A stretch of DNA of 64,000 nt from assembly GCF_000004075.3 (NCBI RefSeq), contig NC_026657.2, positions 32,474,732 to 32,538,731 of the forward strand, in the 5' to 3' direction. Of this stretch, positions 1 through 64,000 are shown piece after piece (the first letter of the stretch is position 1; every line of letters begins with the position of its first letter). The position numbers and the translations under genes are program-made. The stretch is from Cucumis sativus. Taxonomy: Eukaryota; Streptophyta; Magnoliopsida; Cucurbitales; Cucurbitaceae. The notes under the pieces are model-generated. The model worked only from the letters and a program-made list of their open reading frames with translations. It searched no databases and was not told where the DNA came from.

Positions 1-1274
1 GCCTCATTTTGTAATTTTATATTTTATTTGTTTTACGTGATTATATTTTATCCATTTCTTGAGGAAAAAAAAAACACAACTTTGTTTTTAAAATTGGTTA
101 AGGAGAATCAATTTTTTACAACTATTTTACCTATTTATCAAAATCTTAAGCTTTACTATTATCATTTGTTTTTTTTTACGTAAATGGTTCTTATTAAGTA
201 GATTCTTTTTTATATATTGATAATTATATATATTATATAAAGAATCCAGCCCTCACCTACTCAATGAAACTTTTTTTTTAAAAAATACTTATTGCACATA
301 AAAGAAAATGATTTATTATTTAATTAATATAAAAAATAAAATAAATATTAACTATTTCTCGTCATTTTATCTTCATATTTATTACTTAAACTTATATTTA
401 TAAACAATTTATCTAATATACAAAAGGTAAAAGGTTTTCTTTTTCGGCCAACAAAAATTCAAATTAATTTATAAAGTGACTTGTTTAAAAAGTACAATAA
501 TATTAAAGAAAAAGAGAAATAAAAGTATTATAAAAATTAAAAGGTAAAGAAGTGTTCATTTAAGTTTTATAATATGTTTTAATACTGTTCGTTTTTTTAA
601 TTTATCATTACATACTACTTAATCATTTTAGCAAAAACATATATTTACAAGATTCGCATTCTGTTAAAAATTTCTAGTAATTCTAAAAAGTGATAAAATG
701 GATAATATTGTTTTCATTTTATATTCCAACTCTAAGAGATCAAAATGGTCAATTTAAAAAACTGCATAAACTAAATAAACGAAAGTTAAAAGTATACGAG
801 CGAATAAAAGATTTTAAAAGTACACAAACAAATGAACCAAAATGGAAAGTAAACATACTAAAGTAGTATATATAATATAAACCTACTGCTAATGAATTCA
901 ATACTAAATCGAATATGAAGAGTACTATAGGTAAAAAGAACACTAAAAAAATCTGGAAAGAAAGCTTACACGTCTAAGATTGAGATATTTCAAAGGGATA
1001 TTGTGAATATGTTAAAGAAGATCACTAGATTTCATAAAGGGAACAAGAATGACAACAACCAAATCACAACTTATGAGAGAGAGTTAAGACATTCATGAGG
1101 TTCATGTTACTCAAAACCTAAATTGATCACAATGGATCCTATGCCATAGCATTAACTAAAGTTTGCTACCCCTATTCAATTTCCCCTCAACAGTCCACCG
1201 TCTTCTATTCCCTTTAAAAAGACTCACAAATTTGATATCCTTTCACCACACACAAAAATTAAACAGCCCTTCAA
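1..1274. other. AT-rich intergenic DNA, left edge
   Basis: No gene is supportable here. The stretch is very AT-rich with many short poly-A and poly-T runs and no ORF with protein-like composition. The last 100 bases are the proximal promoter and leader of the glycine-rich protein gene; a TATA-like run (TTTAAAAAG) lies near 1214-1222, about 50-60 bases before its ATG. Confidence 0.6.
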
Positions 1275-1637
1275 ATGGCAAATTACAAGCTTAATTTGAT
1301 GTTGGTTATGGCAATGGCTATGGCTGCATTTGCGTTCCATGTTACTGCAAGAACTGTCCCAAATGATCAGGCTGCAAAAGGGCTCAATGACCAAAAGAAC
1401 TTCCTCAACTATGGTGGTGTTGGTGGTTTCTCTGGCATTGGTGACAGTGGACTCCCCTTCGGAGGCGGTATCGGCGGGGGAGGGCTCGGAGGAGGTGGTG
1501 GCTTAGGCGGGCTTGGTGGTGGCATTGGTGGGTTCGGTGGGGTTGGCATTGGTGGCATTGGTGGCGGAGTTGGTGGTGGAGTGATAGGGGGAATTGGAGG
1601 GATTGGTGGTGGTGGTGGACTCGTTAAACTTCCTTAA
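1275..1637 (+). CDS. small secreted glycine-rich protein (cell-wall type)
   Basis: This single-exon gene encodes 120 residues. Residues 1-26 form a typical signal peptide: a Lys near the N-terminus, then a Met/Ala/Leu/Val-rich core ending in a small-residue cleavage region around HVTA-RT. A short polar segment (about 27-48, with Asn, Asp, Lys and Gln) precedes a glycine-rich tail from about 47 to 116, built of GG(V/I/L/F)GG-type units, and the protein ends GLVKLP. Such proteins are exported and associated with the cell wall or cuticle. The start is the first ATG after a leader beginning near 1230, and there is no upstream in-frame ATG close by. The gene stands alone; the next one downstream is 11 kb away. 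The secreted glycine-rich class is clear. The specific role is unknown, and low-complexity tails make orthology hard to assign. Confidence 0.8.
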   Translation: MANYKLNLMLVMAMAMAAFAFHVTARTVPNDQAAKGLNDQKNFLNYGGVGGFSGIGDSGLPFGGGIGGGGLGGGGGLGGLGGGIGGFGGVGIGGIGGGVGGGVIGGIGGIGGGGGLVKLP

Positions 1638-4415
1638 ACTATTAATCTAAGAGTGGAGGATTCGTTTACAAAGTTTGGTGTGTTTCTTATGTGTGTTTTA
1701 TTGTAATGTTTTAATTTGGAGTTTCTTTAGGGTTTATATAAGAAAAAGATAAGTAATTTGTGTGTTTGGTTTGCAATGTTAGTTTGATCACTACATCTTG
1801 TTGATGTAAGTTTGATGACAATTGCTCTTGTTTCTTTTAAATGTCTAATTGAAAATGGTGGATGGCTACCTTTACTCATAAAGGGAAATGCATATGTGTG
1901 TGTGGGTTTATGTTAGAATGATGTTGAGTTAAAGGAAAGAAAAGATAAAGATTGGGCCTCGTTTTGGCATCAAGAAAGTAGCACACGTACTACTAGCAAC
2001 TAATCTTAAATGATGTTAATTGATCAAAATCAAAATGATTTTATGTATTTAATTTTGTTTATAATAACATCTTATTTCAAATATATGTGATTTTCTCAAC
2101 AATAAAAAATATAGATTTTATTGATATAAGTTAAGGTTTTATCTTGACAAACTCAAGGACTATAATATCTTGAAGATTATTTATCAATTTGTTGTAAATT
2201 ATTTCAACACCACACATGATTAACATAGATTTTGAAGGTTCATCAATGCACCAAAATGAGCATGTATTTATTGAAGTTTCATTGATTGATTGATGGAGGT
2301 GGGCAATAGGGATTGGTGGATGTCAATTCTCATGACACAACCAATAGTTGGGTTTTGAGATCCTAATGATAATTAATTTCTCTAAAGGTTAGAAAATTGA
2401 TTTAAAGAAACTTTCGTTTGTGTTCTTAGTTTGATGAATAGATTTTGATAGGATTAGATAATGTGGTGAATAGTAAAATATATGTTAGTATGGTCATTAA
2501 AAATGACACATTAGTGAATAGTTACTAAGTTCGTTAATGTTCCGTGGTTGTAAATAAATAAATAGAGTGAGATTATGATAAAAGAGTGAAGATTTTAGTA
2601 GAATTTATAGTGTCGGGATTTTAGGAGAGTAGTCCCTCTCCAAACGTTGCATAAATGAATCGATCAAATTGGATAGACTATTTTTCTTTTTCATTTGAAA
2701 ACAATAATAACTCTAAAACAAATACTTTCGTTCTACTAAATACATATGTATCTATCTAGCTATATATCAAAACATTAATTACATAATTTGTAGAGACAAC
2801 AAAAATAAAATACCCAAAATATTCCCATTGTTCCCTATAAACAAGATATGCTCATATATATATCACATGTTGCTCTCACTATAAAACCATGGTTTCATTA
2901 AGAAAATGAAATGATATAATTGCAATGCCATATTATATATCTTTGTCCTTGGTGTCACATCCCTATCCTCAAAAGAAAATATGAAGAGAAAGTGAAAGGC
3001 AATATCCAACTAGACTTTTTTGGTTGCTTATAGAACCAACCATGTTCTTTGCCCATAATAAATTTGGCATAACAACACTTCTTATAATTCATACACCTAT
3101 TTGTGTTGGAAATACTTATTCTTGGTTCTATTAGCCTACTATCTCAAATATATCATTATGCTATATTGTCTCATTCTTTGATTTCGATTTCTTCCACTTC
3201 CGTCCATTGCTATATAACTCTCTCATGTTTAACCTTATTTTCACTCTTTTTTAACGTTCTTTCTAACTTTGTGTAAAAACTATTTTAATTAATACGATAT
3301 AATCAACCAAACAATTTTTAATTGATTTATTTCGTGTATTTTCTAGACTTATGATTTTCCTTTTTGCATAGTAATATATAGTGATGAAAATTAAAGCTTC
3401 CAACTTTCTTTTAAACCATAGTTAAGTTAATTAACAATTGTAAAGAAAATGTGCTTCATATGAGTTTCTAACATATGTATCTTCATAATTAATGACACAT
3501 AGCTTATAGGTATAAATAATGATTGGAATGGTGGGTCAACTCATAATCTGTAAAGAAAAAGAGAAAAAGAAGGAAAAACAAAATAAAGGTCTAAATGAAT
3601 AGTAGTAATGAACATGAAAGCCAAACCTAATTTGATATTTGTAATTAGTCACTTCTATGCATGCTGTTTTTTCCCTCACAGGTGGGTGTCGATTTTTGGA
3701 CTAAATTATTACCGAATTGACTATGTTTAGTTTAATAAATATTAAAACAAATCTTGATTCAAGAAGTAAACGTACGTTAGTTTTATTCTTTAAATACTTT
3801 AGAAAAAGTTGAGTTTTTTACAAACCGACCTCTCTTCTTCTTTTGACTGACCGCTGTAGATTTGATCAGTCTAACTTAGTTTTTTGCTTTTGTGTATCCT
3901 CCCTCGCTACTTAAGAATATTAATTAATTACGTTAGATTTACTAATTACAATATTTGGAAGAAAACTAATTATTTTAGAAAAAATGCGTGTGCATTTACG
4001 CTATTTATATATATATATATATATATTTTGAATACAATAGGAGTAGTTCTTCCTTCTGATCATAAAATAGAGTAGAGATGGCAGCTTGTGGTCATGGAAA
4101 TTTGTAGAAAGATTATTATTCATTTTCTCTCTATCAATGGAATAATTCTAAAAAAAGACATTATTGCTTTCTTGGTGGTACCTTCACATTTGTTTATTTG
4201 GATATAAAATATGGTTTTCTACTTACTTTTGAATCATAAGTTGTGGGGGACTTTTGTCATTAATGCAACAAATTGAAACCAAACCATTGAATTATTTTGA
4301 AAATGTGGGACTAAAGTATTCTTTTAATAATTTTAATGATTAAATAGACATTAACTTCACACTTCACGAATCAAAAGTACATCTTATCCTAAATTATAAT
4401 AAGTTATACAAAAAT

Positions 4416-4483
4416 AACAGAATGTATTGTATAAAGTTCTAGATTTTATAACAGAATGTATTGTATAAAGTTCTAGATTTTTG
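4416..4483. repeat. 34-bp tandem duplication
   Basis: A unit beginning AACAGAATGTATTG and ending in GTTCTAGATTTT occurs twice in direct orientation, at 4416 and 4450. The copies are nearly perfect, so the event is probably recent. No coding context. Confidence 0.8.
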
Positions 4484-5417
4484 GAATTGAGCTGTGCAAC
4501 GCTCCAAATTCATAAGTTGCTTCTAAGAGCAGATACTATATTCCCACAGACATGTTTTATGTTTTCAATTACATATTTTAATTTATAGAAGAATTTCAAT
4601 TAGGAAGACACCCGACATAGAACTATTGTTATGAGATAAACACATTTCTTAACCATACTTTCATATTCTTATCCTTAAGATCTCTCCCATCCAAATATAA
4701 TCTCAACTTATCAATAATACACATTTCTTGAACTCGGGTATTACAAGATGGTTCGACAATTAGTTTCTAGCTAATTTGTCAAGAGTTTTGTTAATAACTT
4801 GAAATCGACTATAAGATCGAGTCATGAAATTGAGATTTCTAACTACATAATAAAAATCAATGAAAATTGAAACAAGGAATAAGAATAAGAAAATTGAAGA
4901 TTTAAAAAAAGTGAAGTTCCAAATTCAAATCTGCACAAATCAACTAGAAAAATGAAAGAAGATGATAACCCATCTTATCAAAAACATTTTCTTTGTAACA
5001 TTATAATTACACAATAATTAAAAATGAGACAGTTTGGTGGTTTTGTATTGTCTTTAGAAGAAGCAACCACTGGCATCAAACACACAAAGTACATATTAGT
5101 TGGAATTTCTTGGAATTGGGTTATCATCCTTTCAACTTTTAATATGCAATTCATTCTCAAAAGAGTTTGATCCAACAAAATAATGACAAAAGAAGTAGCA
5201 GACATTAATGTTTTTGTTACCTCTCAAATCTCATTTTGGCTTCATTATTAAATTTAATATGTAGGCCATTCATTATATTGTATTAACCCACATCTAAAAT
5301 TACCCTTAAATACTCTCATCATCATATACATAGTATCCATATCCATAAATATTTTTCTTAGAAAAACATATATTGAGATTAGTAAATATAGTTTCTAGGT
5401 TAATAAATTTTCGTTGA

Positions 5418-5905
5418 AGGTAACAATTTATAAGTCGTCAAACTTTGGTTTGTAATGATTTAGTTCGCAAAATTTTATTATGTAATTATTTAATCCGTGT
5501 ACTGTAACATCTTGAGTTTAGGATGAAGATATGAATGAACTGATATCACATTTGAATATATGAGAGTGATTCTGAGGACATGAAATGAGAATATAAGGGT
5601 AATGTTAAGAAAGACTTAAAATATAAAAGTATGTGCACATTCCTTTTCAATGACTCGATTATAAGAACTTCAAAGTTAAGCGTACTTATATTGAGTTTCT
5701 AATTAGTTTACGAGTTTATTTAAGGAATATTGAAATTTCATTAAACTATATTATTAATTTCTAGAATAAAGATTAAATTGTTATAAAATTTTAAATACAC
5801 GGACTAAACTATACCTAACAAAGTTCATGACTAAGTTATTACAAAATTTATAATGCAATGACTAAATTGTTATAAGCCAAAGTTTAGAAATTTAAATTGT
5901 ATTAT
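5418..5905. repeat. imperfect fold-back (inverted repeat) element
   Basis: The left arm (about 5420-5510, with CAAACTTTGGTTTGTAATGA and AATCCGTGTA) is matched in reverse complement by sequence at about 5755-5905 (CTAAACTTTGGCTTATAACA and the complement of AGTCCGTGTA). The arms diverge but stay collinear over about 80 bases. This is what an old non-autonomous DNA transposon or MITE-like fold-back looks like. Element ends and a target duplication could not be fixed by eye. Confidence 0.45.
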
Positions 5906-6552
5906 TATGAAAGTTTAGAGAATAAAACCGACTTTTTTAACCTAATTTTTAAAACAAATTAAGATATTAATTATTATTCATATTAAGTTAAAATCCTAGC
6001 TATCATGATTAATTATACTTACTTTGTCCTCTAAAAAACAACACAAATTTTATTTTATTCACTAAAAGTAATTAATTCTAAGCATCTTTTTACATCTTAT
6101 TTATTTATTTATTATAAATTATAGATGTTGAATGAAAATTTTGGGTTTGACATGCTTTTTCATATTATTGTTTATATAATTTGGTTTTAAAGATTTGAAA
6201 AAGTTGGTAGAACACACAAGTCTATATGTGCTTTATTATATATCTAAAAGAACAAAACCACATATTTCTTCTCCACAAGTGGAAAAAAAATAAGAGAATA
6301 CCTTATTTAATAGGGCTTCATATAATAATGTGTCCTCTTCACACTTAATTAATTAAAAAGGCCAATTATATATATATATATGGGTATATCCCCTATAATA
6401 TTTTTCAGATTGATATCTATAATAATTATTATTATTTTGTATAGGGACCACGAAATCCAAGAGTAGAATCATAGACTTTATGTTATAAACTAATGATTAA
6501 TTTATTATTTCTTTTAGATAAACATTGATATAAAAAACTATATACTTAAATC

Positions 6553-6640
6553 CCAACGTGAGTTGGTTTAGTGGATGTTGATCTCTAATGACTAGAGGTT
6601 CAAATTTCTATCATGCAAAGTTGTTGTAACTCGAAAAAAT
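6553..6640 (+). mobile_element. possible tRNA-derived SINE relic
   Basis: A box A-like stretch (AGTTGGTTTAGTGG, about 6561-6574) is followed 23 bases later by a box B-like GGTTCAAATTT (6598-6608). A short tail then ends in an A-rich and TA-rich run. Spacing and wording resemble the tRNA-related head of a plant SINE. The acceptor and anticodon arms of a real tRNA are absent. Target-site duplications are not clear, so this stays tentative. Confidence 0.35.
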
Positions 6641-9600
6641 ATATATAACAATTGTTAGGGTTAGAGACGAAGTTGTTCTCTAGGATGGGAAATTATATCA
6701 ATTACAGTTGAACTAAATTCACTTGAGATCAATTTAATTGATTTAAGTATATATCCTTGATCGAAGAGTCGAAGCTTGAAAATTAAACGATGATAGAAAG
6801 ATTAAAGTCAAGGAATGTTTGATTTAGCTTTACAATCTTTAGGGTTTGGAAATTAAATGCTTAAAACCTACCAAAATATATTTATATAGTTAAATAATAA
6901 TTCGAGTCTTTGAATTTTTATGGTCTGTGGGCATTTCGTTCGTCAATTAACTTCACAACTACATATTTAATTTAGTTTAAGAATTTTGATTTAAAAATTT
7001 ATAGTAAATAGTAAATACCAAGTTATAAACCTAACTAATAAAACAACACATTTTTGAACAACAACAAATCACTCTATGATTACTTTTACTATATAGTTAT
7101 AATGAACATTAGTAAATTCTTAGTATATATATATTTGGATATTTTTCTTTTGAATTCATATGATATTTTTCTTAATAAATGAATTTTGTTAATGAAAAAT
7201 TCTTAGTTTTTAATATTTCACAAATATAAATGCATTATATATTTCTAAAAATAATGATAGATTTTTTTTTTTTTTTTTTGAACTTATGGTGATGAAAAGA
7301 TTTGAAAGTTGAATTGGAGAATAAGAAAAAAAGATGAGAAGTAACATCAATTAAAAGGGTGTAGAATTAAATAGAAATGTAGTCCCAATACATTTTAAAT
7401 TAATGGAATATCAAATAATTGAATGGTCACCAAATCCAAGCTTTAAGAAAGAGAACAAAATTTGGTCCAAGTAGGGATGCTAAGTCTTGTCCAATTAATT
7501 TTTGCCCCCACATTAACATTATCATCATTTTTAATTTTACAAACTATATATATACAATATTTTACCAAAATTTCAATCTTTCACCCCTTTATCCTTATAC
7601 AACAAAACACCATCCACCTTACTCTATATGTATATATATATATCATGAATTAATTATAGTTCTTTAACCTAAATTATCTCTAACGTGTCTAATCTTAGGT
7701 TGGTTAGTCGTTTTCAAAGTTTTTGTAACATATTCTTGTGTGAGTGTCATTTCTATCTCATTTGTTTAAATTAACAATGAGCACGTGTGATGAAAATGTA
7801 AAGTTTTAAAATAATATTTAGCTATACAAAAAAAGTAAACTCAAAGATTTGTAGTTTCTAGAAATATATTAAATAAATATAGGCAAAATGAAAAAATTTA
7901 AAGATTTTTATTTAGTGTGTAATATCTCATGTTGTCGATCATGAAACTTACTTACATATTTCTCCATATTTCAAAACTCGAAATTTTTTATCGATATTTA
8001 TAACCGGTCCCACGTATAGATTATGATTGAAAAATTATTGGATAAAATTTAATAAAAAATATAAATTAAATAGGAATGGAAAGGATTGGTTAAAAGAGAA
8101 ATAGAGATTGTAAATATAATTAGACTTTAATATATATATATATATATATATAATTTATTTATTATCACCAACCAATATAATAAGAGAAGAGACAGTGACA
8201 TTGATTTGTTGAAGTGATTTTTGGTTGATATTCTTTTGAAGAAATTTGATCAATCCGTGACCAAATCCATCAACCAATTAATGAAAACAATAAATATTTT
8301 TTCACTTCAAAATCCCTAACCGAACAAATATATTATTTTGAAACTTTAGAAACTAAACGTAAACTAAAAATGCCAATAAACTTTAGGTATACGAGGAAAA
8401 AATATTTTTTTGTTTATAGGTTTTGAACTTGGTTTCTATTTAGCGTGACATATTTAATCGTGAAAAAAAGTTACTTTTTATTAAAATGTTGACTAATGGT
8501 TTGTATACATAAAATGACAGCTTGACTAAGATAATCACATCTTAAAACTAAATGAATTTTGTTTTGAATATATCTATATGATGACTATTGGACACGGTAT
8601 TCGTTTGTAAGTCACATCGAATTGAGATGACGAAGATAAACAAAGGTTAAGAAAGAAAAAGGTGTTTTTAGGTGAAATTGAAGTTTCACATATGCTATAA
8701 TTCACTCATTAATTCAACCATGTAAGGGAAATACAAAAGTACTAACGTGAGTATGACAAGTTTTCACTCTTTGAAACGAAAGATTTCATTTTTCTTTTGA
8801 AATGACCACCAAGTTCTATATATGTATCATTTTCTTATTATTAATTTATCTCAACTTTATTGTTACGGATTTTTTAATTTAACGTTACAATGGAAATAAA
8901 CTAAAATTTAATTATATATTATTGGTGTTAGAAAGTTGCATTTAACATTGCCGTGACTCGTGAGATCTTTGGAGATCTTTGCACTAGTATGACGTTGATA
9001 TCTAAGTTAATATTGAGAGCTTATAGCTCAATAACTTAAGTATATTAAAGAAATGTTTGACATCTCTCCTTGAAAAATTACTTACTTTTTTCTTCCTAAA
9101 GTTGTCGAATTTGGCTATTTCTTATGCCCTTCTTCTAACATTCCCCTATAGTTACACGTAACTCCGGCAATGTCAGTAATTGTGTCATCCAAGAATGCAA
9201 AATGCCAAATCAATCACGACTTGATTATTTCTCGATAATTGTTACATTCACCAACTACTAGACGACCTAACTCTTACTTCTTTTTTTTTTTCTCGTCGAA
9301 CATACATTTTCTTATATCTCTTCCCAATTTTCTTTGAACTTGAATCTTGCCCATAAATATAATACACTCTAGGGTACTGAAAGTTAAATGAAGAGAAGAA
9401 TTGATGGCTTAGTGATGGAGTTGGTGCAATTTACAACTACAATTTATTTCAAAAAGCAATCGAAAATAGTTGTCAAAAACTAGAATATATATATATATAT
9501 ATAATATATATATATATAAAGAATGCAATAATACCATTGCTTCTCTTATCGAATATATATATAAATGTTGCTAGAGGGTGCCCTTACATCAATTCCCTAC

Positions 9601-12557
9601 CTCTTTATAAACTCAAAATAAATAAAATAATAACTACATACAATTTGTGGTCTACAATATTGAAACGTTACCAATTTATATATATATAAACAATATTAAT
9701 AAGAAACTATATAAAAAAGAGAAATATACGAGCGAGGATAACGTTCTCTTACAAAATAAGTCATATCAATTTGTTGATATTATATAGACGACATGACTTA
9801 ATTATTTTAGATGTTGATATAAGAATATACTAATTGAATTCAATATATATGCTAGTTGAGATTTGTATTAAAAACGTCACGATTTTTAATTTTAGCCAAA
9901 TTATACCTCCAAAACATGATTCAACTTCATCGATAATGTATTGTAAAAATATCTAATTATCAAACCTAAGTTCTAGTTTAATATTCTTAATTTTCCAACA
10001 AAAATAACTAAATAATAATATAATTCTAGTTATAACCTATAGTTTTAGTTTTTACCATATACTCATGACATTATAATTTTTTTTAAAAATAATAGTCCCT
10101 AAACTAACACATCCCTTTCTTGTTTATCTTTTCCCTAGATAACGTTTGTATATAGATATTCATATGTAAAAAGTTATACACATACATACATACATACATA
10201 TATATATATATATTTTTTTTTTAAATTATAAGTTTATAATGATTTAATTTATAACATATTTTGATGTGATGGTTTGTTCACTTAAAAAATTGATGGCTAA
10301 GCTGTCAATGGCATGAGTGCATTAGGTCACATCATACAACTATGATATTTGAAAGTTAGAAATTAAATCTTTCTTTTTCTTCAATGTAAAAACTACATTC
10401 ATATATTTTCCCACTTTTTCATCAAAAGAAAAACCACAATAGATTTCCTCCTACATACATCTCAGTGTGATTGCAACTCTATACCTAATATGAAATCATC
10501 AACTCAAAATTTTCAATTGTACTCTCTGATTTGACAAAAATCATGAACTATTGATACCTTTTCTTTTCTTTTCCTTCTTTCTTTTTTGATGAGATATCTT
10601 GACTTGTTTATAAAATATTTAAATACTTTCATTGTATAGACACTGTATGTATCTAGTTTTGTGAGTTATCATATTTAATAACTTTTATTTTTATTTGGGT
10701 CACCATTTAGTTTTAGATTTTTTTTCCCACACTATGGTTCTTTTAAAAATAAAATCAAATTTTAAAATTTATTTCTCAAACAATGAAATTCAATAAATCA
10801 CAGTAGTGTTTTTAAAGTTAAAAGTTGAAATGAAACAAGCTGTTATTATTCTTTTAATTCTCATTGTTTTTCTTTTATCAAATTTTTAGTCAATTTTCAA
10901 AATAAAAATAAATTTTGAATATTACTTTATTTTTTTGTACTTTATTTTATTTTAAAATGTGAATAAAAAGTAAGCAATAAAACGTAAAGTTTATGTAGAA
11001 GTATGTCTATCAACTTAATTTTTTAAAACGAAAGGTAAATACGTAATCTTTACTTTTAGTTTTTTTGCTTTTGAAAAATAAACTTATATTGTTAATTGTA
11101 CATATTGTTCTAATATTGTCGTCAATTTTTTAAAATTCTAAAAGTAGTAGTTTTAAGATGGTTAATTTTAGAATTTCTTTAAATGTAATGATTAAATTGT
11201 AAGGTAGATTTTAAAAAGAAAGACAAGTTTCTAAAAGATTTTTTTTTTTTTTTTAGTTTTTAAGATTTAACTTGATTTTTTAAACCATTTAAAAAAATAG
11301 ATAGTAAAAGAAGAAATTTACAACAATGAAAAGGAAAAGACCAAAGGATGATCTTAAGATTTACGGAGAGTTATAGAAAAGAGAAAACAAACCTATAATT
11401 TGAAGATCAAAAACTAAAAACGAAATTGATATCAACATCATCTAACAGCTGGATATCTTTAGTTTTCCTTTTAGAGGCATCACTATCCATGTTCCATTAT
11501 ATGACATTTGCCTAAAGGATGTTGTTGTGGGGAAGCATCAACAAAATAAGGCCATTTTGGATGATGTATATATAGATGATTATTATAATTGTCTTCTTCT
11601 TCCCCACCCCCATTAAATTTATATAATTATTTTCATTAATGTATACTTTTTATGATTATTTTGAGTGACTCAAACATTTCTGGTTGTCTATGTTTTTGGA
11701 TTCTTATGAATGTTACCCTTGAGTATACTATTGGTTTACACCATTTTAATTTCCTTTTTCCCTCCCTCCCTCCCTCCCTAGCTATAATGATCTAGAATGT
11801 TTGATAATCAATTATTGGTGAGGGGATAGGAGTTTACGTTACAAGAAATAATTATAGTGATAATAAGGTCGATCTTCGAATTTAAAGAGTTCTCCATTTG
11901 TTTTTGTTACATGGCAATATCTTTCTTAGGGTATTTTACACTACACTTCAATTACAATACAACATATTACATTGAAAATACTTGATTTTCAAGTGATACC
12001 AAAAATGAATTTATGTAAAAGAGGAAAGAATGTGACATGAAAAAGAGAAAACTTGCCCATCATCAACGGATCTATAAGGAAAACTCTTTGGGTATAAGAA
12101 TACAATCAAATGAAAGGTTTCCATTAATTGAAAGGAAGAATCTAGATATTGTTGGTCCATTTTTTTAATACATTATTATCATCATTATTATTATTATTCG
12201 AAGATTTGGAATTTGTGAATGTTAAAGTGAATGGAATCTTGCAAAAATGTCCCACCATCCTTCATAAGTTGATATCCAAATTGGCCACTCATAACTCCCA
12301 ACAGTCTTTTTCTCCCCATTAATAAAGCCTCTTTAGTAAGTAGCAAAAATATTGGATATGTAATATATATGAGAAAAGAACCCTACCTTTTAACCCCCCC
12401 TCCTATTGCATTCATTATTTTTCCTTCTACAAAGATATATTTCTGCTTCTCTCTCTCTCTCTCTTATATGATTGATTCATATGTACCATACATGTATTTA
12501 TATATATATATATTTCATGTTGAAGGTGAAGTTTCTTTCTAAGGGGTTTTTTTTCTA

Positions 12558-14246
12558 ATGGAAAGAAGAGCAACTTCCAAGATGAGTCTTATTAATAGAG
12601 GGTTATCTGAGAAAACAGTCTTTGGCTACAACAACAATAATGATATGAAAGAGAAAAGAGAGACTGCTAATACTAATTCTATTCCATCTTATATTACTCA
12701 TTCTGATCACCAACATCACCATTTTCTTGCTCGTTGCACCATTGTTGATGATTCTTCTGAGTTGAGTATCTTTGATGCCAAGAAGTACTTCAATGAAGTT
12801 TCAGCCAACAATAATATTAACAAGGTTTCTCCCATAATGAACATCGATTCGATGTCGATGTCGATGTCGGAGCAATGTATGGATCATTCAGTAGCATCGT
12901 CTCAAGATCAGGATTCAGAAAAGGATTATGACTTATCCAAGTCGAAGCCTTGGACTTGTGGTGTTGCGCACCCGTCGTCTGGGGTGGTTTCTAAATTTTC
13001 ACCAACTACTGCCTCTACTATAGATGGTCATCATCGTCGGAGTTACCGAGCTCGATCTTTCCATTCTGCAACGCCAACTGCCTCGTCGGAGGCTAGTTGG
13101 AATAGCCAGACGGGGTTGCTCTCGAACCCTCCTGGAGCAATCTCAGTGTCAGTTTTGCGTGGGGATTCTGATCATCATTCTGGGAGGAAAACTCGAAAGC
13201 CTCCTTCGTCATCCTCTTTGGCAGCAAGATGGATTTTTAGAAGCTCTAAATGCCCTTGTACTGGGAAGAAGTCGGTTCAAGTTCAGGAATCTAAAGTGGT
13301 ACTAGACCCAAAAACAAGTCCTCCTTATATCAACAACACAACCGTTGGTGGCCATTCCCAATCTCAATCAGAGTCTCCGCCATCTGAAAAAACCTCTGGA
13401 GAAAACACAATGCTATTGCAACATCCAGACAAGGACGTTGTTTGGGGTAGTCAAAGACGTTTTCCTCCAAATTTGCTTCTTCAAGGACACACAACGCAAC
13501 GAGTAATAGCCTCCACGGGCTTCACTTTTCCCATCTTGAAAAACAACAATAACAACAATGGAGATATTCCAACCAGAGCTATAGGTCATGTTTTAATTGA
13601 AGACCCTCCTCGAGATTCTCTAGAAGTTTTCAACCCAAGCAGTGCTAGAGATAGTGGCAACGGTGGTTGTAGTAGTCTAAAATCACGAATTCTAGCCAGT
13701 GTAGCAGCATCTGGCGGCAACGCCACCATTGTGAACGACATCGATGATGTAGCAAGTGATGCTAGCTCAGACTTATTTGAAATCGAAAGTTTTTCCACTC
13801 AAACTGCCAGCACAACCACGGCCTCATACCCTGCCATGTTCCACCGACGAGACTCAATGGAACTAGAAGCAAGAAGACTAGGGTTAACCTCTGCAGCCAC
13901 ACGTCGCAGCCTCGACGAGCCAATGACACCTTCAACTGATTGGTATGAACCAAGCGAGGCAAGCATCGACTGGAGCGTTACCACAGCCGAGGGCTTCGAT
14001 CGGGCGAGCATTGCCAACATGTCAGAGGCCGAGGAGTCCTGGACTGAGAAAAACAACAACAACAACAATAACAACAGACGAAGATCATCATCGGGAAATG
14101 GGTTGTTAAGTTGTCGGTCAGAGAAGGCGGTGAGTGTAGGCCCACAGCCGGTGATGAAGCATGTGAGTAGTAGGCCACCATTGGGAAAGAAGCCACCACT
14201 AGCAAGGTCTAATTCAGCTCACCTCTCCCTTACTTTTGCTGCCTGA
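12558..14246 (+). CDS. PKS: PHYTOCHROME KINASE SUBSTRATE family protein
   Basis: This intronless gene encodes 562 residues. PKS proteins bind phytochromes and phototropins at the plasma membrane and act in phototropism, leaf positioning and phytochrome signalling. Landmarks I recognise from the family are the early DAKKYF segment (about 73-78), the block SEASWNSQTGLL (177-188), a basic Cys-containing patch around ARWIFRSSKCPCTGKK (223-238), a Ser- and acid-rich region with DDVASDASSDLFEIES, and a C-terminal segment with ARRLGLTSAATRRSLDEP. The extreme C-terminus is basic and Pro-rich (PPLGKKPPLARS) and ends LTFAA. Poly-Asn runs (CAACAACAAT repeats) near residues 25, 330 and 505 are low-complexity expansions. 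The whole protein is hydrophilic with no membrane segment, as expected. The ATG is the first in frame, after a pyrimidine-rich leader containing a CT repeat. The family call is firm; the paralog (PKS1/2 versus PKS4) is not resolved. Confidence 0.9.
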   Translation: MERRATSKMSLINRGLSEKTVFGYNNNNDMKEKRETANTNSIPSYITHSDHQHHHFLARCTIVDDSSELSIFDAKKYFNEVSANNNINKVSPIMNIDSMSMSMSEQCMDHSVASSQDQDSEKDYDLSKSKPWTCGVAHPSSGVVSKFSPTTASTIDGHHRRSYRARSFHSATPTASSEASWNSQTGLLSNPPGAISVSVLRGDSDHHSGRKTRKPPSSSSLAARWIFRSSKCPCTGKKSVQVQESKVVLDPKTSPPYINNTTVGGHSQSQSESPPSEKTSGENTMLLQHPDKDVVWGSQRRFPPNLLLQGHTTQRVIASTGFTFPILKNNNNNNGDIPTRAIGHVLIEDPPRDSLEVFNPSSARDSGNGGCSSLKSRILASVAASGGNATIVNDIDDVASDASSDLFEIESFSTQTASTTTASYPAMFHRRDSMELEARRLGLTSAATRRSLDEPMTPSTDWYEPSEASIDWSVTTAEGFDRASIANMSEAEESWTEKNNNNNNNNRRRSSSGNGLLSCRSEKAVSVGPQPVMKHVSSRPPLGKKPPLARSNSAHLSLTFAA

Positions 14247-14849
14247 TTTGGGAGCACTCTTTTCTCTTATGACTGTGATGGAAGATGATACATGATTTTT
14301 CTCCAACACCCTCTCTCCCAACACACCATTTCTTGATTTTCTTATCTTGTCTCTTCAATTTTTCTTTTCCTTTTCCTTTTCATTTTCCCCCCTCTTCATT
14401 ATAGTGCTCTCTCTCTAATAATTGTGCGAACCAGAAGTTTGGTGTACTTTTCTATTTTTTTACACGTTCTCCTGTTTTCTCCCCCTCCTATCATTCAATT
14501 ATTTTACTTACTACATTGAATAAACTCATTTTAAATCTATAGTTAAATTGTCGGTCTATTTTGGTAGTTTTGTTCTGCTTCCTATTATAGTCTTAAAATC
14601 TATACTTAATTAGGTTTTGAAGATAGAGATTGAATGATGTGCTGAGGGAACCTAATCTGAGAGATTTCATTCAAGCATAGGGTGGGAGCAAACTAATAAA
14701 GCAATAATGACTAAAATGGTAACTAAATTTGAATTTATTTACTGCATTACTCGCAGGCTTGAGGGAATAAATAAATAATAAAATGACAAATTATTACAAG
14801 ATCTATATATATATGTATTAGTATCATACCAGATTTACAGGAGACTTCA
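14247..14849. other. 3' flank of PKS-like gene, no further gene
   Basis: T-rich 3' UTR and terminator-like sequence follow the PKS stop codon. The rest, to about 14850, is AT-rich with a short ATATAT run near 14804. It may include flanking sequence of the copia fossil that follows. I see no ORF of interest. Confidence 0.5.
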
Positions 14850-15190
14850 AATACAATAATGTATTGATGGATACACCTCACATGTGTCCGCAAACTTTAT
14901 GATATGTTGGTAGGAGACAGAAGTTTGGAAGGCAAGAGTTTCAAAGCATTCAATAAACTGAGACTTAGTTAATCACTCAGTTAGAAACATATGGGAGTCA
15001 TACACCTTTAAACTACTGGTTCCCTAACAAAGTGAAGATCAATTTTTACATGCCTGGTCTAGTCCGAGCATGAAAAACCGAATTGAAAGCCGATCGATTA
15101 TCATGCCAAAGTGAATTCCTTGTAAAGGTGACGAAATTCAGACAATTCAGCAGCAGTGGTAGATGAAGATAACCAATTTTCTGCATATTC
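14850..15190 (-). mobile_element. degraded Ty1/copia retrotransposon fragment (RNase H end of pol)
   Basis: Read on the minus strand, this stretch carries wording typical of the copia RNase H domain: a WHDNRSA-type acidic motif, an FHARTR motif a short distance on, and the tail that usually runs to the end of pol. It is a fossil: clearly broken in several places, with no matching LTR pair or full-length element visible. Only the 3' end of pol is recognisable, and it looks old. Confidence 0.6.
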
Positions 15191-16970
15191 TATAATCTGC
15201 AAGCAAGAGAAGAAAGCACACACACGCAAACAAGAACATGTTAACACTGGAGTTGTTTACTTTTTAGTTTTTGGAGTATGAGTCTTTCTTCTATACTATT
15301 CTTGTTTATTCATAATTTTCTAACTTTTATTTTCTTTCTGTTATGTTCGTTCATTAGAACAGAAGATTCACTTGGGATCTCTGAAAGCAACTCTGAAATA
15401 GAAGCAGGTCCAATCTGCAAATAGTAAGTCATATACAAGCAGAAGATCGAAATACAAGGTACAAAGTCTTGTCAAATGTGTATACCATGAATTGGTTTCA
15501 ATTAAGAGTAAACCATTGTCAAAGAACTAGTAGTAAAAAAGGAAACATAGTCTCATTATCTAAGAGGTTATCGATTCTTAGGAATTAATTTCCTACAAGT
15601 TTCCTCAACACCCAAAAATGTTGTAGTGTTAAATGGGTTGTCTCCGAGATTAGTCGAGGTATGCATAAGTTGGTCCGGATACTCTCAAATAAAAAAAAAC
15701 TAGAAACAAATTTACTCTATAACAAGTAATAATGGAGAATACAATAAAATTAAAGTGAAAAGTAGTAACTAAATCTTTTGGGAAAATTTTGCACTTTATG
15801 ATGGAACTAAATTCATTGGCATTATTTCGATTCCTGCAAATATCTGCAACCTGCAGAGAATCAAATTCGGACATATTAAAAGTCTGTACTCTAAATGAAA
15901 AGAGTTACACAATACAAAAAGTCCTATTTTTGCATTTCTTCTTCAATATTATACTGCCCAACTTCAAGTATAAACATATAATCAATAGAATATAATTAGA
16001 GAAGATAAGAGGCTAACTTTACTTTTAAAAGAAGTCGACGTAACTATGTAAGTATGATATCCAACAATAATATCCATCATGCAAGCATTTGGCTGGGAAT
16101 TGTGATAAATCATTAACCAAAGCCTAAAATCTTCAACTCAAGAAAACTTCTTTGAAAGGAGCAAAAAGATGACCCCAAATGTAAGCTATGGATACAAGTG
16201 AAGTTTTAAGAAGCAAATCATATACGACTGGAAGTCCAAAGTTAAATAAAGGAAGAGGATGTCAAGAGCATTTTTCCTACTTGGGAGGGATAATCCATCA
16301 TTTACTGAACATGGAAATAGAAAGAACTGTGAAATTGAAATTTATAAGTCAAGTTACACCAAGTTGAAAACATATCATAATTGGACACTTTTAAAACTCC
16401 ACTACTCTATAAACTTTGATAACAAATGACCATTGAGGTTCCTAAAATTCATCAAAAGGAACAACTATGATACTACGACTTGCCATAAATTATTTCACCC
16501 CAAAAGATCTCATACCAGTGGATAAAGTTGCCCACACGTGTATACCCATGATCACTCTTCTCCAATCAATATGTGATTTTGTACGCACTCCTACAATCCT
16601 CTCCTCCACCAAGTACCACTTTGAGCTTACCCTCGAACAAATCTATTTCACTCCCACCACGAGAGCTTGCTCTAAATTTCAAACACCTTCCCTTCACCTT
16701 CGGTCACTTGCTCACCCGAGCACAAGCATAGACCACACGTATACTTATCACCAGACTAGAACACAAACAAGACTCACAAAGTTTCTTTGTTCAAATTTGA
16801 AGATTTCACTCACACAGTTGGACCTAGACCAAGGCTCGGCTACCAATTATTAGGGACAAAGGACATTCACATATCTCCACAAATGGTATGATATTGTCCA
16901 TTTTGGACATACACCCATGTTCCAAAAATTCAAACCAAACAACCAAATTCCATAACATAAAAAAAAAAAA

Positions 16971-17162
16971 GGCTCCTAACACTGAAAATTAAGCAAAAAC
17001 AGATTTACAAACTAGTCCGAAATTTCCTAGATAAAATGAGCAGTAGAAGCAACAATATGTGTAAAAAAAATGGCTCCTAACACTGAAAATTAAGCAAAAA
17101 CAGATTTACAAACTAGTCCGAAATTTCCTAGATAAAATGAGCAGTAGAAGCAACAATATGTG
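16971..17162. repeat. 91-bp perfect direct tandem duplication
   Basis: A unit beginning GGCTCCTAACACTGAAAATT occurs at 16971-17061 and again at 17072-17162, offset 101. No mismatch is visible by eye. The copies are separated by a short A-rich spacer like the A-run that precedes the first copy. Neither copy is coding. Confidence 0.9.
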
Positions 17163-17499
17163 AAGATTACGATGAAAAGCAAGTTGATTCACGAGAGTTG
17201 AAAAGAAAAAGATGAGCAGAATTCAACAAGAAGAATATAACGATGGATTTAATGAAAATCAATAGTGTACGAAACACAGGGTTCAAGCTTGCAAAAACAA
17301 ATCAAACCCTAGAACAACACAATAGTTAGATTTTTCTGAAGCTATAGCACCATCAATCACTGACCCTAGATAATTTCATAATTGCAAAAAGAACACAAAG
17401 AAAACAAATGATAAAACTGGAAGATTTACAAACCTAAAATGTCGACCTTGGAAGAAGAAGGGCAAGATCAATCTGAATGGAAAATAAAAATGAATAATA

Positions 17500-17506
17500 A
17501 AAAAAA
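17500..17506 (-). terminator. Pol III T-run terminator of tRNA-Ile
   Basis: A run of T residues on the minus strand begins one base beyond the 3' end of the tRNA, the usual Pol III stop signal. Confidence 0.8.
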
Positions 17507-17507
17507 C

Positions 17508-17581
17508 TGGCCCATGCAGGTTTCGAACCTGCGACCTTCGCGTTATTAGCACGACGCTCTAACCAACTGAGCTAATAGGCC
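17508..17581 (-). tRNA. tRNA-Ile (anticodon AAU)
   Basis: The minus strand gives a 74-nt cloverleaf. The 5' arm GGCCTAT pairs with ATGGGCC (one G-T pair) and the discriminator is A. The D-arm contains AGCTCAGTTGGTTAGAGC, the anticodon loop reads CTAATAA with AAT as anticodon, and the T-arm contains GGTTCGAAACC. Internal box A and box B are intact. No intron. CCA is not encoded, as expected for a nuclear gene. A run of T on the minus strand just downstream (complement of A at 17500-17506) is a good Pol III terminator. It looks functional. Confidence 0.97.
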
Positions 17582-19548
17582 ATTTTGTTGTAAAGGTTAA
17601 ACTTATTAAATTTGTATATTTCAGTTTTTAAGATTGAAAATACTATAATTGTTTACTTGTTTTATTCACATTTTATTCGACTAAACATCAAACAAAAATA
17701 TATGTTGTCCATTAAACATAAAAAAATAAAATTAAGGTCTTCTAATCTTGTGGTGAGCGAGATGAAGATTGAAATTTAAAGAATAGAGCTGACGAAGAGG
17801 AGGACTGAAACCCACAACTAAAACACATATTTGATAAAAACCCACAAATTCGGCGAAAATCCACTGTTAAAATACAATTCACGGAAAAAGGAAGATGAAA
17901 AACCCATATCCAGTGAAGAAGAAGGTGTCGTGTAGAGGAAGACAATGAGAGGCGAAGAGAAAGACAACGAAGACAATGAGAAAAAGAGGAAGAAGATTGT
18001 TATTTCGAAAAGACGATGGAGATAAGAGGAAGAAAAAGGAAATTTCGTGGAGATTGGTTAATTGTGCGATAATATGGAAATATGAGGAAGAAAAAAGAAA
18101 TCACCAGAGAAAAATGGATAAGGAAAATTAAATAGAAAAATAATCGAAAAAAAGAAAAAAGAAACCAATAAAAATATTTGAGAAAAAAGAAAAGAATACC
18201 AATAAAAACAATTGAGAAGAAAAAAAACCAATATAAATAATTGAGAAACGGAAACGGAATATACTACTTTTTTCTTAATCCCAACAATTTTTATAAAATG
18301 ATAAACGTTTCTATTTTTTTTAAAACGAGAAACAGAAAGCGTTACCAAACACCTCCGTTTCTTAAAAATGAAAACATAAAGAGAAAACAGGAAAAAAAAA
18401 ATGTTAACAAACATACCCTTAGTATCCATTGTTTGAATTTCATTATAAATTCATAAACTAAGATATTGTCTCAATAGATAAACATGTTTCCAAATAATTT
18501 TAATTTATGATGACTTGATGTCTTTTGATGATCGGATGAATACCATATGCTTTTAATATTTTATAAGTAATAAAATGATTATAATTTTTATAAATAATCT
18601 TTGTTAGCCCGAAAAACATAAATATAATGTATTTGCAAGATTATTTAAAACAATGATAAATTTTTAAAAATATTTATAAATATAGCAAAATGTTACCATC
18701 TTTTTGTGATAGGTTATTATTTATATTAATTGTGATGTATATACAGGTAGAAAATAATTTATTTATATATATAGAAGTCATTGCAGGTAGACTATAATGT
18801 TTTTGTAAACATTTTTTATTCTAATAAAAAAATTACAAGTTACAAAATTTTAAAAATTAAATTCAATTTAACTTGTTAAGTTTTTATAGAGAATGTTATT
18901 AAAATTTAACGTGGTAAATTCAACTCAATCTACAATTCATTATGCAATAATTCTGTTTTAAAAAGATAGCAACAAAATATCACATGGGTAAATACAACAT
19001 AAATAAGCACTTTAATTTACTATTGTGGCAAAAAAAATTATTACTATATAAAAAATAAAAATGTCAAAAATAGAAAATTTAACAAAATATTTATCAGCTA
19101 TATCGATAACAAATATTTGATAGTGCCCTTTTATTATCGGCATTAATAGTCGGTGTTAGAAGTCCATCGGTTTCTATCTTTGATAGAGTTAAAAAAAATT
19201 ATATCTTATAAATATTTTAATTTATTTGGTTGTTTTAAATAATGTTACAATTTTTTTTTATCATATATTTAGTAAACATAAATTTATATAAAAAATTACT
19301 TCAAATAACCTAACAATTGAAAAGAATTATAATAGACATTTGTAGGCTTATTTCATTGTTTATAAATGTTATTGATGGACACGAATACAACACTGAGTCC
19401 AAAGGATAGAGATATGAACTTTTATGATATATTATCTTTATAAAATTAAGATACTTTTATAAATTGATATTAGTACAGGTTGGGATCAAACCTTCCACTT
19501 AATATGAACATATTTTCGTTTTCCTTTTTGAAGCTCAAATTTGATGAA
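17582..19548. other. intergenic, AT-rich, upstream of tRNA to NLR cluster
   Basis: No gene found. A purine-rich stretch (about 17930-18250) and a segment with GTTACCAAACACC (near 18340) resemble the ends of DNA-transposon-derived repeats in plants, but no paired terminus was found. ORFs of 123 and 71 residues on opposite strands over 18058-18456 are low-complexity Phe/Lys products of the A-rich tract. Confidence 0.4.
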
Positions 19549-21960
19549 TTAGTAGTAGACACATGTCTTCACTTCCTTCTTGACTTTCCTACTCCTAACG
19601 AAATTACGATAATCGATGTTGTACCCCCCGATCTGGTTTTTGGTCCTCACAGCTCCATGAATTGAAAACCGTTCAAGTGATTTGTATGATTTTAACACAT
19701 CATCATTCCATTCGATGGGACAATCGATGATTTCCAAAACTCTTAGGGTTTCGGTGAATCTTTGAGTCCATTCCGGCAATTTTTTCACTATTGGAAGCTC
19801 TCTGATTGTGAACCTCTGAAGCCTGAACTCCACTCCTTTCAACGTCAGTGTAAGTTTTTTGCAACTCCAAATCACCAAATTCTTTAGTGATATTAGCGAT
19901 CCTATCTCGTTTGGCAACGATTTCAATGTCTTACAATCGTAAATCATTAGGGTTTCTAGGCGTACGAGGCATGACGGCTTTTTGAATAGATCTTGTAGGT
20001 TTTGGCACCCTCCAATTGCGAGAAATCGAAGAGAAGTCATGGTTCCAACTCCATTTTTGTGCAGACGAAGGTTGTTTGCTGTTACCCAGAGGTATCTCAG
20101 GTTGGTCAATTGCCTAATATCATTGGGCAGTTCTTTAAGTGCGGAACAGGATGCAAGAATCAAGGTTTGTAAATTTTTTAGCTTGAAGATTGAATTTGGT
20201 AGCCGCTTGATTTTCTTATTCCCTTGCAAGTCTAGGTATCTGAGCTGTACCAGATTTTCTACAGCACTTGGAATTCCCTGTAGATTTGCATTGCCTAAAT
20301 GCAATAGTCTTAAGTATTTGAACTTGTCGATGCATGCATTTGCTAGGAATGCACTAGGGGGCACCTTATCTCTTATTGTGAAGGCTATAGATTGGGTTTT
20401 TGTGACTTCGAATACCTGTTTTTGTGTGAGTAGACGTGCAAGTTTTTCAATAAGAGGGTGCAATTTAAACCAATAGCCAAAACCATATTCCTCTAGTTCT
20501 TGTAGGAAACATCTTGAGCATAGTTCCTTGAAATAATTCTCACCTATTTTTTCCAAAGATAAGTAATTCTCTTTGGGTAGGAGGTCGCTTGCAATCCATA
20601 ATTGAATCACATCATTGGAAGACAATATGCGATCTTTTTTTAATTGGGAACAATAAAGAAAACAACGTTGTAGGTGTGAAGGCATTTGATCATAGCATAA
20701 TCTAAGTGTAGGTAAAATACTCTTATTCCCATCCTCCTCTTCCTCATGTTCCCATAACTTATCGATGACACCGTTCCACTCAGCTATACTAGTTTTTGAT
20801 AGCAGACCCCCCAGGCACTTTATTGCCAAAGGAACCCCATGACATTTCTGCTCAATTACTTCTTGTATTTTTGTGAGATTTGGGATTTGTGCTTCCTGTG
20901 TTTCTGTGAAAGCATGAACTTTGAACAAAGACAATGAATTTTCCTTTGACAACCTCTCAACTTTGAAAATTGTTTGATGTTTCATATTATCCTTGTTAAC
21001 ATCTGAAGGTTTTGTGGCTTCTGGGGATGGAACTACCTGGCTCTCGTTCTTGTAGAGTTTTTTTAGTCCGACAGCATCAGCTATTTTCTCATTCTGAGTG
21101 GTCACTATGATTTTGCTGCCACGGTTTCCCATCCCCAATAAACTTTTAAATATGGAGCAATTACCAAGGTTTTTGATTGAAATATCTTGAAAAACAATCA
21201 GAAATTTTTTATCCCTCAGAAATTGTTGAACTGCAAAGCACAATTGTTTCTCAGTCAAGTTATCACATGTTACTTGGCAATGTGAAAAACTGAGCATCTC
21301 TTTTATCAATCTCTGTGGATCAAATTCCTCTTTCACACAAATCCACAATCTTGATGGAAACGTGTTCACCAGATTGTTGTAAAAGAATTTGGCAAGTGTG
21401 GTCTTACCTATACCTGGTTCTCCAACTATGTGGAAGAGCCCGTGAGTAGATTTTTTGAAATGATCCAGAAAGTTATGATATCGTTTGTCTTGGAAAACCT
21501 TGGGAGCATTAGTCAACGAGTAAAGCAATTGCCAACTTGGTTTCATGAGTCTTGTCGAAACTTCAGTAGCACTAAGAAAGGAGTGTGTTGTCTCCATGTT
21601 TGTTAGATTGAAGCCATACATATGGGATGCAATTTCATCCAAATCGTCGCATAGTTTCATCATTTTTTTAGTTTGATCAATTTGACTGAAGTTAAAGGAA
21701 GGAAGAAATACCCATTTTCCAGTAGCCTCTTGTTTTTTGACTTCCCTATTGGATTCATATAGCAATTCCTCAATTTGTAAAAATACACTTTGAAGCTTCT
21801 GTAGCCAATCATTTAGACAATGACGATATTCTTCCTTTTCAGCATCCTTAAGAATTGTTTTAAGGCTCAACATGGTATACTGCATTCGTCTCAGGTACAT
21901 TGGGAATTTTTTTAGCTCTATCAAGATATTTTCTGCTTGCTCATAGATGCAACAAGCCAT
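19549..21960 (-). CDS. CC-NBS-LRR (CNL, RGA-type) resistance protein, copy 1
   Basis: Single exon, 803 residues from the chosen start. An intracellular immune receptor by family. An N-terminal coiled-coil region (1-130) is followed by the NB-ARC: P-loop GEPGIGKTT (180-188), RNBS-A RLWICVKEEFD (204-214), kinase-2 KFLIVFQD (252-259), RNBS-B GSKIIVTT (281-288), GLPL-type CHGVPLAIKCLG (373-384), CFLYCSQL (433-440), and LHP where MHD is expected (500-502). LRRs run from about 545 to 770. An in-frame ATG exists 93 bases upstream (22053), but I chose 21960. The two paralogs begin with the same MA-C-IY...AENIL segment, and the extra 31 residues correspond to non-coding flank upstream of copy 2. Oddities: the first Asp of the kinase-2 motif is Gln, and the MHD Asp is Pro. 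The frame is intact throughout, so it is probably expressed. Confidence 0.88.
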   Translation of the reverse strand: MACCIYEQAENILIELKKFPMYLRRMQYTMLSLKTILKDAEKEEYRHCLNDWLQKLQSVFLQIEELLYESNREVKKQEATGKWVFLPSFNFSQIDQTKKMMKLCDDLDEIASHMYGFNLTNMETTHSFLSATEVSTRLMKPSWQLLYSLTNAPKVFQDKRYHNFLDHFKKSTHGLFHIVGEPGIGKTTLAKFFYNNLVNTFPSRLWICVKEEFDPQRLIKEMLSFSHCQVTCDNLTEKQLCFAVQQFLRDKKFLIVFQDISIKNLGNCSIFKSLLGMGNRGSKIIVTTQNEKIADAVGLKKLYKNESQVVPSPEATKPSDVNKDNMKHQTIFKVERLSKENSLSLFKVHAFTETQEAQIPNLTKIQEVIEQKCHGVPLAIKCLGGLLSKTSIAEWNGVIDKLWEHEEEEDGNKSILPTLRLCYDQMPSHLQRCFLYCSQLKKDRILSSNDVIQLWIASDLLPKENYLSLEKIGENYFKELCSRCFLQELEEYGFGYWFKLHPLIEKLARLLTQKQVFEVTKTQSIAFTIRDKVPPSAFLANACIDKFKYLRLLHLGNANLQGIPSAVENLVQLRYLDLQGNKKIKRLPNSIFKLKNLQTLILASCSALKELPNDIRQLTNLRYLWVTANNLRLHKNGVGTMTSLRFLAIGGCQNLQDLFKKPSCLVRLETLMIYDCKTLKSLPNEIGSLISLKNLVIWSCKKLTLTLKGVEFRLQRFTIRELPIVKKLPEWTQRFTETLRVLEIIDCPIEWNDDVLKSYKSLERFSIHGAVRTKNQIGGYNIDYRNFVRSRKVKKEVKTCVYY

Positions 21961-22885
21961 TCGTATATATTTGGAATATGTCGTTTCTCTTCCTTTCAAT
22001 TCGTTGAGTTTGAATGATCTATAGATGAAGACAGTTATATAGCACCTACCCATGGATTCGTTGCATTATCAAAAAGCAAAGTAGCATTAAAACTTACTTT
22101 TCTTTTGGGGAAATGTATATATTAGAATAGGGACACTTACGCAAGTATGTACAAATACTTGTATTTGTACACTAAAACTATTAATAAAGTCCATTAGAAT
22201 TTAGAAATAGTTTCTTTACGTTCGATATCCCACCCTCCATTCTTGTACTAAAAAAATTCATTACAATTTTTCAATCCCACTACTCATGAAATGCTTCTTT
22301 CTAAAGTAGATTTTATTAACTCTATTAAGTGTTAGTTCGACTATGCTTAAGTTGACATCATCAAATAGACCATTGACGATATTTAACTTAATTTGTTACT
22401 AGAAAATTAAAATATGAAAGGCTTAGATTAGTAATTTACCACAAATTTAGTTTTGAGTTTTTAAAGCAAAACTAGAAAATGATTTTAATTCAAGAGATAA
22501 CAAATAATGGAATTCGATTCAAATCCATTCAAATTTAAAGTCGCTAAAAATCTGAAGAAAATAGCCTGATTGTATCCCCACTAAGTTCATATTTTCTTTA
22601 TGTTTTTATTCATTTCTTATTTTTAATTTTGATGCCGTCAGTACAAAACCTTTGGGTGGTTTTTTCTTCTTTTCTCTATTTTGCCCATTTTTATTCTTTC
22701 ATTTATACAATATATTCAAATTTCAAGAAAATAACAAATAATGCTCTTTTTGTCTCTTGTTCCTTGTATTTTTAGAATAAAAAAACATTTGATTATTCCT
22801 ATTATTCATTTCTAAACATTTCCATTTTTTTTTTGAAAACAACGAAAGGCAAGTTGGCTTTATTTGTGCGTTCTTATTTCTAATT

Positions 22886-22911
22886 CCCCCCCCCCCCCCC
22901 CCCCCCCCCCC
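22886..22911. repeat. poly-C homopolymer (26 C)
   Basis: An uninterrupted run of 26 C on the plus strand (26 G on the minus). Long C/G homopolymers are rare in AT-rich plant DNA and are error-prone to sequence, so the exact length is uncertain. Confidence 0.9.
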
Positions 22912-23035
22912 AAATATCATTCTGAACCAGTATGTATCAATAAAAGAAGAGAGAAGAGATAGTTAGTAAATGCGTCTCGATTTTTTTAATTATAAAAAAG
23001 TACATAAAAATTGATATGAGATTAAGAAAATTAAA

Positions 23036-23272
23036 GGAAAAATTGCAAAAACCACCTTTGAAGTACGGTGGTTGTTGCAATTAGACCTTCAAACTCCCGT
23101 TTGTAAAAGTTGAACTCCTAAACTTCTAAGTGTAAAAATTGGACCATAGTAGAAATTGGATCCACAAATGATAAAAATTGAACTCTTAAACTTTACATGA
23201 AGGTTTAATTCTTAAAATTGAAAGTTTAAGGGTGTAATTACAACTGTTAAGGGTAGTTTTTGCAATTTGTCC
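23036..23272. mobile_element. Mutator-like (MULE) MITE
   Basis: A 237-bp element with terminal inverted repeats of about 25 bases: the left end GGAAAAATTGCAAAAACCAC and the right end, in complement, GGACAAATTGCAAAAACTAC. It is flanked by AAAATTAAA (23027-23035) and AAAATTAAT (23273-23281), a 9-bp target duplication with 8 of 9 matching. TIR-type ends with a 9-bp duplication are the Mutator signature. It has no coding capacity. Another copy of the terminus (GGGTAAATTGCAAAAATCAC) lies near 33575. Confidence 0.75.
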
Positions 23273-24319
23273 AAAATTAATTCTTTCTAAACAAGTTTGT
23301 GGATATAAGTGAAGAACAAAGCTAATACCATTGTTGATTCGCTTATAGAATTAATAGAAAACTCAAGTGTTAGGTAATTGTATATTCTTTGCTTTGATAG
23401 TGGAGTCGAGAACATTTTTAATATTCTTAAAGGTAACAATCCTTCCTTTTACAAATTCCAAGTTCTTGTAACTTGTTATCTCCAAGGAACAAAAACTATA
23501 TTCTTCCTCTGCTCTAAATCATTATGAGATACTTTTTTTTGTTGTTACTTTAAATGTAATTCATTTGTTAGTTGAAAAAAATTTAGGACTTACGCTACTA
23601 AGCGGAGAAAATTTGATATTCATACTAACTCTTTAAAGATTAAGAAAGAACTGAACATTCCATTGTTAAGAGAAGAAAACATTCTTTCACTTCTTTTAAA
23701 CGCACCATCATTTCTAGGATAAGATGTTGATGTATCTTCTGGAGAAATAAAGTTTTATACAAGAACTTTTTGGAAAAAGAACACATTTTTTAATCTTGAG
23801 GTTTGACTTGCATTGCATATAAGTTCCAATTTTCAAACTGATGAGGAGCAGGAATTTAAGAAATTTTGTGGTGGGTAATGTAGCATTCATTATAGGACAT
23901 GTTGTCTTTCAAACCTTGGAGCCCATTCCTCTCTTTCTTCATTCTTAAATTTATCTCCCATCTCAAGAAGCTTTGTTCCATTGTTCATTTTCATATTTCC
24001 CTTTGAGTTTCGATTTCAAATACCTTAATCTATAGACGTGATTTCACATGGATGGAATCCCCTTTTTGTAAAGGGGGACGGCAGGTGTGTTCTTTCATTT
24101 TTTTTTCCAATGAAAGCTCTTATTTTCATTAAAAAAGAACAACAAAAATTGTCTCCCATCCTGATCAACTTCTAAGTTGGAATTGACTGTTGTCCAAGAA
24201 ATACTTTCACAAACATTGTTGTATCCAAAGGATGCTTGGAATATGTCTCTCCTCTTAAGTTGGTACGTTCTCTGTAAAGGAAGTGAGTAAATTTGATGCA
24301 TTTATTCTTTCTTTTGTCC

Positions 24320-24670
24320 TTTTTATATGGCTGCCTTTAGAAAGTCCTACTATAAGTTTCCAACTTTGATTTGTGTTGGTCTAGCAAAGCTGTTTGGTCT
24401 AAATTTTAATGAGGTTTTTGCCCTCCTTTCGGGCAGCTATGGTGCGAAAGAAACTTGTCACTCCTTTTGAACACCAAACTAAGGGAGGTGTTTTGAGATC
24501 TTGTCACTCTTTGTCCATTCCTTGTTAATTATTTTGTAATTTTAGCTTATCTCAGATTGTCTCTAGTTTGGCATCTTGTTTGTAACCCTTTTGGTGTGAG
24601 GAGATATCTCATCTCCTTCTCTTTTTGTAAATCACCTTTTGATAATGAAAAGTTTGTTTCTTATATATAG
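24320..24670 (+). mobile_element. possible LINE-like 3' tail
   Basis: The stretch ends with GATAATGAAAAGTTTGTTTC followed by a short TA-rich run. This T-rich ending wording is one I associate with 3' ends of plant non-LTR elements. No reverse-transcriptase sequence is visible upstream. Tentative. Confidence 0.25.
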
Positions 24671-27437
24671 ATATATATAAAAGGAACATTTTTTTATGGA
24701 TGAATGGTGTATAACTTCATACTCCATAACAATGCTTGTTTGCAAAGCGCAAGGCGCGCTCTAAGACACAAACTTTTTAATCGCCTCAAGGCGATGGGTG
24801 ACAAAAAGATGTTGCCTGATCGAAGCGAGGTACAACTATTAAAATAATTCATAATAATAATATAAATGAAAAATACATAAGATGAGATAATATAAAGATA
24901 TAAATTGCAAAGAAGAGACAAGACCTAAGGATTCGTGAGAATCCGAACATTCCAACCAAGTTGACACCCTTCTAATTTTGTTATTTTAAATTGATTAACT
25001 TAATTATTTAGAAATGTTTGACTTAAAAATCAAATTCTTTGGATAGGATTTTGATAATGATTAACTAAAAAATAAAATATATAAAAATTTACCTATGTTT
25101 GATTATGTTTAATAATATCATACTTCATTTATCTTGAATATGACTAATTTGTAAGTTAAATATTTTCAATATAGCTCATTTTAAATCAAATATAATTTAA
25201 AATTAATTATTAAAAAAACTATTTCAAATTAAATTTAAATTTAAATTTAAATTTGGACCACAATAAATATAGTTTATTTTATTAATATTAGTTTATTAAG
25301 TTTTAAATTCAAGTTCATCTCATTTTCAATTATTTCTTTTTTTAAAAACTATTTTTTCTTCAATTTTGAAATTGAGATGGGACTAAACTTAAAATTATTA
25401 TAATTATTATTTTGCATATTCTTTCAATTATATGCAAAGATGAAGTAGCCTTGCATGGGTCTACAATTATTTATTTATTATTATTCTCTTCATTTTTCTT
25501 TTTCTTTTTGTTAGAGTAACTTTAAGCTAAGTGTTTTTCCTCGATAATTTAATGTTAATTTTAATAATAGAGAGAAAAGTTCATAGTACAAGAAAATTGT
25601 ATAAGTTAGTGCACCGGACATCTCAACTAGGTTGACATCTTTATAGCATCTTCATCATTTTATTAATATTTTTATTTTCAAAAAAGAAAAAATTAATTAT
25701 ATTTTTATATAGGTGCCTAAGAATTATTGCATAAATGACTTTGTTACTACTAGATTAGTTACAATCACACTCAACTTTTAACTTGACCAGTCACTTTTGT
25801 GGTTTGTCAAGTGTTGTAATCGGGCTTTACACTTGTGACTTGTTAATCGATAAAAAACTTTTCCTCATTCAAAACATGAAGTCTCAAAGAGGGAATGTTG
25901 AAGAAATCTTTTGAATAGCAAATGAGAGTTGGAAAAGTAAAACTCAAAGAGAAAAGAATGGAACATTCATCTTCGAACTACTTTTGAACTTTTGAGTTGT
26001 TCTAACCTTGCAAATTCCGTATTCAAATTCTAATATTCTGTCATGTTCATTGTTTTTTCTTGAGTAATTCACTAATTGTAAAAGCTGTTTTTCTTTAACA
26101 ATTAAATAGACAGCCATTGTCATTGTTGGCAATGAATATTGGTTACTTTTAGTATGAAGGCATTTATGAGTTTCTTATGTGATGGTTGATATTGCTACTA
26201 TGAATGAGTTATGAGTTCCTCATATATTTACTTTAATTCTTTTCTTTTTATACTCTTATATCTTATGTATTTTAGAGATGTGGAGTACCTTTCATCTTGT
26301 GTAGACATTATGTGTGGGTTAATTTACCTTACAATGGTAGTGGTTAAACATCCTATGTTAGGGGCAATTATTCAATTTTTTTTATAATTGGAGTTTCAAT
26401 ATGATGTCTATATCTAAAATCGAGGACATATCGAGGGAGGTATGTGTATTAGAATGGAGAAAGAGTGTTATTTGGCTTCATGGGTGGACTTTGGAAGGGG
26501 TTAAACTTGTGTACACTGATCAAGGATTAACATATATGTCGACATGTGTATATCTATAAAAATAAATTTTATAAGTTGCATGACATAAATATCCATCAAT
26601 ATTGATATTTTATCGATACATCTGTGATATATTTGTTAAGGTTGAAATCTCAATATCGATGTTTTAATCCTTGATACTAATGAAAACGAAGTTGAGTCTT
26701 CTAAACTTGTGAAGCTTTTTTCTCTCTCTTGGGAACCTCTAAACATGTGAAATTAATTAATATTGAGCACTTGGAAGCCACCTTAAATAAGGTGGAACAT
26801 CACTTTAGATGTTCGAATGCATTAACAATGAAGAGATACATATGGTAAAAGATATAGATGTTGAAGAGAGTGATACTAGTGATAGAAGTGTAGCCTTGAA
26901 GTTCGAAAAATCATAGATAGTGACCATGAAGGCGTAGGACACACTTTCCCATTTTATTATCATTATTTTTTAAAATACATAATTGAAAGTGGAGGGACTT
27001 GAGCTTCTGACATGTTGATCAAGAGTCTTTTGTTTTTCAGCTGAGCATAATCCTTTCAAGTGATTGATGGTACATGAAGAGTAAATAACTAATTTAGGAA
27101 ATGTTTGGAGCAAGAGGTGAAATATTGAACTTCCAGGAGCTGTAAAGTTGTGTACTCTTATGATCCAAGGTATTACAATTTTTTTAGTAGCAGAGCCCAC
27201 GAACTCTTTACGCTAAATAAGAAGTGGGGTTCACGTACTCCCCAACTTCTACTCCCACTACTTGGTCCAAACAATCTCTTTAGGCTTTATGTGTTTGGCT
27301 CAAAGATTTTGCGAGTTCATGTACTAAAAAGATATAATGTATTTTTATATTTTTATTCAAACTCCTTTCATAATGGACCATAGAAGTTCACAATTCTGCT
27401 CTTTCTTCCCAACCGCTCATGCATTTGAATGGATGAA

Positions 27438-29906
27438 TTAATAGAAGTTACCTGTCATCTGTACTTTCTTCGTTACCATTGGACTACGCCGTACCAAATT
27501 CCCAGTGATGTCTACAGCTCCTTGAATTATCTTACTTTCAACTGCTTTGTACATTTTGATTCCCTCTTCCTCCACTTTGATGGGACAATCGATGATTTCC
27601 AGGACTCTTAGGGTTTCTGTCGACCTTTGAAGCCATTCAGGCAATTTATTCACTTCTGGAAGCTCTCTGATTGTGAATCTTTGGAGGCTGAAATCGACTT
27701 TCTCTAAGCCCTTCAGTGTAAGTTGTTTGCAACTCCATATCACCAAATTCTGTAACGATATTAGAGACCCCATCTCGTTTGGCAACAATTGCAAAGAGTT
27801 ACAATCGTAAATCATTAGGGTTTCAAGGCGTACAAGGCATGATGGCCGTTCGAATAGATCTTGAAGTTTGTCACATCCTCCAATTGCGAGGAATCTTAGA
27901 GAAGTCATGGTTCCTACTCCATTTTTGTGCAAACGAAGCTTGTTTGATGTTACCCACAGGTATCTGAGGTTGCTCAACTTGCATATATCTTTTGGCAATT
28001 CTTCAAGTGCAGAACAAGATGCAAGAATCAAGGTCTGCAAATGTTGTAGATTACAGATTGCATTTGGTAACCGCTTGATGTTCTTATTCCCCTGCAAGTC
28101 GAGGTATGTTAGGTGATTCAGTGTTTCTATAGTATTTGGAATTTCCTGTAGATCTGTGTGGCCTAAATACAATAATCTTAAGTGTTGGAACTTTGAGATG
28201 CATTTTTCAGCTAGAAATGAACTAGATGGCACCTCATCTCTTACTGGGAAGGCTATAGATGTGACATTGGTGACTGGTTTAATGCTTATCAAGTCCTTAG
28301 TTCGTTTTTGCACGAGGCGTGCAAGTTCCCGAATGAGAGGGTGCATTTTAAACCAATAGCCAAGACCATATTCCTCAACATCTTGAAGGAAACATCTTGA
28401 GCATAGTTCTTTGAAATAAATCTCACCTATGTCTTCCAAGGATAAGTAATTCTCTTGGCGTGAACGGAGAAGTCCATTTGCCATCCATAACTGAATGACA
28501 TCATTTGAGGACAGTATGCTATCGTTTGGTAATTGAGAACAATAAAGAAAACAACGCTTCAGGTGTGAGGGCATCTCATTGTAGCATAGTTTAAGTATAC
28601 TAAATGTACTAGAAGACTCATTATCTCCCTTTTGTCGCTCATTATCCTCCATCCATTTAGTTGCTGGAGGACCTAGAGATAACATGCTCCCCAGACACTT
28701 TATTGCCAATGGTATTCCATTACATTTCTTCAGAGTTTTCATTATATCTTTTTCATTACCTTCATATGTAGAAGCATAATCTTTGAATAAAGAAAGGGAA
28801 TCTTTTTCTGACAGCCTCTTAACTTTGAATATTGTTTGAGAAGGGATAGATTGATCTATCTTACCCAAAGGGTTAGCTTGAACGAACTGGTCGGCGTTGT
28901 TAACATTTGCAGTCTCTTTAGTAACCGTGTCTAGGGCTGTCTGGCTCCGATTTTGCTCTGATTGTTGCCCAACCTTGTAAATCATTGTTAGTTCTATAGC
29001 ATTTGCAATTTCCTCATTCTGAGTGGTCACTATGATTTTGCTACCAGGCTTTCCCATCATCAATAAACTTGTAAACAGGGAACAATTATCTAGGTTCTTG
29101 ATTGAAAGGTCTTGAAAAACAAGCAGAAAAGTTCTCTCTCTCAGATATTGATCTGTGGGGCACAATTTTGTAGTCAAATTGTCACAAGTTGCTGGAGAAT
29201 ATGAAAAGTTGAGTATCTCTTTCATCAATCTCTGTGTATCAAATTCCTCTTTCACACAAACCCACAATCTTGATGGAAACATTCCTTCTACTTCTGGATC
29301 ATTGTAAATGAATTTGGCAAGTGTGCTCTTACCTATACCTGCTTCTCCAACTATGTGGAAGAACCCTAGAGTAGGGTTTTTGAAATCATTCAGAATCTTA
29401 CGGTACCGCTCATCCTGATAAAACTTCGGAGCATTAGTTAAGGGGTAAAGTACTTTCCAGCTTGGTTTCATGAGTCTTGTTGAAACTTCAGTAGCAGTAA
29501 GGAAAGAGTTTGTTGTCTCCGTTTTTATGGCACCAGTGTGCCTTTCTGTAAGATTAAATTCATACATTTTTGCCGCAACTTCATTCAAATGGTCGAATAG
29601 TTTCTCCATTTTCCAAGTACGTGCTATTTGATTACTGGAGCACGAGAAAGGAGCAAGTACCTGTTTACCAATACCCTCGTAGGCTTCCTCTTTGTGTTCA
29701 TCTATGAAGCCTTCAATTTGGGAAAATACATTTTGAAGCTCCTCTAGCCAATTCTGTAGACCACGACTCTGTTCTTGCTTCTCTTCCGCATCCATAAGAA
29801 TTGATTTAAGACTCAACATGGTATACTCAATTCTTCTTGGGTAGTTTGGGAGGTTTTTCAGTTCACTCAAGATGTTTTCAGCTCGGTAATAGATGCAATA
29901 AGCCAT
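27438..29906 (-). CDS. CC-NBS-LRR (CNL, RGA-type) resistance protein, copy 2
   Basis: Single exon, 822 residues, starting MAYCIYYRAENIL. Coiled-coil N-terminus (1-130). NB-ARC: P-loop GEAGIGKST (187-195), RNBS-A RLWVCVKEEFD (213-223), kinase-2 TFLLVFQD (259-266), RNBS-B GSKIIVTT (288-295), GLPL-type CNGIPLAIKCLG (395-406), CFLYCSQLPND (452-462), and MHP in place of MHD (521-523). LRRs run from about 575 to 785, with phrases such as LRLLYLG, LTYLDLQGN, LQTLILASCS and LRYLWVTSN almost identical to copies 1 and 3. The linker between RNBS-B and the conserved TIFKVKRLSEKDSLSLF segment is about 60 residues, longer than in copy 1 and shorter than in copy 3. Same strand and spacing as its neighbours, so a tandem-duplicate member. 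The same kinase-2 and MHD changes are present. The frame is intact. Confidence 0.9.
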   Translation of the reverse strand: MAYCIYYRAENILSELKNLPNYPRRIEYTMLSLKSILMDAEEKQEQSRGLQNWLEELQNVFSQIEGFIDEHKEEAYEGIGKQVLAPFSCSSNQIARTWKMEKLFDHLNEVAAKMYEFNLTERHTGAIKTETTNSFLTATEVSTRLMKPSWKVLYPLTNAPKFYQDERYRKILNDFKNPTLGFFHIVGEAGIGKSTLAKFIYNDPEVEGMFPSRLWVCVKEEFDTQRLMKEILNFSYSPATCDNLTTKLCPTDQYLRERTFLLVFQDLSIKNLDNCSLFTSLLMMGKPGSKIIVTTQNEEIANAIELTMIYKVGQQSEQNRSQTALDTVTKETANVNNADQFVQANPLGKIDQSIPSQTIFKVKRLSEKDSLSLFKDYASTYEGNEKDIMKTLKKCNGIPLAIKCLGSMLSLGPPATKWMEDNERQKGDNESSSTFSILKLCYNEMPSHLKRCFLYCSQLPNDSILSSNDVIQLWMANGLLRSRQENYLSLEDIGEIYFKELCSRCFLQDVEEYGLGYWFKMHPLIRELARLVQKRTKDLISIKPVTNVTSIAFPVRDEVPSSSFLAEKCISKFQHLRLLYLGHTDLQEIPNTIETLNHLTYLDLQGNKNIKRLPNAICNLQHLQTLILASCSALEELPKDICKLSNLRYLWVTSNKLRLHKNGVGTMTSLRFLAIGGCDKLQDLFERPSCLVRLETLMIYDCNSLQLLPNEMGSLISLQNLVIWSCKQLTLKGLEKVDFSLQRFTIRELPEVNKLPEWLQRSTETLRVLEIIDCPIKVEEEGIKMYKAVESKIIQGAVDITGNLVRRSPMVTKKVQMTGNFY

Positions 29907-30417
29907 ATTCTTTATGGGAAATGCTGTTTCTGTTGAAGTTTAAAATGGCTAACAATGTAGATAGTTATATTGCCCTTTGGATTCGTTGCATTTTCATAAA
30001 GTTGTTCTCTAAGCAACTCAACTACTCAACTACTCAACTTTTAGGGAAATGTGTATTAGACAGGAGCACTCTTAAATGTTCTTTAAGCAACTCAATTTTT
30101 ATTTCTTTTATATCTGTGAATGTTTGAATCAACTTAGGTGCACCTCGACTAATCTTACTATGGATTGAACCTATACCTCTTAGTTAATTATTGAGACTAT
30201 GTAAGCTACCCAATTTTGTTGGAGATGTATATTTAGAATAGCTCTTAAATGTTATCTAAGCAAGCCCCTTTGCAAGTGAGTTCAAAAACTTTTACCCACA
30301 ATTTGGAACAAATAAAATTCAAGATATTTCTTGGAGCTCAAATGAGATTTTTGGTTGGTCGACCTTTTCTAACATAGTTTATAACTTAACTCACGCATTT
30401 TTAAATTTGTTATAATT

Positions 30418-30690
30418 TAGGTCTCTTTTGATAATTTTTTTTTTGGTTTTTGGAAACTGTGTTTGTTTTCTCACTGTTTCTACGCATGATTTTCATATTT
30501 ACTATCATTTGAATTCTTAGTTAATTATAAGTTTTGAGAACTTCTTTCATTAGTTTTAAAATTTGGAAGGTTCGAATTGTAAAATACTTCTAAAATGTAG
30601 ACAACAAAAAATGTAGAAACCAATAAATTTAAGTGGAATTTGTAGACTTAATTTTTTAAAACAAAATTGATAATGAAATAGTTCCCCATA
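30418..30690. repeat. MITE-like dispersed repeat, cucurbit-type wording
   Basis: It begins TTTTGATAATTTTTTTTTTG with GGTTTTTGGAAACTG, carries GAATTCTTAG centrally, and ends AAACAAAATTGATAATGAAA, which is roughly the complement of the start. This matches a repeat I recall as abundant in cucurbit genomes. A related half-copy lies at 46860-47040. Family assignment rests on memory. Confidence 0.4.
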
Positions 30691-30940
30691 AGTCTTCGTT
30701 TTTCAATTTTAGTAAGCAATGGTTTAGTTTAGTTTTTTAAATGTGCAACAATTTATTTTTATTATAAAACATCTCATTAAAATTATCAATTTCTGTTGCA
30801 TAATGATTTAGCCTTAATGGTTTTAAATAAATTTTATCTCTGATTAAGTCATCAATCTTTATGCAGACTGTAAAATAAATGGTGATAGCATAGTAAATTG
30901 TTCATAGTACTATTAAACTTTATTCATTATTCATTTTTTC

Positions 30941-30943
<3 letters not shown>

Positions 30944-30994
<51 letters not shown>

Positions 30995-30998
30995 GTAT
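30944..30998. repeat. (AT)n-(GTAT)4 microsatellite
   Basis: About 39 bases of alternating AT followed by four GTAT units; likely polymorphic. Confidence 0.9.
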
Positions 30999-31489
30999 AT
31001 ATCACTTGTTCCAAAATGTTGGATTACTGCCTCGGCAGAATTAATTCAAAACTGAAATCTTAGGCAATTGCATATTCTTTCCCTTGATGGTGAAAAAAAT
31101 AAAGTTAGCAGCCACTTTTAATATATTTAAAGTTATACCTACCTTTACAAAATTGTATGCTCTTAAAAGTGTAACAAGATTAATGTAGGGGTACAACAGG
31201 AGAAAACATAAACCGGCGAACCAGAGCGAATTGATGCTATCTGTTGGTTTGAGTTTTCCTTTTCCTCTTCAACCTCAAGCCAAAAAAGGTAAATAGACAG
31301 GACTTGGCACAAAAAAAATTCTCATTAATATGCTCCCTTCATGCCTTTCCTTAACAAGTCAAGTCTCCTTACCTCTTCACTCAGCTTATTTAGGAAGGTT
31401 CCTGTTTGTCCACAAAATATCAAAATTTTCCCATAGGAACTATGAACACACAACCATAGATGTGATGCTAAAAAAGCATTCAATTATGA

Positions 31490-31730
31490 ATGTCCAGTGT
31501 CGTGACGTGGAGCGGCCGACCTCCTCGTTTATTTAATTTTAATAAATAAATAGTTTTAAAGTCGTCACCAATCATATTAAGGTGTGATTGGTCACCAAAA
31601 AAAGAAAAAAAATGGTATGCGTAAATTCATGAGATTTAAGTTCGGGAGTCCGTTGTGTGTAGGGAAGGTGTTAACACCCTCCAACACCCTTAAAATGGTT
31701 ATCCAAGCATGAATTGTTAAGTATGAGTGA
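31490..31730. repeat. dispersed-repeat-like segment, possibly LTR-derived
   Basis: It contains CGACCTCCTCG, GTCGTCACCAATCATATT, TTCGGGAGTCCG and GGGAAGGTGTTAACACCCT. The last phrase resembles sequence I have seen near LTR-type elements of several dicots. No paired repeat or coding part is visible, so at most this is an old fragment. Confidence 0.3.
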
Positions 31731-32129
31731 CATAGAAGCCATTAAAAAATGTTTATTTTTGTTTTAAAGATTTTTTTTTATTCACACTAAGAATACTAAA
31801 ATATCAAAACTTGATATTTTAATCTCTATCATAGGTGTTTAATGAGAAATTTCATGTATCTAAGAATTAATAAATTTATAGAAAACATACCCATGTGTTT
31901 ATTTAAAAGCAATCTATTAATTAAATTTCAAACGAAAAAATTTCATGTATTTATGGAATTTAAATTATAAAATCCATAAAAAACAATACTTTTCTCCAAT
32001 TTACTTTTTTATATTTCAATTGAAAAATGAATAATAACAATGACAAAACATTATAAAATTTGAAAAATACTTGAAGAGTAATATTGTGAGATAAAATAAA
32101 TACATAAAACAAATACAAGATAATGTAAG

Positions 32130-33540
32130 CAATATGCAAAATGTACAAGATGATTAATTAACGTATGAGGCAATATAATTAATTAATACAGCACATGTAA
32201 GATAATTAATTAGTACATAAGATAATTAATTAGTACATAATGATGCAAAATAATTAATTAATTTAAAAAGATGCAAAATAAATAATTAATGCAAAAAGAT
32301 GCAAAATAATTAATTAATGCAAAAAGATGCAAAATAATTAATTAATGCAAAAAGATGCAAAATAATTAATTAATGCAGAAACAGAAATAAGCAAAATAAT
32401 TAATTAACAGAAATAGGCAAAATAATTTATTAATTCAGAAATATAAAAAATAATTGATTAATTCATAAATATGTAAAATAATTAATTAATTCAGACTAGA
32501 ATTAATCAACTGTAGAGTGCGAAAGTAGATTTAATGCAAGATGGCAATAAATAAATGGATGTCAAATAATTTTAGCAATATGCATGCTGATTAATTAATT
32601 AATACATAATGCAAATGAGTAATTGACATAAGAGGCCAAATGAGTGTTAAAATAATTAACGATCTGCAAATAATTAGCCTCCAAAAATTAAAACTGTCAA
32701 ATATATGGTGCTAATTAATTAACAATGTATAATTAAGAGTGTATGTCAAATGAATAATTATTTTCAAATGCATAATTAACACATATGTCAAATGGATAAT
32801 TATTAACGCAAGATAACAATTGGATACATACAATTAACACAGAATGTAAAGTTGGTGGCTAGATAATTAAAAAGATAGCAAATAGTTAAATCAGTATGCT
32901 AAATGGATGTCAAATGGGTGCTAAATAATTAACACATCATTTAATTAATTAACCAAATGAAATAATTAACATAGCCTCCAAATGGATGCCAAATAATTAA
33001 TCCATAACACACTGATTAATTAAGGCAATAGCCAAATGGATGTCAACTAATTAAATAGATGCAAAACAATTAATTAATCAGCCCAACAATCAAATAGTCA
33101 AATGGGTGTCAAGGCAGAATTCATCAATCAAAATAGTCAAATGACCAAATGGATGTCAAATAATTAACTCAAGATACCAAAAATTAAAAACGTCAAATAT
33201 GACAGGTGCTAATTAATTAATAGGCCAAATGGAAAATGGGTATTGTTAAATACAATATGCTAATTAGTTAATCATGCATAATTATTAATGCAGAAATAGG
33301 TGTAAGTAATTATTAATGTGTGATGGGTGTCAAATAATTAAAAGAGATCAAATGCATGTCAAATGATGCAAATAATTAAAAGATGTCAAATAGGTGTCAA
33401 ATGATTAACACAACAGCTAATTAACGAGTGATTTAAATGAATAATTAAGACAGCACCCAAATGAGTGTCAAATAATTAAGCTTAAATGAATAATTAAGAC
33501 AACACGCAAATGAACCCAAATGAGTGTCAAATAAAAAGGT
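32130..33540. repeat. 1.4-kb degenerate AT-rich minisatellite
   Basis: The first part (about 32260-32370) repeats a 28-bp unit built of GATGCAAAATAATTAATTAA plus TGCAAAAA, four times almost perfectly. Further on, the unit decays into a looser pattern of TAATTAA blocks alternating with CAAATGGATGTCAAATAATT-type phrases, continuing to about 33540. It is a single mosaic tandem array with no coding content. The density of ATTAATTA and AATTAATT cores is striking. Confidence 0.75.
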
Positions 33541-34646
33541 TTAGAATCTCACTCTCATTTATTCATTTAAGGGTAAATTGCAAAAATCACTTTTATAGTT
33601 AAAAATTGCAAAAATTTGTAATTATGAAAATTGAGTCCTCTAACTTGTATAGTTGTTAAAATCATTATCATAATAGTTTTTTATAACTTAAATTATTATG
33701 ATATTAAATGCAAAAATTTGAGGGTGTGCTAGCTTAAACCCATGAAGCTTTGTAGGTTATTCACTTTACTCGATTGGTCACGATATAGGACCAATTCAAA
33801 ATATTGAGTTGGACACTTACCCCTACTTAAAAATGGTTGGGTTTAGTTTACGACGATTACCTATTTAAGAATTAATTTCTCATGAGATTTCTTATCACAT
33901 AGATATTTTAGAGTCAAGTAGGTTATTTGATGTGTGTAAGTTGATCCAAAATCTCATTAATATCAATAGAGAAGTTTGGGTACTAATTTTAGTTAAATCC
34001 CTCTTGTGTATTCTCTAGTTTGATAGTTGAGACAAGGGTGTGTGGATAGTGGATTTCTTTTCAATGCTAGTGGACTTTCTCCAATTTTGGATTTCTTCGC
34101 CTAAATGAATGTTCCCTTTCTTTCGTTGTTTTTCTTTTATTTCATTATTCTTTTAATCATCCTCCAACAACTAAAAATAGTTTTTTTTTACCATTTTTAA
34201 AAGAAATTTTTTGTTATGTAAATTCAAACTCGCTTGTTAATTTTAATTCAAATATATGAAAATAATGAAACCAATTTTGTAGGTATTAACATTTTACTTC
34301 AAATAAATAAATAAATGATTTAAGTTATCCAAACCAATCCAACTCAATACTTTATGGTTAAATGATTTTGAGTCATACTCATTTTTTAATATCGTGATGG
34401 AAAATTCAATCTCATATAAGTCTATTGACAATAATTGAACGATGACAACTTAATTTTTAGAAAAAAGAAACAATTTGATTTAATGTATGAATTATTTGGA
34501 GGAAAGAAGACGATCCAGAAAAATTACAAATTAGAATAAACATGTTTAGCGGACACACTTACATAGATATTAACATTTTAAATTTGAACCATTATCACAC
34601 TTAGACTACATTAACAAATGTAAGTTCCAAAAATCAATAGCAATGA

Positions 34647-37325
34647 CTAAGGATATATATGCATCTCCTCATTCCCATTACGCACTGCCAAATTCCGGTG
34701 TTCGAAGTCGTAACCTGGTGGTGCCATTTCAAACCTTACAGCACCATAGATTATGGTATTTTCAACTGCTTCGTACTTTTCAATTCCCTGTCGTTCCATT
34801 ATTCTTATGGGACAATTGATGATCTGCAAGGTTCTCAAAGTTTCTGCCGAGTTTTCAAGCCATTGGGGTAATCTTTCCACTCTTGGAAGCTCTTTGATCG
34901 TGAATCTTTGAAGCTTGAATTCCACTTCTTTTAAGTTTAGTGTAAGTTGCTTGCAACTCCAAATCATCAAATTTTGTAGTGATTTTAGATATCTCATCTC
35001 GTCTGGCAACAATTTCAAGGTAGTGCAATTATATATCATTAGGGTTTCGAGGCCTGCAAGGCAATCTGGGCGTTCAAATAGATTTTCTAGGTTATTGCAC
35101 CCTCCAATGGCAAGAAACCGCAGAGAATTCATGGTTCCAACTCCGTTTTTGTCCAGACGAAGCTTGTTTGTTGTTACCCACAAGTATCTCAGGCTGATCA
35201 AATTCCTTATATCCTTGGGCAGGTCTTCAAGTGCGGAACAAGATCCAAGAATTAAGGTTTGCAAACTTTGTAGATTACATATTGAATTTGGTAGATGCTT
35301 GATTTTCGTATTGCCATGCAAGTCGAGGTATCTCAGGTACTTGAGTGTTCCTATGGAATTTGGAATTTCCTGTAGGTCTGCATTGCTTAAATACAACAAT
35401 CTTAACCCTTTGTACTTCCAGATGCACTTTTCAGTTAGGGATGCATTAGGTAGCACCATATTTCTTTCTTGAAAGGCTATGGATCTTATTTCAGTGACTT
35501 CTTTGGGATGATTGTTGCCCCCCGAGCCCTCAGATTGTTCTTGTGTGATTTTGTGTGCAAGTTTTTGGATGAGAGGGTGCAATTTAATCCAGTAGCCAAG
35601 CCCATGTTCTTCAATTTCTTGAATGAAATATCTTGACCATAGCTCCATGAAGTACTTCTCACCTATATTTTCCATAGTTGAGTTCTTCTCTTCAGGTGAA
35701 TGGAGGAGCCCATTTGCCATCCATAACTGAATCATATCATTTGAAGAAATTATGCGATCGTTAGGTAATTGAGAACAATGCAGAAAACAAGGCTTCAGTT
35801 GTGAGGGCATTTGATCATAGCAAACTCTGAGTACATGTAAAATACCGTTTTCCTTTTTCTCTTGGAGCGACAACTTTTCCTCGATGTTTTTCCACTTGGC
35901 TATGCTAGTTTCTGAAGATAGCAAGCTTCCTAGACACTTTATTGCCAAAGGAACTCCCATGCATTTCTCCAAAAGTTGATCAACTATTTTAGTGAGTTCT
36001 GGATTTTCTACTTCTTGTCTGTTTCTGAAAGCATATTCTTTGAATAAACGAGATGAACTTTGCTTTGACAGTTTCTCAAGTTTGAAAATTGTTTGATATT
36101 CCGTATCATCTTGCTTTATCGGTGGGATATCTGGATTGATCCCCAAGCCAATATTAGTATCTTCTGTAACTTGTGGAATTGGAACTTCTAGATTCTGAGC
36201 ATCTTCTGTTAATGATAGGCTGTGTTCATAGATTTTGTTTGCTATAGCGTCTGCAGTTTCCTCAATTTGTGAACCTGGAACTGCTTGGTTCTGGGTATTT
36301 TTTGTTAACGACTGATTGTGTGCAGATACTCTGTCACCATTCGCCAGATTTTCCTTTGATCGTCTCTCAGTCTTGTAGCCACGGTCTTGTAAATAATTTG
36401 CAATTTCCTCAGTTTGTGTGGTCACTATGATCTTGCTGCCATGTTGTCCCATCTCCAATAATTCATTTAACACTAAAGGGGAACGATCTTTCAAGTTGGT
36501 GATTGAAAGGTCTTGAAAGACGAGCAAAAAAGTTTCCACTTTCAGAAGTCGTTTAACCTTAGAAAGCAATTGTTCTGTCGTCAAGTCCTCGCAAATTTCT
36601 TTATTGTCTGCATGACTGTAAACCTCCTTCACCAATCTATGTTTATTAAAGCCTTCCTCCACACAAACCCAGTATCTTGAAGTATACTTACCAACTACAT
36701 TGTTATGATTGTACAAGAATCTGGCCACTGTGCTCTTACCTATACCGGCTTCCCCAACTATGTGGAATACATGAGTACATTCATTGAAAACATTCAAAAT
36801 TCCATCATATATTTCGTCATATGTTCTGGAAGCATCTATTAAAGGGTAAAGCAATTGCCAACTTGGTTTCAGGTGTCTTATTGAAATTTCTGAAGCACTA
36901 GGGAAAGTGTGTGTTGTCTCCATACTTATGGAATCAATGTGCTTTACTTTGAGATGAAATTCATACATTCTGGTTGCAATGTTATTGAGTTCGTCGCATA
37001 CTTGCTTCCTTTTACATTTCTGTTTCAATTTATTTGCAGAAATTTGATTAGAGCACGAGAAAGGGGCAAGTACCTGTTTTCCAATGTCCTTTTGTTTGAA
37101 GATTTCCCATTTGAATTCATCTATGGAGTCCTCAACTTGGTAAAAGACATTTTGAAGTTCCTTTAGCCAGTTCTGTAGACGTTGATTTTGTTCTTGCTTC
37201 TCTTCAGCATCCAAAAGAACCGCTTTAAGGCTCGACATCGCATACTCTATTCTTTTTTGGTAGGGTGGGGAATCTTTTAGCTTAGTCAAGATATTTTCAG
37301 CTTGGGTGTAGATGCAATGAGCCAT
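34647..37325 (-). CDS. CC-NBS-LRR (CNL, RGA-type) resistance protein, copy 3, with enlarged NB-ARC linker
   Basis: Single exon, 892 residues from the first ATG (37325); the frame extends nine codons further upstream but without an ATG. Coiled-coil N-terminus (1-135). P-loop GEAGIGKST (191-199), RYWVCVEEGF (217-226), kinase-2 TFLLVFQD (265-272), GSKIIVTT (296-303), GLPL-type CMGVPLAIKCLG (455-466), CFLHCSQLPND (513-523), LHP for MHD (582-584), LRRs about 640-850. About 105 residues separate RNBS-B from the TIFKLEKLSKQ segment, against about 40 in copy 1. The extra part contains two related stretches (SLTKNTQNQAVPGSQIEETA and SLSLTEDAQNLEVPIPQVTE), so it grew by internal duplication. Third and most diverged member of the tandem cluster. 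The frame is intact. Confidence 0.9.
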   Translation of the reverse strand: MAHCIYTQAENILTKLKDSPPYQKRIEYAMSSLKAVLLDAEEKQEQNQRLQNWLKELQNVFYQVEDSIDEFKWEIFKQKDIGKQVLAPFSCSNQISANKLKQKCKRKQVCDELNNIATRMYEFHLKVKHIDSISMETTHTFPSASEISIRHLKPSWQLLYPLIDASRTYDEIYDGILNVFNECTHVFHIVGEAGIGKSTVARFLYNHNNVVGKYTSRYWVCVEEGFNKHRLVKEVYSHADNKEICEDLTTEQLLSKVKRLLKVETFLLVFQDLSITNLKDRSPLVLNELLEMGQHGSKIIVTTQTEEIANYLQDRGYKTERRSKENLANGDRVSAHNQSLTKNTQNQAVPGSQIEETADAIANKIYEHSLSLTEDAQNLEVPIPQVTEDTNIGLGINPDIPPIKQDDTEYQTIFKLEKLSKQSSSRLFKEYAFRNRQEVENPELTKIVDQLLEKCMGVPLAIKCLGSLLSSETSIAKWKNIEEKLSLQEKKENGILHVLRVCYDQMPSQLKPCFLHCSQLPNDRIISSNDMIQLWMANGLLHSPEEKNSTMENIGEKYFMELWSRYFIQEIEEHGLGYWIKLHPLIQKLAHKITQEQSEGSGGNNHPKEVTEIRSIAFQERNMVLPNASLTEKCIWKYKGLRLLYLSNADLQEIPNSIGTLKYLRYLDLHGNTKIKHLPNSICNLQSLQTLILGSCSALEDLPKDIRNLISLRYLWVTTNKLRLDKNGVGTMNSLRFLAIGGCNNLENLFERPDCLAGLETLMIYNCTTLKLLPDEMRYLKSLQNLMIWSCKQLTLNLKEVEFKLQRFTIKELPRVERLPQWLENSAETLRTLQIINCPIRIMERQGIEKYEAVENTIIYGAVRFEMAPPGYDFEHRNLAVRNGNEEMHIYP

Positions 37326-39607
37326 ATTATTTTTGGAAAATATCGCTCTCACAATTTTCTTGAGTTTGGAATGGTTAAAATGAGGGTAGTTGATATAAAC
37401 ACTTACTCCATGGTGATTCTTTGTGTTTTTTGTGAAGCAAGATAGCTTAAAAAACTCAACACTCTTGGGAAAGGTATCTTCTTCCTTCTACTCTCAAGAA
37501 TAGAATAGGATTACTCTTAGGTTTTGTAATTATATAGACAATAATTTAAATAGGAGGAGTTTTAGAGAAGCTGAAACTAATTTATATATTTCGGTGCAAT
37601 ATTTTTCTTTGCTAACGGGAACATTGCTCAGTTAGTATAAAATCTGAACTATCAACTTCAACATATTTCCTACCCGGGTATAGACCAAAAAATTGATAAA
37701 TTGATCTTTACAATAATGATTTTCTTTAGGACTATTTTATGTTTAAGATGACTTTTCCCCTCTTTGTCTTATATCTTATTGGAAACACGTGGCGTGTTTG
37801 TTAGAGGCTCTGAAAACAAAAATTTTAAAACAAGGAATTAAATGAAAATAAAGTTATGTTTTTGGTTTTTAGATATCTGTTTGGTAGTAAAATTCTGAAA
37901 TTGTAACCATTAGAAAATAGTTACAACTATTCACCCAATATTTGTTGGCAATAAACTACATGTTTCTCTTAAAAGAAAATTGTAAAGTTTTTAATTTATA
38001 ATATGATGTAATTTACAGGATAAATAAAGTTATAATTTGTCCATCTTTTCATAGCAAACCATAGAGGCAAAGGATTTTAAATCTAAATTTTAACAAACAT
38101 ATGTACTAACTTTTTAACTTTATCAAAATCATATAGACAAGATTTGGAATTTAACCTAATTTATTTTTTAGTTTATTTTACTGGATGTTAAAACACGAAT
38201 ATGTTAGTTTTATTTTATTTTTTATTCTACTAAATGCAATGTTATTTTTTTAAAATTGTTTCGTTCTGTGTAGAACAAATATTGTTTTCACAAAAAGAAT
38301 TTAGATGGTCTATCAAATACGGTCTATCAAATACATATTCATTGAATTTGTGTCTTGGTTTTTCATGAAAAGACCAAAAAATGTTCGTTGAGGTATTTTC
38401 TCTTCCTTCCTTTAATGAACAAATAAACTCTATTCTTGCTTTGTTATAGCCTCTCTTCCTACCTTTGCATACACACACATATATATACAATCCAAAACTC
38501 GAGTCTTTGCATACACACATATATACACACACATGTATATTCTTTTCCCTTGTAAGGAAGAACGGTGAAGGAGTGGTGTTAGTATCCTCTAAACTAGTAG
38601 TTTTCAAGATCTAAGACATAAGTAGAGTAAAAGTGAAACTTTTCAAAATCTATAAAAAGTTTAAGAGTATTTCGTATAATTTAACAACTTTTTAATATTT
38701 AAGAAACAAACTTAAAGTGAGTGTTTGGTATAATTTAACCGGATATGAGCGAAGTTGATTAAAATAAGAATAAATTGCAACGAGTAAAAATAACGGTTAA
38801 ACTTATATATCACTAATAGACTTCTACCAAACATATGATACATAGCTGATAAACTTAAAAGTTGGATCGAAATTTTTTTATACTTGAATTTTTTTTATTA
38901 GGTTTATGTTTGCAATTGTTCCTTTATCGACTAGTTTTTCACTTTTTCTTTCTCCAATATGTTTCCAATAACTTTACCAAAAAAACACCAATTAGTATTT
39001 AAATAAAATAATTTAAATTTGAAATCCTATTCAAAATAGAAATTTTGATTCAAAAATTGGTTAAACTTAAATCAAAAGATAAGCTAAATAAATTTCAAAT
39101 TAAAATAAAATTGAATTTAGTTATAATCAATTATCCATCCTAAATCAACTTCCATAAATTCTATCTTAGAATCGTTAAACTAAATTTTGTAAACCCCAAC
39201 ATCTACCTTGTATGCAATTTGGACATCTTCAAACTTTATCCCAAATAACGATCAAACTCAAATCCAATCGGGGTGACATTCATATGCAATCTCAAATATT
39301 GAAATTTTAAAAAGAGACTCAAAGGTGCATTTTCAAGTGTGTTAATATATCAAACAAGTCATTTTGAAGAAAATTATTAGAGTACTTGATAACCATCCAA
39401 AATAGTTTTTGAATTATATTTTGAACAATTTTTACCAAAAAAAAGTTTAATTAAAAATGAGTTTTGTAAGAACATTATTTTTAAGTAAATTCTACACTAC
39501 CTCTAGAGAAAAAAAATGCAAACAAAGCTACTTTGATTAGTTTAAGTTTTGCCCTGATAAGTTTAAGTTGTAAGCTTTTTTATTTTAGTTGGTAGGGAAA
39601 GGAAAAC
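37326..39607. other. intergenic between NLR copy 3 and PPR gene
   Basis: The 5' flank of NLR copy 3 (to about 37530) retains faint similarity to the other two NLR flanks (GGGAAAGGTA, AGAATAG). The rest is AT-rich. A CA/TA-rich patch at 38464-38535 underlies a spurious ORF, and a 15-bp direct repeat GGTCTATCAAATAC lies near 38308-38335. Nothing else is supportable. Confidence 0.5.
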
Positions 39608-41422
39608 TTATATACAAAATGTACTATGTTCCTCTATCCCATAGCTCTTTAAATGAGTAGCAATTCCTTCCAATACTAAGTATATAACTTTGCTCCTTGG
39701 ATGTGATTTGTCTCCTTTTCGAAATTCATGAACGACACCATCAACTTCAATCAAACTACATCCAGGGGTCTTTCTCATCTTCTTATTTTTCATTGTCTTT
39801 CTTATTTTCAATGCATCTTTCCATCTATGAACAGAAGAATATAAATTCGTCATAAGAATGTACGTACCTTCTTCATCCGGATCTAACTCCGTCAACTTTT
39901 GCATCACACTTTCACCAATATCGACATTTCCATGAATCCTGCATGCCCCTAATAACGCTCCACAAGCGAAGACATCGGGCCTGATTTCCATTTTGTGAAT
40001 AATCTCTTCTGCTTCCTTCACTAACCCTGCACGACCAAGAAGGTCAATCATGCAACCGTAATGTTCTGCTTGAGGTCTAAGCTTATATTTATCTGACATC
40101 TGAAAAAAGTACTTCTTCCCTTCAGCAACCAATCCGCCATGGCTACAAGCCATAAGAAGACCTAAAAATGTTACTTCGTTTGGCTCGATACCAACTCGAA
40201 ACATCTCGGAGAAGACCTGGAATGCCCAGTTTGCTTCACCATGCAAGGCTAAACCAAATATCATGGCAGTGTATGAATAAACATCCCTTCTTTTCATGCT
40301 CTCGAACACCCTAAAAGCTTCATCTATACTTCCACATTTTGCATACATATCAAGAAGCGCATTCCCAACAAATTTATCGGCTAAAATATGATTTCTACGC
40401 ATGTATGCATGAACCCACTTACCTATTTCAAGGACTCCAAGGTTTGCACAAGAATTCAAAACCCCCACTAAGGTCACTTCATCTGGCTTGACCCCTTTGT
40501 CTTGCATCATACGGAACGTATCTAGAGCTTCCCTGTACCGACCTTGGTAAGCCAATCCCGAAATCATAGCATTCCATGTAACAACGTTTTTCACAGGCAT
40601 TTCGTCGAACACTTTGTAAGCAGAGTTCAAATCATCACATTTCAGGTACATATCTAACAGAGCATTACCAACAAATACATCTGCTTTCATGTCAATGTAA
40701 TGGCGGATATAGGAATGTACCTTTTGACCCAAATTCAGGTCTCCCAAGTTGGAGCAAGCAGAGAGGACAACCACGAGAGTCCGCCCATCAGCTCTTAGCC
40801 TCAAATCACACATTTCCATAAAAGCTTCTACTGCTCTGCTGTATAGCCCGGCCTTCGTAAACGCTTGAATGAGTGTAGTCCAAGACACCAAGTCGCGGTG
40901 AGGACATTCGTCGAACACCTTCTGGACATCGTGGATAGAGCCACAGACGGAATAAAGTCTCATCAGTGTATTACTCACATAAACATTGAACCCCACCATT
41001 CCAGTCTTGATTGAACGAGCGTGAATCTGTTGGCCTTCTCTAATCCCTTGAATCAGAGCCAATGCCTTGAGAACAAGAGGTATTGTGAATCCATCTGGTT
41101 CGAGGCCGACGACAAGCATTTCGTTCAAGAACTCCATGGGCGAGAGATTGATGGAGTTGCGAGAAATGCTGCGGATGATAGCGTTGCAGAGACTGAGACA
41201 GAATTGAGCATCATGGGAGTGAGTAAGAAGGATGGAGCGAATGTAGAAAAGGTCAGGGGAGGAGGAGGAGGAGGAGGAGGAGAGAAAGATGAGCTTGGGA
41301 ATGAGATTGGGGAGAGAGAGAGAGGGTGTTTTAATGGCGACGCCATGGATTTGCTTGAGGTGAGATATGGATTTGCAGGAATTGAGGGAGTGAGAAAAAA
41401 GATGGAGTTGCAGGGAATTCAT
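39608..41422 (-). CDS. pentatricopeptide repeat (PPR) protein, PLS class with E domain
   Basis: Single exon, 604 residues. PLS-class PPR proteins bind organellar RNA, often for C-to-U editing or splicing in plastids or mitochondria. The body holds about a dozen PPR motifs, with phrases such as VGNALLDMYLKCDDLNSAYKVF, NVVTWNAMISGLAYQGRYREAL and KPDEVTLVGVLNSCANLG. It ends with an E/E+-type domain (about 495-604: EEGTYILMTNLYSS, MRKTPGCSLIEVDG, VHEFRKGDKSHP) and has no DYW cytidine-deaminase domain. If it edits, it would need a separate deaminase partner. A poly-Ser run at about 49-56 comes from a GGA-repeat tract. The N-terminus (MNSLQLHLFSHSLNSCKS) could be an organelle presequence, with the compartment unclear. 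The first ATG was chosen and no in-frame alternative lies upstream. Codons 1-121 are duplicated at 41890-42250. Confidence 0.92.
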   Translation of the reverse strand: MNSLQLHLFSHSLNSCKSISHLKQIHGVAIKTPSLSLPNLIPKLIFLSSSSSSSSPDLFYIRSILLTHSHDAQFCLSLCNAIIRSISRNSINLSPMEFLNEMLVVGLEPDGFTIPLVLKALALIQGIREGQQIHARSIKTGMVGFNVYVSNTLMRLYSVCGSIHDVQKVFDECPHRDLVSWTTLIQAFTKAGLYSRAVEAFMEMCDLRLRADGRTLVVVLSACSNLGDLNLGQKVHSYIRHYIDMKADVFVGNALLDMYLKCDDLNSAYKVFDEMPVKNVVTWNAMISGLAYQGRYREALDTFRMMQDKGVKPDEVTLVGVLNSCANLGVLEIGKWVHAYMRRNHILADKFVGNALLDMYAKCGSIDEAFRVFESMKRRDVYSYTAMIFGLALHGEANWAFQVFSEMFRVGIEPNEVTFLGLLMACSHGGLVAEGKKYFFQMSDKYKLRPQAEHYGCMIDLLGRAGLVKEAEEIIHKMEIRPDVFACGALLGACRIHGNVDIGESVMQKLTELDPDEEGTYILMTNLYSSVHRWKDALKIRKTMKNKKMRKTPGCSLIEVDGVVHEFRKGDKSHPRSKVIYLVLEGIATHLKSYGIEEHSTFCI

Positions 41423-41885
41423 ACACAGATATGGATATGGCTGTTGTAACGTTGTTGGATGTGAATGGTTCCTACTATTTTGATCTATTACTAGAAGAAC
41501 AAAAGCAACTCAGAATTTGTTTTGGAGACGTTTCATCAAACACTTTAGGAGCAAAAACCAAATAACCATCCATCTAAGTAAAATCTCCTATGCCACATCT
41601 CTTCACACCAACAACATGCCGTAGCAGCAGAAATTCAAACCCCATTCAAAGGAACACAAAAAATGCAGAGAAAACATCTTTAAGAATTAACCTCAAATTT
41701 TCTTAGAAACCAAATATATCCAAGTCTTTCCCATCTCGAGGAGCAAAAAAGAAGTGTGAAGTCTGTCAGACCGCCTTGTGGCCATCCCAGCAGGTTGGAA
41801 GCCTGCCAAGAACGATCCTCCACAGCCGCCAGACCGAGATCTGTCGAACCGTTAATCACGCTCTAGCCACAGGGCAGCAATTCAT
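41062..41885. repeat. 824-bp direct duplication, left copy
   Basis: The same 824 bases recur at 41890-42713 with a constant offset of 828 and no difference I can see. The unit runs from codon 121 of the PPR gene through its ATG and 5' flank and ends inside a U3 snoRNA sequence. Only four bases (GTGG, 41886-41889) separate the copies. It is either very recent or an assembly artefact. Confidence 0.95.
41760..41885 (-). pseudogene. truncated U3 snoRNA (3' 126 nt only)
   Basis: Identical to the 3' part of the complete U3 gene at 42588-42798, including the box C-like ATCGTTCTTGG and box D TCTGA. It stops at the duplication junction, so the 5' domain and the whole USE/TATA promoter are missing. 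It cannot make U3 from its own promoter. Confidence 0.9.
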
Positions 41886-41889
41886 GTGG

Positions 41890-42250
41890 ATGCCTTGAGA
41901 ACAAGAGGTATTGTGAATCCATCTGGTTCGAGGCCGACGACAAGCATTTCGTTCAAGAACTCCATGGGCGAGAGATTGATGGAGTTGCGAGAAATGCTGC
42001 GGATGATAGCGTTGCAGAGACTGAGACAGAATTGAGCATCATGGGAGTGAGTAAGAAGGATGGAGCGAATGTAGAAAAGGTCAGGGGAGGAGGAGGAGGA
42101 GGAGGAGGAGAGAAAGATGAGCTTGGGAATGAGATTGGGGAGAGAGAGAGAGGGTGTTTTAATGGCGACGCCATGGATTTGCTTGAGGTGAGATATGGAT
42201 TTGCAGGAATTGAGGGAGTGAGAAAAAAGATGGAGTTGCAGGGAATTCAT
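41890..42250 (-). pseudogene. truncated PPR copy (first 121 codons)
   Basis: This repeats the PPR gene's start and first 121 codons without change and then runs across the duplication junction into unrelated sequence, reaching a stop within two codons (nominal ORF 41882-42250, 122 residues). It keeps the parent's 5' flank up to the U3 gene, so a short transcript is possible. It lacks nearly all PPR motifs and the E domain, so a PPR function is unlikely. Confidence 0.9.
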
Positions 42251-42713
42251 ACACAGATATGGATATGGCTGTTGTAACGTTGTTGGATGTGAATGGTTCC
42301 TACTATTTTGATCTATTACTAGAAGAACAAAAGCAACTCAGAATTTGTTTTGGAGACGTTTCATCAAACACTTTAGGAGCAAAAACCAAATAACCATCCA
42401 TCTAAGTAAAATCTCCTATGCCACATCTCTTCACACCAACAACATGCCGTAGCAGCAGAAATTCAAACCCCATTCAAAGGAACACAAAAAATGCAGAGAA
42501 AACATCTTTAAGAATTAACCTCAAATTTTCTTAGAAACCAAATATATCCAAGTCTTTCCCATCTCGAGGAGCAAAAAAGAAGTGTGAAGTCTGTCAGACC
42601 GCCTTGTGGCCATCCCAGCAGGTTGGAAGCCTGCCAAGAACGATCCTCCACAGCCGCCAGACCGAGATCTGTCGAACCGTTAATCACGCTCTAGCCACAG
42701 GGCAGCAATTCAT
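41890..42713. repeat. 824-bp direct duplication, right copy
   Basis: Partner of 41062-41885. This copy continues rightward into the rest of the U3 gene and its promoter, so the right end is the ancestral configuration and the left copy's right junction is the new one. Confidence 0.95.
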
Positions 42714-42798
42714 CCACCAGACTTTGGTTCTTGTCTCCTTAGAACTCAAGGACACAGATGTACAACCTATAGAACAGATCCTGTTCAAGTAAGGTCGT
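42588..42798 (-). ncRNA. U3: U3 snoRNA gene, complete copy A
   Basis: Transcribed from the minus strand. The 5' domain reads ACGACCTTACTTGAACAGGA then TCTGTTCTATAGG, which is the plant U3 5' end that pairs with pre-rRNA (boxes A' and A). Further on come GTGGATGAATTG (C'-like), GAGCGTGATTA (B-like), AGGATCGTTCTTGG (C-like) and a 3' terminal GTCTGACAGACTT with box D. Length about 211 nt, normal for plant U3. U3 guides 18S rRNA maturation in the nucleolar SSU processome. Upstream are a USE and TATA with Pol III-type spacing. It lies head-to-tail upstream of the PPR fragment. The 62-codon plus-strand ORF across it is a shadow. Confidence 0.92.
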
Positions 42799-42820
42799 GA
42801 CTCTTCAGCTCAATCTTCTT

Positions 42821-42864
42821 GTTTAAATAGCGTATATCCTTACTAAAAATTTACGATGTGGGAT
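42821..42864 (-). promoter_or_regulatory. U3 promoter (USE + TATA), copy A
   Basis: On the minus strand, the upstream sequence element ATCCCACATCG (42854-42864) matches the plant snRNA consensus RTCCCACATCG exactly. It is followed after 24 bases by TATTTAAAC (42821-42829) and after 22 more bases by the U3 5' end. The short USE-TATA gap is the one known for Pol III-transcribed plant U3 and U6; Pol II-type snRNA genes have about ten bases more. Confidence 0.9.
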
Positions 42865-42883
42865 TTCCAATAGGCCTTTTAAG

Positions 42884-42950
42884 TGGGCCTTTCCGTACTT
42901 CGGAGAGGGAGATTTACTGCAGTTTTGGACTTTGTTTACCTGACCACCCA
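42884..42950 (+). pseudogene. short fragment of DUF309 gene exon 2
   Basis: Sequence such as GTGGGCCTTTCCGTACTT and CTGCAGTTTTGGACTTTGTT matches, in reverse orientation, exon 2 of the DUF309 gene at about 47905-47973. About 65 bases are retained, directly next to the U3 USE. Non-functional. Confidence 0.85.
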
Positions 42951-42957
42951 CACTGAA

Positions 42958-44635
42958 TAAATGAGTTCTTACAATTATTTTAACACGAAGCTAAGAGGAA
43001 GGAGTTATTTTATGGGTATAGATTTGAAGAAAAAAACTCTCCTTTTTTTTTCTTTGTTTTGTTTTAATTTTGTTAACCTGCTCTCCCTAATTTTAACTCT
43101 TATTTCATTTTTTAGTTTTCTACTATTTATTAGTTCATTGTCTAAGGAAATGTTAATTAATTTTGAGATTAAACACCAATCTTATCAAATACGATAGTTT
43201 ATCATTCAGAGACTCTAATAGTTAGATTTAAATTATAATATGATAGTGTTAATTGATACAAATTCCACCAACACTTTCAAGTTTGAACTATATTTGCAAT
43301 TATCTTTATTTACAAAGGAAATTGGGTTGATTAATAATTTTTCTAAAATTATTTTGTTTAAATTGTAATTCACTCCATAACTTCCTTTCCAATTCCATTC
43401 GATAAATAAAATTTTAAATTATTAAAAAATAATTTTCCATATACTAATTTGAAACTAATAATATGAGTAACTTGACCCAAATACTTGTTAGTTGAATTGA
43501 ACATAAGTTTACTTTTTCTTTTCTTGGTAAGTTATGAGTAAAAGTTTTGTTTGTGTAATTTTATTCTAAGTTGAATAAAATTACAATTTCAATAATAATA
43601 GTAATAAAGAAGTTTTTTTTTTTTTGACCTAATTGCCATCCCAAAACACACTCAAAATACCATGGAAAAGTTCCACCTCCAAAAGTTAGGACAAACCTAT
43701 ACACTATTTAACAAAATGATGGAGTAAAAGAAGCACGACCTTACTTGAATAGGATTGTTCTATAGTGAATAATTTAGATTTAAAGTTATATAAAGAAAAT
43801 GTTTTTTTTTCGAGCTGTAATTGATATTTTACAAATAAAATATAGTTAAAAAAAAAAACCTTTATGAATATGAGATTTGATTTTTTTTTTCCTTTTAACC
43901 CAAATTTAAGATTATTACTATTTTAATTTTTTTTTCAAGTGAATGATTACGAATAAAATGTGATTTTTTTCCATGAAATGAAGATATATTTTTTAAAATA
44001 GAAAATTATGCTGAATGAATAAAAATAGGGTAGATGGTCCATCTGTTTTTCTCGAAAAAGAAATTTTAGTTTAAACTTCTGTCATTATATTATATTCGTG
44101 TCTATGTCAAATTTGTTATTTTTTATAATTTCTTTGGAGGGTATATTTGTTTTTCTTTCAAAAATTGGTTTACAATCGGGTAGTATGTATTTTTTTCCAA
44201 GAAGATTTATTTTGGACAACATAAACAAAACAGGAGCTAAGAATTAGAAGAAAAAAAAAGTAAGATAGGGAGAATAAGGGAAAGAAATAAGAAATAAACC
44301 TACCTTATACAAATTGAAAGCAATTAGTAAGCTCTAAATGTTATTGTTTTGTGAATAGTGTGGATTTACATCTAAACTTATTGGCCTACATTTATATTTA
44401 ATCAAATTTAAAAGTGAAGAAAAAAACTTATAAAAAACTACTAACTACTTGAAACTCAAAGCACGTGGTCTGTTTTTCTTCTCCATGTCTTCATTATGTG
44501 TTGATTAGTAGGATTAATATACTTGTAAAATCATTTAAAGAAAGAAGAAGAAGAAACTGCATTAAAAGTAAAAAAATTATATTCAATCATCATTGAGGAG
44601 AAAATAATAATAATTGAAAAAACCTATGCCATGTT
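42958..44635. other. AT-rich spacer between the two U3 modules
   Basis: No gene. Poly-T and poly-A runs (for example 43613-43625) and TAATAATA patches only. No trace of the PPR/U3 module within it. Confidence 0.6.
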
Positions 44636-44708
44636 TTTGCTTGAGGTGAGATATGGATTTGCAGGAACTGAGGGAGTGAGAAAAAAGATGGAATTGTAGG
44701 GAATTCAT
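44636..44708 (-). pseudogene. second PPR 5' fragment (about 24 codons)
   Basis: The minus strand from 44708 repeats the PPR start with a few substitutions (MNSLQFHLFSHSLSSCKS versus MNSLQLHLFSHSLNSCKS) and breaks off after about 24 codons. It marks the left end of the diverged second copy of the PPR-U3-DUF309 module (44636-45490). Confidence 0.85.
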
Positions 44709-45018
44709 ACACAGATATGGATATGGCTGTTGTAATGTTATTGGATGTGAATGGTTCCTACTTTTTGATCAATTAGTAGAAGAACAAAAGCAACTCGAGA
44801 ATTTGTTTTGGAGACATTTCATCAAACACTTTAGGAGCAAAAACCAAATACCCATCCATCTAAGTAAAATCCCCCATCCCTCATATCTCTTCACACAAAC
44901 AACATGCCGTAGCAGCAGAAATTCAAACCCCATTCAAAGGAACACAAAAAATGCAGAGAAAACATCTTTAAACCAAATACCCACCATTCCAAGCAGAAGA
45001 ACAAAAAAAAGTGTTCGA

Positions 45019-45229
45019 AGTCTGTCAGACCGCCTTGTGGCCATCCCAACAGGTTTGGAACCTGCCAAGAACGATCCTCCACAGCCACCAGACCGAGATC
45101 TGTTGAACCGTTAATCACGCTCTAGCCACAGGGCAGCTATTCATCCACCAGACTTTGGTTCTTGTCTCCTTAGAACTCAAGGACACAGATGTACAACCTA
45201 TAGAACAGATCCTGTTCAAGTAAGGTCGT
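45019..45229 (-). ncRNA. U3: U3 snoRNA gene, complete copy B
   Basis: Same length as copy A (211 nt), with about seven substitutions and no indel by eye. The 5' domain (TTGAACAGGATCTGTTCTAT), B-, C- and D-box segments are unchanged. Several substitutions cluster in one internal hairpin. Copy A has CAGGCTTCCAACCTG there and copy B has CAGGTTCCAAACCTG, which still folds and in copy B gives a perfect 6-bp stem. The flanks have gained indels while the RNA has not, suggesting selection. The promoter is present with one USE mismatch. Confidence 0.9.
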
Positions 45230-45251
45230 GACACTTCACCTCAATCTTTTT

Positions 45252-45295
45252 GTTTAAATAGAATATAGTCTTATTAAAAATTTACAATGTGGGAT
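45252..45295 (-). promoter_or_regulatory. U3 promoter (USE + TATA), copy B
   Basis: The USE reads ATCCCACATTG (45285-45295), one base off the plant consensus (C to T at position 10). TATTTAAAC lies at 45252-45260. The 24-base USE-TATA gap and 22-base TATA-to-start gap are the same as in copy A, fitting Pol III. The mismatch may weaken it. Confidence 0.8.
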
Positions 45296-45317
45296 TTCTA
45301 ATAGGCCTTTTCTTTTA

Positions 45318-45490
45318 AGTGGGCCTTTCCGTCCTTTTGAGCGGGAGATTACTGCAGTTTTGGACTTTGTTTACCCGACCACCCACATTGAATTAGCTGC
45401 CTCTGATGAGTTCTTTTTCTCCATTACAACTCCATTTTTTTATCTCAAACTTTGTAGTGCTCTTCTGAAAGAGAAATTGATTTCGTACTT
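45318..45490 (+). pseudogene. fragment of DUF309 exon 2 and start of intron 2
   Basis: About 170 bases match, in reverse orientation, the DUF309 gene at 47795-47973. The match covers exon 2 sequence (GCAGTTTTGGACTTTGTTTA, GAATTAGCTGCC) and continues past the 5' splice site into intron 2 (TCCATTACAACTCCA, GTAGTGCTCTTCTG). Because intron sequence is included, it arose by DNA copying, not from spliced RNA. Several indels; not functional. Confidence 0.88.
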
Positions 45491-46481
45491 CAATTTTTTT
45501 TGTTAGCTTTTAAATATTTAACTTGGTTTTAAAAACAATCTAAACAGATAGCCAGATAGCCACACCATTTGGATCATAAGGTTAGTGTTCATGAAAAAAA
45601 AACTAAATGATTATTTAAACGTCCATAGTTATATAGACTATTTAATAACTATTTAATTTGGATAAGTTTGAGAATTCAAGTTTATCATTTACATGTTCAT
45701 TTTCAACAATTATTGTATACTTAGTGATATAATTTTAATCTCGCTAAGAATTTGGGTGTCCAATTTTTACAATTGAAATTTTGATAGCGTAATTTCAACT
45801 AACGTCATGCCATACTTCAAGAAGTACTTCTGCAATTTGTCTTTTTTTTATAATATTGATAGTGAGAGATTGAATCTCAAACTTAGAGCAAATTTAGACG
45901 TCTCGTGTTGGAGGTTCTACCATTATTTAACGAAGAACAAATAATTTTTCAACTTAAACAAGAAACTAACATGGCTTCTAATTTTATTGTAAATTCAAAT
46001 ATAACTTAATTAGGGAAGATATATATAATCTAGAAAAGTATTCTATGCCGATTTAAAAAAAAAAAAAAAAAAACCACTCTAAAATATCATAACATTAGTT
46101 AGAATAAAAAAAAGTTACATCCCTAATAATTATCTTACATGCTTTTATATGCATCCAAAAGTAAAAGGAAATGTTAAAACAAATATCAACATTACTTTTA
46201 GAAATGAGTTTATATCAATTGTCTTAGAGGGAATTCTTCCATTAGTATTTTGCTTTAAGATAGAATGTCCTTAAATTCAAAGTAAAAAACGCAACTAAAA
46301 TCACGAAATGTTATATGAAGTAAATATACACAATCATCAAAGTTCAAATAACTTAATCGATAATTTAACCTTGAATGGTTCGTTTCTAACAGATACCAAA
46401 TACTACCTATACTATTGTACTAGTAAAGTGAGATATTTCTTGTATCTCCTGAATGCTTGTAAAAGAAAATGACAAGTAATA
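45491..46481. other. AT-rich spacer before DUF309 gene
   Basis: No gene. Contains an A19 run at 46055-46073 and AT-rich sequence only. The 3' UTR and poly(A) region of the minus-strand DUF309 gene presumably lie in the last few hundred bases. Confidence 0.5.
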
Positions 46482-48488
46482 TCAATGGGAATCAAGGGCT
46501 AAAAGGTGTTGTTTGGTAGCATCAAGAGTGGGAAGCTTTACCCTTAGAGGATGAGTTTGAGATGTTTGAGAAGAAAAAACAATGCACGTACTTCCATCAA
46601 CTTGTTTCTCCATATCATACAGCTTCTGTCCTTCACCATACCTTCCAAGTAATTCATATGATCTCTCTGAACCCTCCATTGTGACACATACACTCTCATC
46701 ACCTGTTTCATATCCAAAATAATCATTTCATTTCATTATGTTATTTCATCCATTCATATTTGTTTCAGTATCAAGGACAAGTAGTTTAAAGTTAAAAATT
46801 TAGATTATAAACTTATACTTCCTTACATGGTTTTTGTATCAATTTTAAGTAAAAAGTTGCATGCATACTTAGCCAAATTCTAAAAACAAAAACAAGTTTC
46901 TAAGATCTACCTTTTTTTTTTTAGTATTCAGATTTTAGCTTGGTTTTTTAAACCGTTGCTAAGCATATAACAATGGAATAAATTTAGAGGTTACTAGTGT
47001 TTATGGGGTTAATTTTAAAGAGCAAAACAGTTACCAACCCGACCTTAGTTATGAACTTTTAAAGACGGCCTTAGTCAAAGGATTTCTTAACTCTATAACT
47101 CTTCCGGAGATTAAATAGTTAATTCGTTGTATTAAATTTATAGAGTTTCATCTCAAAGTCAAGTGACAACGAAAAGAGTAACTCATTTGTCTTATAAAGA
47201 ATGTGCAATACCTTAATTTTTCTAAAGGTAAACAATGAAAATTCAAGCGCAACAAATTTTATTAACATTTTCTTTTTCATTATTTATAGGTCACTTCAAA
47301 TTCATTTATTCTATAGATTTTCCCACATCATATCATTTAATAAACAATGTTAACTAGGAAAGAACACGTAAAAGTGCAATTCCTAGTTCAATATAGTCCT
47401 TGAAACATACCCAAGTTCCACGTTTAAGTTTACATTTGATAATCATTTGGTATGAATACTAAGGTTAGATGTGGCTATCTTTTTCAAGTGTTTTTAAAAT
47501 CAAGTCAAAATTTTAAAAGCTGACCAAAAAAAAAGATTAAATTAAAACTTGTTTTGTTTTTGGAATTTTGTTAAATTTTAACTCTTAATACTTAAAAAAT
47601 GATATATGCCCTTTGTAAAATTTATAAGAAAATAGGTTTAATAAAAATAAAAAAAAAAGTTCCGATGGAAAGTAAATCATCCACTTCTCAAATCTCTCAA
47701 AGTTTGAAAACATGACACAACAAGAAGAAAGTTGAATTATTAAATCAGCAAGCAAGTTTGTCCTTTCAAAGTTTATACACTAAAAACAAGAATGGAATTA
47801 CGAAAGCAATCTCTGTTCCAGAAGAGCACTAAAAAGTTTCAGAGCAAAAATTGGAGTTGTAATGGAGAAAAAGAAGAACTCACAGGCAGCTAATTCAATC
47901 TGGGTCAGGTAAACAAAGTCCAAAACTGCAGTAATCTCCCTCTCAAAAGTACGGAAAGGCCCACTCGGAAACTCCATCTTCCGTAGCTTACAGACCCCTT
48001 CTCCAAGCTCCATCATCGCCCCTCTATGATTCTAACCCAGAAACAAATTCAAACAAACACACAGCAACGATATGATACCACCAAACGAAAATAGAGATTA
48101 TGAAATCACAAACCCGATTGAAGAGATGATGAAGCCCCACAGCGCACTGAAGAATGCCATGAATTAGGGTTCTAGTAGGGTCCTCGGCTTCGTTCCACAG
48201 AGCCTCAAGAACGTCATGGCAATCGTAATAAGCTCCTTGATTGAAGAGATCGACTGCTTCATCGAAGCCGAAATCTCCGGTGATTTTCTCATCTCCGTCT
48301 TCGTGGTCAGCGGTGAATCGGTAGGAGGTACGAAAGGAGAGGGGTATCGTGGTTATTCTTCGACTGTTCGTGGTTCTTGGAGAGCTTTGGAGGGTGGAGC
48401 CATGGGGGGAAATGGAGCTGAAAGTGCGGTGAGGCGGAAGAGGGGATGGGAAGGAGGAGGAAATATAGAGTGATAGAAGAGAAGCCAT
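46482..48488 (-). CDS. DUF309-family protein, probably chloroplast-targeted
   Basis: Three coding exons: 48114-48488, 47884-48031 and 46482-46702, giving 247 residues. Donors are GTTTGT and GTGAGT and acceptors TTAG and ACAG; the frames join exactly (phases 0 and 1). Residues 1-60 are Ser-, Pro- and Arg-rich (MASLLSLYISSSFPSPLPP), a typical plastid transit peptide. Then comes the DUF309 core: FDEAVDLFNQGAYYDCHDVLEALW, HGILQCAVGLHHLFNRNHRG, AMMELGEGVCKLRKM. The C-terminal exon continues DESVCVTMEGSERSYELLGR. DUF309 is found in cyanobacteria and plants; its biochemical role is unknown to me. The frame is open further upstream to 48626 but contains no earlier ATG, so 48488 is the start. Fragments of exon 2 were copied to the U3 modules at 42.9 and 45.3 kb. 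Intron 2 (46703-47883) contains a MITE-like repeat. Confidence 0.88.
46860..47040. repeat. MITE-like repeat inside DUF309 intron 2
   Basis: Phrases TTAGCCAAATTCTAAAAACA, GCTTGGTTTTTTAAACC and AAATTTAGAGGTTACTAGTG match a repeat I associate with cucurbits, related to 30418-30690. It lies wholly in the intron. Confidence 0.45.
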
Positions 48489-50482
48489 TGTCGATTGATT
48501 GAAGAAGCTCGAGAAATTGGAGCCATTTCTTGAGCTTGGTGTGACTTTTTTTTGGAATGAAGGGTTGGAGGTTTCGTGTGAGGCTGTGTGGCCTTGAAGT
48601 GGTGGACAGAAAATGATCTTTGTCAATATGTGAGATGAAGTTTAGTTTTGTAGTCTTTAAAATAGATGAGCAGAATGAGTTTAGAAGGCTCTTTCTTAAT
48701 ATTGTTGTTGTCTACCACCATAATTATCATTGTCTATCCCTCTTTCCTTCTAAAATTTAATTGTCAAATGCATTCCTAACCAATAAATGGATTGTTGTTG
48801 ATTATGTATTTAGGTCCATTTTTTTTATGCACACCACCTTGTGACTGTAGATTTACGGGTTCTTATTAAACAAATCTAAAGAGAAAATCATCCAAATGTT
48901 CAAACAAAACTAGATTTAAAATAATAAAATATTGAAGATCATCAAGAAAGGCATACGTTTTATTTTCCATAAAAAAGATTCAAATGCATTATTACATAAA
49001 GCACCTCTTTAAAATGAAATAAAAGATTTACCTTAAAAAAGATTTATGTTTATTTGCCATAAAACCTAGCTGCATAAAACCCAAACTACCCTATCCTCTT
49101 ATTTAGAACATGATGTTCCTAAATTTTTAAAAGGCATTTCTAAATTTTTAAAAGGCATTTTAAGTTCACGATGTCCTTAAATTTTTAAAATATATTTTAT
49201 TTTTATATAGACCTTTTTTTGAAATTATCAATATGAATTTTTAAAAAGCATTTTAAGTTTATGATGTCCTTAAATTTTTAAAATATATTTTATTTTTAAA
49301 CAAACTTTTTTGTATTGATAATATATTTTATTTTTATACAAACTTTTTTTTGAAATTATCAATATGAAAAGGTGGTAGTTGCAATTACTAGATTTCAAAC
49401 TCAAACCACCTCCAAGCAAATAGAATAAATTGGATTTTATAGGAATTGAATTGTACTCAAGGTTACATTTTGAAATACTGATATCCACAAAATGTCACAA
49501 TCTCAATTTCAATATTCAGTTAAATTATAATTTAACGTTCTTTCATTCACTTTCTCATTCCTTCTTTCTTGTGTTTAAATTTACTGTTTTATTCAACCAA
49601 TAACTTAATTTAGATCCTTAAGTTCATCAAAAACATTTATTTGCTACTACATTTGGGTTAAGGAGAAAAAGAAAAAAGACAAATATATACAATCACATTT
49701 AAAAAACGCCATATCCATAACTGTACAGATCAATATCAAACAAGTTTTAATCACAAAAAGACTTTCGTAAGTTCCACCCCTAAAAACTTTCATTTATTCA
49801 TTTCAGGCAAAAGATTTCCTGATAAAAAGTGTGTATTGCATTAGGAATAGAGATTCAAGCCTACAACATCCAAAAAGTATGTTTTGTTGGGAATACTCTA
49901 TGGTCATTAAACCCTAAAACTTTTTTATCAAATATGGATTTTGAAACTATTCCAAAAAACACCATCCATTTATGCAAAATATGATCAAATAGGGTGCACA
50001 TTTGTAATGTGACTTGAAAAAACTTGAGAAATCAAGTATCAAACTCTAAAAAACTAAAAAATGAGAAACCAATCATGAATTTTGCATATTTTGTGTGTTC
50101 CAAACTTGACCCTTAGTAGATCGAGAGAGCTCCTAACTTGGCCAAGTAAACAATTGCTTGCACAGTATATTGCTGCTTCATACAATGAATCACCTACATT
50201 GCAAACATAGCTGATGTTAATTTTAAATGAGGTTATCATTCAATTCCACATTGTCTTAGTGAATTTGACTCTCAATCCTATGTTGACATTCCAAGTTTCT
50301 TGTTAATTGGCAAGTTGCTTTAGTTCCATTCTAGGGAACAATTAAATTCACTACAAAAAAAAATAGACACTCATGCTTTTTTCTACTATGTTGCTAATTA
50401 TTTGCAGATGTATGGAAGTAAAAAAAAACAAAGTGGATAGAAAGAGACCTTAGCGATCATTTCATTTCCTTCATCATCAATT
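48489..50482. other. intergenic with local tandem repeat
   Basis: The 5' flank of the DUF309 gene, then AT-rich spacer. A tandem repeat of about 100-115 bp occurs at 49110-49375. The final part is the 3' flank of the PQ-loop gene. No other gene. Confidence 0.55.
49110..49375. repeat. AT-rich tandem repeat, about 2.5 copies
   Basis: The series GATGTCCTTAAATTTTTAAA, ATATATTTTATTTTTA and GAAATTATCAATATGAA recurs in order two to three times with small changes and length differences. Confidence 0.7.
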
Positions 50483-53400
50483 CTAAGCTTCATTTCGCAA
50501 CACGAGCTTATCTTTTTCATCTTGACGTATCCGGTAGCGAAAATAGATAAATTGTATTAGTATCTAAAGAAGTTAAGTTTCAAGTTTCTGTCCAGTAAAT
50601 TTTTGAAGGCCAGACCGGCCAGGGCGGGCCTGTGTTTAAGAAGCGCTAAAATTTATGCAATATAATATTATCTTCACATATATAGTTGATAATGAGGATA
50701 CAAAAGTGTCTAGAAGCACACATCCAAATGCATCCACAAGCCAAGGGAGATTTGGTTTGATCTTCGACCAACTTGTACTGCTTACAAGTATGCTATTTAA
50801 AAATGATAAAAGTAAACAAATTATTATAAAAGATCTTAAAAATAGAAAATAACCTTGATTGACAACGCATTCTATGATTATGATTATCAAAAGAACTAAT
50901 CAAAGTAACAGCTAAAAAGCAAAAAAGCGCGACGGATGGACAATATTCACCTGGCAACGTATGTGGAGTTCCCTATTAAAGCAAAAATGAACATCAACGG
51001 ACTAAGACCCTACATAGTAATTGAAATTTTTTAGTGAATTCAATTACCGCTCTGCTGCATTATAAATTGCAAAAAAACAGCAAGAAACTCATTTAAAATT
51101 ATAAAGGATAAGTCCAAACGACTAGATCCATACTAAGTTTAAGTTAATTGCACCATAATTATCTTTACCTCAACGTGGCCCCTTTTTATCTACAAAAATC
51201 ACCAAAAAAAAAAGAGTGTTAATATCTCGTGACCATAAAGTTTGAAGGCCCAAAAAAACCAATGTATGCCAATAAAATTGAGAAAAATAAGCTATGACTT
51301 AATTATTCAAATCTTAAAGTGGAGGCTTCCATACAACTAGCCAAGACCAAACTATGTGAATAAACATAATGAGAATTTCTTGACCATGTTTGTAAAGAAA
51401 AATAGAATAAATCGTGCTATGTAAAAGAAAACCTCACATTCAAACAAATTTGAGGAAGTCGTCCACCCATATATATAACTGCCATTGCCCAACCAAGATA
51501 AGTTCCAATTCCACCGCCGCCGCCTTCATTGACGTTATTTTGTAACACACCAGCAACCTGAAATTTCAACGGCAGTCGACAATTTTATATCTTGAATGCA
51601 TGCATATCATACATGCAGCTCCATCATGCTATGAAGATTATAAAAAGGAATATGAGGAAGAGCTCCTTGAGCATGAATTTACTAGGTTGCTTAGTTATTG
51701 TGCAAACTTCTGGACCCTAAAATTAATCTTCCAGCTAACATACATGGAAAACGAAGTTCATTTTAAGCCTACCTGTAAAAGCTTTCTTCCTACTGGTATG
51801 ACAAATCCTTTGTTCGAATTGTCAGAGACGCTGTAAAATCTGCTTTCTGCAGAATGATGGTGATTGAGTGTGCTAAAGAATGTCAACATGAAAACCTGGT
51901 GACGTAAGTTCAAACTATTATGAAGTGTACAAATAATTGGTACTAACTACTAAGAATTATGCAATACGGCTTACCAAACATAACATTGTCTTGACATTGG
52001 GAGGTCTTGGAGCTGACGATGGTTCATTTCCATCAAGTAAAGGCTCTTGCATTGGGTTGTGAATATAAGGAGGAGTCATTTTTTGTCTTAAAAAAGACCC
52101 TGATGTGGGAGTATGACTCCTCGATAGAGATCTTGCTGACCTGATTATTTACAAACAAAGAGAGAACACAATGACCAGAGAAACATACCAATTAATTAAT
52201 CAAACATATATACACACAAACAGAGTAAGACTAGAAATCCCTATTAAGAGACGAAAGAATTGATAATTGTCCAACTTTTACCACCAAACTAGCATTGTAG
52301 GTCAATTTCTATAAATTTGAGAAGTGAATTGATAAAAATTACTTCAATTTTCTTCGAAAACTTACCACCCCAAATCCTCTTCCATTTCTTAGGGATGAGG
52401 ATATGAGTCTCTAAGGTAGGTGTAAAGTTGTATTTTAGAGTGTGGAGACCAGAGCGATCCCGTTTCTTAGAGTCTTTGAAGTGTTATCCATTATTTGAAT
52501 TAGCCTTCCAAAAATGTTCAATATCTCTATTACAAAAGGTGTTAAAGAGTGATTGAGGTAGAGGAAGAAGAGAGGCCATTGTGATCCAAGCAAGCTGAAT
52601 AAATCAAAGGTATTCCAAAATCAATTAGTTAGGTAGATCAAAGTGATTATATGATCCCTTTTTTAGTCGGAATAGAGTTGAATGACTGAGTTATGATTAT
52701 TGCATTTCTAACATTGAAACTCATTCTGCAAATTAAATAATTCTTCAAGGTGACTACAACATTCTACATTCATTTAAATAATTATAATTTCCAGATTGAA
52801 GGCTAAAATCGTCTAAACACAATAATTTCAATTGATTGTGACTTTTGTATGATATAGGACTAAAGCAGGAAGCTGGACAGTGAAAGGAGAAAATAATTAC
52901 ATGTAATATAGTTCTCGACCCGTGGAACTATTTTGTCGAAGCATTGGAAGAGGAATAGGACTAGTGGAAGCACTTTCTCTTTTTGAAGTATTGAACTTGC
53001 TCATGTCATCATTGTTGACTTGATTCACATTAACACTGCCATAGCTCTGTTGGGCTTTATCACGTGCATCAATCTGTGCATTGGCCTCACTGTGAACAAG
53101 ACCCTAAGGCATGCAGAAAATTGAGAAATAATATTAGGAAAAACAAATAAAAACGTATTTTTGTAGAAGAAAAACTTAAGGTATTCAATAGTTTCACAAA
53201 TGAAAAATGAATAGAATTTATCTTTGTAGAAACTAGAAAGAGCTTCATCTATAATGCAAATTCTCCTGTGCATAATAGCTTTTGATGATTATTTAGGCAT
53301 TACAGCCCAAAGGAGAACCTAAAGAATTGGATTAAAATGTCATCACATTTCAGTGTTCAGACCAGGCACTGTGATAGAAATATGATGTACCACAAACAAA

Positions 53401-55732
53401 TAAATAGCATATTATGGACACTATCACTAAAAGATCATTGAGGGAAGTTAAAGAAACTATGTTCTTTCCCCTAATGTTGGGTTGGGTATTAAGATTTGTA
53501 GAGGGAAGGACACTCTATTTGAAATGTCTGGGATCGTGTAAGCAGACAGAACTTATCATTCTCGAAAGAAAAAGCAGATTTAGCTGAAAAGGAAAAGCAC
53601 ATCAGCTTTAACTGGAAACTGTATCTCACCCATGTGTATTTGTCATAAGTGAAAGTGTATATGTAAATGTATGTACCTATGTATAGTAGCATATATACAT
53701 ATATACATGTAAATAGTATAGGCAGACAAGCAACAAGCAGTAAGTTGAAAAAAGAGTGTATAACCTTGCATTGTCTTCGCCGATACTTCATTTGAGGATA
53801 TATGTGCCCATAATATATGGCCTGTGTAAACAGAATCCCTGTTGTGATGGTATACAACTGCATACCAGCATGATAATGATTTCCACCAATATCAGAAGAA
53901 AAAATAAGGTATTGGATGTGTACAAAATTTGGACGGAATGAGACTTGAAAAATAATTTCATAACCTTAGACCATACCAATGCCATGTAATATTGAGTTGG
54001 AAGCTGCATAAACAAGCAAAGTTAAAATTAATAATAAACATGTAGGATTTGAAAAGATAAATCTCTAAAACATGATTAAGTTCAAGACCCACAATTTAAT
54101 TGAGTTAGACAAACTTGCCAAGGAACATGACTCTGACATGGTTCCCTTGAGATATACTGTTATTTTAGATGGGACTTTATTTGCTTGCATAAACGGTTAC
54201 AGATGTAGTAAACCTGAACTTATCTTGTTGAATTTTCCAATGAAAAGTAAGGCATTAATTCTATAGATTTAAGTGAACCACTTACTGTTGCTGGTTCCAA
54301 TATGCAACCAAAGACATTGAAAAGGTCTCTGCAAAAAGATAGGAAGAAATTTTAATACAGAGATGACTAAACTCTGCTTTGTGTCTTGGCAACTTTAAAA
54401 GTAAAAATAAATGAGACGTGTCCGATATGTAATCTACTACTCAATCAATTCAAAAGAATACTACACAAAGCACATATCATAGTGATGGCTAGTGAAAGGC
54501 TTATGCTTGTGAATCCATACCTCAAAGATCTGGCAAACATTTTGTACTACATCCGAAGCAGTCAAGAAAAATATTTTTGTAGAGATGTACTCACATAATT
54601 ATATAATAGCAAAAAACTTTTTGAGGAATTCTACCAATTTCTAAATTATAACGCTGTAAGTGGGTTAGAGTAAATATTGATTAACCCAACAGTTCCTTTT
54701 GGGTGCAGGGCAGAAGAAGGTTGTATTGGCTTAAGAGTGTTAAAGTGCCATCGGAGATGAGCTCAAGTCAGAATTAATACTTATACCCAATCAACTAGTG
54801 TAAGGACTCAGATGTTAGTTATTTTTGTAAAAGCTGTAAAGTTTATTGCGAACAGAGAATCTTGAAAACGTCCACAGAATTTGCAGAAATCATAAAGTCT
54901 TAAAAAGTTAATCCGGAATCCTTCTGTATTATTCCAGGAGGGAGTTATATGAAAATAGAGTTTAAAAACAGATCTCAATAGACCCTGAAGGGAAGTTGTT
55001 CCAAAGACTCGGGATGTTTGGAAATACCCCCAAAGTCTTGTATTTATGCTCCAAACTTGAAAACTTAACAACTGCTATGCCTCCTGCAGCAGGCCTAAAG
55101 TACGGACAGCCACTCCAAAATTAGTAGAGATGGACGATAAGCTTAATACAAGAAGCAGAGTCCGTGACACTCTAATTGTCAAAAAGAACAAAGAAGAAAA
55201 AAGTAACAAGTGTTTTCAACCCCGTTAGATGTAGCAAGATTAACAAAAAATCGTTGTTCTGAACTATTAAAGTACACTAACTGTAACTTGTAATTGGTAA
55301 GAGCCAACCACGCCAATATTAAACAATATTTCAATGAAGATGCACTAAGGTAAATTATGTTATTCAAACTGGAAGTCTTTATACGCACACTATCCATTCA
55401 TTTAAATAAGTCATATTACTGAAATGTATAAGTACCAAGCCTAGCCAATCAAGCCAAAAATCAAAGAGGACAGAAAAAAGGAAAGAAAAGAAATACCCCA
55501 GTATCCATGTTAGCAAGAAGGCAAGAGATAGGCCATCAGAAGATTTTTCCCTGTAGTTTGTAACGATTTGGGGTATCTCAGCTACACCCCAACTGATAAC
55601 ACTAATCATTCCCAGAGTAAGCGAAACCCCATCTTTCGTACCACAAAGACAGTATTTCATATTATTCTTTACCCATTCCGAACAATGCTTGTTGCTGGGG
55701 CAAATGGGCTTTGAGCTTTGAAATGATCCCAT
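50483..55732 (-). CDS. PQ-loop repeat membrane transporter (vacuolar/lysosomal amino-acid type)
   Basis: Twelve exons joining in frame: 55497-55732, 54286-54328, 53977-54003, 53765-53857, 52901-53103, 51975-52140, 51773-51895, 51438-51557, 51169-51189, 50951-51009, 50702-50792 and 50483-50563. The 1263 bases encode 420 residues. Every intron starts GT and ends AG. The first PQ-loop is AEIPQIVTNYREKSSDGLSL in exon 1. The second is GRLPQICLN across exons 8 and 9, followed by IKRGHVEGLSPLMF. Seven membrane segments are expected. A hydrophilic Ser/Asn-rich loop (exons 5 and 6: NVNQVNNDDMSKF, RSLSRSHTPTSGSF) splits the two halves. By family it exports cationic amino acids or similar solutes across the vacuole membrane. 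Exons 3 (27 bp) and 9 (21 bp) are microexons. The start is the first ATG, beginning MGSFQSSK. The substrate is not determinable here. Confidence 0.9.
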
Positions 55733-57171
55733 TTGCTTCCCACTAGTATGACTGCAATCTAAGCAAGAGAGTTGACGAGAGAGTGAGAGAATATAACCAT
55801 TACCATAAACAGAGAGAAAATGATGAAAAATATGGAACAGAGAGAAAATGATGAAATATACAGAATCTTATGGTCCTGCGTATTTATGATTGTTTTTCTT
55901 AATAGAATCTACGAAAACAAAAATCATCAAGGAGTTCAAACAAAACTAGATTTAAAACACATTCTCAATAGAACATGAATAAACACTAGCAAACCTTTTC
56001 CACTTATGTGATCAAAAAAGAAAAAGAAAAAAAAGGGCAAAATGAACTGACATTCAAATGCATGCCTTTTCCACAAAAAAAGAAAAAAAAAAGGGCAAAA
56101 TGAAGGCATTATTATATAAACAACCTCTTCAAACCCAAATGAAACAAAAATTTACACCAACATTCTAACTACAACCCCAATCGAAAAATGAAGACAGCAG
56201 ATAAAAAGAAAGAAAGCGCTAACCAAGGAACAAAGCGAAGTCTAGAAAATAAGCGAGCAGTCGGGTTTAAAAACAGAAAAACTCCATTTATGTGAAACTT
56301 CTCGTGACGAAAACACCCAAAATCAAAACCATTATTATACATACGATTTCTAGGTTCTGAATCTCAACAACAACACCATTCTCTCTCTCTCCACTACAAA
56401 GCTCTGCTTGACAAGTGGCTGTTGCATTCATCGCCACTTCGCAATATAAAATAACGTATATATATGTATGTAAATATATAAAAATAAATCCAAAGAATGA
56501 TGGAAAGAAAATCAATCTCATAATTATACATATGACTTTATGTGGTGGCGCCATGGGAGCGAGCATTTATCTCGATTCTTTGTACCTTTTTCTATAAGTT
56601 TCTGGTTGCACTGTTGGCAAATAGCAATCACAACCGTTTCAGCCCGTTTTTCTTTCTTCCAAAATGACTTTTCTAATTGAACTTTGAAGGTTTATTGAGC
56701 TAAACAAACTTCAATGAAAATTAATGACGATTAAGATGATCTTTATTTGATATATATACACATTAGTGTCTATTAGTATCTTTTTGTTGCTCACTTTTTA
56801 TGCTTTGTTAAATTTAGAGAAATACACAAATATTATTCAATGAAAATTTAATAATGTAATATAATTACTTTTTATTTTTTATATTTAAAACAGATATATA
56901 ATCATTGTATGGATATACTAAAGAACTCAACAAAAGAATAATAATAGTAATAGAGAAGTTAATGTGGTGTTTTTTATCTATCAAATTTATATTCTTTTCA
57001 AATATTTATAAAATATAGATAAATTTTTGAATCTATTTATAATATTGTTATATTTATAAATATTTAGTAATAATTATCTTCCACTTTAATTTCTATCTAA
57101 ATATTTAATTTTTATCTAAATAAATATGAGAGGATGAGAAGATTTGATAACGTAAAATAAATGAACAATGT

Positions 57172-57205
<34 letters not shown>

Positions 57206-57923
57206 GCTCAAGCTATAGACAAATTTATGGACTTAATTATAATAATCTATTTACGGCTAAATTTATTATTTAATCAACTAATATTAAAATACGTAAACTC
57301 AAGATATACAACCATGTTTGGTTTATGTCAGTTCTTTAGATCTAAAAATATTTTTTAAAATATACTTTACTTATTTAAAATAATGTTTTTTTCAAGTAGT
57401 TTTATTTTTTGAATAATAGAGATTTTTTTAGTAATTGAAAATCATTATATAGAGATATTTTTAGTAATATGAGTAAGCATCTCAAAGCAAGTGTATATTA
57501 ATCATTATAGCATTAATTTAAAATTGTTGATAGCCTTCAAAAATTATATTCTATTGAACATTTAATTCTACTATTCTCATTGCTCAAAATTAGAAGCTCA
57601 GTTTGTTACGTACCATTTCGTAGCCAAAAGATGTACTTAGTCTAATATACAAATAAAATAATGGCATGCAATTCTCTTTTGTGGAAGAATGAAAGAGGAA
57701 AAAAAGAAAGAGGAAAAAGTAAGTTTTATTGATTTAACGATCTACTACTTAAGTCGTAACTGTTACACTGCATGCATGTACTCGACTCAGAAAGAGTCAT
57801 TTATTGTGGTCACATATTTACTTTCACTCGACACATCATGTACAATAACCAACAAACGACAAGACGGAACATCGAGAGATGACAAGTTGGAACAACAACA
57901 CGAAAGGCTTCATATATTCAAAT
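55733..57923. other. intergenic upstream of PQ-loop gene
   Basis: The near part (55733-56650) is the promoter and leader region of the minus-strand PQ-loop gene, with duplicated A-rich phrases (AAGGGCAAAATGAA at about 56034 and 56093; ACAGAGAGAAAATGATGAAA twice near 55807 and 55836). Beyond that is AT-rich spacer with a CATA/TA microsatellite (57174-57205). An ORF of 92 residues at 56288-56566 (-) has no recognisable domain. Confidence 0.5.
57174..57205. repeat. (CATA)n-(TA)n microsatellite
   Basis: A few CATA units running into about 11 TA units. Likely polymorphic. Confidence 0.85.
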
Positions 57924-58187
57924 TCAAGGAGAAGCCTTCCTGTGGGTTGACCCACCAGCCTGATCAGAAGAAATTCCTACGGAATCACCAGACCCGCCGC
58001 CACTACCGGAGCCAGACCCAGATCCAGAAGCTGAACCGGAGCCACTACTCGATCCGCTACCAGATCCTCCTCCACCTCCTCCACCGCCGCCGCCACCGTT
58101 GGGCCGCTGCACAGCTGCAAGGGCGCTACTGCTTATCAAGAAAATGAAAAAACAGAAGCAGAGGAAGAGTTTGGAGGAGGAGGCCAT
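57924..58187 (-). CDS. small secreted Gly/Ser-rich protein
   Basis: Single exon, 87 residues. Residues 1-24 are a clear signal peptide (MASSSKLFLCFCFFIFLISS, then SALA, with cleavage near ALAA-VQ). The mature part is a run of 11 Gly, then alternating Gly-Ser (SGSGSASGSG type), and a short polar C-terminus ending HRKASP. This is a low-complexity secreted or cell-wall peptide. The start is well placed: a TATA box (CTATAAATTAA on the minus strand, 58263-58273) lies about 80 bases upstream. A 152-residue plus-strand ORF over the same bases is an antisense shadow. The function is unknown. Confidence 0.75.
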   Translation of the reverse strand: MASSSKLFLCFCFFIFLISSSALAAVQRPNGGGGGGGGGGGSGSGSSSGSGSASGSGSGSGSGGGSGDSVGISSDQAGGSTHRKASP

Positions 58188-58262
58188 GTAAGGATTAATA
58201 ATGAGAGAATTATTGGGCAGTTTTTCAGTTGAAGGAATAAGTTAGTTTATTGTTGTTTATGG

Positions 58263-58273
58263 TTAATTTATAG
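58263..58273 (-). promoter_or_regulatory. TATA box of the Gly/Ser-rich protein gene
   Basis: CTATAAATTAA on the minus strand, about 76-86 bases before the ATG at 58187. It would place the start of transcription near 58235. Confidence 0.6.
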
Positions 58274-59611
58274 TGTTGGGAGTTTTGAGTATTTGGGCAT
58301 TTGTTGAGCAATGTGATTGCCAAGGAGCTACCAATGTGGCAGGCTTTTGGACATTGAATACAACACGCAAATTTTCCTTATAGTTCTTCGTGTGACTGCT
58401 CTCTCTCTGTCTCCTTTTTTGTGATCTCTAAATCTTATCTTTTAGGAATTATACTAAATATGTGACAGTTGGAGATTTGAAACTTCTACAATTCATTCGA
58501 GATAATGTATAATTTGAGTTGTTAACTATTGGTTCTAATTATAATAGTTTTTGGGTGAGATCTACCATAATTTGTTGATAGAATTTTGGATTTACTCATT
58601 TTTATGTTAATTACTAATTAAATTTGACTCATATTAACATCTTGAGTTCAAATGATCACCTTTGTCAACTTTGAAAATGTTATGAAAAATGTTGTTAATT
58701 ACTAATATAAGAGTGGTTAAACTTTTTAGAAAAAAAAGTTGGTCAAACTGTGAGCTGCTTGATACTCTAACTTGAGGGGAAAAGTAAATCTAAGAAAAAC
58801 TATGACAAAAATTTCAATAATGCCAACTTTAAAATCTCTTTTTTATATCTTAAATTTTGAAATTGTTTCAAAAAGTTGTTCTTTTTTGTGGGATAATTTC
58901 ATCTTTACCCTTTCAATGAAATTCTTAAATGAGTGTGTTAGCACATGTAATGATGGGAAGAATATAGCTGCACTGTATACAACATTCATTTAAGGTAACT
59001 AAAGATTAATTGCTTGAATAATGTTATCAAAATATGAATGATAATAACATTTATAATCCCATAAATTAATCTGTTGATGATGATAATTTTTTTTCTCTTT
59101 TGACAATTGTAGGGTGAAAAGATCAATCTTCCAAAGTTGTATAATTATAGTAAATGAATACAATATTACTTGTGTCTTACCATTTTGTGCAGGGGCTTCA
59201 TGCCATTATCAACCTTCATTTTAATAGGGAAAAAATCTCCAAAATATATTTTTTAAAAAGGAAACAGTTTGACTAAAGGATTAACATTTAAGGGGGGGAA
59301 AACCAGTAAGTTTGAGCTTTTACTATTGACAAATTGCAATGTATTCGATATCTCTCCTTTGTACATGCGTGTGTGTTTAAAAATGGATAAGAAATGAACA
59401 ATAGATGATAAAATTTGCCTAAGAAACAGCAGTTGAAATGTAGATGCCTGGCATGAAATAGAGAAGATTGAACAAAAAGTAATGTAATGTTTGATAAAAG
59501 TCAATGTAGCGTTTATGTAAATGAAAGATATATTAATGAATCAAGATCGCGACTAAATAGGAGAGATCATGCATGCATGGTTAACAAGGTTCACTATACC
59601 TTTTTGTAGCT

Positions 59612-59685
59612 CAACTATAGAAACACCGAAGTTAAATGTGTTTGGATTCTATATTGGGTGACCTCATAACTAGTATGGCATAACT
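59612..59685 (+). repeat. 5S rRNA-derived relic (5S pseudogene, 5S-type SINE or Cassandra TRIM fragment)
   Basis: CACCGAAGTTAAATGTGTTTGG (59624-59645) and GGGTGACCTCATAAC (59656-59670) match the internal control region of plant 5S rRNA (CTCCGAAGTTAAGCGTGCTTGG and GGGTGACCTCCTGGG) in order, but more closely spaced than in 5S. The 5' and 3' thirds of 5S are not recognisable. 5S-derived sequence of this kind sits inside Cassandra LTRs and in some SINEs. No paired terminal repeat was found. An old fragment. Confidence 0.65.
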
Positions 59686-59764
59686 AGTATGGCCAAACAT
59701 TTAGATTCCGAATCTTGGTTTAGAGTAGAAGAGTTATCCGTGAGTATAGTCAAAGACAAGCATG

Positions 59765-59943
59765 AGCTAACACTCATGAATATTTAAAAATAGTACTTTT
59801 AAAAAATATTTCTATTTGTTGGCAGAAGCAACAGATTTACAATCAACAAGTGTCATAAGCTAACACTCATGAATATTTAAAAATAGTACTTTCTGAAAAC
59901 AATTCTATTTGTTGGCAGAACCAACAGATTTATAATCAACAAG
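59765..59943. repeat. direct tandem duplication, period 93
   Basis: AGCTAACACTCATGAATATT...TTGTTGGCAGAAGCAACAGA occurs at 59765-59850 and again at 59858-59943 with a handful of substitutions. It lies 80 bases after the 5S relic and could be part of the same inserted block. Confidence 0.85.
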
Positions 59944-60383
59944 CGGCAGATTGTACAAGTGTGATAATGTTCTAAGAAAACATTGCCGAGTGCCCATTTT
60001 CATTATAAAACATCAACCATGATTATAAATTATGAATCTAAAAGTCCAAGATTATGGATCCTTTTTTCGTATGCAGCATCAAATAAACAGTAAAATCAAC
60101 CTAACTTAAATATAAACTTAACAAATATTACATCTCCCGTTTCCATGTTCAAAATAAAAAGAATACAAAATATACAAAAGTTTATCAATTACTAATATAA
60201 CTGGCTCTCTAACACTAATATTAAACTGGACGAAGGCAAGGGGGGAAATCCCATCATAATAAGAGTAAAATTAGTAACTCAGAAAAATCCCAGAAGAATA
60301 GAAGAAGGAAAGAAGGAACTCTGTACTGAGAGAACAATCTGATAATTTACCGGTATTTATCGGAAGCTCCAGCAATGAAGTAA

Positions 60384-62047
60384 CTATGTTTCTGGGTTAG
60401 ATTCCATTGTTTGAGTAGTTGGCGGGGTAACAACAGTCAGATTCAACTCATGGGAACCGTATCCACCAGCTCTTTCACGAATCTCCCTATATTCTTGACA
60501 GATAGCGCAGAAATGGCAGAAAAAGTGGGTCACAAAGTCTCCACAAGGTGCTTCCTGCATCACATTTCAGAAATTAAAAGATTGTCGTCCATGGAAAAAT
60601 AGCAACAATGAGTTAACTCATCGACTAAGCTTAAAAAGAGTCTGAATCGTAGAGAGCCGAGCTACATTATATGGCAGGGATCAGTTCCCTGCCTTGTCGA
60701 GAGACAAACCTAAGAAATAAAAGCCTAATGCGAGGTATAAATCAGTAGAAGGAGAAATGATCAATGCATGACAGTGATGGTATGTATAAGCTTACAAAAC
60801 CATGAACAAACGGATAGTTGAAACATAATGGAAATAGACAGTGAAACAGTGTTGAAGAGTATGATTTATACTGGCAAATTGTACTTCGACCGTAGGGCCT
60901 TGCGGTAGCCACAGGCATAACATGCAAGAAAGCATCCAGGTACATTCCACAAAATTCCATCACTCAATAAGCAGCAGACGGTATTTGTAAGTGCCCACAA
61001 AATGAAATGAGTTGCGCATGACCCAAACATTGTTCGAGAACCCAAAAGTTCTGCATTCTTCCCAAACAGAAAGCATGGACAAAAAAGGCCAATAAAACCT
61101 GCACTCATAAAAAGTTGCAATGAGCTCCCCATTTAACATGCAAGAGATGGGATACTGTAAACGCAATGCTCTTACACTTGAATCAAACTACTGTCAACAG
61201 TAATGTGCAACTTATTCATTTTGCACGCACACACACCCAAATAAAAAAGGTTTCTTTTCATATCATCTAAATGCTACTTGGTTTCTAACAAACTAAAGGT
61301 GCAAAAGATCAAGTGTCCTATTTTATTTCAAAAACTTTACGCCAACAATCTATGAATCTTTATGCATACTTCAATGATTTTGGATAAGATACACTCCAAT
61401 GATACAAACAAGGGATTCTTAACTGATCATACACATGTAATAGTTAGAGAAGTAACAAAATATATAACCCCTCAGGTAGGTAGTCTTAAGGATTTCTTGA
61501 CCACCCCACCCATCGACTAAATTTGAAGTTCTTCAAGCACTACTCTCAACATTTACGGTTGATGTGATTTCCCATAATAAACCTAATCACAGTGCAAAAT
61601 CCAGTGGTTCCGCTTGACAGAAGTAGCTGGTTAACAACCAAGTTTCTAACAAAGATGTGAGAAAACCCAACAAACAAATGGCACGGCATGCTTGTACTTA
61701 AACAAGAGATAATAGGTTCCTCGATGGGAACAACCAGTAGCCTGCAGTTCAAATATTTAAATTTTGATACAAGAACACATGCAAAGTAATGATACATTTC
61801 TCTTTCATGCGCAAGATGCACCTTCATAATTTTTCCTTCGCATAAATCAAGGTCAGAAGGCAGAAAGTAGCGTACAGCTCTGCATATCATCGCAGCATGC
61901 ACAGATTCCAGACGACCATTGTGACAATCCATCCTTGAGTTCATTAGGTGTGGGGTTGCTCTCGTCTCTGGAACTGATCTCCGCTTCTAAATCAGACTGG
62001 CTTATTGGAACATATGCAGGAGGGACATAACTCCTTGGGCCATCCAT
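60384..62047 (-). CDS. PLAC8-family (Cys-rich) protein
   Basis: Three coding exons: 61876-62047, 60872-61098 and 60384-60554, 189 residues. Donors are GTACG and GTATAA, acceptors TGCAG twice; phases 1 and 0 join without a break. Residues 1-20 (MDGPRSYVPPAYVPISQSDL) are a Pro-rich head. The PLAC8 domain follows: QWSSGICACCDDMQSC, then CPCFLFGKNAELLGS, CATHFILWAL, two hydrophobic stretches around LSDGILWNVPGCFLACYACG, then YRKALRSKYNL, PCGDFVTHFFCHFC and CQEYREIRER. PLAC8 proteins are plasma-membrane or endomembrane proteins linked in plants to cell number, organ size, and calcium, cadmium or zinc handling. The start is the first in-frame ATG of exon 2; the part of that exon above it (62048-62099) and an upstream exon ending at 62480 (donor GTTAGT) look like 5' UTR. 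Confidence 0.88.
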
Positions 62048-62680
62048 CTTACGCTGATACACAACGTATTCCTCCCAATTTCTTTCGAACGAATCCAACC
62101 TGTAAGCTTCATTAAGAATCATCAATATCCAATTCGTAAAACCTACACTCCACCCACCCCTCATTATAGTTTTTACACTTTGATCTACCGATTCGTTTTG
62201 CACATTTCATTTCGGTGAATGTTCAATTAAAGCAGACGTGAAACTTCATGAAGCAAAATTCAGACCATGATGGTAAAAGAAAATAAGAAGTAGTTAAAAC
62301 ATTCAAGAGCTCAACAAGAAAAACGAGCTGGAATGAAAAACACCCAAGAACCGAAACTAAAACTTTGAAGTAAAATAACATTTAGGAACTTCATTAGGGT
62401 TTCCAAATTGAAGATGTTTGTTCGATAGGTGTAAAAACTGGAAATAAAATTGCAGGGAATAATCCAAACGAGTACTAACCTGTGGATCAAAGTAGGCGGA
62501 TTTCTGCCGAGTGTTTGATCGTCTTCTTAGCCGGAAAAACACGGCGGAGAAGAATCGGAGGGAATGCGAATGGGATCGGAGAGAATCGAGGATGGTCAAG
62601 TCGCCGGAGTCGGTAACTTCGAATCTTTATGTATTCGTAGCTAAATTGAAAAGTTCCAGATAAATAAGGCAGCGGATTAA
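62048..62680 (-). other. probable 5' UTR and UTR intron of PLAC8 gene
   Basis: An acceptor (TTACAG) before 62099 and a donor (GTTAGT) after 62480 bracket an intron of 380 bases. The upstream exon is GC-richer than its surroundings (62480 to about 62600). I see no ATG-initiated coding frame that joins the PLAC8 frame, so I read it as a non-coding first exon. Intron in the 5' UTR is common in plants. Confidence 0.55.
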
Positions 62681-64000
62681 CCACACTAATTCATTTTAAG
62701 TAAAATATACTAATATATTTTAGTTAATGAGATTGTTTGATGTGCCAGACCTTTCCAATGGACTACTATACTTTAACTATGAAAACCATCCTAAATCTAG
62801 AAATGATCTCCATAGATTGAAAAATAACCCATAAATTCGATCTAACTCATGCAGTTGATCGAATATAAAAATGATTTTTGATGGTATCAGCTTGGGAAGA
62901 ATCCAAACCATCTTATAAATTTTTTAAAGCCTTAAACATCAATTAACCAACCTATTATTTTGTACTTCTTCACGATCGTAATGAGCTTGAACATTTACTA
63001 AGTCAAAGTAGCAAATTTGAATAAAAATCGATCATATTCACGTGAACTAATAAACACTCATTCTCAATCGTCAAAAAATTTTGCCTTCAAGATTTATTTT
63101 AGTTGCACCTCCACACAACTTCATCCGCCATCATAATTTCAAATAACACGAGCTTATTCATGTATCGATATAGGCCTCGATGAGAGAGGGTTGTTTTTAT
63201 AGTATTTACTACAAATTGATGCAATAGTAATAAAAATACCCACAGGTGTTAGTTTCAAATTTAGATAGTGACCCCAAACGGTGTTAGATATGTTTTCTAC
63301 ATAGTTTATATTAACTAAGGTATTGAGTTAAATATGATCTTAATTCACGGAATTAGAACTTAAAAAGGTTAAATAAACTCAAATTTTAGTATTTACGTGT
63401 ACCTCTTAATCATCACGAAGTTTAGCTCAATATCAGCCGTTCGGTGCCCGATTCCAATAAACACCATGATGATCAATGAATCCTAGCCGTAGATCTTGTT
63501 TACTAGAGGTCGCCACTGGCCAAGTTCGTCTTTCTCCCCTCTCACCCCCGTTTTCTCCATCGTTTCTGTAAACCTCCCAGCTTGTGCTAGGTATTTTTTC
63601 CCTTCTTCATTCCCTAATTTATCTAAACCAACTCCAATTCGGCTAAGTTGTTCCTCGATCATTAGATTCCTCATTGTGTTTCTCTAATTTCTATTACTTT
63701 TTGGATCTGTTTTGTTGTGTTTGCAGGGAAAGATATTGAATCTACCATTTGAGATTTTTGTGAAGGAAGAAAACAAGGTTTGTTTTTTACTTTTTTGTAG
63801 TGTGATTTCTGTTTTATTTGCTGCCATTTCGATGCATATGAGATTAGGTAACAATGTAATTGCTGGGAAGAAAATTTTCGCGGGTGTAGGAACTTTCGGA
63901 ATCCGACTAATTTTATGCCCTACCGACTGATTTCTGTTTGTTTTTGGCTTCAAATCATTATATTAGTGCTTTTGATTTTGCGTTGTGCGCTTTTTATTTA
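62681..64000. other. right-edge intergenic, possible start of another gene
   Basis: 62681-63420 is AT-rich spacer. From 63480 the sequence is less AT-rich, with a pyrimidine-rich stretch (CTCCCCTCTCACCCCCG). On the plus strand, TTTGTGTTTGCAG-like sequence ending at 63726 is followed by 51 open bases (63727-63777, GKILNLPFEIFVKEENK) and a GT donor. This could be an early exon of a plus-strand gene that leaves the window. A 63-residue minus-strand ORF (63483-63674) with a real ATG overlaps it. Neither is recognised. Confidence 0.3.

Follow-up and report, generated by a model that had tools for sequence, protein, structure and literature searches.

Two plant U3 snoRNA genes of Pol III type in a locally duplicated block of Cucumis sativus DNA

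Introduction

U3 is needed for 18S rRNA production, and plant U3 promoters are used for guide RNA expression. Plant U3 genes (Rfam family RF01847; Arabidopsis U3a-c, grape VvU3.1 and VvU3.2) have a USE and a TATA-like box and are of the Pol III type (PMC9845283, PMC7917103, PMC8747350). Several copies are present per genome, with three U3 genes named in Arabidopsis and two promoters in grape. Plant U6 snRNA genes encode a different RNA but likewise have a Pol III-class promoter made up of a USE and a TATA box, and the USE consensus of the soybean U6 genes is given as RTCCCACA(T/C)(T/C)G (PMC4448504). A review of plant Pol III promoters places a USE with the consensus RTCCCACATCG about 70 nt upstream and gives a rule on the USE-TATA gap for the Pol III class of plant snRNA-type genes (PMC9845283). 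According to the same source, an upstream RGCCCR element adds promoter strength in monocots, while in dicots the quality of the USE is said to set strength and the sequence upstream of the USE to be of no importance.

In Euglena gracilis, one study describes multi-copy U3 genes that stand alone or are linked to U5 snRNA or tRNA genes (PMC2784804). In one variant a C-G pair close to the terminal stem-loop is exchanged for U-A in a compensatory manner, and behind one of the U3 genes lie a second U3 3′ end and terminator that arose by duplication (PMC2784804).

The window analyzed here is a stretch of 64,000 nt of Cucumis sativus DNA. Two U3 copies, termed A and B, are found in tandem 2.4 kb apart, together with a fragment (C) and an inverted stub (D). 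The pair is like the named plant U3 genes in its USE, TATA-like box and presence in several copies, but unlike them it sits with a DUF309 piece, a PPR 5′ end and U3 fragments, a distinction that is drawn from descriptions and not from sequence letters. The tandem arrangement also differs from that of Euglena gracilis, where PCR reportedly found no tandem U3 genes (PMC2784804). The reading preferred here, with a probability of roughly 0.8, is that A and B are paralogous plant U3 genes of Pol III type, carried by a tandem-duplicated DUF309-U3-PPR block, with C arising later, D being older, and selection acting on the RNA. The locus is a further case of a known gene type and will not surprise a specialist. 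It is a small example of an independent RNA gene that was multiplied by tandem duplication and joined to pieces of neighboring exons, leaving dead fragments, and the A/B pair represents two candidate promoters.

Results and Discussion

Two full-length U3 RNAs

An Rfam scan of the window gave two end-to-end matches to the Plant_U3 model (RF01847; length 221, gathering score 80 bits), in agreement with the first-pass annotation, which had reported two full-length 211-nt minus-strand U3 sequences here and had proposed a covariance-model check with Rfam U3 (Table 1). Both scores are above gathering. With membership in RF01847 defined by a full-length match above gathering, A and B pass, and C and D fall below. 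In the Rfam alignments, the conserved 5′ domain and GUCUGACAG of both copies agree with the consensus letters. The conserved U3 boxes of A and B include the terminal box D (GUCUGA). The two RNAs show seven base differences (nt 92, 126, 143, 170, 172, 174 and 181) and no indel, matching the earlier count of roughly seven copy-specific bases; these include A126, U143 and U181 in A, and G126, C143 and C181 in B. Because the two arose by copying, they do not count as independent evidence. A and B are almost certainly true U3 genes and both are structurally complete; both are probably transcribed.

The Rfam scan of the window showed no match to U6 at the gathering score. For an outgroup U3, a 27-nt U3 pattern had no matches in bacterial and archaeal contigs and a 24-nt pattern none in viral contigs. 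A 19-nt pattern was found at three bacterial loci, but nothing in these reached Rfam gathering scores and the matches are considered chance.

Table 1. Positions of U3 sequences, promoter and terminator motifs, duplicated segments and neighboring genes in the 64,000-nt window
Feature	Position	Strand	Evidence or remark
U3 copy A, full-length RNA, 211 nt	45019-45229	-	RF01847 173.6 bits, E 1.4e-47, model 1-221/221
USE of A, ATCCCACATTG	45285-45295	-	consensus match scan; one mismatch to RTCCCACATCG
TATA of A, TATTTAAA	45253-45260	-	24 nt after USE, 23 nt before RNA; coordinates derived from gaps
T8 run, candidate Pol III terminator of A	45003-45010	-	begins 9 nt past RNA end
U3 copy B, full-length RNA, 211 nt	42588-42798	-	RF01847 172.6 bits, E 2.8e-47, model 1-221/221
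USE of B, ATCCCACATCG	42854-42864	-	consensus match scan; exact to RTCCCACATCG
TATA of B, TATTTAAA	42822-42829	-	gaps as in A; coordinates derived from gaps
T6 run, candidate Pol III terminator of B	42573-42578	-	begins 10 nt past RNA end
Fragment C, same as B over U3 nt 86-211; promoter and 5′ domain missing	41760-41885	-	RF00012 36.7 bits (gathering 34); RF01847 56.4 bits (below 80)
Stub D, inverted, U3 nt 1-32 with 1-nt deletion	43735-43765	+	30/31 aligned bases same as A and B; Rfam 17.8 bits, E 0.36
Decayed promoter of D, USE-like and TATA-like boxes, 24-nt gap	43670-43734	+	4 mismatches in joint scan; identity 31/45 to A, 30/45 to B
Duplicated block around A	44628-45393	-	self-comparison
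Block copy that contains B (with DUF309 piece, promoter, U3, 3′ flank and first PPR coding bases)	42170-42958	-	89.1% over 799 columns to 44628-45393
Tandem duplication	41062-42713		41062-41885 = 41890-42713, 824 bp, 100%; 4 bases (41886-41889) between
PPR protein gene, uninterrupted, 604 aa	39608-41422	-	PPR_2 198.8 bits, E_motif 74.0 bits
Truncated copy of PPR 5′ end, 122 aa, stops in first codons of C	41882-42250	-	ORF; no Pfam match
DUF309 gene, first exon ORF 48024-48626, next exon ORF 47798-48016	47798-48626	-	PF03745 71.8 bits on first ORF
Exon end and presumed intron of DUF309, copied in inverted orientation upstream of USE of A	45318-45514	+	85.3% over 197 columns to 47772-47965
Exon end of DUF309, copied in inverted orientation upstream of USE of B	42882-42945	+	95.3% over 64 columns to 47903-47965

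Promoter and terminator motifs

Matches to the USE consensus with at most one mismatch occur in the window at A and B only. As 0.59 matches are expected and 8/100 shuffles gave at least two, the USE alone is weak evidence. A joint scan of both strands for the USE, a fixed 24-nt gap and TATTTAAA found B with 0 mismatches and A with 1, the runners-up being two places with 4 mismatches, one of which is stub D. In both genes the USE lies at about -56 to -66 relative to the RNA start. The identical USE-TATA spacing that had been noted earlier is present, at 24 nt in each; the TATA-RNA distance is 23 nt with the 8-nt TATTTAAA, and the previous figure of 22 fits a 9-nt TATA. The 24-nt gap fits the Pol III class. 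The gaps also fit the geometry in the promoter review, in keeping with the Pol III-type promoter first proposed (PMC9845283). A and B, which lie inside a locally duplicated block, have the make-up usual for plant U3 genes of Pol III type.

Both RNAs are followed by a run of T residues, and runs of at least six T are found in 3.1% of sampled 20-nt stretches of the window (559/18276). TTTT is absent inside both RNAs, but this says little because 15.8% of sampled 211-nt stretches of window DNA (2875/18226) also are without TTTT.

A possibility we regard as unlikely is that only B works and that A is a recently silenced copy. The USE of A has one mismatch, and USE quality is the feature said to set promoter strength in dicots (PMC9845283); in addition the immediate 3′ flank of A is much changed, with 11/24 nt different from B. 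However, the CATTG of A (for CATCG) falls within the soybean U6 USE consensus (PMC4448504), the Rfam score of A is as good as that of B, its T-run is longer, and nonstandard consensus pairs number three in A versus four in B.

Conservation of the RNA sequence

The A and B copies were compared segment by segment. Substitutions number 7/211 in the RNA, 10/75 in the promoter (45304-45230, from the USE to the RNA start), 38/384 in the 3′ flank and 12/83 in the DUF309 piece; indel events number 0, 0, 4 and 1, respectively. The RNA is less diverged than the 3′ flank (p 0.003), but at no better than p 0.044 when the first 24 nt of the flank, which are its most diverged part (11/24), are left out. Nt 1-91 show 0/91 differences, compared with the 3′ flank at p 0.0004, or 0.0026 without the 24 nt, whereas nt 92-211, with 7/120 differences, are not significantly below the 3′ flank (p 0.20; 0.68 without its first 24 nt). 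Thus the selection on the RNA that was suggested by the first-pass annotation is borne out in the 5′ domain but lacks proof in the 3′ domain. Over its full length the promoter shows no greater conservation than the 3′ flank (p 0.41), with its boxes and gaps kept. The 3′ flank of B was probably the promoter of the PPR gene, and the flank may therefore be somewhat constrained itself.

The changes in the 3′ domain were also placed on the Rfam consensus structure, where A has 63 standard, 3 nonstandard and 4 gapped pairs, and B has 61, 4 and 5. A126-U143 in A is replaced by G126-C143 in B, a double change that keeps the consensus pair and resembles the exchange in the Euglena gracilis variant. At pair 165-181, A has G-U where B has G-C. 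Nt 92, 172 and 174 have no partner in the consensus, and through the change at 170 the U170-A176 consensus pair is lost from B. With seven random changes, at least one compensatory pair arises by chance in 2.8% of cases over the whole RNA, or 4.5% over nt 92-211. The small number of broken pairs is not significant as a sign of selection, as 23-25% of random trials had at most one broken pair. Minimum-energy folding gives mixed support to pairing of 126 with 143: the two bases are paired in the modeled folds of nt 105-192 of both copies, as they are in the Rfam alignment, but are unpaired in the full-length minimum-energy folds and in 47-nt folds (nt 114-160, all four base combinations).

The likeness of the two RNAs could alternatively stem from gene conversion between the copies and not from selection. 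A and B are close tandem copies with no differences over nt 1-91, and the comparison rests on just two full copies. Yet the identity starts at the RNA start, and differences are back within a few bases of the RNA end, borders that conversion would ignore; one double change preserves a pair; and the diverged copy D also has an RNA part that is far more conserved than its promoter. Gene conversion is an unlikely source of the likeness, and selection on the RNA, mainly on the 5′ domain, is the explanation kept here.

Duplicated segments and U3 fragments

Self-comparison of the window shows the block shared by A and B, which ends about 80 bases into PPR coding sequence, and bears out the proposal that U3 copies are multiplied here by local segmental duplication. 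Two dead fragments, C and D, had been overlooked in the first-pass annotation. The 3′ part of B was carried to C by the 824-bp exact tandem duplication. The RF00012 match at 41766-41885 that corresponds to C was considered as a third U3 gene and rejected, as it is without nt 1-85 and a promoter and is an exact copy of part of B. C is much like the duplicated 3′ end of the Euglena gracilis gene mentioned above.

The perfect identity over 824 bp raises the question of whether the repeat, and C with it, is an assembly artefact. This is quite unlikely: the junction bases 41886-41889 fit neither parent and resemble end-joining filler, which simple doubling of a contig would not create.

Stub D lies between A and B and was detected in the window self-comparison at E 6e-10 or better. 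Over the promoter part near the RNA that was compared with D, A and B are identical at 38/46 positions. Judged by these sequence comparisons, D looks older than the A/B split, as its RNA part is almost unchanged and its promoter part is less similar to A or B than these are to each other; the RNA of D probably was conserved until its truncation. A retroposed origin of A, B or D was rejected, as all three have promoter sequence upstream of the RNA.

Neighboring PPR and DUF309 genes

The earlier description of PPR and DUF309 debris is misleading: the PPR gene itself is an open 604-aa ORF and the DUF309 domain is in an open exon, and what amounts to debris are partial copies of the two. After the recent 828-bp repeat, the intact PPR gene is now found behind a copied promoter region and the dead U3 piece C.

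The exon borders of the DUF309 gene given here are our reading of the sequence. The second exon ORF, 47798-48016, has no Pfam match, and a third coding piece was recognized by eye at 46600-46720, where the translation stays open in a single frame. In addition to the inverted copies upstream of the two USEs, a further piece at 45494-45557 matches 47469-47532 at 82.8%. The DUF309 exon similarity stops at GGCCCACT at both A and B, and the pieces at both have the same 3 extra bases relative to the DUF309 copy. This common end and these common bases make it probable that a single joining event, earlier than the A/B duplication, lies behind both.

That the DUF309 piece now contributes to U3 promoter function, as a Pol III enhancer of coding-exon origin, is very improbable: the piece has a GGCCCA that fits RGCCCR, the booster element of monocot snRNA genes, but it is not conserved, 12/83 bases differing between A and B, and sequence upstream of the USE is said to be without effect in dicots (PMC9845283). 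In that case two U3 forms with distinct 3′ domains would be expressed, one from A and one from B, if the piece did so contribute.

Proposed function and history of the locus

Under the preferred reading of A and B as paralogous Pol III-type genes, factors that bind the USE and TATA would recruit Pol III, which would start at the A of ACGACC and stop in the T-run. The trimmed RNA would then enter the U3 snoRNP and pair with pre-rRNA for the release of 18S rRNA.

The homologies suggest the following history. An ancestral U3 gene would have been situated about 340 bases ahead of the PPR gene, and an inverted piece of the neighboring DUF309 gene would have joined directly upstream of its USE. The block consisting of the DUF309 piece, U3 and the first PPR bases may then have been duplicated in tandem to form A and B. 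Much later the 828-bp tandem repeat, probably produced via end joining, would have created the dead fragment C. D would represent an older U3 copy that underwent inversion and truncation. A and B would have stayed alike through selection on the RNA, mainly on its 5′ domain, while their flanks drifted.

Other features of the window

For a 562-aa ORF at 12558-14246 (+), Pfam gave no hit at E 1e-5. A tRNA-Ile gene (anticodon aat) is at 17507-17582 (-), and short near-exact tandem repeats are at 16962-17162 (100 bp, 99%) and 59761-59943 (90 bp, 91%). Three related NB-ARC/LRR disease-resistance-type genes are found on the minus strand at 19549-22053, 27438-29906 and 34647-37352, with ORFs of 834, 822 and 901 aa. 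Their DNA identity of ~68-77% points to a local resistance-gene cluster.
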